A DNA stretch of 32,154 nucleotides from contig NZ_QGMZ01000056.1 of NCBI RefSeq assembly GCF_003173335.1, positions 1-32,154 of the forward strand. The letters run 5' to 3'. The translations under genes were made by a program, and so were the position numbers. The notes under the pieces were generated by a model. The model saw only the letters and a list, made by a program, of their open reading frames with translations. It was not told the DNA's origin and searched no databases. This stretch comes from Methanospirillum stamsii. Its GTDB lineage: Archaea > Halobacteriota > Methanomicrobia > Methanomicrobiales > Methanospirillaceae. How positions within the stretch are numbered: the stretch's first letter is position 1; each line of letters begins with the position of its first letter. Shown in pieces: positions 1 to 32,154 of the stretch.

Positions 1-54
1 GATGTGTTTGAAAATTGGAGGAAAACTTATCCGAAAGTCATCCCTAACTCAGCC
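1..54. other. Unrelated sequence at the broken end of a binding-protein gene
   Basis: Homology to the two dockerin-tagged sister proteins stops at the DPEL motif (about position 55). Both sisters continue with about 80 more residues beginning QSVNAVKN or QTVNAVKN, but here only one Gly codon and a stop follow. None of the three frames of bases 1-54 on the minus strand restores the expected sequence, so a simple frameshift is unlikely. An insertion or rearrangement junction is the simplest explanation. I cannot name an element from 54 bases; it does not resemble the IS21-like end at the other edge of the window. Confidence 0.5.
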
Positions 55-1071
55 GAGTTCAGGATCTGAAACGATATCCTCTATTGGGTACCATGGTTCT
101 TTCCCAGCCCTATGAATGAGAATTACATCCGGATTCCATTTTATAATCTGTTCTTTTGAAATGGTCAAAACTCCAAAGTTGGTGGTTGGTGCTGCACCCT
201 CTGCAACATTTTTTCCTCCTGCAATGTCTATCGGATCGTACAAACAAAGAGTTCCTTCAAAACCAGCTTTGGTAAAACCGGCAATGTATACTTTAACTTT
301 ATCGTCTTCCGGAATAGAAGATGTAATATCTTCTACTTTTCCAATTTCCTCATTCCAAAGTGAAATGAGATCTTCAGCCCGATTTTGTTTACCAAAGAGA
401 ATTCCTGTCTGTCTCCAGTTTTCAAAATACCCACCATCATCATCATATTTTACCCGGTTAAAATTTGGGAAAAAGACAGGAACGCCGGTATTTTTTTGAA
501 TTTCATCTGCAACATCAGGTTCCAAACTGGAACTCATGGAAATAACGACATCCGGATGAAGTGATAAGATTTTTTCCTGGTTAATGTCAGAGAATGTTCC
601 AACCGTTTCCAAATTTTTTATTTCCGGATATTTTTGACCGAATAATTGGCTGTCTGCATTTTGTATAGTATTTTCATCAACACCAACAATCGTATCAAAA
701 GAATCCAGGGTAGTTATTAGCGTTACTGCACCGGGATATGCTGCAACAACTCTTTTCAGGGGAACTTTCATGGTTACCGTTCTTTCGTTACAGTCAACCA
801 TTGTAACTTCAGTCTCATCACCTGCAATAATCGATTCAATCCGGGAAATGTCATCCTCATTGACAATTCCGTCATAATTTGCATCTGCAAACTGAGTCTT
901 TTCCTTTACTCCACTAATTATTCCTTTAAGGTATGTGATATCCTCTTCATCGATGATATCATCCATATTGGCATTTCCGTATACACTTAAGGTAAAATCA
1001 TATGCACTGACCGGACCAATAACCAGAAGACATAATCCTAAAAAAAGAAAAAATTTCTGAAATTTTATCAT
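49..1071 (-). pseudogene. Dockerin-tagged BtuF/FecB-type solute-binding protein, C-terminally truncated (binding protein A)
   Basis: This is an extracellular solute-binding protein of the FecB/BtuF (TroA-like, PF01497) class, cut short. It has a signal peptide ending near VSA-YDF (residues 1-23). Two dockerin-type calcium loops follow: GNANMDDIIDEED at about 31-43 and DANYDGIVNEDD at about 63-74. The binding domain starts near residue 90 (ERTVTMKVPLKRVVAAYP) and includes the family motif NPDVILI. It is 340 residues long against 417-420 for its sisters and ends abruptly at DPELG, so the last roughly 80 residues of the C-lobe are missing. It starts 6 bp after the stop of binding protein B and is probably co-transcribed with it. 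The two are tandem duplicates, nearly identical through signal peptide and dockerin but diverged beyond. A truncated C-lobe probably cannot close on a ligand, hence the pseudogene call. Confidence 0.75.
840..1006 (-). repeat. Dockerin-coding DNA repeat, copy 1
   Basis: This segment encodes the two dockerin loops and the end of the signal peptide of binding protein A. It is highly similar at DNA level to the copy in binding protein B, including an identical 42-base run at 940-981 and 2209-2250. The downstream binding domains differ far more, which suggests recent duplication or gene conversion limited to the tag. Confidence 0.75.
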
Positions 1072-1077
1072 TATTCA

Positions 1078-2340
1078 TCATCTCCAGGTAACGTAACTAC
1101 CACAGTTTTCGACCATCCAGTCATACAATCCCGAAACGCCATAGAACTCTTCTAAAATTTCATTACATTCTTTTTCAACATTCAAATCCGTGAACAAATC
1201 CGGATAGAATAATTTAGCAAGATAATAACATTCACAAAGACCGGTTGCCGAATCCCAGCCAGTATCCCAACCTTTTGTTCCGTAAACGCGTTCATTTTTA
1301 ACTGCATTGACGGATTGCAAAGCAGGATCATGTAAAATACCGTCTATACTCCCGTGTTTTCCATCATCCTCTTTTGTCCCTGCATGAACGAGAATTACAT
1401 CCGGATTCCACTCGATGATCTGTTCTTTTGAAACATCAATACCTCCCCATCCTGAAGTACCTACAGGCAAATCTTTTGCAACATTGATACCACCGGCAAT
1501 ATCAATCGGTTGATAATATGTCGAAGTCATCGTTGGAGAAGCATAACATGCAAAATAGACCTTTGGTTTCTCGTTTTCAGGTACCTGTGACGTTATATCT
1601 TCGATAGCCTTGATTTTTTCATTGCTATACTCAATCAATTCTTCAGCACGTTTCAGGTCATCATTACCCTGCAATAAACCCACAAATCTCCAGGTTTCAT
1701 ACGCTCCATCATCTTTGTCAAAGGATGCCACTTCTTTTGGAGCTGCATATACAAATGGAATCCGGGTATTCTGGCTCAAAGCCTGAGCAATTTCTTTACT
1801 AGTAAAAAATCCGCCGTAAATGACATCCGGATTTACAGAAAGAATTGCTTCCTGGTTTGGTTCCTGACCGGTTCCAACTTCTGGTATATCCTTTAACTCA
1901 GGATGTGCCTTAAAAATTAATTTATTTGCTAATCCGGATGTAGTTCCGATTCCTACTATTGAATCAATAGAATTAAGTTGTACAACCGGCCTTACAGAAC
2001 CTAAAAATAAATTAGCATTGCTTTTTACGGGTGTATTAACCTTTCCAGTCATACCCTGATTATCAACAAGTGTCAGAATTACCGGATCTCCGGAGATTAT
2101 AGATTCAATTTGTGAAATATCAGCCTCATTAATTATGTTATCATAATTAGCATCTGCAAACTGAGTCTTTTCGTTTACTCCGCTGATTATTCCTTTCAAG
2201 TACGTGACATCCTCTTCATCGATGATATCATCCATATTGGCATTTCCGTACACACTTAAAGTGAAATCATATGCTGATACCGGAGCCACCAATAAAAAAG
2301 TAATAGAGAGAAGTGCTATAATGCAGAATAAAAATTTCAT
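1078..2340 (-). CDS. Dockerin-tagged BtuF/FecB-type solute-binding protein (binding protein B)
   Basis: Secreted ABC-importer binding protein of the FecB/BtuF family, 420 residues. Seen in order: a signal peptide (cleavage near VSA-YDF, residue 23); two dockerin-like EF-hand loops (NANMDDIIDEED and DANYDNIINEAD, with acidic or Asn residues at loop positions 1, 3, 5, 9 and 12); then a two-lobed binding domain from about residue 95 to the end, with NPDVIYGG and NPDVILVHAG at the usual strand positions and AVKNERVYG near the C-terminus. There is no lipobox and no C-terminal membrane helix. The gene lies downstream of the nitrogenase-like operon across a 214 bp gap that contains a possible terminator, so it may have its own promoter. 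Known substrates of the family are metal chelates, siderophores, haem and corrinoids; the actual ligand is unknown. Confidence 0.9.
   Translation of the reverse strand: MKFLFCIIALLSITFLLVAPVSAYDFTLSVYGNANMDDIIDEEDVTYLKGIISGVNEKTQFADANYDNIINEADISQIESIISGDPVILTLVDNQGMTGKVNTPVKSNANLFLGSVRPVVQLNSIDSIVGIGTTSGLANKLIFKAHPELKDIPEVGTGQEPNQEAILSVNPDVIYGGFFTSKEIAQALSQNTRIPFVYAAPKEVASFDKDDGAYETWRFVGLLQGNDDLKRAEELIEYSNEKIKAIEDITSQVPENEKPKVYFACYASPTMTSTYYQPIDIAGGINVAKDLPVGTSGWGGIDVSKEQIIEWNPDVILVHAGTKEDDGKHGSIDGILHDPALQSVNAVKNERVYGTKGWDTGWDSATGLCECYYLAKLFYPDLFTDLNVEKECNEILEEFYGVSGLYDWMVENCGSYVTWR
2109..2272 (-). repeat. Dockerin-coding DNA repeat, copy 2
   Basis: Second copy of the signal-peptide/dockerin segment, in binding protein B. 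It shares an exact 42-base run (2209-2250) with copy 1. A third, more diverged copy encodes the dockerin of binding protein C at about 7043-7192. Confidence 0.75.
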
Positions 2341-2533
2341 TATCTAAACCAACCCATCCAAAAATACTAATTTTTTTTTGAGATCATGAAAATCAGAATT
2401 TTTTGTTATAATGATATTTTTCCGAAGCACAAATAAAATTAACTTTACGTTACTTTTTTTGTTTATGCATGTAATGAAAAAAACATAACAAAAATCGCAT
2501 TAAATTAAAAAAGATATGAAAAACCTAATTCTT

Positions 2534-2541
2534 AAAAAAAA
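2534..2541 (-). terminator. Poly-T terminator after the nitrogenase-like operon
   Basis: A run of eight A on the plus strand (T8 in the transcript) lies 14 bp beyond the stop codon of the NifH-like gene. T-rich tracts without a hairpin are typical archaeal terminators. This would separate the reductase operon from binding proteins B and A. Confidence 0.4.
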
Positions 2542-2554
2542 TCTATAGTTGTTT

Positions 2555-3313
2555 TCAGCGGTTTTCTTTTTTGCTGATTATTTCATCAGCCAAAACAGTA
2601 ATAGCCCGGACATATGCCCCATCATCAAAAAAAGATGCAACTGTAGATCTGGCAGACTCGCATTCCTGCACAACCTTATCACGCGGAATTCGGGTAACAA
2701 CCCGTACTCCGATTTCAGCGGCAAGATCTGATATGAGTTTATCTTCATTCTCAACATTTCTGCTGTTCTGAATAATTCCACAAAGACGGGCATACCCTTT
2801 CTGACTAAACTGTGAAACTGCCAAAGCAATATTCTCCGCAGCATACAGACTCATCAGTTCACCGGAGGTCACAATGTATACTTCTTCTGCATATCCCTTC
2901 CGAAGAGGCATCGCGAATCCCCCGCAAACCACATCACCAAGCACATCATATAAGACAAAATCCGGTTTTAACTCATTAAACGCATTTAATGCATCCAAAC
3001 GCTCAAACGCAGAAATAATTCCTCTTCCTGCACATCCGACACCCGGAGTCGGACCCCCGCACTCAGCACAATAAATCCCGTAATCACCTTTTGTTACCAA
3101 CTGATCAAGAGTTACACCATCTTTTCCCTGACGAAGAGTCTTTAGAATCGGGGTAATTCTCTCTCCACCAGTTAGCATCCTGGTTGAATCAGCTTTTGGA
3201 TCGCAACCAATTTGCATAACAGTATATCCTTTTTTTGCTAAAACAATCGAAAGATTAGAGGTTGTAGTAGACTTTCCAATACCTCCCTTCCCATATAACG
3301 CTATTCTTCTCAT
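2555..3313 (-). CDS. NifH/BchL/CfbC-like ATPase (nitrogenase-like reductase component)
   Basis: Homodimeric iron-sulfur ATPase of the NifH family, expected to pass low-potential electrons to a component-1 partner with ATP hydrolysis. The P-loop is GKGGIGKS (residues 8-15) and switch-like DPKADSTR follows at 38-45. The two cysteines expected to bridge the [4Fe-4S] cluster are C94 (GCAGRG) and C130 (DVVCGGFAMP). Their spacing of 36 compares with 35 for Cys97/Cys132 of Azotobacter NifH. At 252 residues it is shorter than NifH (about 290), nearer the chlorophyll and F430 homologues. Its ATG overlaps the stop of the upstream subunit by 4 bp, so the genes are translationally coupled. No other nif assembly genes are present, which argues against true nitrogen fixation. 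Which nitrogenase-like clade it belongs to needs a tree. Confidence 0.92.
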   Translation of the reverse strand: MRRIALYGKGGIGKSTTTSNLSIVLAKKGYTVMQIGCDPKADSTRMLTGGERITPILKTLRQGKDGVTLDQLVTKGDYGIYCAECGGPTPGVGCAGRGIISAFERLDALNAFNELKPDFVLYDVLGDVVCGGFAMPLRKGYAEEVYIVTSGELMSLYAAENIALAVSQFSQKGYARLCGIIQNSRNVENEDKLISDLAAEIGVRVVTRIPRDKVVQECESARSTVASFFDDGAYVRAITVLADEIISKKENR

Positions 3314-4593
3314 TTTATGAATACCTCCGGATGAGCATTACACATATTGGTGATCATCTGAGTCAGGTATGCATATCCACGAAAACCAACAAAGGGAGTT
3401 CCATCATACATGGTGATATAATCCGGTGTCGGATGAGCAGCAGGAATCTTAATCTGGACTGATTTAGCCATTTTCAGATAGTAAGAATTTGCAAAAAGAA
3501 TTTGTGGCTTTTTCCCATTAACTATTGACTCAAAAAGATCATCATCAGGGTTACAGTATAGGTCATGAATCCCTAAATCCGAAAACAGTATTTTATAATT
3601 TTCGTGTTCACTTATTTGTGGTTCTTCTGGTAAAAAAACCGCTGAAACCTGCATGCCCCAGTCTTTTATGATCATTTCGGAAAGACCATATGCATATTCA
3701 TAAGGGCAGGCAAGAATTACCGATAAATGATCATAGGGTTGAATTTTTAAGAACAATGAAGTAAGTGAAAATCCAAACCGGGATATTTCATCATTTATTA
3801 TTTCTTCAGGATAAAGAATACCAAGTAACTCAGATACCCGGGCAATCCACTTTTTTGTTCCGGTCAGACCAATAGGAAGACCATACATATATTTCTGGCC
3901 GGATAACTCTTCAATTTCTTCTCCGACAGGGATCATTATGTCCCTGATAACCAGGTTTAACGAGGCATCAGGTATGTTTTTTATTTCATCAGTAGTGCAT
4001 CCGTCCGGGAAGATCGTTCCGATAGAAATCCCCAATAATGATAACAATCTCCTGATTTCTGCAAGATCCGATATCGTGTTGAATTGTTCACACGTAGGTC
4101 CGAGTATGTTTACTTTTTTCTTCGTAGGGGTATATGAACCGGGTTTGATAAATTCACGGATAACTGCTTTTGAACTCTCTGCAATTCCCAAAAAGTATGT
4201 TCCGTTAAATCCACCGGATGAAAATGGAATCAAACGGGCAGATACTTCAGGCTGGAGGGAACGAACAATTCCATCGATATCAAGTCCTATTACCGCGGTT
4301 ATTGAAGTGGCTACAACTGCAATGACTGATGGATGGTACGTAGAATCCACCCATTTAATCGATTCTTTGAGCCGTGCATCTGAACCCATAACAACATCAT
4401 CTTCATTAACGGCACAAGTAAAAATTTTGTGAAACATGGATCGACGGTTCATCGAATTAAAACTCATCTGGGTGTATGTAACAGTCCCGGGAGCTCCATG
4501 CTCAACAATGATACAATCCCTGATTCCAGCCATTGTCCAGAGAATTCCAAAATAATCAGTGGCCTCTGGAATTCCGGTTTCAATAATTCTCAT
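3310..4593 (-). CDS. Nitrogenase-like component 1, beta (NifK/BchB)-type subunit lacking the cluster cysteines
   Basis: This is the second component-1-type subunit (PF00148 oxidoreductase family), 427 residues. The fold signature is visible: the N-terminal ETGIPEATDYFGILWTMAGI segment, then IIVEHGAPGT at about 29-37, then VVATSITAVIGLDIDGIV at about 93-110. These match the three places where NifD/NifK carry cluster cysteines. By eye, all three are replaced: T6 for the first, T37 in the HGxxGC motif, and I98 in place of the Cys of TSC. The only nearby cysteine, C27, sits just before HGAPG. In DPOR the BchB subunit likewise contributes no cysteine, only an aspartate, to the shared cluster. Here no aspartate is obvious at that place, so the fourth ligand is unclear. 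The gene overlaps both neighbours by 4 bp, so an obligate heteromer with them is likely. Confidence 0.88.
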   Translation of the reverse strand: MRIIETGIPEATDYFGILWTMAGIRDCIIVEHGAPGTVTYTQMSFNSMNRRSMFHKIFTCAVNEDDVVMGSDARLKESIKWVDSTYHPSVIAVVATSITAVIGLDIDGIVRSLQPEVSARLIPFSSGGFNGTYFLGIAESSKAVIREFIKPGSYTPTKKKVNILGPTCEQFNTISDLAEIRRLLSLLGISIGTIFPDGCTTDEIKNIPDASLNLVIRDIMIPVGEEIEELSGQKYMYGLPIGLTGTKKWIARVSELLGILYPEEIINDEISRFGFSLTSLFLKIQPYDHLSVILACPYEYAYGLSEMIIKDWGMQVSAVFLPEEPQISEHENYKILFSDLGIHDLYCNPDDDLFESIVNGKKPQILFANSYYLKMAKSVQIKIPAAHPTPDYITMYDGTPFVGFRGYAYLTQMITNMCNAHPEVFIK

Positions 4594-5924
4594 GCATTCA
4601 CCCTCATTTTCATGGCAGAAATATCAAAATTCGGAATGGTTTGTACGTAGTCACCAAAGATTTCCAGTAATATGTGAATTGCGAAATCAAATCCATTAAG
4701 AAATGCTATGGAATGAATATTGCGATAACCAATGTGGTTTTCCTTACACATATTTTCTTCATATCCTGAAAACGTGATATAATAGTCAGGTTTTATCCTG
4801 ACAAGGTATTCTTCCAGCGGATAACAGGAAGCATTGCGAATAATATCCGATTTTCCACCATCAGAATGAAATTTTTTCGCATCGGCATAATCCTGTTCAA
4901 AGATTTCATCTATGGCAATAGCAGCAATTTTAATACCAAAGGAATGTAGCAGGAACGCCAGATCAAATGTTCTTCCTTGTCCTATTGAGATGATTGCTTT
5001 CTTTCCTGCCAAACCCTGTTTTAATACAGAAGTCAATTGCAATAATGAGTTATATTCTGGTGTGATAATTGATTCAATATCAACAGAAAGAAACATACCT
5101 AAATTTCTATAGAGGTGAAGTATTGATTCTGGTGAAAAAGGACGATCGAAGAGAAAATAATCCATCTGATATTTTTCTTTCATTTTTTCCGCCAGAGGAA
5201 GGGCCCCTCTGTCCAGGATAATGTTACAGGATGCTTCAGGGGCTTTTTGCAAGGTATTAAGATCGGTATGTGAAGGAATGACTGAGTGAATGGAGTATCC
5301 GGTTTTTGATATAACCGTAAACAGTTCAGTATTAAAAGAACGAAATGCTGATGCACCGATTATGTTTACAGAATGAGGAATTTTTTGAACCGGATAATCC
5401 ATTAATTCTATGAGTGCTTCTAAAGCTCGTTCCATCCCCTGTTTTGAAGAGATATTCGTAAAATTTTCAGTTCTGATAAATAAAACCGGAATTTTTACAA
5501 CATCCCTGACCTGGCGGACTACTGCTTCAATATCTTCTCCGACAATCTCCGGAAGACAGGAAGTTACAACAAAAATAACCTCGGGTTTTTGCTTATGATA
5601 AAAATCAACAATCGCATTTTTTATCGTTTCTTCTGCTCCATGAATGATATCATCATCTTCATACAAAAAGAACACAAGATTATTTTTGAGCATAAAGGAT
5701 GATTGTTCAAACCGTGACATGAAAACCCGGGCATTGTGAGCACAGATTGCAGGGGCAATCATGATAGCAGCAGATTTTTCGATAAGGGGTGCAATAAAAC
5801 TTACGGCAAAAAATCCACATCCAAGTCCGGGAAACACCGGGGCTACAATATCCGGGGTTTTTTTCTCTGACACCAGTTGATCTAGTGTCACGAACTTTTG
5901 TAATTCACTAAAGGTTGCTGTCAT
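4590..5924 (-). CDS. Nitrogenase-like component 1, alpha (NifD/BchN)-type subunit carrying the three cluster cysteines
   Basis: First gene of the reductase operon, 444 residues from the ATG at 5924. That start is preferred over an ATG four codons upstream because GGAG lies 6 bases before it. Three cysteines fit a shared [4Fe-4S] or P-type cluster: C36 (GLGCGFF), C61 (AICAHNAR) and C123 (TSCLPEIVGEDIEAV). Their spacing of 25 and 62 is nearly that of DPOR BchN (25 and 61; family knowledge). The position of NifD Cys275, which holds FeMo-co, aligns by eye with Asp238 (ILDRGALP). The HS of NifD His442 appears kept as IHS (His404). The enzyme is thus unlikely to carry a FeMo-co-like cofactor in the normal way and may instead bind an organic or tetrapyrrole substrate in that cavity. 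The reaction is unknown. Confidence 0.9.
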   Translation of the reverse strand: MTATFSELQKFVTLDQLVSEKKTPDIVAPVFPGLGCGFFAVSFIAPLIEKSAAIMIAPAICAHNARVFMSRFEQSSFMLKNNLVFFLYEDDDIIHGAEETIKNAIVDFYHKQKPEVIFVVTSCLPEIVGEDIEAVVRQVRDVVKIPVLFIRTENFTNISSKQGMERALEALIELMDYPVQKIPHSVNIIGASAFRSFNTELFTVISKTGYSIHSVIPSHTDLNTLQKAPEASCNIILDRGALPLAEKMKEKYQMDYFLFDRPFSPESILHLYRNLGMFLSVDIESIITPEYNSLLQLTSVLKQGLAGKKAIISIGQGRTFDLAFLLHSFGIKIAAIAIDEIFEQDYADAKKFHSDGGKSDIIRNASCYPLEEYLVRIKPDYYITFSGYEENMCKENHIGYRNIHSIAFLNGFDFAIHILLEIFGDYVQTIPNFDISAMKMRVNA

Positions 5925-6036
5925 TATTAACTCCATTTTAACTGAAAATTTTACAATGATTGAAAAGAAGCATTAAATAGGAAAGTTACACAGATATCAT
6001 AAATATCGCCAATACATGTGTTTTTTAATGAAAATT

Positions 6037-6043
6037 AAAAAAA
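6037..6043 (-). terminator. Poly-T terminator after binding protein C
   Basis: Seven A on the plus strand (T7 in the transcript) lie just beyond the TAA of binding protein C, within the 130 bp gap before the nitrogenase-like operon. A TATA-like segment nearer the operon start would then allow separate transcription. Confidence 0.3.
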
Positions 6044-6054
6044 TAATTGGTTTT

Positions 6055-7308
6055 TTACCATTGGTAAAAATCGTATCCTTCTGCATAATCAGAGAATAAC
6101 CCGTCTTTTCCATAGACATATTTCATAATTTCATTACCATTTGATTCAACATTCAAATTTTCAAATTTGTCCGGATGTAATAATTTTGCCAGATACCCCA
6201 CCTGGGCAAGTTTTTCTCCCAGTATTCCTCCACCGTTTTGAGCAACGTTCATGCAGTAGACTCTTTTATTCTTTACTGCATTTACCGTCTGGAGATCCGG
6301 ATCGGAAAGTATAGCGTCGACTTCATTCGTATTTCCTCCATGAACAGTAATAACATCAGGATTCCAGAGGATAATCTGTTCCTTTGATACTTCTACGCCA
6401 CCGGGCTGACTCTCCGGAGTACCTGGAGGTACGATGCCCCCTGCTCTTTCCACCATTACTTCATCAGCTGAACTTTTACAGACGGTCAGTAATTCTCCAT
6501 TACCTCCGCCGGGTCCGCAATTATATACAACAGGTTTGTCTTCATCAGGTATTGCAGAGGTAATTTGAGTGATATCATCAATCTTTTCCTTGGAATAGTT
6601 AATCAGATCTCGTGCTCTTTCATCTTTCCCCGTTACAGCCCCGATTATTCTGAGCATATCAGCAACCCAGAGATCTCCTGCTGAAGCTAAAGCTATCGTT
6701 GGAACCTGAGTCTTATCTTGAAGCAAATCTGCATCTACATCTGTCGTTACAAACGTAACATCAGGGTTGAGTGATAATACCAATTCTTCGTTAATATCCT
6801 TGAAACTACCCGGGTCCGGAAGGCCGGCTAATTCAGGAGCAGCATCTTTTACAGCACAGGCCCCCATTTTCTCATTTGGAAAAGGTCCTCCGACTATTTT
6901 ATCCTGGGCTCCTAGTGCAATCAGCATCCGGGTTGAATCCATACGGGATGCAGAGACAATTTTTTCTACCGGAAGAGGTACGGTTACGATACGGTCTGAC
7001 ATGTCCAAAATATGAATTTCATCCGCATCTCCCGCGATTAACTCTTCTATCCGGGTTATATCATCTTCATTGATGATATTATCACAGTTGGCATCAGCGA
7101 ACTGACTCTTTTCTTTTGTTCCACTGATAATGCTCCGCACATAATTGATATCATTTTCATCGATGATGTCATCCATGTTGGCATTTCCATAAACCGTAAG
7201 GGTATCTTTGTATGTCTGACTAAATTCCTCCGGAGTGGCCGTAACCGGGATTCCAAAAAGAACCAGACATACCAATATTGACAACAGAATACGCTTCAAA
7301 TAACTCAT
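6055..7308 (-). CDS. Dockerin-tagged BtuF/FecB-type solute-binding protein (binding protein C)
   Basis: Third dockerin-tagged binding protein, 417 residues from the ATG at 7308, which has GGTG 5 bases upstream; the preceding GTG codon is less likely. The signal peptide runs to about residue 25 (VTA-TPEEF). Dockerin loops are NANMDDIIDEND and DANCDNIINEDD. The binding domain starts near 105 (SDRIVTVPLPVEKIVSASRMDSTRM) and contains NPDVTFV and NPDVITVHGG. The C-terminal end AVKNKRVYCMN matches binding protein B. It sits directly upstream of the nitrogenase-like operon in the same direction. A strong promoter-proximal palindrome (7322-7345) suggests regulated expression. Other acceptable names are iron-complex or corrinoid ABC transporter substrate-binding protein. 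No permease or ATPase lies in this cluster, so it must use one encoded elsewhere. Confidence 0.9.
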   Translation of the reverse strand: MSYLKRILLSILVCLVLFGIPVTATPEEFSQTYKDTLTVYGNANMDDIIDENDINYVRSIISGTKEKSQFADANCDNIINEDDITRIEELIAGDADEIHILDMSDRIVTVPLPVEKIVSASRMDSTRMLIALGAQDKIVGGPFPNEKMGACAVKDAAPELAGLPDPGSFKDINEELVLSLNPDVTFVTTDVDADLLQDKTQVPTIALASAGDLWVADMLRIIGAVTGKDERARDLINYSKEKIDDITQITSAIPDEDKPVVYNCGPGGGNGELLTVCKSSADEVMVERAGGIVPPGTPESQPGGVEVSKEQIILWNPDVITVHGGNTNEVDAILSDPDLQTVNAVKNKRVYCMNVAQNGGGILGEKLAQVGYLAKLLHPDKFENLNVESNGNEIMKYVYGKDGLFSDYAEGYDFYQW

Positions 7309-7321
7309 CACTACACCAAAA

Positions 7322-7345
7322 AAATTTATTTATAGTAATAAATTT
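7322..7345. promoter_or_regulatory. Palindromic operator candidate before binding protein C
   Basis: Perfect 9-bp inverted repeat: AAATTTATT (7322-7330) and AATAAATTT (7337-7345) around a 6-base spacer. It covers the transcription start predicted from the TATA box at 7356-7364 and ends 14 bases before the ATG. That is a good place for a repressor, but AT-rich DNA produces such repeats by chance more easily. Confidence 0.5.
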
Positions 7346-7355
7346 GATTCAATGT

Positions 7356-7364
7356 ATTATATAG
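7356..7364 (-). promoter_or_regulatory. TATA box for binding protein C
   Basis: CTATATAAT on the minus strand, about 50 bases upstream of the start codon. It would place transcription initiation near 7333, inside the palindrome. Confidence 0.45.
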
Positions 7365-7504
7365 ATTATTAGTTGTTTTTTTCGACACCTTTTCCTATTC
7401 GATTCAAGAGGAATCTGAAGAACTTTGAGATGGTTTTTAGACAGGTATTTTCCAAAACAGACCTCAATTTATGATTTGTTAAAACATAATTTATATTAGA
7501 GAGA

Positions 7505-7690
7505 TGGGTTTATCCCCATAGTTATTTTTAAATACCCCAATCATGAAGACATTATAATTGGGCAAACCCGGAATTTTTGATTCAAACGGGGATTAAGTGG
7601 TGCACCAACATAGGCCCGGATTACACCACACATAACGCAATTTAATGATGTCTTTTATATCCACCCATATAAATCCAAGGCATATGGATT
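7505..7690. ncRNA. Candidate structured RNA in the 7312-7829 gap
   Basis: The 7309-7829 gap has no convincing ORF but holds a run of perfect arms. These are GGGTTT (7506-7511) with AAACCC (7564-7569), enclosing CCCAAT (7536-7541) with ATTGGG (7557-7562). Then come CCCG (7567-7570) with CGGG (7587-7590), GTGGTG (7597-7602) with CACCAC (7624-7629), and CCATAT (7665-7670) with ATATGG (7682-7687). The AAACCC and CCCG arms overlap, so two folds are mutually exclusive, as in a switch. It is GC-richer than its surroundings. It could be a free ncRNA on either strand, a leader of the minus-strand gene at 7308, or a decayed mobile element. I could not match a known riboswitch. Confidence 0.3.
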
Positions 7691-7829
7691 ATCTGTTACA
7701 AGATGAGAATCAATCAAACATCCTGAATTAATAGAAATACGAGGAATTTTATCGATTTTTAACCATTTTGGGATCTCTCCATTGCTCTCAAAAAAGAATT
7801 AAAAAGAGACCCAAAAGAAAAAATTAGGA

Positions 7830-8576
7830 TTAAAAACTCGATCCCGGACTGGTAAATGCAAGGAGTCTGACCCCGGTAACCTGCTGGAATGTTGCACCCT
7901 GACTGATAGCATTCAGGACAGCATTCTCGTCAATAACTTTGGATCCAGCAATGATGTTTGCTCCATGATCAAATAGAACCGGGGAAATGGGCGTAGTTGG
8001 ACCAAGAATAACTACAAGCGCCTCCGGTTTACATAGCCCAAGCAGATCATCAAGGGTATGATTGATCAGAGAACTTCCGGTGATGGCTACCACATCAGCC
8101 TGGGGGATTAAATCAGAAGCTGCATGAGCAGGATGATCTCCTTCCAACGGATTTTGTTCTATCACCCAAAGATTTTTTACCGCTTTTTTTACCTTTGGAA
8201 TAAATGGGAAATGACCAACGATTGCAACATTTTTTCCTGCACCCCGCTCGATCAGAACTTCAGACGCATTCATCTCAACGGCATCCTCTTCCTGATACTC
8301 CATCAGTGAATTAATCGCAGCAATTCCAATTCCTGCCTCCATGGTATTTTCAGAAAGGGCATATTGTGCCAGTTCCTGTGCACTTTTCCGGTGAAGATTC
8401 CCAACATTCCGGACATGAGTGGTGTGATCATGGGGTTTATCCGGGACAAAAGTTGTTGCCAGACCGCAATGGGTACTGCAAACAGTAGTCCAGTGAACAC
8501 CCACCATCACCGAACGGACAGGAACATCTTTTTTTGGTAGATTAGACAATAATTCTTCAATAATATGCGTACTCAT
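7830..8576 (-). CDS. DUF364/DUF4213 putative heavy-metal-chelation protein
   Basis: Cytoplasmic protein of 248 residues resembling the DUF4213 (N-terminal) plus DUF364 (Rossmann-like, C-terminal) family, annotated as putative heavy-metal chelation. The N-part has VMVGVHWTTVCSTHCGLATTF (about 23-43) with two cysteines and a histidine. The C-part has AHAASDLIPQADVVAITGSSLINHTLDDLL and VVILGPTTPISPVLFDHGANIIAGSKV. In other genomes this family often sits beside metal, molybdenum or corrinoid transport genes, which fits here. A GGGA Shine-Dalgarno element lies close before the ATG. It is divergent from the DtxR-type regulator at 8962, so shared metal-responsive control is plausible. Biochemical function is not established. 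Confidence 0.85.
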   Translation of the reverse strand: MSTHIIEELLSNLPKKDVPVRSVMVGVHWTTVCSTHCGLATTFVPDKPHDHTTHVRNVGNLHRKSAQELAQYALSENTMEAGIGIAAINSLMEYQEEDAVEMNASEVLIERGAGKNVAIVGHFPFIPKVKKAVKNLWVIEQNPLEGDHPAHAASDLIPQADVVAITGSSLINHTLDDLLGLCKPEALVVILGPTTPISPVLFDHGANIIAGSKVIDENAVLNAISQGATFQQVTGVRLLAFTSPGSSF

Positions 8577-8961
8577 TGTATCCCTTAAAAATTAATTACT
8601 ATAAAAATTCGAATAATCGAACATTGAAATCAGGAGAACGATTTTTCGAGATAAAAGATATGACGTAAAGATTAAAATTATTTATCCTTTTCTTGCGAGT
8701 AATTAATATATATTATAGCATAATATCAACTTCTTATCAACTCGATTGCCAGTGAATATTCAACAATTTTAGGCTTTTCAGGTTCATCAAAACAATTTCG
8801 GAAAGGTTTATTATTTACCAATTTCAAATACTCATTAAAAGTTAGAATATAACCGTTTAATTAAAACCATAAGACGAAACCCAACCAAAATACCTAAAAT
8901 GAAACTCCTCCATTACAAGGTTTACCGATTATTGACTGTCAAAAACAAAAAAGGATACATT
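8577..8961. other. Divergent intergenic region, 385 bp
   Basis: AT-rich region between the DUF364 gene and the DtxR-type regulator. Besides the inverted repeat at 8608-8621 I see a TATA-like GAATATAAC near 8847 for the regulator, and AACCGTT at about 8851. I saw no clear DtxR box (TTAGG-type palindrome). The ORF extends upstream to an ATG at 8899, but that extension is not needed. Confidence 0.4.
8608..8621. promoter_or_regulatory. Inverted repeat at the DUF364 promoter
   Basis: TTCGA (8608-8612) and TCGAA (8617-8621) flank a 4-base spacer. They lie just upstream of a TATA-like TTTTTATAG on the minus strand (about 8599-8606), in the divergent region before the DtxR-type gene. A possible operator; the arms are short. 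Confidence 0.3.
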
Positions 8962-9360
8962 ATGACCATAAAAAAAGTATCACCACGAAATGAAGACCTG
9001 CTCGAAGAAATTTATAAGATCTCATTGGAAAAGGGATATGCCAAATCCCGTGACATCGCAGGTGCTCTGATTATTTCTCCTGCGACAGTGACTGAACGTT
9101 TTAAAAAACTCCAGGAAGCAGGGTATGTAAATTATGAAAAGTATGGCGGCGTGACGTTAACACCGGAAGGAATACAGATAGCAGAACGGACACTTAAGTC
9201 ACATCATGCAATCCGAAGGCTTTTGGAACTTGCCGGAGTTGATTCCATCATTGCAAACCGTGATGCCTGCATGATGGAGCATGGACTCTCACAGGATTCA
9301 TACGGTAAACTTATTTCGTTTATTGACTGTATCGAAGAAAATTGTAAAACCCGGAACTAA
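8962..9360 (+). CDS. DtxR/MntR-family metal-dependent transcriptional regulator
   Basis: Metal-responsive repressor of 132 residues. The ATG at 8962 is chosen because AAGGA lies 7 bases upstream, whereas the upstream ATG at 8899 adds a 21-residue extension unlike the family. An N-terminal winged helix (NEDLLEEIYKISLEKGYAKSRDIAGAL, then SPATVTERFKKLQEAGYVNYEKYGGVTLT) precedes the dimerisation and metal-binding domain. The signature is DACMMEH, matching the C-x-x-E-H ligands (Cys102, Glu105, His106 in DtxR). There is no C-terminal SH3-like domain, so it has the short MntR-like form. It probably senses Fe(II), Mn(II) or a similar ion and controls nearby uptake genes. The target operator was not identified. 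Confidence 0.9.
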   Translation: MTIKKVSPRNEDLLEEIYKISLEKGYAKSRDIAGALIISPATVTERFKKLQEAGYVNYEKYGGVTLTPEGIQIAERTLKSHHAIRRLLELAGVDSIIANRDACMMEHGLSQDSYGKLISFIDCIEENCKTRN

Positions 9361-9640
9361 AAAAAAAATTCTCCTAATTTCTTCTGTTTTCAAAAGGTTT
9401 ACACCTCCATTTTAGGAATCCTTTCCATGATAAAAATTAGCTAAATAATACTCATATTCAATCAGAACAGGTGGTTCAGATAAAATAAAGTTCACTAAAA
9501 AATTATCAACTATTTGTCATTATAAGGTAAAATACATTTACAACGGAAAATGATTACTAAATTAGAAACTGTAATTAATGGACTGAATATATGATTGTCA
9601 AACATCTTTTCTCATCACATTGAAGTTATCCCTGTCTTTA

Positions 9641-10399
9641 TCACTTTTTTTTAATCCAGCCAATTTCATTCAATTTTTCTTCATTATTGAAATCACTTTT
9701 TTTAGCAACCACAATGGGCATTCCGGAATTGTACATTATTTTTGATTCAATTCCATAAATCTCTTTAACGAGATCAGGGGTGACGATATTCTTATCCCCA
9801 CAATTAACAACTTGACCATCCTTCATGAACACAAATTTATCAGAATAATAAAGAGCCATGTTAATGTCATGCATTATCATCACAGCACATGCATTATTTT
9901 TTTTAACAATGGATCGTATCATAGCAAGCATAGCGTGTTGATTTGCTACATCCAGGTTATTTGTTGGCTCGTCCAGTATTATAACATCTGTGTTTTGTAC
10001 AACAGCACGAGCTATTTGAACTTTTTGTAACTCTCCGCCGCTTAATTGATTTAGATAAGTAAGAGTTAGTTTTTCCATAGAGAATAATCTGATTACGTCC
10101 CATACCATGTCCTCGTCTTCTTTTGTTACTGCCCAATTAATGTGAGGCCTTCTCCCGATTAGAATTGAATCGAAAACTGTCATGAAAGAAGGGACGATTT
10201 GCTGGGGAACATATGAAACACGTTTTGCAAATTCCCTTTTTTTGTAATTATGTATGTTGGTATCATCAATAAAAATGAAACCACTGTCAGGATTCTGAAT
10301 TCTACAAATATTTTTTATTAAAGTAGTCTTTCCAGCTCCATTGGGGCCGAGTACCGAAACCACATCTCCTTTTTCCACCATGAACGAAATATCATCCAA
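9641..10399 (-). CDS. ABC importer ATPase, FepC/BtuD type (importer 1)
   Basis: Nucleotide-binding subunit for the permease at 10447-11553. Motifs: Walker A GPNGAGKTT, Q-loop PQQ, signature LSGGELQKVQIARA, Walker B VIILDEPTNNLD, H-loop MHDINMA. The listed start is a TTG at 10399, only 3 bases after AGGAGG. In-frame sequence matching the family N-terminus (KVESLEFSYGRRRIL) continues upstream to about 10444 with no ATG, GTG or TTG before an in-frame stop at 10453-10451. So either translation starts at a non-canonical codon such as ATA (10450 or 10444), or the protein has lost its first beta strand. The reading frame is otherwise intact and all catalytic motifs are kept. Confidence 0.88.
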   Translation of the reverse strand: MDDISFMVEKGDVVSVLGPNGAGKTTLIKNICRIQNPDSGFIFIDDTNIHNYKKREFAKRVSYVPQQIVPSFMTVFDSILIGRRPHINWAVTKEDEDMVWDVIRLFSMEKLTLTYLNQLSGGELQKVQIARAVVQNTDVIILDEPTNNLDVANQHAMLAMIRSIVKKNNACAVMIMHDINMALYYSDKFVFMKDGQVVNCGDKNIVTPDLVKEIYGIESKIMYNSGMPIVVAKKSDFNNEEKLNEIGWIKKK

Positions 10400-10446
10400 A
10401 ATCCTCCTTCTTCCGTAAGAAAATTCAAGAGATTCAACTTTTATTC

Positions 10447-11553
10447 CTATTTACGTCCCCTCCAATCTTTTTTTACCAAGATATACAGAAACATAGGTCC
10501 TCCTAAAAGAGATGTAATAATACCGACAGGTATCGGTGATTCGAATGGAATCCTTCCTATGGCATCAGATAATAGAAGAATTAAAGACCCCATTACCATT
10601 GAAGCAGGAAGTAATTGCCTATAATCTCCACCGATGAGCCTTCTCATGAGATGGGGGCCCAGTAATCCAACGAATCCGATGATACCTGCCATAGCAACAC
10701 AAATTGCTGCTAACACGGATGCGAATAACATTGAAAGAATGGTAAGTCTTTGCGTATCCACCCCCAGACTTTTTGCGATGTCGCTCCCTGCTTCTATTGA
10801 ATTATAATCAAGTCGGTGGTAGATAAAAAAGGAAGTGATAAACAACAAAAAAATTAATACAAGGCTGAGATCACTCCAAGTAGCTTTGGATAGATCCCCG
10901 AACTGCCAAAAAACGATTGCCTGGAGAGTTTCAGAATCAACAAAATACTGCAAAGAAGACAAAGCAGCTCCAAAAATTGATCCCATAGCCACACCTGCGA
11001 GGATAATGCTTTCTGGAGCAAATTCTGATTTTTTGGATAATATGACTATTATCCCAACAGTGAGCATAGAGAATAAAAAGGCAAATGAAGACATTCCATA
11101 TATACTGTTGAGTGCATCTTCCAACCACGTTTCATTAAACCAACTCATGTATGATGCTGCTATGGACATAGCTGCTCCAAATGCTGCTGCATTAGAAATC
11201 CCAAGAGTGTACGGAGATGCAAGAGGGTTTCGTAATATACATTGCATTACCGATCCCGATATCGCAAGTGCAGATCCTACAATCACTGCAGCAAAAATTC
11301 TAGGTAGCCGAATATCCCAAATTACTACTCCGGAAACGGAGTCATTGTTAAACAGTAATGTTTCAATGACTTTCCAAACAGACATAGAATAAGCACCCAT
11401 CCCAAGAGAGATCAGGCTCACTACAATAGATGCAGCAATTAGAATAAGTATTATAATCTTTTTTTTGGCTTTGAAAAAAAGGTATGGATTCGAGTTCCCC
11501 CTCTCATCATTTTCTTCTTTTGATTTTTTTTTTGAGATGGATGAAAGGTTCAC
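10447..11553 (-). CDS. FecCD/BtuC-type ABC importer permease (importer 1)
   Basis: Integral membrane permease of 368 residues, with a hydrophilic N-terminal stretch of about 30 residues before the first helix. Family landmarks: IWDIRLPRIFAAVIVGSALAISG, then RNPLASPYTLGIS, ILAGVAMGSIF, LGVDTQRL, GFVGLLGPHLMRRLIGGDYR (the region contacting the ATPase) and PVGIITSLLGGP. About ten transmembrane helices are expected, as in BtuC. It begins with GTG 5 bases after the stop of the binding protein and ends at the ATPase gene, giving the usual binding protein-permease-ATPase order. The likely substrate class is metal-siderophore, haem or corrinoid. Confidence 0.93.
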   Translation of the reverse strand: MNLSSISKKKSKEENDERGNSNPYLFFKAKKKIIILILIAASIVVSLISLGMGAYSMSVWKVIETLLFNNDSVSGVVIWDIRLPRIFAAVIVGSALAISGSVMQCILRNPLASPYTLGISNAAAFGAAMSIAASYMSWFNETWLEDALNSIYGMSSFAFLFSMLTVGIIVILSKKSEFAPESIILAGVAMGSIFGAALSSLQYFVDSETLQAIVFWQFGDLSKATWSDLSLVLIFLLFITSFFIYHRLDYNSIEAGSDIAKSLGVDTQRLTILSMLFASVLAAICVAMAGIIGFVGLLGPHLMRRLIGGDYRQLLPASMVMGSLILLLSDAIGRIPFESPIPVGIITSLLGGPMFLYILVKKDWRGRK

Positions 11554-11558
11554 GTTCT

Positions 11559-12701
11559 CTACACCTTAGCCAAATTCACTTTTCCGAATAACTGAATATC
11601 CTGTCCGGTTTTATCTTGAAGATACTCAACTACCTTGTTATATACAATGCCACCTGCCTGCTCATCTCCATAGAATTCATTCATAAGTGTCCGGACGTAA
11701 TTGTTCACATCAAAATCTTCTAGAGCTTCCGGATTGAGATTAGATGCAAGAAGATACGCTCCACCGAGACACATATATGCTCGGGGAAACCAGTCTGTCA
11801 CTACATATACTTCACCGGTTTTGAAAGGGGTTAATACATTGAATTTATTGGGATCTTTATGCCATAATTCCTTGAAATTATCCCAGCATCCCAGACTGAT
11901 AAATATAACATCAATCTTGCCCTCTTCTTCCTCATATTGGTACAATTTTTCGAATTCCATCGTAAGATATTCTTCGTCAGTGATGTCGTACATAATATTG
12001 TGCACGTAATCATCAAGATAGAGCAGGGGATGGTACGTTGCAGGCGAAGAACCAAGGAAATTGGGTCTTGATTTGCCTGCCCCTCCAGCAACGTACACAT
12101 TCTTTGTTTCGGGTATGTCTGATTTTTGGAGCATTGTTTCAAGATTCTTTGTCCCTTCGTCAATGAGATCTATCAAATAATGAGCCCTATCTTCTTTTGC
12201 GAAAATTTCAGAGATGGGAAGGAGATTGACTTCCAGGCATTCCTTAGAATTACTGAAAAGATTGCTTTGACAGGTGTAAAAGTAGACCGGAATGCCAGCG
12301 GCGTTCATTTTTTCCCTAAACTCTGCACGATCTTCCTCGCTGGTTTTGCTATCACCAATAAGGACAAGATCAGGTTTCTTTGCAATGATCTGTTCAACCA
12401 TGGTTATCATGGATCCTTCCATTGTGCAAATGTCCTCTGTTCCAAAGATTTCAGTGATAGCCATGTCGGTGGGGGAATCGCTACTTTTAGAAGACCATAT
12501 GACTCTGTCGACTACATCTTTGCCTAAGTAAGCAAGATATTCCAATCCCGAAGTGACGACTCTTTCGGGGGCTTTATCTAATACTATTTCATTTCCATAG
12601 AAATCCTTCACCGTCCTAGGGTACCCTTCTTGGGCTGATGTGATACCTATCGTTAATAACAAAATAATCAATGTTATTATGATAATCTTTTTCCGATTCA
12701 T
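11559..12701 (-). CDS. BtuF/FecB-type solute-binding protein of importer 1 (binding protein D)
   Basis: Secreted binding protein of 380 residues from the ATG at 12701. An upstream TTG at 12722 would lengthen the N-terminus, but the ATG gives a normal signal peptide (MNRKK, a hydrophobic core, then TSA-QEG). It also lies about 27 bases below a TATA box, which suggests a leaderless transcript. The mature part starts GYPRTVKDFYGNEIVLDKAPERVVTSG, a typical FecB/BtuF opening, with KKPDLVLIGD in the first lobe and IDVIFISLG in the second. There is no dockerin, unlike A-C. The sequence is markedly diverged from the other binding proteins (CWDNFKELWHKDP, DWFPRAYMCLGG), implying a different ligand. 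It is the first gene of a binding protein-permease-ATPase operon. Confidence 0.9.
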   Translation of the reverse strand: MNRKKIIIITLIILLLTIGITSAQEGYPRTVKDFYGNEIVLDKAPERVVTSGLEYLAYLGKDVVDRVIWSSKSSDSPTDMAITEIFGTEDICTMEGSMITMVEQIIAKKPDLVLIGDSKTSEEDRAEFREKMNAAGIPVYFYTCQSNLFSNSKECLEVNLLPISEIFAKEDRAHYLIDLIDEGTKNLETMLQKSDIPETKNVYVAGGAGKSRPNFLGSSPATYHPLLYLDDYVHNIMYDITDEEYLTMEFEKLYQYEEEEGKIDVIFISLGCWDNFKELWHKDPNKFNVLTPFKTGEVYVVTDWFPRAYMCLGGAYLLASNLNPEALEDFDVNNYVRTLMNEFYGDEQAGGIVYNKVVEYLQDKTGQDIQLFGKVNLAKV

Positions 12702-12725
12702 CCGTATTTTGTTGTCATTCAAGTT

Positions 12726-12733
12726 TATTATAC
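12726..12733 (-). promoter_or_regulatory. TATA box for importer 1
   Basis: TATAATAA on the minus strand, centred about 28 bases upstream of the ATG at 12701. This spacing predicts transcription starting at or near the start codon. Confidence 0.45.
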
Positions 12734-12737
12734 TTTG

Positions 12738-13001
12738 TTAAAAAAAAGTTGAATAAAATACAGTTGAAGAGAAGGAGATAACTACTTGCTTCACTCCTTC
12801 ATGGAACGCAGCTTGAAGGTTTTCCCGTAAATAGTGGCATTCCTGAATTTTTTTACCGCATAAAATTCTTTTCTCTCCATCAATTGCCTTCACACCTTCT
12901 GTGTACCAATCACACTGAAAATGCCCATAGTTCTCCGGGATATAAATTTCGGGTAAACCCCCATCATCGAAAATTTTTTGGGAACTATCTAAATATGCCA
13001 T
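12738..13001 (-). CDS. Small cysteine-containing protein of unknown function
   Basis: An 87-residue ORF from ATG 13001 (a GTG two codons upstream is also possible). I do not recognise it. The central part looks like real protein: GLPEIYIPENYGHFQCDW, then GEKRILCGKKIQECHYLREN with three cysteines, two histidines and a charged tail. The C-terminal end (VISFSSTVFYSTFF) is low in complexity and is encoded by a T-rich tract ending T8, which may double as a terminator. So the gene could be a truncated remnant. It lies directly upstream of importer 1 in the same direction and divergent from the large activase gene, separated from it by a sharp palindrome. It might be a metal-binding or Fe-S accessory protein, but that is a guess. 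Confidence 0.45.
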   Translation of the reverse strand: MAYLDSSQKIFDDGGLPEIYIPENYGHFQCDWYTEGVKAIDGEKRILCGKKIQECHYLRENLQAAFHEGVKQVVISFSSTVFYSTFF

Positions 13002-13052
13002 GAGCACCCATAATTATTAGTTGAAATCTAACCGTTGAGAAACAAGTATGAT

Positions 13053-13071
13053 CCTGAATCATGGATTCAGG
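13053..13071. promoter_or_regulatory. Perfect palindrome between divergent genes
   Basis: CCTGAATC (13053-13060) and GATTCAGG (13064-13071) around a 3-base spacer form a perfect 8-bp inverted repeat between the small ORF and the large activase-fusion gene. AACCGTT, the half-site seen three times before the PadR gene, also occurs at 13030-13036. This is a likely operator for one or both divergent transcripts. Confidence 0.55.
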
Positions 13072-13174
13072 TTCAATTGGGAATGGCCTAAATATCACCA
13101 TTTTGGTTTACCAAAAAAAAATGCAAACTATGCAAAAAAACCCAAAATTCGTGGTTTACTATTCAGAGGCAAAT

Positions 13175-16100
13175 ATGAGTGAAACTAAACCAAGTATGAA
13201 ACCATATCCGGACAATCCGGAAATCAAAGGAACAAAAATGCTACCTGAACATTTTAGTATCGGAATTGACATCGGATACTCATCGATAAAGATTAGTCTC
13301 GTAAACGGAATTCTAAAACCGGTTTATGGTGATTATGTCCTTCATAAGGGAAAAATCAAAGAGACACTTAAACAAATGCTTGCAACCCTGGAAAGCCAGT
13401 ATTCCCCTTCATGCATCACAACCGGAGCAGTAACCGGCAGTGAATCAAAGTGGATCTCCAAGGAACAAACCATTCATCATGTCAATGATGTCTCGGCACT
13501 TCTTGAAGGGAGTCTTTGCCTGGATGACTCAGTCAGATCAATCATTGATATCGGAGGACAGACCGCCAGATATATCACCGGATTTACCAAATTGGACAAA
13601 TCAGGCATAGAAATTTCAATGAACTCCAATTGTGCTGCAGGAACCGGATCATTTCTGGAAGAGCAGGTCTCACGGTTGAACCTCTCAATTGAAGATTATG
13701 CAATATATGCAGCAAAAAGCAGTACAATCCCCCGGATTGCAGGAAGATGCAGCGTATTTGCAAAAACAGATATCATCCACCACCAGCAGGAAGGAGTATC
13801 GGTTGAAGACATACTGCAGGGTCTGGCCTATGCTTTGATCAGAAATTACCGTGGGGCGGTAATGAAAAAACTACCCATTACAAAACCCCTGTTTTTTGCC
13901 GGTGGTGTAGCTCAGAACGGAGCGATTGTCAATGCCCTGAAAGAAATCCTGAATATTACTAAAAATGACCTCATCGTTTCAGATTTTAGTGAAAATGCAG
14001 CTGCAATCGGTACTGCAATTATCGCCAGGCAAAATAATCTCAACATCTCATACGATGAGCTCCAAACTATCCTTTCACAGGAAGATGCCTTTTATTCACA
14101 TGAAAACCTTGATCTTACCCTGCCAGCTCTAGATAAGTTCGGACAGAATGATATTAGCAACAAACACACACGTGTCCCCATTCCTTTAGAAGAAGTGAAA
14201 ACTGACTGTTATCTTGGGATAGATATCGGTTCAACCAGTACCAATCTGGTTCTTATTAACAAAAAAAATGAAATTATTGCATACCGGTATCTGAGAACTC
14301 TTGGAGATCCGGTACATGCAGTCAGCACCGGACTTGCAGAACTGGGAGATGAATTTGGAGATAAAGTAAGGGTTATCGGAGCTGGAACAACTGGTTCTGG
14401 AAGATATATGATTTCCAGGCTTTTCGGTGCTGATATTATTAAAGATGAGATAACCGCCCAGGCAAAAGCAGCCATGACCATTGATGCTTATGTAGATACC
14501 GTATTTGAAATTGGCGGTCAGGATTCCAAATTTATCAGCCTGAAAAATGGTGTTGTCTCCGATTTTCAGATGAATAAAATCTGTGCTGCAGGTACCGGAT
14601 CATTTATCGAAGAACAATCAAAAAAATTCGATATTCCCCTTGATGGATTCGGAGAAAGAGCCCTTACCAGTAAAAATCCGGTCTATCTGGGCGAACGATG
14701 CACGGTATTCATCGAGACCAGTATTGCTGCACACTTGGCAAATGGAACAAGTAATGAAGATATCATATCCGGCCTTTGTTATTCCATTGTGAAAAACTAT
14801 CTGAACCGGGTAGTAGGACAGAAAAAAATAGGGAACCGGATCTTCCTTCAGGGAGGAATCGCCTACAACCAGGGAATTATCAATGCATTCCGTGCTTTGA
14901 CCGGAAAAGAAGTGATTGTTCCCCCGTTCTTTAGTGTAACCGGAGCGTATGGAGCAGCAATCCTGACCAGCGAAGAGATGGGATCAAAGAAGAGTACTTT
15001 TAAAGGATTTTATCAAAGCGTACCTATAGGGGAAGAAAAAGAAGAATCCGTGCAGCAGGTCACGGGTTCTGATTTTGAGGATATGGTTGCCGATCTTATC
15101 TTTGAAGGCTATGACGGAACTCTTGATCCACATAAAAAAACCATTGGAATTCCCCGGGCACTGTTCACCTATGGGATGTACCCGATGTTTAATGCCTTTT
15201 TCCGCGAACTTGGCTATAATGTCATCCTTTCAGATCCAACCAGTGAAAAGACCATCTGGCTTGGACAGGATTATTCTCTTGACGAGACCTGTTACCCGAT
15301 AAAACTTATCAACGGACATGTTGCTGAACTGGTTGAGAAAAAAGTAGATTACATCTTCTTCCCTGATCTTTACACCGTTCTCCACCCGGGTTCTCATACC
15401 AGGCAGGATTTTGGATGCCCATACATGCAGCTTGCATTCAAACTGGTCAACCGAGCCATGGAACTAGACAAAAAGGGAATAAAACTGCTTTCACCCACCA
15501 TCGGATTCAGCCTTGGGGAGGGATTCATGAAAAAAAGTTTCATGAACCTTGGCACGTTACTTGATCGGACACCTGAACAAACAGGAAAAGCCCTTCAACA
15601 AGGTATGAAGGCATTTAAGGATTTTGAAAGTCGTCTTGAAAAACGAGGTAAAGAGATAGTGAGTAATCTTAAACCTGATGAGAAGGTCTTTGTTTTGATA
15701 TCCAAAACTTATGGCGTGGCTGATCCGGTTTTAAACCTTGGAATACCGGGAAAATTAAAAGAGATGGGATTTAACACCCTGGCATTTTATAATATTCCGG
15801 AATGTGACATTTCCAAAGAGCACCCGAACATGTTCTGGCCATTTGGTCAGCATATTCTTGAAGCTGCACAGGTAGTAAAACAGCACCCAAACCTCTATGC
15901 TATCTTTCTAACCCATCACGGATGTGGCCCGGATACGGTTTTCACCCACTATTTCAAGGAGATAATGGGAGATAAGCCATACCTGAACATAGAAGTTGAT
16001 GAACACTCATCCGGAGTTGGAGTGGTAACAAGACTTGAGGCATTTGTAAACAGTCTGAATCACATTCCATCAAAACCGGCAGAAGATATGAGTTCTTATC

Positions 16101-17242
16101 CGGCACATGTTCCTCATCCTGAAACAAAGATAACAACCAACGGGCTTGGATTTTCCAGTTCGTCCGAATATTATCTGCCAGATCTCTATCCATATTCCGG
16201 ACTCTTCTGTGAATTTCTGAATAAAAAAGGAGTGCGGGCACACCTCTTTTCACCAACCAGTGAGAAATCAATTGATGATGGAAGAAAACACACCATAACC
16301 AATGAATATTTCTCAATGGCGGCCCTTCTTGGCGATGCTCTGAATATTCCGGGTATACGAAATACAGATGAAAATTCTAAAATCCTGTTTATCCCCCAAA
16401 GCGAAGGGGCGGAAGCAGATGGGCAGTACAACCGATTTATCCGGACCGTTCTTGATGAAGAGGGGCTTTCTCACATCGGAATAGAATCTCCATACATTGA
16501 AGATATCATATACGAGGATGAAGATTTTCTCAATTCCCTCTATGTTATCCTGATTGCCGGAGACCTTGTTCTGACTACTCCGGTATCTGACCGGGCACGG
16601 TACCTGAACCAGATAAAAGGCATGATACAGAGGAATGAACTGGATATTCATTCCCTCAAAACAATAGCCTGGGAGATTTCAATGATCCTCCAATCTGCAC
16701 CGCCGGAAAAAACCGTGCTTGCCATAGGTGAACCCCTGGTTCTCTACAATGATGTGCTTAATAGTCAGATTCTAAGTGAGATTGAAAATAAATCCGCCAG
16801 GATCATGTATGCACCATTAAGTGAATATCTCTGGCAGACCTGGAAAGATTATATTCTCCAGTATGGGAACGAGAGAACAAAAACACTCTTACAGAAACTC
16901 TCAGTTCTTGAGGACTACATGAGCCAGATACATCAGGTACTTGGAGAATTCAGCCCTTACGAAGAAAAGGCAGATGATCTTATCAGGCTTGCAGATGCAT
17001 CCACCGGGTATTATGCCGGTGCATTTGGCAGGTACCGGGAAGCAAAAGTCCTCGGGTTACCAGCATCAGTAAGCGGAGTCATTACTCTCTCATCAATGTA
17101 CGAGAATACAGGAATTCTGCTCAATACCCTTCATAAAGGATTTGATTCTGATCATCAGAAACCAATCCTGAATCTGACATTTGATGGGACAAGAAATGAG
17201 CATGATGAAAGCAAGGTAGAATCATTCCTCTACTACCTGTAA
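13175..17242 (+). CDS. Double 2-hydroxyacyl-CoA dehydratase activase (archerase) fused to a DUF2229-like reductase region
   Basis: Protein of 1355 residues from ATG 13175, chosen because GAGG lies 5 bases upstream; an ORF extension to 13061 is unlikely. Two BcrAD/BadFG ASKHA ATPase domains are visible. Domain 1 (about 28-290) has GIDIGYSSIK, DIGGQTARY, C153 (NCAAGTGSF) and C192 (GRCSVF). Domain 2 (about 345-600) has GIDIGSTSTN, EIGGQDSKF, C470 and C509. Each cysteine pair is 39 residues apart, as for Cys127/Cys166 of HgdC, so the two domains could share one [4Fe-4S] cluster as an internal dimer. From about 650 a DUF2229/HgdB-like region begins GIPRALFTYGMYPMF and carries C706 (ETCYPI), C748 (GCPYM), C877 and C917 (HHGCGPD), candidate cluster ligands. 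Domain 1 has Thr where GGQD is usual. The family drives ATP-dependent low-potential electron transfer; this protein's substrate is unknown. Confidence 0.9.
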   Translation: MSETKPSMKPYPDNPEIKGTKMLPEHFSIGIDIGYSSIKISLVNGILKPVYGDYVLHKGKIKETLKQMLATLESQYSPSCITTGAVTGSESKWISKEQTIHHVNDVSALLEGSLCLDDSVRSIIDIGGQTARYITGFTKLDKSGIEISMNSNCAAGTGSFLEEQVSRLNLSIEDYAIYAAKSSTIPRIAGRCSVFAKTDIIHHQQEGVSVEDILQGLAYALIRNYRGAVMKKLPITKPLFFAGGVAQNGAIVNALKEILNITKNDLIVSDFSENAAAIGTAIIARQNNLNISYDELQTILSQEDAFYSHENLDLTLPALDKFGQNDISNKHTRVPIPLEEVKTDCYLGIDIGSTSTNLVLINKKNEIIAYRYLRTLGDPVHAVSTGLAELGDEFGDKVRVIGAGTTGSGRYMISRLFGADIIKDEITAQAKAAMTIDAYVDTVFEIGGQDSKFISLKNGVVSDFQMNKICAAGTGSFIEEQSKKFDIPLDGFGERALTSKNPVYLGERCTVFIETSIAAHLANGTSNEDIISGLCYSIVKNYLNRVVGQKKIGNRIFLQGGIAYNQGIINAFRALTGKEVIVPPFFSVTGAYGAAILTSEEMGSKKSTFKGFYQSVPIGEEKEESVQQVTGSDFEDMVADLIFEGYDGTLDPHKKTIGIPRALFTYGMYPMFNAFFRELGYNVILSDPTSEKTIWLGQDYSLDETCYPIKLINGHVAELVEKKVDYIFFPDLYTVLHPGSHTRQDFGCPYMQLAFKLVNRAMELDKKGIKLLSPTIGFSLGEGFMKKSFMNLGTLLDRTPEQTGKALQQGMKAFKDFESRLEKRGKEIVSNLKPDEKVFVLISKTYGVADPVLNLGIPGKLKEMGFNTLAFYNIPECDISKEHPNMFWPFGQHILEAAQVVKQHPNLYAIFLTHHGCGPDTVFTHYFKEIMGDKPYLNIEVDEHSSGVGVVTRLEAFVNSLNHIPSKPAEDMSSYPAHVPHPETKITTNGLGFSSSSEYYLPDLYPYSGLFCEFLNKKGVRAHLFSPTSEKSIDDGRKHTITNEYFSMAALLGDALNIPGIRNTDENSKILFIPQSEGAEADGQYNRFIRTVLDEEGLSHIGIESPYIEDIIYEDEDFLNSLYVILIAGDLVLTTPVSDRARYLNQIKGMIQRNELDIHSLKTIAWEISMILQSAPPEKTVLAIGEPLVLYNDVLNSQILSEIENKSARIMYAPLSEYLWQTWKDYILQYGNERTKTLLQKLSVLEDYMSQIHQVLGEFSPYEEKADDLIRLADASTGYYAGAFGRYREAKVLGLPASVSGVITLSSMYENTGILLNTLHKGFDSDHQKPILNLTFDGTRNEHDESKVESFLYYL

Positions 17243-17298
17243 ATTTTTAGGAAAAAAAAGAGAATTTGAACAAAATTCTATCAATGTGAGAAAATTTT

Positions 17299-17676
17299 AT
17301 GAATACAAAAGAGGAACCTGGCACGAAAACAAGTGCAGAACACATACTTATCCCATGCTGCGGTCAGGCAAATACCGGACAAATCACAAACCAGGCAGCA
17401 ATTGCTCTGGCAGATGAAGAATACGGACAATATTACTGTACTGCCCTCCTTGCGTTAAATCCGGAGATTATCCAAAACCGATTACAAGGAACAGAAAAAA
17501 TCGTGGCGATTGACGGATGTAATATGGCGTGTGCAAAGAAAATTGCTCTTCAGGCAGGACTGGAAGTGAATCATCATGTTCTGGTCACCGATCTCGGCAT
17601 AGAAAAGAAAGAAGGAAGAAAATTCTCACCTGAACAGGTAAAAAAAGTCACTGATGCTATCCAGAATAAAAAATGA
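17299..17676 (+). CDS. DGC-domain putative zinc- or metal-binding protein
   Basis: Small cytoplasmic protein of 125 residues with the DGC-domain signature (PF08859): IPCCGQANTGQ near residue 19, YYCTALLA near 46, and AIDGCNMACAKK near 70. The conserved cysteines suggest a bound metal; no enzymatic role is established. It follows the large activase-fusion gene by 56 bp in the same direction and may be its partner or accessory factor. Upstream ribosome-binding sequence is weak. The downstream T-rich run at about 17677 (TTTTTT) may terminate this unit. Confidence 0.85.
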   Translation: MNTKEEPGTKTSAEHILIPCCGQANTGQITNQAAIALADEEYGQYYCTALLALNPEIIQNRLQGTEKIVAIDGCNMACAKKIALQAGLEVNHHVLVTDLGIEKKEGRKFSPEQVKKVTDAIQNKK

Positions 17677-17808
17677 TTTTTTCCATAAATGTCCGTAGTT
17701 CATAATAAAGCCAGGAATCAATACATTTTTTGAAAAAAGCTTGTGATATTTTAAAAAATTCTCACACAATGAGAAACAGTTATAGATATCGACTCCCAAT
17801 GTAATTAT

Positions 17809-17844
17809 AACGGTTTGATATTAACCGTATTTTTATCAACCGTT
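17809..17844. promoter_or_regulatory. Operator cluster before the PadR gene
   Basis: AACGGTT (17809-17815), AACCGT (17823-17828) and AACCGTT (17838-17844) form nested inverted and direct repeats. The outer pair, extended as AACGGTT-TGATA and TATCA-ACCGTT, is palindromic with a one-base bulge. The cluster lies 37-72 bases before the PadR start, so PadR autorepression is likely. Confidence 0.6.
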
Positions 17845-17880
17845 AGACATAATGAATGAAAAATCCAACATGTGTTTATC

Positions 17881-18360
17881 ATGAAAAATATCTGGAAATT
17901 TGCTCCGGAGGATGGAAAGGAAAGAGGATTGCTTACTCTACTCGTTCTCCATTTATTGGAGAAAAAACCACAATCTGGATATGAACTGTTAAAGGAGATA
18001 AGTGAGACAACCGACAATACCTGGGTGCCAAATAAAGGGACACTGTATCCACTTTTAAAATCATTGGAGCAGGAAGGCCTCATTCAGGTAAAAGAGATAG
18101 GAAAAAGATCAAAAATCACCTTTGAACTCACAGAAGAAGGAAGAATGATGCATCATACCCTGAAAGAGAAAAAAGACGAAGCTGAAACCAGGGTCACTTT
18201 CTTCAAAAAACTCCATCGGGAAATATTTGGTGAAGAAAAATTTACTTTTATCAATTTCATGATGGATATCAGGTTTTACGTGGAAGACCTGCCTCCCGAA
18301 AAGCAGCAAAAAGCAATTGAAATTTTACAGAAATCTTTTGATGAGATAAAAAAAATCTGA
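17881..18360 (+). CDS. PadR-family transcriptional regulator
   Basis: Winged-helix repressor of 159 residues from ATG 17881. The PadR domain covers about 10-90: ERGLLTLLVLHLLEKKPQSGYELLKEI, then WVPNKGTLYPLLKSLEQEGLIQVKEIGKRSKITFELTEEGR, with the typical GTLYPLL recognition helix. A charged helical C-terminal part follows (about 95-159), the expected dimerisation region. It is preceded by a clear repeated AACCGTT operator. Downstream, in the same direction, lie TrmO-like, FmdE-like and methyltransferase genes and then an ABC-2 exporter. PadR proteins commonly control exporters, so the exporter at 20537 is one candidate target. The inducer is unknown. Confidence 0.92.
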   Translation: MKNIWKFAPEDGKERGLLTLLVLHLLEKKPQSGYELLKEISETTDNTWVPNKGTLYPLLKSLEQEGLIQVKEIGKRSKITFELTEEGRMMHHTLKEKKDEAETRVTFFKKLHREIFGEEKFTFINFMMDIRFYVEDLPPEKQQKAIEILQKSFDEIKKI

Positions 18361-18411
18361 CACATTTTTGAAAAACTTTTTCAGATAAATAATCCAAAAA
18401 TACCTGAAACT

Positions 18412-18954
18412 ATGACAAATAACACCTTGACTAATTATGAAATTTGTATAAAACCCGTTGGAATAGTGAAAAATGATCTCCTTGCCCCACCGCTGGTTGT
18501 TGGAGCGGATGGACTACAGCATAACCAGGCATGTACATCTGCTATGAGAGATATGACAGAGACTGATGTCCGGATTTCCGAGATCATTCTTGATGAAGAA
18601 TTTTCCGAACTTCTTGAGGGTGTTGAAGAATACTCACATATCATGATCCTGTACTGGGGACATGAGGTCACCGATTCCGGAAGGGCAATGAAAATCACTC
18701 ACCCGGCTGGCCTTACTAACTATCCAAAACAGGGTGTTTATGCAACCTACAGCCCTGCTCGGCCAAACCCGGTTTTAATGACGGTAGTAAAACTGGTGAA
18801 AAAAGAAGAAAAAAGATTGTATGTATCCGGTCTTGATGCCATCAATAACAGCCCGGTACTTGATATCAAACCATATGTGCCAGTATTGTTTCCCCAGGAA
18901 GGGGTGATTATTCCTGACTGGATGAAAAAAATCATGTCTGAATTTCATTCATAA
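18412..18954 (+). CDS. trmO: TrmO/TsaA (UPF0066)-family methyltransferase
   Basis: Protein of 180 residues of the YaeB/TrmO family (PF01980), which in bacteria methylates N6-threonylcarbamoyladenosine 37 of tRNAs using SAM. Seen: the opening KPVGIVKNDL (about 14-23), HIMILYWGHEV, the hallmark ARPNPVLMTVVKL (about 120-132), and the C-terminal SGLDAINNSPVLDIKPYVP. Compared with Escherichia coli TrmO it lacks the long C-terminal domain, as do many archaeal members. A TATA-like ATAAATAA about 25 bases before the ATG suggests a leaderless or short-leader start. Its position before FmdE and a methyltransferase is unexplained, so a role on a small molecule rather than tRNA remains possible. Confidence 0.85.
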   Translation: MTNNTLTNYEICIKPVGIVKNDLLAPPLVVGADGLQHNQACTSAMRDMTETDVRISEIILDEEFSELLEGVEEYSHIMILYWGHEVTDSGRAMKITHPAGLTNYPKQGVYATYSPARPNPVLMTVVKLVKKEEKRLYVSGLDAINNSPVLDIKPYVPVLFPQEGVIIPDWMKKIMSEFHS

Positions 18955-18968
18955 AAAGAGGTAAATGA

Positions 18969-19781
18969 ATGGTAAAACCCCGAAATTATAAGAAAGAATC
19001 TGATTTTTGTTCTGGTATAATGAGCAAAGAGATGATTGAAAAACTCAAAACCGATCCAAGAGCAGCCTTTAAAGAAGCAATTCAGAAGAGAGATGCAGCA
19101 TCATGCCTGATAAAAACAGCCGAGATCCATGGGCATTATTGTCCGGGAAGTGCTCTCGGTGTTATGGCTTCGTTATATGGTCTCAGTCTTTTGGAAAAAG
19201 ACAGTCTTGATTCCGATGGAATCATGGAGAACCTCCTGGCGATTATTGAGGTTAACGCCTGTTTTGCAGATGGGGTGCAGGCAGTTTCAGGATGCACTCT
19301 TGGTAATAATTCACTCATTTACCGGGATCTTGGAAAACATGCGGTTACGTTTGTATCCCGGAACGAAAAAGAAGGAGTCCGTGTTCGCCTGCTCCCGGAT
19401 TTCAGGACATTAATCAATGAAGATGTTCCGGAATTTTATCCGCTTATGGATAAAGTAATCATGAAAAGAAAGGGAACAAAGGAAGAAGAAAAATTGTTCA
19501 GGGAAAAGGGGCGTGAAGCAGCATTTGCAATCATTAAATACCCCTTTGAAAAATTATTTGCATCCGAGCGGGTTATCCCGGTAATTCCTGAACGGGCACC
19601 CATTACCGGCACCATGGTATGTCCGGAATGTGGAGAAGAGGTAATGGAGACAAAAACCCGGAAACGTGGACTGATGCGGAATATGTGTTTTATGTGCAGC
19701 GGGAAATTACAGGAAGTAAACGGACAGGGAATTGTTGAACTAAACCTCCGGGAACATGGATATCTCAAGGAACCGGTATAA
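18969..19781 (+). CDS. fmdE: FmdE-family protein with C-terminal zinc ribbon
   Basis: Protein of 270 residues of the FmdE family (PF02663), named from the molybdenum formylmethanofuran dehydrogenase operon of methanogens. The N-terminal domain has EIHGHYCPGSALGVMAS (about 54-70) and VNACFADGVQAVSGCTLGN (about 95-113), whose Cys and His residues are candidate metal ligands. A C-terminal zinc ribbon is formed by CPECGEE and CFMCSG (about 217-245). AGAGG lies 7 bases before the ATG, and the gene follows the TrmO-like gene by 14 bp, so they are likely one operon. The exact function of FmdE proteins is unsettled; metal or pterin-cofactor handling is usually supposed. No fmd catalytic subunits are in the window. 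Confidence 0.9.
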   Translation: MVKPRNYKKESDFCSGIMSKEMIEKLKTDPRAAFKEAIQKRDAASCLIKTAEIHGHYCPGSALGVMASLYGLSLLEKDSLDSDGIMENLLAIIEVNACFADGVQAVSGCTLGNNSLIYRDLGKHAVTFVSRNEKEGVRVRLLPDFRTLINEDVPEFYPLMDKVIMKRKGTKEEEKLFREKGREAAFAIIKYPFEKLFASERVIPVIPERAPITGTMVCPECGEEVMETKTRKRGLMRNMCFMCSGKLQEVNGQGIVELNLREHGYLKEPV

Positions 19782-19796
19782 GAGGAGAAATATCAC

Positions 19797-20408
19797 ATGA
19801 ATGATGCCAATATTTGTAAAGGTTCAATGACAAGACCAGGTCCGGGACATCGGAGAGGAAGGGGTCCGAGCAGTTACTGGATGCAGGATCCAGACCTGGT
19901 GTTCAGGGAATTAAACCTCAAAGAAGGTGATACATTTCTTGATATCGGGTGTGGCACCGGGGATTATGCAATCCGGGCAGGTACTGAAGTGGGCAGGAGT
20001 GGGACTGTTTTTGCTACAGACATACAGGAAGGGCTTGTTCATGCTCTCATGGAAAGAGCAAAAACAGAAGGCCTTGAAAATATCCATGCAGTCGTCAATG
20101 ATATCCGAAATCCTCTGCCATTTGAAAACAGTTGCATTGATATCTGTTTAATCTCGACAGTTCTACATAGTCTTGACCTGAATCAGGCTCTTCCAATGTT
20201 GCTCAGGGAGATCAAACGTGTGTTAAAACCAGAAGGGAAACTGGCAATAATTGAATGTAATAAGGAAAATCTGGATTTTGGTCCTCCTTTACACATGCGA
20301 ATTTCAGCAGATGAATTGAACCAACATATTTCAACCCATGGTTTCGTTAATGTTTCTCATGCTGATTTAGGATTTAATTATTTGAATTCTTTTGTTGCTC
20401 AATCCTGA
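19797..20408 (+). CDS. Class I SAM-dependent methyltransferase
   Basis: Protein of 203 residues. The Rossmann SAM-binding motif I is FLDIGCGTGDYAIRAG (about 47-62), the acidic loop after strand 2 is TDIQEG, motif IV is CLISTVLHSL, and a motif VI-like segment reads VLKPEGKLAIIE. The N-terminal GPGHRRGRGPSSYW is basic and unusual. GAGGAG lies 9 bases before the ATG and the gene follows FmdE by 15 bp, so it belongs to the TrmO-FmdE operon. The closest general type is the UbiE/arsenite-methyltransferase-like group, but the substrate cannot be read from the sequence. Confidence 0.9.
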   Translation: MNDANICKGSMTRPGPGHRRGRGPSSYWMQDPDLVFRELNLKEGDTFLDIGCGTGDYAIRAGTEVGRSGTVFATDIQEGLVHALMERAKTEGLENIHAVVNDIRNPLPFENSCIDICLISTVLHSLDLNQALPMLLREIKRVLKPEGKLAIIECNKENLDFGPPLHMRISADELNQHISTHGFVNVSHADLGFNYLNSFVAQS

Positions 20409-20423
20409 TTTCCGGAGCCTGAT

Positions 20424-20440
20424 TCTTCTTTTTTTGTTTT
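20424..20440 (+). terminator. Poly-T terminator after the FmdE/methyltransferase operon
   Basis: CTTCT7GTTTT begins about 16 bases past the methyltransferase stop (T7 at 20429-20435). Typical of archaeal intrinsic termination. Confidence 0.5.
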
Positions 20441-20536
20441 AAATATTTTGATTTTTGGATGTACATTCGGGAGAGGTGAATCATGATATTTATGTAGTGA
20501 TCACTGATTATGAATAATCAGTAATTTTTTGATACT

Positions 20537-21526
20537 ATGGTTGCAATTCAGACATACAATCTGACCAAACAATTCGGAACCCTAACAGCAGTTAATTCTT
20601 TGAATCTAGCCATTCACAAAGGTACCATCTTCGGGCTTCTCGGCCCTAACGGAGCCGGAAAAAGTACGCTCCTTTCCATGCTCTGTACCATATTAAACCC
20701 GACATCCGGCACTGCTACGGTCAATGGATATGATATTCTCACAGAATCAGAAAAAGTCAGACAAAGTATCGGGATCGTTTTTCAGAGCATTAGTATTGAT
20801 GATCGGCTTACCGGACGAGAGAACCTGAAATTTCATGCCATGCTCTATAATGTACCGGAAGACAAAATTGCAGGCCGGATTGATGAAGTCCTCGCCCTTC
20901 TTGAACTCTCCGACCGGGCAGACGATCTCGTGAGAACATATTCGGGAGGAATGATACGTCGTCTTGAGATGGCACGGGGACTTCTACATCATCCGCATAT
21001 CCTTTTTCTTGATGAACCAACAATCGGACTTGATCCTCAGACCAGGGAACATATCTGGTCATATATTCAGGAACTTACCCGGAAAAAGAAAGGAGATCTG
21101 ACAGTCCTGCTCACTACCCATTACATGGATGAAGCAGATCTGCTCTGTGATGAGGTTGCAATTATTGATAAAGGACAAATAATCGTCCGGGATACACCTG
21201 GAAACCTGAAACAGGATTTACAAGGCGAAAAAATCAGTTTTAATATGAAATCACCGGAGATTCTTGCATCATTACTATCAGATAATCCCCGGATTTGTAA
21301 AGTCTCAACTGAATCCGGACTGCTTGAGGTACAGGTCATCCATAATGGAAATATTGTCCAGGAGATCTTTGACATTGCAAGAGAAGCGGGTATTGAGATA
21401 GACCATATTAGTATTCATGAATCCTCAATGCATGACGTCTTTTTACATTACACCGGAAAAGAGATTCGAAAAGAAGAGGATGATAATTTCACTTCACAGT
21501 ACCGGAAAAGCAGGAGGAGACGATGA
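20537..21526 (+). CDS. ABC-2 exporter ATPase (DrrA/CcmA-like)
   Basis: Nucleotide-binding subunit of 329 residues for an ABC-2 type exporter. Walker A GPNGAGKST (about 36-44), Q-loop FQSIS, signature YSGGMIRRLEMARGL, Walker B ILFLDEPTIGLDPQTR and H-loop TTHYMDEAD are all present. The C-terminal 90 residues (GNLKQDLQGEKISF onward) match the DrrA-type regulatory extension. Its stop overlaps the permease ATG by 4 bp. Such pairs export drugs, lipids or polysaccharides, or move haem. The link with the neighbouring importers is positional only. Confidence 0.93.
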   Translation: MVAIQTYNLTKQFGTLTAVNSLNLAIHKGTIFGLLGPNGAGKSTLLSMLCTILNPTSGTATVNGYDILTESEKVRQSIGIVFQSISIDDRLTGRENLKFHAMLYNVPEDKIAGRIDEVLALLELSDRADDLVRTYSGGMIRRLEMARGLLHHPHILFLDEPTIGLDPQTREHIWSYIQELTRKKKGDLTVLLTTHYMDEADLLCDEVAIIDKGQIIVRDTPGNLKQDLQGEKISFNMKSPEILASLLSDNPRICKVSTESGLLEVQVIHNGNIVQEIFDIAREAGIEIDHISIHESSMHDVFLHYTGKEIRKEEDDNFTSQYRKSRRRR

Positions 21527-22278
21527 ACAAAGAGATCAAAGCCATATACACCATATGGCTTCGTGAAATGACAAAATTCTCCCGGGAACGAGTCAGTATT
21601 GCAAGTTCACTGGTTACACCGGTTCTCTGGCTTTTTGTATTTGGCGGAGGGATGGGAATTAATGTCCGGATGGGTATCATGGGTAACGGTTATTCAGCAT
21701 TTATTTTTCCGGGGATTATAGGAATGACGCTTTTAATGACCTCAATCCGGTCAGGAATCTCCATCATCTGGGATCGGGATTTTGGTTTTTTAAAGGAGAT
21801 CATGGTCGCCCCGATATCCCGAATATCAATTGTAATTGGAAAAGCACTTGGTGGAGCAACTACCGCTATTATTGAAGGAGTATTTATTCTCCTGCTCGCG
21901 TTTATTGTAGGAATTCACCTCTCAGCAATACAGATTATCCTGGTAATTCCGGTAATGTTTTTGATCTCTCTTGGGTATAACGGGTTTGGACTCGCGTTTG
22001 CTTCTTCAATCCAGAGTTCGGAGGGTTTTCAGGGGATTATGGGATTTATCATCATGCCCACCTTTTTTTTAAGCGGGGCTTTATGGCCGCTCACCAATGC
22101 ACCTGAATGGCTGAAAGCAATCAGTTATTGTAATCCGCTGACTTACGGGGTTGATATTATGCGTCACATTATCCTGGGGGAGGGTCAGTTTTTGCTCCCT
22201 GCCGATGTACTGATAATTGTGTGCTTTGCTACAGGAACACTTATTCTTACATCTCATTTCTTTTCAGTAAAAAAATAA
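21523..22278 (+). CDS. ABC-2 exporter permease (DrrB-like)
   Basis: Integral membrane protein of 251 residues with about six hydrophobic segments. The N-terminal amphipathic stretch reads IWLREMTKFSRERVSIASSLVTPVLWLFVFGGGMG. The ABC-2 signature region GFIIMPTFFLSGALWPLTNAPEWLKAISYCNPLTYGVD (about 178-217) precedes the last helix. It has a strong Shine-Dalgarno (GGAGGAG) within the end of the ATPase gene and overlaps it by 4 bp. The two make one exporter. Substrate unknown. Confidence 0.93.
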   Translation: MNKEIKAIYTIWLREMTKFSRERVSIASSLVTPVLWLFVFGGGMGINVRMGIMGNGYSAFIFPGIIGMTLLMTSIRSGISIIWDRDFGFLKEIMVAPISRISIVIGKALGGATTAIIEGVFILLLAFIVGIHLSAIQIILVIPVMFLISLGYNGFGLAFASSIQSSEGFQGIMGFIIMPTFFLSGALWPLTNAPEWLKAISYCNPLTYGVDIMRHIILGEGQFLLPADVLIIVCFATGTLILTSHFFSVKK

Positions 22279-22281
22279 CCC

Positions 22282-22353
22282 TTTTTTGCAGGCATTTACC
22301 AGGTATCCGGACCTAATCTTGGAGACACCCCCACCTTGAAGGTCGGCAGGGGT
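22282..22353 (+). other. Poly-T and hairpin pair after the exporter, within a 428 bp gap
   Basis: T6 at 22282-22287 follows the exporter stop. It is followed by two hairpins: AGGT/ACCT (22301-22304 and 22311-22314), then ACCCC/GGGGT (22327-22331 and 22349-22353) enclosing CCTT-G-AAGG. The rest of 22279-22706 is AT-rich with no credible gene; a 78-codon ORF at 22402-22638 has no recognisable features. The hairpins could be a processed 3' end, a small RNA, or a decayed element. Confidence 0.35.
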
Positions 22354-22659
22354 AATTTCATGTTTATACTCCGAATATTCGATCAATAAAAACAATCAAG
22401 AATGATACATTACTTAATGTTTTTTCCAATGCTGCTGGAGAACACCATTCCCGAAAACGGGCATACTTACTCTATTTTTCAAAAATACTCTATCCGGAAA
22501 AAATTTAGGACATTGGTATGGATGATGAAGGAAACAATGCAATCAAATAAAAATTCTTCAATTACAATTAATTATTACATAAAATTTTTTTTACAAACTT
22601 TAGTACAACAAAAATACAATTTCGCATACTTTATTTGATGAGAAATAAAATAGCACATA

Positions 22660-22687
22660 GTGATTTCTAAAAAATATTCGAAATCAC
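22660..22687. promoter_or_regulatory. Perfect palindrome before binding protein E
   Basis: GTGATTTC (22660-22667) and GAAATCAC (22680-22687) are perfect 8-bp inverted arms around an AT-rich 12-base spacer. They end 19 bases before the ATG of importer 2. This spacing and place fit a repressor operator; the motif differs from the one before binding protein C. Confidence 0.55.
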
Positions 22688-22706
22688 ACAATTCATTCGG
22701 TGTATC

Positions 22707-23831
22707 ATGAAAATAAATTTTAAATATTTGATGCCATTACTGGCATTTCTTGTTATCGCATTGTCATTCCAGCCGGTTTTTGCAGATGATTCATATCCGC
22801 GAACGGTGACTGACCTGGCAGGCCGAACAATCACCATTGAAAAACCAATTGAACGGATAATTACCAATAATCCAGATAACTCACGAATTGTAATCGCTCT
22901 TGGTGACGGAGACAAATTGGTTGCATCAGATGAATGCACAGTTGAAACCGGTGGTTGTGTCTGTCCCATGGGTTCAAACAATGAAACAATCTGTGAAGCC
23001 TGCTGGCAAGGAGTTACACCAGGGGGTCTTGACAACCTTCCGGTAACCAATACCAGGTATACAATGAACCAGGAGCAGATGGCATCCTTAACTCCGGATA
23101 TAATCCTGATGTCATCAGATAAAGAAGCAGATGAGGTCCAGGAGCATGTTGGTGTCCCGGTCTTTGTTGCAGCTCCAGATTATACCATTGATGGAATAAA
23201 GAAGCATATTACCGCGGTAGGTAATGTTCTTGGAAAAGAGACGGAAGCCAAAGCACTGAATTCATTCATCGACGGTGAAGTAAAGAAAGTCACCGATATC
23301 TCAAGCACTATCCCGGAAAGCGAAAAGAAAAAGGTATATTTCGCTACCCGTGGGGCAATGAAAGGATTCTATGATGCCAAAGAAGGGAGAGACTTCACTC
23401 GTACTGACAACAAATATGAACCTCTTACCTTTGCCGGCGGTATTAACGTTGCAAAAGATGCTGCTGATGGGAATGTAAATGTAGGAATTGAACAGATTAT
23501 CGCCTGGAATCCGGATGTAATTTTAGTCGCCTGCAGCACACCTGAAGATTCAGGGGTTGATTTCATCCTGAAAGCACCAGAACTTCAGTCAATCAAAGCA
23601 GTGAAGGAGGGAAAGGTCTACAATACCTTCTATCCAAACTGCCGTGGTTCTCCCCATGACCGGAACCTGATTAACATGTTCTATATTGCAAAACTTCTCT
23701 ACCCGGAAAAATTCAAGGACATTAACTTTGAAGCAGAGGGTAATGCAATTATGAAAGAATTCCTCGGAGTAGATGGTGTATTCTCAGAGTACATGGATTA
23801 CCTGCAGTTTCCAAATACCCAGAGCACATGA
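22707..23831 (+). CDS. BtuF/FecB-type solute-binding protein with a cysteine-rich loop (binding protein E)
   Basis: Secreted binding protein of 374 residues and first gene of importer 2. The signal peptide ends near VFA-DDS (residue 26). The family opening is SYPRTVTDLAGRTITIEKPIERIITNN, with LTPDIILMSSD in lobe 1 and NPDVILVACS in lobe 2. The unusual feature is five cysteines at 77, 84, 86, 96 and 99 (ECTVETGGCVCPMG and TICEACWQG). They form a C-x6-C-x-C-x9-C-x2-C loop in lobe 1 where relatives have an uncharged or aromatic loop near the ligand cleft. This could bind a metal directly or form disulfides. GGTG lies before the ATG. Its stop overlaps the methyltransferase start by 4 bp. Confidence 0.92.
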   Translation: MKINFKYLMPLLAFLVIALSFQPVFADDSYPRTVTDLAGRTITIEKPIERIITNNPDNSRIVIALGDGDKLVASDECTVETGGCVCPMGSNNETICEACWQGVTPGGLDNLPVTNTRYTMNQEQMASLTPDIILMSSDKEADEVQEHVGVPVFVAAPDYTIDGIKKHITAVGNVLGKETEAKALNSFIDGEVKKVTDISSTIPESEKKKVYFATRGAMKGFYDAKEGRDFTRTDNKYEPLTFAGGINVAKDAADGNVNVGIEQIIAWNPDVILVACSTPEDSGVDFILKAPELQSIKAVKEGKVYNTFYPNCRGSPHDRNLINMFYIAKLLYPEKFKDINFEAEGNAIMKEFLGVDGVFSEYMDYLQFPNTQST

Positions 23832-24643
23832 ACACTATTATCAATTACAACGAACTCTGGCGAATTCTCCATCAGAGAAAAAGATCAGAGGGAGTTGACT
23901 GGGACAAACGGGCCCATTCTTTTTTTAAAGCAGTGTCCAGAAACAACGAAGCAGAAAAAGTAATCCCTTCTCTTAACCTTACCAATTCTGATACCGTCCT
24001 TGATATGGGAGCCGGAACAGGGAGATTTGCAGTTCCGATGGCTAAATGTGCAGCCCACCTTACTGCTCTTGAGCCATCAGCCAAAATGGCATCATATCTC
24101 GAAAAAAGTATGGAGGATGCAGGCCTTTCCAACTATACCATCGTCAGGAAACGGTGGGAAGATGTAAAGATTGGTGAGGATATTCCAGTACATGATGTAG
24201 TTTTTGCTTCAAACTCACTAGGGTTTCCGGACTTGGCAGATGGCCTTAAAAAACTCGATGAAGCAGCCGGAAAAGCAGTTCATATACTCTGGTTTGCAGG
24301 TCCGGAGCGGCATCAGATGGATCCGGAATTGAAAAGTCGTCTTGGAAGAGAGAATGATAAGGGATTCTGGCCGGATTACATCTTTATTGCACAAGTTCTG
24401 CATGACATGGGCATCTATGCAAATATCGAGGTTCACCCCACCCGGACAGAACACCGATATGAAAACCTGGAGGAAGCAGTCTCTTGGTGGGCAGAAAGGG
24501 GAGATATCAGCCCTGATGAGATACCTATTCTAAAAGAGCACTTATCAGAAAAACTTACACACACTGATGATGGCCACCTGGTTATGCAACGAAACGGATG
24601 GCGTGCCAGGATTTGGTGGGAGAAGGAGAATCGTGCCGAATGA
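23828..24643 (+). CDS. SAM-dependent methyltransferase inside the importer 2 operon
   Basis: Cytoplasmic class I methyltransferase of 271 residues. SAM-binding motif I is VLDMGAGTGRFAVPMA (about 57-72), followed by ALEPSAKM with the acidic ribose-binding residue and VFASNSLGF near motif IV. The C-terminal half is rich in Trp, Glu and His (SWWAERGDISPDEIP, WRARIWWEKEN) and may form the substrate pocket. It overlaps the binding protein and the permease by 4 bp on each side, so it is translationally coupled into an importer. That placement suggests the imported compound, or a derivative of it, is methylated on entry. The substrate is unknown. Confidence 0.9.
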   Translation: MNTIINYNELWRILHQRKRSEGVDWDKRAHSFFKAVSRNNEAEKVIPSLNLTNSDTVLDMGAGTGRFAVPMAKCAAHLTALEPSAKMASYLEKSMEDAGLSNYTIVRKRWEDVKIGEDIPVHDVVFASNSLGFPDLADGLKKLDEAAGKAVHILWFAGPERHQMDPELKSRLGRENDKGFWPDYIFIAQVLHDMGIYANIEVHPTRTEHRYENLEEAVSWWAERGDISPDEIPILKEHLSEKLTHTDDGHLVMQRNGWRARIWWEKENRAE

Positions 24644-25761
24644 ATTCAAGCTACGAACCTGTCTCTGAAGCTGCAAAGAATCACCGGCAGAAACGAAGTG
24701 AAAAACTCATTAAAGTTCAAAAAGAATATCGGAGATTGTTAGGGAGAAAAATTGCATTTCTCACCGGAATAGTCCTCCTCATCACTTTTGCTGTTGCCTA
24801 TATCATTACTCTGGGCCCACTTGGGATGACCATACCCCAGGTATATGAAACACTCCTTGCACGGTATTTGCCCGGAATCTTCAACATGGATGAAGTGTTT
24901 GAGCAGGTTGTCTGGAATATCCGGTTTCCAAGAATCATTGGCGGGATTTTTGCCGGATTTGGATTTGGCATCTGTGGCTGTGTCATGCAGGCCGTCCTGA
25001 AAAACCCTCTCGCCAGCCCTTTTACCCTTGGAATCTCATCCGGAGCACATTTTGGCGTCGCCATTGCTGCAGTATTCGGAGTCGCGATTATTGGCGGAGA
25101 ATATCTCCTGATAGCAAATGCATTTTTATTTGCAATGCTTTGTTCGCTTTTTATTGTGTCACTTGCAGCCTTGAAGGGAGCAACCTCAGAAACACTTATT
25201 CTTGCAGGGATTGCAGTGAATTACCTGTTTTCATCCCTGTCTCAGCTCATGGCGTACTTTGCAAATGATGAACAACTCCGGCTCATGTCTCTTTGGGGAA
25301 TGGGAGATCTTTCTGCATTTTCCTGGAGTAAATTTGGACTGTTTGTTGCGATATTTGTCATATGTACTCCTATCCTTCTATCAAAGGCCAGGGATTTGAA
25401 CCTGATGACAATCGGAGATGACTCAGCGCTCAGTCTTGGAGTAAATGCAAACCGGGTAAGAATGGTTACCATGATGGTTTCATCCGTTCTCGTTGCGACG
25501 ATCGTCTGCTTTACCGGGACCATCGGGTTTATCGGTCTTGTTGCTCCCCACATGGCCCGGATGCTTATCGGAACGGATCATCGTATCCTGATTCCTGCTT
25601 CTGGAATATTGGGAGCATGTCTTCTTATCTGTGCAGACGCTGTGGCAATGAACATTATCGGGCCTACTATCATTCCAACAGGAATTATGACCGCTCTTCT
25701 TGGAGTACCGTTCTTCCTGTACCTGGTATTGAAAGGAAAACGAAAGGAGTTCTGGCAATGA
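24640..25761 (+). CDS. FecCD/BtuC-type ABC importer permease (importer 2)
   Basis: Membrane permease of 373 residues from ATG 24640, which overlaps the methyltransferase stop as ATGA; a longer reading from 24598 runs inside that gene and is unlikely. A hydrophilic, basic N-terminus of about 40 residues precedes the first helix. Landmarks: VWNIRFPRIIGGIFAGFGFG, KNPLASPFTLGISSGAHFG, LILAGIAVNYLFS, TIGFIGLVAPHMARMLIGTDHR and IIPTGIMTALLGVP. Its stop overlaps the ATPase start by 4 bp. It pairs with binding protein E and the ATPase at 25758. Confidence 0.94.
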   Translation: MNSSYEPVSEAAKNHRQKRSEKLIKVQKEYRRLLGRKIAFLTGIVLLITFAVAYIITLGPLGMTIPQVYETLLARYLPGIFNMDEVFEQVVWNIRFPRIIGGIFAGFGFGICGCVMQAVLKNPLASPFTLGISSGAHFGVAIAAVFGVAIIGGEYLLIANAFLFAMLCSLFIVSLAALKGATSETLILAGIAVNYLFSSLSQLMAYFANDEQLRLMSLWGMGDLSAFSWSKFGLFVAIFVICTPILLSKARDLNLMTIGDDSALSLGVNANRVRMVTMMVSSVLVATIVCFTGTIGFIGLVAPHMARMLIGTDHRILIPASGILGACLLICADAVAMNIIGPTIIPTGIMTALLGVPFFLYLVLKGKRKEFWQ

Positions 25762-26576
25762 ACATAAAACTCTCGGTTCAAAACCTGGAATTTGCCTATG
25801 AGTCAACCCCGGTTTTTTCCGGGATGTGCATGGAAATTCCAAAAGGAAACCTGGTCTCTATCCTGGGACCAAATGGATCAGGAAAATCTACATTTATCAA
25901 ATGTGTAGACCGGATTTTAAACCCGAAAAAAGGTGATATCACTGTTGATGGGGTAACCGTTTCATCATTTAACCGGAGGGATCTTGCAAAAAAGATTTCA
26001 TATGTCCCGCAAAGTTCGGTTCGGATCTTTCCACATTCTGTTTTTGATATGATCCTCATGGGTCGAAGACCTCATCTTGGATGGGCAAGTTCTGGTGAAG
26101 ATGAAGAACGAGTCTGGGACGTTATATCCCTGCTGGGCCTTGAAGATATTGCACTTCATTCCTTTAATGAATTGTCCGGCGGTCAACAACAAAAAGTCCT
26201 CATAGCCCGGGCACTGGTGCAGGAGACAGACCTGATGCTCCTGGATGAACCGACGTCCAATCTTGATATCTGGCATCAGCTGGATGTCATGAGAATAGTA
26301 TCAGACCTGGTTGAAAAAGAGCACATCACTACCCTCATGGCAGTTCACGATCTCAATATGGCTTCACGGTTTTCCGACCTGATAATTCTCATGAAAAAGG
26401 GAAGTATTCATGCAGCAGGAAAACCCTGTGATGTTCTTACTTCGGAGAATATTGCAGAAGTTTATGGAGTTAAAGCCGATGTTCATTGTCATGATGGTGT
26501 GCCAGTGATAATACCTTATCAACAAATTCAAGGGAATGGAACAGGAAACACTCCAATTTTTTGTCCTGCAACATGA
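25758..26576 (+). CDS. ABC importer ATPase, FepC/BtuD type (importer 2)
   Basis: Nucleotide-binding subunit of 272 residues from ATG 25758, overlapping the permease stop; the reading frame extends upstream to 25617 but that part lies inside the permease gene. Motifs: Walker A GPNGSGKST, PQSS Q-loop, signature LSGGQQQKVLIARAL, Walker B LMLLDEPTSNLD, H-loop VHDLNMA. The C-terminus (ADVHCHDGVPVIIP) follows the usual FepC-like tail. It completes the binding protein-methyltransferase-permease-ATPase operon and converges on the minus-strand cluster at 26659. Confidence 0.94.
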   Translation: MNIKLSVQNLEFAYESTPVFSGMCMEIPKGNLVSILGPNGSGKSTFIKCVDRILNPKKGDITVDGVTVSSFNRRDLAKKISYVPQSSVRIFPHSVFDMILMGRRPHLGWASSGEDEERVWDVISLLGLEDIALHSFNELSGGQQQKVLIARALVQETDLMLLDEPTSNLDIWHQLDVMRIVSDLVEKEHITTLMAVHDLNMASRFSDLIILMKKGSIHAAGKPCDVLTSENIAEVYGVKADVHCHDGVPVIIPYQQIQGNGTGNTPIFCPAT

Positions 26577-26644
26577 ATTCATCTCTGTTCCATTACTAAT
26601 CAGACCATTTTGTTTCATAGAGTAATTTACAGGTTAAGACTTAG

Positions 26645-26651
26645 AAAAAAA
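26645..26651 (-). terminator. Poly-T terminator after binding protein F
   Basis: Seven A on the plus strand (T7 in the minus transcript) lie just past the stop of binding protein F, in the short convergent gap with importer 2. Confidence 0.4.
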
Positions 26652-26658
26652 GAAATTG

Positions 26659-27867
26659 TTATTCATTATAGTTCATCAGTTGTGCGGACCATAATTTTTC
26701 AGCCATCGATGAATCAACACCGAAGACATCCTGATAAAAAGTCTTCGTCCAATCCTTCAGGTCAACATCCTCAAATAATTCCGGATATGTCGTTTTTGCT
26801 GTTACCATGAGATCCACCGGAAACTCAAGTCTTCTCGCTCCATTACGGGGTTCGTATGGGAATACTGCAACATTTTGTTCTTTGACTGCATGAAGTTCCC
26901 GTAATTTTTCATAATACGGTGCATCATAGAGTTCTCCTGGTGGTGAATACCAGGCTGCAGTCCCTAGAATTATTGCATCCGGATCAGTGGCGAGGATCTG
27001 TTCATAACTAATAACCTGGAACCCGTTCGTATCTGACCGGAATGCATTTTTCCCATTCACAATTTTCTCAATCATGAATGACTCTGGTGTTTTCAGGCCC
27101 CATGCAATTCCGGCAGTTGTTTCAGTCCGGTGCATTGGTGAAAGACCTAATATCAGAACACTCTTTTTCTCTGTATCACTAATATCTCTGGTCCTACCCA
27201 GGATGAACTCTTTCCTCTCTTCAATTGCAGAAATGACCGACTGAGCCTTCTCTTCTTTTCCAAAAACCTTGCCAAGGATTGTTATCTCATCAGAGATCAT
27301 CGTCGGATCAGCATTGTCATAACAGTTCGGACTATACAATACAACAACAGGAATGCCTATCGATTCAATCCGTTCGATACTTTTTTTTGCAACTTCATCT
27401 TCACATGAGAGAAATGCACTGTCTCCAAGCCGGATAATTGCAAGATCAGGATCAAGAGCAGCTAACGATTCAAGGTTTAATGCTGTGCCCCAGTCAACAA
27501 ATAACGGTAAATCTTTGATATCCGGTGAAAGAGCAAGGGCAAGATGTTTTCCTCCCGAGATCGTTACATTCTGACCATTTTCCTGAGGATAGCCAAAATC
27601 TCCGGTATATATAAGACCTTTCGATCCGAGTCCCACAAGTTTGTCGTCATCCCCAAAAATGCACATGATCTCTTCGACAAGTCCATCCGAAACGGTCACA
27701 ACCCGCTCAGGGTTTGCCGGGATTGTTACTTCAACCCCCCGACTGTCAACAAGGGTTCGAAATTCTTCATTGGTACTATCTCCGGTTTCTTCAAGAGCCT
27801 GTACAACTCCTGAAAAAAGAAAGAGACACATAATTCCAAGAATGACCAATTTTTTTATTTGTTTCAT
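26659..27867 (-). CDS. BtuF/FecB-type solute-binding protein (binding protein F)
   Basis: Secreted binding protein of 402 residues. The signal peptide ends near VQA-LEE (residue 25), and GAGG lies 8 bases before the ATG. The binding domain opens FRTLVDSRGVEVTIPANPERVVTVSDG, then LDPDLAIIRLGD in lobe 1 and DPDAIILGTAAW in lobe 2. The ending FPVDLMVTAKTTYPELFEDVDLKDWTKTFYQDVFGVD parallels binding protein G, so F and G belong to one subfamily, the same one as the broken binding protein H. No dockerin and no lipobox. It lies downstream of G, across a 325 bp gap, and probably serves importer 3. Confidence 0.92.
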   Translation of the reverse strand: MKQIKKLVILGIMCLFLFSGVVQALEETGDSTNEEFRTLVDSRGVEVTIPANPERVVTVSDGLVEEIMCIFGDDDKLVGLGSKGLIYTGDFGYPQENGQNVTISGGKHLALALSPDIKDLPLFVDWGTALNLESLAALDPDLAIIRLGDSAFLSCEDEVAKKSIERIESIGIPVVVLYSPNCYDNADPTMISDEITILGKVFGKEEKAQSVISAIEERKEFILGRTRDISDTEKKSVLILGLSPMHRTETTAGIAWGLKTPESFMIEKIVNGKNAFRSDTNGFQVISYEQILATDPDAIILGTAAWYSPPGELYDAPYYEKLRELHAVKEQNVAVFPYEPRNGARRLEFPVDLMVTAKTTYPELFEDVDLKDWTKTFYQDVFGVDSSMAEKLWSAQLMNYNE

Positions 27868-28192
27868 ATTTTTTCCTCAAATTTTGTTAAAGAAAATGAG
27901 GTGCAAATTTCTCAAATGTCATTTTTAATAGTTCTTAATACATGGTTAAAAAACAACCTTTGAGTATAGACTATTTGCAGATATTCATAATAAATCTTAT
28001 GAAATATTTTTGAGTAATATTTCAAGTTGTTAAAACCCTGAATTCTGCAAAAAATGAATAAATGTTCGCTTTAATATTGTACCGAAAAACCGTTTCAGGA
28101 GTTCTGTATAACCGGATTCCTTGAACAGTAGTTTTCCGGAAAAATTGAAAAAATTTACTTGCAAAATGTGCAATACAAAAAAAGGTACAGAG
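27868..28192 (-). other. 325 bp gap between binding proteins F and G, possibly with a decayed gene end
   Basis: AT-rich, with no intact gene. A short minus-strand reading (about 28030-28130) ends ELLKRFFG...LQNSGF-stop. This loosely resembles the YHRKLYG...MADAGF-stop ending of binding protein G. GTTAAAACCCTG recurs at both stops (about 28028 and 28191). It may be a remnant of a duplicated binding-protein C-terminus. The evidence is weak. Confidence 0.2.
28177..28183 (-). terminator. Poly-T terminator after binding protein G
   Basis: Seven A on the plus strand (T7 in the transcript) about 10 bases beyond the stop of binding protein G. Confidence 0.35.
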
Positions 28193-29395
28193 TTAAAACC
28201 CTGCATCAGCCATCCACTCAAGACACATTCCTTTTTTGATCTCCTGAAGAGTATCATCATCAACACCATACAGTTTACGATGATATTCATCTACCCAGTC
28301 ATTAACTTTTATGTCTCCAAATCTCTCCGGATAGATAGCTTTTGCGGCAACCATGAGAGAAACGGGAAAACTCAGTCTCTCAGTACGACAGCCAATTAAA
28401 GGAAGACCTGTTACTCTCTTTTCTTTTATTGCCCTCATATCTTGTAAGTCCACAAACCTCTCATCATAATAGAGTTCATCAGGAGTATGTACTCCCTGTG
28501 CTGTGGGGAGGAGAATCACATCAGGATCCAAAGCCAGCATCTGCTCCCTGGACATGACCTGACGGCCATTTCCCGTATACGAATTCTTTGCATTGACAAT
28601 ATTTTCAAGCATTATTGACTCTAACTGATCAACACCTTCTACGAAGCTGACACCACCCTGACCTGGGCAACGTGTAGATATACCGGCATACATGAAGGAT
28701 CTCTTTTCATCATCAGGAATGTCCTTTGTTCTGTCCTGGATGAATTTGACCTGTTCTTTTAGGAGATCAATAATTTCTTGTGCCTTATCTTCTTTCGCGA
28801 ATATTTCTCCTAAAAGTTCAATTTCTTTATACACTACCTCAGTTTCATCCTGGTCATACACGGCAATCTCATTGAGAACAACAACGGGAACACCTAACTT
28901 TTTCATCGTCTCGATGCTCTTTTTACATCCCTCGCCATTGTCGCGACCCCAGGCCCTTGTACTGATAATAATTATGTCAGGATTTGTTTTGGCTATTGTT
29001 TCAATATTTTCCTGACATTGAGAACCAGAAAAGGGCAAAGCCTCGTCATCCAGGTATTTTGGGTAAAGGATTGCTTCTACTGCCCATGGAGTTGTATGAC
29101 TATATTTTTTCCCGTTGTATGTATAATTGGTCTCAACATTTGCCGGTCCTTTCGTACAGCCACCTTTACCAACAATCTTGTCTGTTTCCCCAAAAATATA
29201 CATCGTGGTTCCGATAAGTCCGGTACTAATAGCAAATACTCTCTCCGGAGCATGATCTATGGTTACTTCAGCACCAGTTCCATCAATAATCGTTCGCGGG
29301 TATTGATCCTGATCCCCAAGTACGGGGGCTGAACTGATAAAGAGGAGCAATAAAAGGACCAATGAAACTATCCTGATTATGTGAGAATTACTCAT
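28193..29395 (-). CDS. BtuF/FecB-type solute-binding protein (binding protein G)
   Basis: Secreted binding protein of 400 residues from ATG 29395, with GAGGTGG ending 5-6 bases upstream; an in-frame GTG at 29404 is less likely. The signal peptide ends near VLG-DQD. The opening is QYPRTIIDGTGAEVTIDHAPERVFAISTG. Lobe 1 has TNPDIIIISTRAWG and a long loop, GKGGCTKGPANVETNYTYNGKKY. Lobe 2 has LDPDVILLPTAQG and the end FPVSLMVAAKAIYPERFGDIKVNDWVDEYHRKLYGVDD. It lies 280 bp downstream of the importer 3 ATPase and in the same direction. Binding protein H shares the YNGKKY/WNGKDY loop, so G and H may bind related ligands. Confidence 0.92.
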   Translation of the reverse strand: MSNSHIIRIVSLVLLLLLFISSAPVLGDQDQYPRTIIDGTGAEVTIDHAPERVFAISTGLIGTTMYIFGETDKIVGKGGCTKGPANVETNYTYNGKKYSHTTPWAVEAILYPKYLDDEALPFSGSQCQENIETIAKTNPDIIIISTRAWGRDNGEGCKKSIETMKKLGVPVVVLNEIAVYDQDETEVVYKEIELLGEIFAKEDKAQEIIDLLKEQVKFIQDRTKDIPDDEKRSFMYAGISTRCPGQGGVSFVEGVDQLESIMLENIVNAKNSYTGNGRQVMSREQMLALDPDVILLPTAQGVHTPDELYYDERFVDLQDMRAIKEKRVTGLPLIGCRTERLSFPVSLMVAAKAIYPERFGDIKVNDWVDEYHRKLYGVDDDTLQEIKKGMCLEWMADAGF

Positions 29396-29674
29396 GCTGA
29401 CCACCTCTTTCCTTCAGATCCCCGATTGATATCGAATTTTTCAGGTCATGCACTTTACCATTGACACACCACTGCGCGATGTGATTTTTCCTAAATTTAT
29501 CATAATATATGCCCATATACCTACCACTTTTCACATAAAGTATCTATAATTCAACATATAAGGATAATGATTTGAGATTTAAAGCATTGGTTTTTAAGAA
29601 ATCAGCGATATAAGAAATTTTTATAATTGAAAGAAATTAAACATTATCAGACTTTAAAAAAGAGAACCTGGATT

Positions 29675-30457
29675 TTACGCTACCATACGGGCAGCAACTG
29701 TCCTAGGCATGACCATGGGGACACCACCGGCTGAACATACTGAACAGGTATTCTGATAGATTAGATCAAGGGTATTTTCGCTGATAACACTATCAGGTTC
29801 TCCCTGTGCAAGTATACCATTATTCGAAAGCACTATCACTTTGTCACAAAACCATGCCACATGATTGGGATCATGACTACATGCAAGGATTGTTTTTCCT
29901 TCAGCAACGATGTCCTCCATTAATCCCCAAATCTTCATCTGGTTTTGAAAATCGAGAGCAGAAGTTGGTTCATCCAAAAAAAGAAGTGGAGTATCCTGCG
30001 CAATGGCCCGTGCCATGAGCACCATCTGTCTTTGCCCACCGGATAACTGATTATATGGTTCATCAGCAATGTCCAGTATACCAAGCTGGTCCATAGCATC
30101 ACGAGCAATCTCCTTGTCCTGTCTTTTAATACCAAAAAATCCTTTAATGTGGGGCGTCCTCCCCATCAGGACCACTTCACGTGAGAGATAGGGAAACGGA
30201 GGTTTATGCTCCTGGGGAACATATGCAACTGTCTTTGCAAGTTCTTCAACCGAACGATGACTGACATCAGTGGAATTCATCCGGATATTTCCCTGTTCAA
30301 TCGGCAAAAACCGGAGGCAACATTTAAACAGTGTTGTTTTTCCACAACCATTCGGACCAAAGAGCCCGCATAACTGTCCGGGCTCTACTGAAAATGATAC
30401 ATCAGACAATACTGGTTTTTGTGCATACCGAAATGAGAGATCTGAAATGTGTAACAT
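29675..30457 (-). CDS. ABC importer ATPase, FepC/BtuD type (importer 3)
   Basis: Nucleotide-binding subunit of 260 residues. The ATG at 30457 is preferred because GGTGAT lies 5 bases before it; a GTG at 30466 overlapping the permease stop is an alternative. Motifs: Walker A GPNGCGKTT (with an uncommon Cys), PQEH Q-loop, signature LSGGQRQMVLMARAI, Walker B LLFLDEPTSALD, H-loop SHDPNHVAWF. The C-terminus carries a CSVC pair before AGGVPMVMP, absent from the two other ATPases here. It is coupled to the permease at 30463-31542. Confidence 0.93.
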   Translation of the reverse strand: MLHISDLSFRYAQKPVLSDVSFSVEPGQLCGLFGPNGCGKTTLFKCCLRFLPIEQGNIRMNSTDVSHRSVEELAKTVAYVPQEHKPPFPYLSREVVLMGRTPHIKGFFGIKRQDKEIARDAMDQLGILDIADEPYNQLSGGQRQMVLMARAIAQDTPLLFLDEPTSALDFQNQMKIWGLMEDIVAEGKTILACSHDPNHVAWFCDKVIVLSNNGILAQGEPDSVISENTLDLIYQNTCSVCSAGGVPMVMPRTVAARMVA

Positions 30458-30462
30458 AATAA

Positions 30463-31542
30463 TCACCCAAGAATACTTTTTCCTTTATTCCGAAGCAGAT
30501 AACAAAGATATGGAGCCCCAAGCAGCGAAGTAATAATTCCTATCGGAATTTCTGTAGATGTCAGAGTTCTGGCAAGAGTATCACAGATCAGCAGGTAAAA
30601 AGCTCCCATGAGAAAACAGGCAGGAATCACAAACCGGTTGTCCGGTCCTAAAAGCATTCTCGATGCATGAGGCATCATAAGTCCGACCCAGGCAACAATA
30701 CCGACAAGCGATACAGCAAATGCGGTAATGCCTGTTGCAATTGCAATAACAATAGCCTTGTTTTTTTCCGGATTTACTCCAAGAGTCCGTGCCTCTTCAT
30801 CTCCCATGGATAAAATGTTTAATTTCCAGGCTAGTGACCAGAGAATGATAAACCCGATAATCACCATCGGAGTCAGCATTCTGACGTCGTTCCATGATGC
30901 ATAGTAAAAACCACCCATGAGCCAGAATACAATCTCACGAAGGGCTGAATCATTTGCTATATATTTAAGAAACGAAACCAATGCAGAAAAAATCGATCCG
31001 ACGATAACTCCGGCAAGAATGAGTGTTACAATGGGTGTCTGGCCCCGGACCCGTGCCAGGAAGTATGCAAAAACAACGGCCAGTGAGGCAAAAATAAAAG
31101 CAAAAATCTGAATTGAAAAGAAGATTGTATGAAAAAGAATTCCAAGAGCTGCCCCGAATGCTGCACCAGATGAAACACCCAGAATATAGGGCTCGACAAG
31201 TGGATTCCTGAATACACTCTGAAATACTGCACCGGCTATCGCAAGAGCACCACCAACCGATACAGCAAGCAACAATCGGGGGAACCGGATATCCCAGATA
31301 ATGGTGTTGTGTAATTTTGAAATCGTTGAAACATCACCCATCGTCAGGTGAAGGAAGAGTGTCTTGTACACGAGTTCAACGGAGATATTGTAAGCCCCCA
31401 GCACAAGGGATATTACTCCGGCCAGAATTACCAGACCCAAAAGAAGGAAAATAATAAAAATTTTTCTTCGCTCCGAAAAATCGTCATGAGCCTCATACCC
31501 AAGACGAGTAATAATTCGGTTGATATGTTTTTCTGATATCAT
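30463..31542 (-). CDS. FecCD/BtuC-type ABC importer permease (importer 3)
   Basis: Membrane permease of 359 residues. Landmarks: IWDIRFPRLLLAVSVGGALAIAGAVFQ, RNPLVEPYILGVSSGAAFG, LILAGVIVGSIFSALVSF, SLVGIVAWVGLMMPHASRMLLGPDNR and IPIGIITSLLGAPY. The family's usual NPLA is NPLVEP here. It is the first gene of a minus-strand unit with the ATPase (29675-30457), probably followed by binding proteins G and F. It diverges from the interrupted binding protein H, with which it shares a 104 bp promoter region. Confidence 0.94.
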   Translation of the reverse strand: MISEKHINRIITRLGYEAHDDFSERRKIFIIFLLLGLVILAGVISLVLGAYNISVELVYKTLFLHLTMGDVSTISKLHNTIIWDIRFPRLLLAVSVGGALAIAGAVFQSVFRNPLVEPYILGVSSGAAFGAALGILFHTIFFSIQIFAFIFASLAVVFAYFLARVRGQTPIVTLILAGVIVGSIFSALVSFLKYIANDSALREIVFWLMGGFYYASWNDVRMLTPMVIIGFIILWSLAWKLNILSMGDEEARTLGVNPEKNKAIVIAIATGITAFAVSLVGIVAWVGLMMPHASRMLLGPDNRFVIPACFLMGAFYLLICDTLARTLTSTEIPIGIITSLLGAPYLCYLLRNKGKSILG

Positions 31543-31646
31543 AATTCACAGGTTACCTTGTAATAGTCATTTGAAATTCACACATATAATTAGTTACGAT
31601 TTTATCAAAAAGTAATATTTATTATATTTTTAATGAATATCAAACT

Positions 31647-32024
31647 ATGCCTTTTGGTTTTTTACGTATCCGAAAAATTTTTGGAACCCATCAGATTTTG
31701 TTACTGATGATAATCCTCTTGTTTGCGGCCTGCTTTGTAATGCCCTCCATGGGAGATTCGACCGGAGCAGGTGAGACACGGATCATCACCGATATGCGAG
31801 GGGTTGACGTCACCATCCCGGATGAACCGCAACGTGTTGTTACTATGAGCAGATCTCTTATCGACACCGCCATGTACATTTTCGGGGTCGAAGACAGGAT
31901 TGTTGGGGGGAGTTTCTATCAGAAACCAGTTGCACCAAATGAGTATGTCTGGAATGGGAAAGATTACACCGTCGATACCTGGATCGGAAAAGTTCTGAAT
32001 CCGAATCTGAATTCGGTCGTAAAT
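31647..32024 (+). pseudogene. BtuF/FecB-type solute-binding protein, interrupted (binding protein H)
   Basis: The first 126 codons of a binding protein of the F/G subfamily. The signal peptide ends near SMG-DST, then TRIITDMRGVDVTIPDEPQRVVTMSRSLIDTAMYIFGVEDRIVGG matches binding protein G closely. The reading frame runs on to a stop at 32081, but from 32025 (codon 127) the sequence no longer resembles the family and instead looks like the tip of an insertion sequence. A TATA-like segment about 25 bases before the ATG suggests a leaderless transcript. The gene is inactivated unless the remainder is restored beyond the window. Confidence 0.8.
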
Positions 32025-32154
32025 TGTTTTTTACCATTCAAAATTGACCAGGTAGGACCATTGCTTTTTGACCAGCCCTAAGTTGAATGTGATATTCCTA
32101 ATAGAAAAAATTATCGCTAACATCAAGATAAGGAAGGGTGGCTTCGCCCCCCTC
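32025..32154. mobile_element. End of an IS21-family-like insertion sequence (partial)
   Basis: The break in binding protein H falls exactly before TGTTTTTTACC. IS21-family ends typically begin with TG and carry short internal repeats containing TTGACCA. Here AAATTGACCAGG (32041-32052) and TTTTTGACCAGC (32065-32076) are two such repeats. A hairpin with a TTC loop lies at 32136-32152. The transposase genes and the other end are outside the window, so the target duplication cannot be seen. Confidence 0.6.

Follow-up and report, generated by a model that had tools for sequence, protein, structure and literature searches.

The window, the whole stretch of 32,154 nucleotides analysed here, from a Methanospirillum-like methanogenic archaeon, carries three intact open reading frames for D-, K- and H-like proteins of the nitrogenase type, all on the minus strand and together spanning 5936-2555. 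The genes of the operon and of its surroundings are the following:

4590-5936, minus strand: D-type (alpha-like) component-1 subunit, 448 aa (PF00148, E 8.4e-56)
3310-4593, minus strand: K-type (beta-like) component-1 subunit, 427 aa (PF00148, E 2.1e-70)
2555-3313, minus strand: H-type ATPase/reductase component, 252 aa (PF00142, E 3.2e-89)
6055-7311, minus strand: substrate-binding protein (Peripla_BP_2) with dockerin-like repeats at the N-terminus, upstream of D (PF01497, E 4.7e-23)
1078-2340, minus strand: substrate-binding protein (Peripla_BP_2), downstream of H (PF01497, E 3.5e-27)
49-1071, minus strand: second downstream substrate-binding protein, apparently truncated by the contig end (PF01497, E 1.1e-22)
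7830-8576, minus strand: DUF4213/DUF364 "putative heavy-metal chelation" protein (PF04016, E 3.2e-42)
8899-9360, plus strand: DtxR-family metal-dependent repressor, candidate regulator (PF01325 and PF02742)
9641-10399, minus strand: ABC ATPase of a FecBCD-type importer (PF00005; best NCBIfam match of the haem/F420-0/Fe-citrate type)
10447-11553, minus strand: FecCD-type permease (PF01032, E 5.2e-88)
11559-12722, minus strand: substrate-binding protein of the FecBCD-type importer, a weak Peripla_BP_2 match (PF01497, E 1.4e-5; 25.1 bits, below the 27.5 cut-off)

Pfam names H as Fer4_NifH and both K and D as Oxidored_nitro, with scores so far beyond the cut-offs that the nitrogenase-like assignment is not due to chance. 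An earlier note on this DNA had described an uncharacterised nitrogenase-like operon of three overlapping genes within a chelate-uptake island, with a NifH-type ATPase and two component-1-type subunits, and the domain matches agree with it: Peripla_BP_2 genes lie on both sides, followed by the DUF364/DUF4213, DtxR, ATPase and FecCD genes. The overlaps measure 4 nt (ATGA) at the D/K and K/H junctions alike. The start at 5924 given in that note is the second in-frame ATG of D, the frame of which opens at 5936. In the alignment, H keeps the P-loop and, as described, both cluster cysteines (C94 and C130, [4Fe-4S] type). D and K are strongly divergent, their nearest relatives showing 32% and 44% identity, respectively. 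The FecBCD set is placed 3.7 kb from the operon and may have a role other than serving it.

The window contains neither nif accessory genes nor assembly genes such as one for a NifB-type radical SAM protein. The claimed lack of nif genes thus holds for the window and fails for the genome, which carries a true nifHDKEN set on another contig (C47). CfbC and CfbD are also encoded in this genome, as are two more nitrogenase-like HDK operons. The genome's C78 system, adjoined by CobN, ChlI and ChlD, is placed apart from the window group in the D and K trees.

Relatives were collected by a DNA signature of the H protein, with the neighbouring genes ignored. Judged by sequence, the operon is a member of a widespread uncharacterised clade of anaerobes, designated S. 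The window D and K both group with the Sporomusa and clostridial proteins (88/80 for D, 93 SH-aLRT for K) in concordant topologies, and the operon has the marks of clade S, namely three cysteines in D, none in K and adjoining Peripla_BP_2/FecCD genes. The H tree is weakly resolved and gives the window H no firm placement. A single-protein scan of genome and viral contig collections with the window D gave no match; the H signature scan did yield relatives. A sample of 393 genomes of the phylum held no close relative of D (best 29% identity), and a phage collection searched with the Sporomusa K returned no match.

Phylogeny, which the earlier note had named among the checks, assigns the proteins to none of the Nif, Mar, Bch and Cfb families. 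The AU tests reject the grouping of D with NifD (p 2.7e-5), with MarD (p 0.0014, with one Mar-type reference, from Chlorohelix, on the Mar side of the tree), with BchN/BchY (p 0.0026) and with CfbD (p 0.013). None of the NCBIfam equivalog cut-offs is reached by D, K or H: the CfbC model gives H 314 bits against a cut-off of 402, and in the CfbCD equivalog test K and D score 31.3 and 29.2 bits against 268.4. The NifE and NifN models are among the better NCBIfam matches of D and K. Membership of the Nif, Mar, Bch and Cfb families is rejected on model cut-offs, on AU tests and on the ligands described below. The C9-type HDK clade, from the gut and from anaerobes, is the sister of clade S in the D tree (94/94). 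Its union with the window group is not rejected (AU p 0.216), so the boundary between these two uptake-linked clades is unsure.

In the alignment columns, D has three putative cluster cysteines (C40, C65 and C127) and K has no cysteine at any P-cluster position, which also counts against Mar membership. The three P-cluster columns of K read Thr/Gly/Ser in the window and hold Cys in no clade-S member. The column of the FeMo-cofactor ligand alpha-Cys275 is Asp in the window D, and that of alpha-His442 is His in the window D alone and not in its orthologues, so that none of these ligands is conserved across clade S. Since K also lacks the P-cluster cysteines, a nitrogenase role of the operon is unlikely. 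The column of the DPOR-type partner ligand (BchB Asp or BchZ Cys) reads Thr/His/Asn instead, and a DPOR-type Asp36, not being conserved, was rejected as the fourth cluster ligand; an invariant glutamate of K adjoining that site, E31, is a candidate for this function. The single-chain AlphaFold model of D (pLDDT 84) matches the component-1 fold (Z 30.5). That of K (pLDDT 83) has BchB of DPOR as its top match (Z 40.6, 2.6 A over 408 residues), with Mar and NifN clearly lower (Z ~34).

The gene neighbourhoods were surveyed over a range of ~9 kb around 22 clade-S members, 18 of them bacterial. Peripla_BP_2 and/or FecCD genes were found near 21 of the 22, and FecCD near 17 of the 18 bacterial members; none of six nif loci from the same scan had either. 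The commonest bacterial order is AraC-SBP-FecCD-FecCD-ATPase-H-D-K, SBP being a substrate-binding protein. On a Sporomusa termitida plasmid, a TonB siderophore receptor and AraC accompany SBP-FecCD-FecCD-ATPase-H-D-K and a PF00756 (Fes-type) esterase. On a soil Bacillota contig, the operon is adjoined by AraC, a TonB siderophore receptor (355.6 bits with TIGR01783, cut-off 223.5), an MxcG/EntF-like NRPS and an MFS exporter; with a 2,3-dihydroxybenzoyl-adenylate synthase (TIGR02275, 776.8 against 723.55), this locus reads as a 2,3-dihydroxybenzoate/NRPS catecholate cluster with its receptor. In gut clostridia, FeoA-FeoB adjoins H-SBP-FecCD-ATPase-D-K, and a PF12641 flavodoxin follows K in five loci.

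These siderophore, Feo and esterase contexts belong to bacterial relatives, at ~16-25% identity in D. The Methanothrix orthologues have binding-protein arrays, with a CobN-type chelatase in two, and the two Methanothrix operons closest to the window have, in place of such contexts, CobN-type chelatases or none. In two Methanosaeta loci, CobN-type genes come directly after D-K-H, with binding proteins intervening or not, and another handle of comparison is the Methanosaeta locus L244, the D-K-H-SBP-SBP order of which is identical to that of the window. No CobN gene is found in the window, the contig of which stops where Methanosaeta carries one. A join to a CobN-bearing contig (C56) was rejected for want of support, because C56 opens with a transposase-like frame and the rest of the truncated binding protein is not seen there. 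A repeated element at the left end of the window was not found among the retrieved loci of relatives.

The earlier note had held that the neighbours match none of the known contexts of nitrogenase-like enzymes exactly. The island is nevertheless compatible with a function, as the neighbourhoods of the relatives point to iron-chelate acquisition, the siderophore gene clusters around the bacterial relatives making the stripping of iron from imported complexes the most likely activity. From this gene context it is tentatively proposed, at somewhat short of an even chance, that the operon encodes an ATP-driven low-potential reductase that frees iron from imported ferric chelates. An H dimer, the ATPase with one [4Fe-4S] cluster, would hand electrons to a D2K2 component devoid of P-cluster and FeMo-cofactor, in which an iron-sulfur cluster would be held by the three D cysteines, with no cysteine given by K. 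The substrate, a metal chelate and most likely a ferric complex of the siderophore type, would enter through the adjoining binding proteins and the FecCD importer. The bound Fe(III), or its ligand, would then be reduced and the iron set free in the cytoplasm. With slightly more reserve, clade S as a whole can be viewed as a nitrogenase-family ferric-siderophore (metal-chelate) reductase, with which anaerobes would use ATP-gated electrons of the nitrogenase type to free iron from very stable complexes, even catecholates; methanogens would have a version with binding-protein arrays and CobN-type dechelatases. Substrate specificity may have shifted within the clade. Methanogens are not known to use siderophores, which counts against the proposal. 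No nitrogenase relative is known to strip iron from chelates.

A reductase similar to DPOR or Cfb, acting on the ring of a haem, corrinoid or porphyrin that has been taken up, is a rather unlikely alternative: a CobN/HmuS-type chelatase would then remove or exchange the metal, or the ring would be remodelled into a cofactor. It is favoured by the CobN-type chelatases, or none, at the nearest Methanothrix operons and by the likeness of K to BchB, the tetrapyrrole-binding subunit; the CobN-type genes of the two Methanosaeta loci and those beside the C78 system agree with it. Likewise, the CobN homologue HmuS takes iron out of haem in Bacteroides, the role of archaeal homologues being called unclear (PMC12583661), and tetrapyrroles are the substrates of those known family members that lack large clusters (PMC12552129). 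On the other hand, the bacterial clade-S loci hold siderophore and not tetrapyrrole genes, Asp36 is not conserved, grouping with Bch or Cfb is rejected, C78 falls elsewhere in the trees and the window has no CobN gene, though its contig ends where one might stand.

A NifEN-like scaffold or assembly enzyme linking metal uptake to metallocofactor building, an idea put forward by Dos Santos et al. in 2012 (PMC3464626), would suit the nearby metal importer and the NifE/NifN matches, but is improbable: assembly genes and cofactor ligands are absent, and siderophore receptors and esterases would be left unexplained. An equally small probability is given to the reduction of another imported organic substrate at a C-S, C-O or C-N bond. 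MarHDK and IsrHDK are nitrogenase-like and Isr is paired with an importer of sulfur compounds (PMC11423573, PMC12552129), but the transporter class differs, the radical SAM partner and the P-cluster and large-cofactor cysteines of Mar are missing, and joining Mar is rejected. An alternative N2-fixing nitrogenase, suggested by the overall NifHDK-type subunit set, is hardly credible given the missing ligands, the strongest of the AU rejections, the true nifHDKEN of the genome and the failure of Paenibacillus nifHDK-like genes to restore nitrogenase activity (PMC4246453).

In the open-licence literature, no paper assigning a function to transporter-linked HDK-like genes was found. The reactions known among nitrogenase relatives are the reduction of N2, of tetrapyrroles or of C-S bonds. 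If ferric-chelate reduction is correct, the superfamily would gain a new reaction class, the release of metal from chelates, and the long-debated role of the nifHDK-like genes that lie beside transporters in gut clostridia, Sporomusa and methanogens would become directly testable. Catecholate iron complexes have reduction potentials below those of ordinary cytoplasmic donors, and such an enzyme would account for the freeing of iron from them by anaerobes. Many "nifH" sequences from gut and sediment would then represent iron acquisition rather than nitrogen fixation.

Compared with known systems, DPOR (BchLNB) shares with the operon the three cysteines from the N/D-type subunit, the lack of P-cluster and FeMo-cofactor and the K fold, but differs in Asp36, in its separate clade and in its chlorophyll genes, absent here. 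CfbCD of F430 synthesis is likewise a nitrogenase-like system of methanogens with an H-related component; its CfbD is a homodimer, whereas D and K are separate here. MarHDK and IsrHDK have the same HDK composition and substrates other than N2, delivered by a transporter for Isr; however, Mar carries a P-cluster and [Fe8S9C] (PMC12552129), the ligands of which are absent here. The C9-type clade often has FecBCD genes nearby, as clade S does, but shows two D cysteines and one K cysteine, and many of its members adjoin HydE/HydF or HypE/HypF. Regarding the neighbourhoods, the operon stands as uncharacterised but is no isolated oddity: genes of this kind had been reported next to ABC transporters in 2012, with no function given (Dos Santos et al., PMC3464626). 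That report described NifHEN-like genes in Clostridium botulinum and Alkaliphilus oremlandii; as here, the D/E-like protein has three conserved cysteines and the K/N-like protein none, with an adjoining ABC transporter ATPase and likewise no function. Matched by description and not by sequence, these genes probably belong to the same clade as the window operon, which differs from them in being archaeal, in its D-K-H order, in its binding proteins on both sides and in its DUF364 and DtxR genes.

The window is one entire contig of a 3.74 Mb methanogen genome and carries three consecutive nitrogenase-like genes with 4-nt overlaps between neighbours:

5936-4590, minus strand, D-like gene (alpha-like component-1 subunit), intact, Pfam PF00148
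4593-3310, minus strand, K-like gene (beta-like component-1 subunit), intact, Pfam PF00148
3313-2555, minus strand, H-like gene (NifH-type ATPase), intact, Pfam PF00142

The Pfam E-values are about 1e-55 or better, and none of the operon proteins meets an NCBIfam equivalog cut-off. Upstream are located a binding protein gene, DUF364 and a FecBCD-type importer set, with a DtxR-type regulator on the opposite strand; two further binding proteins are encoded downstream. Dockerin-like repeats (NANMDDIIDEDDI...) occur at the N-termini of the binding proteins at 49-1071, 1078-2340 and 6055-7311; they are an unusual feature in this class of ABC proteins and possibly serve surface anchoring. The one at 49-1071 has 340 aa, versus about 420 aa in its neighbours, and ends 48 bp before the contig end; an insertion or an assembly edge may have cut it short. 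Farther along, the product of 13061-17242 is 1393 aa long and combines two BcrAD/BadF stretches with DUF2229 (2-hydroxyacyl-CoA dehydratase activator type); next come DGC, PadR, TrmO, FmdE and methyltransferase genes.

Among 393 genomes of the phylum no close relative of the window D was found, the best match having 29% identity. The H signature MQIGCDPKADSTxxLxxG, scanned across 85,000 genomes, retrieved at least 119 loci (L134-L252). Among the matches listed, same-order D-K-H orthologues occur in Methanothrix/Methanosaeta (L228, L244; K at most 44% and D at most 32% identical to the window), and remoter relatives in clostridia and one Paenibacillaceae MAG. A related Sporomusa plasmid operon was located separately.

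The D and K trees are concordant. The window and Methanothrix sequences cluster together (D 91/86; K 99), with the Sporomusa-type and gut-clostridial types as their sister, and the whole constitutes clade S (D 88/80, K 93). A branch at 94/94 places clade S and a second HDK clade, the C9-type, opposite Nif, Vnf, Mar, Bch and Cfb, in a small reference set (one Mar, one BchN, one BchB) with long D branches. AU tests reject uniting Nif (2.7e-5), Mar (0.0014) or Cfb (0.013) with the window group, which bears out the earlier note's reading of the operon as an uncharacterised nitrogenase-like one; grouping with Bch is also rejected (0.0026), and joining with the C9 clade is not (0.216).

Three D cysteines (C40, C65 and C127 in the window) are kept in all aligned clade-S D subunits, as in NifD and BchN, and all three P-cluster columns are free of cysteine in every clade-S K. 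The C9-type clade differs in having two D cysteines and one K cysteine. Neither the FeMo-co ligands nor the BchB Asp36 ligand position are conserved in clade S; the adjacent K E31, invariant in 12/12 aligned clade-S K proteins, is a candidate cluster ligand. In AlphaFold models (pLDDT 84 for D, 83 for K) both subunits adopt component-1 folds. D matches DPOR (Z 30.5) and V-nitrogenase (Z 29.5) about equally, and K is most BchB-like (Z 40.6, 2.6 Å over 408 residues, versus about 34 for Mar and NifN). The models suggest that the core resembles DPOR more than nitrogenase, a shared fold being no proof of function.

The regions around clade-S members (about 9 kb) were annotated by similarity. Among the matches listed, 21/22 members have binding-protein and/or FecCD genes within this distance. 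Such genes are present in 0/6 of the nif loci listed from the H-signature scan (Fisher p 1.9e-5, with unequal windows of about 9 kb and 8 kb). FecCD lies near 17/18 of the listed bacterial members, most of which also have an AraC-type regulator. The loci described next are the most informative. The Sporomusa plasmid locus contains a TonB siderophore receptor and a PF00756 esterase. A soil Bacillota locus encodes a DHB-adenylate synthase and a TonB siderophore receptor, both over NCBIfam cut-offs, and an MxcG/EntF-type NRPS; FeoA and FeoB adjoin another operon (L145). In five gut-type clade-S loci a PF12641 flavodoxin, a plausible electron donor, is encoded 3' of K.

Judged from this anatomy, the window operon most likely encodes an ATP-driven low-potential reductase of an imported metal chelate. 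The chelate would be imported and then reduced by HDK, and iron would be released from the ferric chelate, an assignment we hold tentatively. The data show the fold, the sequence pattern, the clade and the co-location, from which the substrate, the reaction, the type of cluster and the electron donor are inferred. In the bacterial branch the best supported substrate is a ferric siderophore. Tetrapyrrole reduction, rather unlikely overall, is a serious rival for the archaeal branch because of its CobN genes and BchB-like K. In Methanosaeta PtaU1.Bin112, CobN follows D-K-H in two loci; in the same genome, five tandem binding-protein genes lie directly 5' of a divergent D-K-H (L323, 3-11900), with one or two more 3'. 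Nitrogen fixation and F430 synthesis do not require the window operon, since the genome has nifHDKEN on contig C47 and CfbC and CfbD on contigs C6 and C15.

Two more nitrogenase-like systems occur in this genome. On contig C9 (L013, G000:C9, 5176-12660), SBP-FecCD-ATPase-H-D-K and a further binding protein form a single run. O-methyltransferase-like genes flank it, and Methanospirillum sp. STE_32 has a closely similar locus (L181). Many gut-bacterial C9-type operons among the at least 119 loci adjoin HydE/HydF or HypE/HypF hydrogenase-maturation genes, not importers. Contig C78 (L012, G000:C78, 9164-12649) encodes an H-D fusion in one open frame (737 aa) and K, together with CobN, FecBCD and ChlI/ChlD-like genes; its K has a strong relative in 16 other same-order genomes and a weak one in one more. 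Many same-order genomes also contain a single component-1 gene (L049-L073) that is distinct from CfbD and lacks a D or K partner in the surrounding 3.7 kb or so; its product may be a further nitrogenase-like protein of the homomeric kind.

No functional assignment of such transporter-linked HDK genes was found in the open-licence literature. Paenibacillus nifHDK-like genes give no N2 fixation (Li et al. 2014, PMC4246453). Dos Santos et al. (2012, PMC3464626) described such proteins, encoded beside an ABC ATPase, in C. botulinum and A. oremlandii, where one subunit has three cysteines and its partner has none, and suggested metal transport coupled to cofactor assembly. To this are now added the clade-wide survey underlying both cysteine signatures, the association of clade S with genes for catecholate siderophores, TonB, Feo and flavodoxin, and an archaeal branch whose loci carry arrays of binding-protein genes and CobN.
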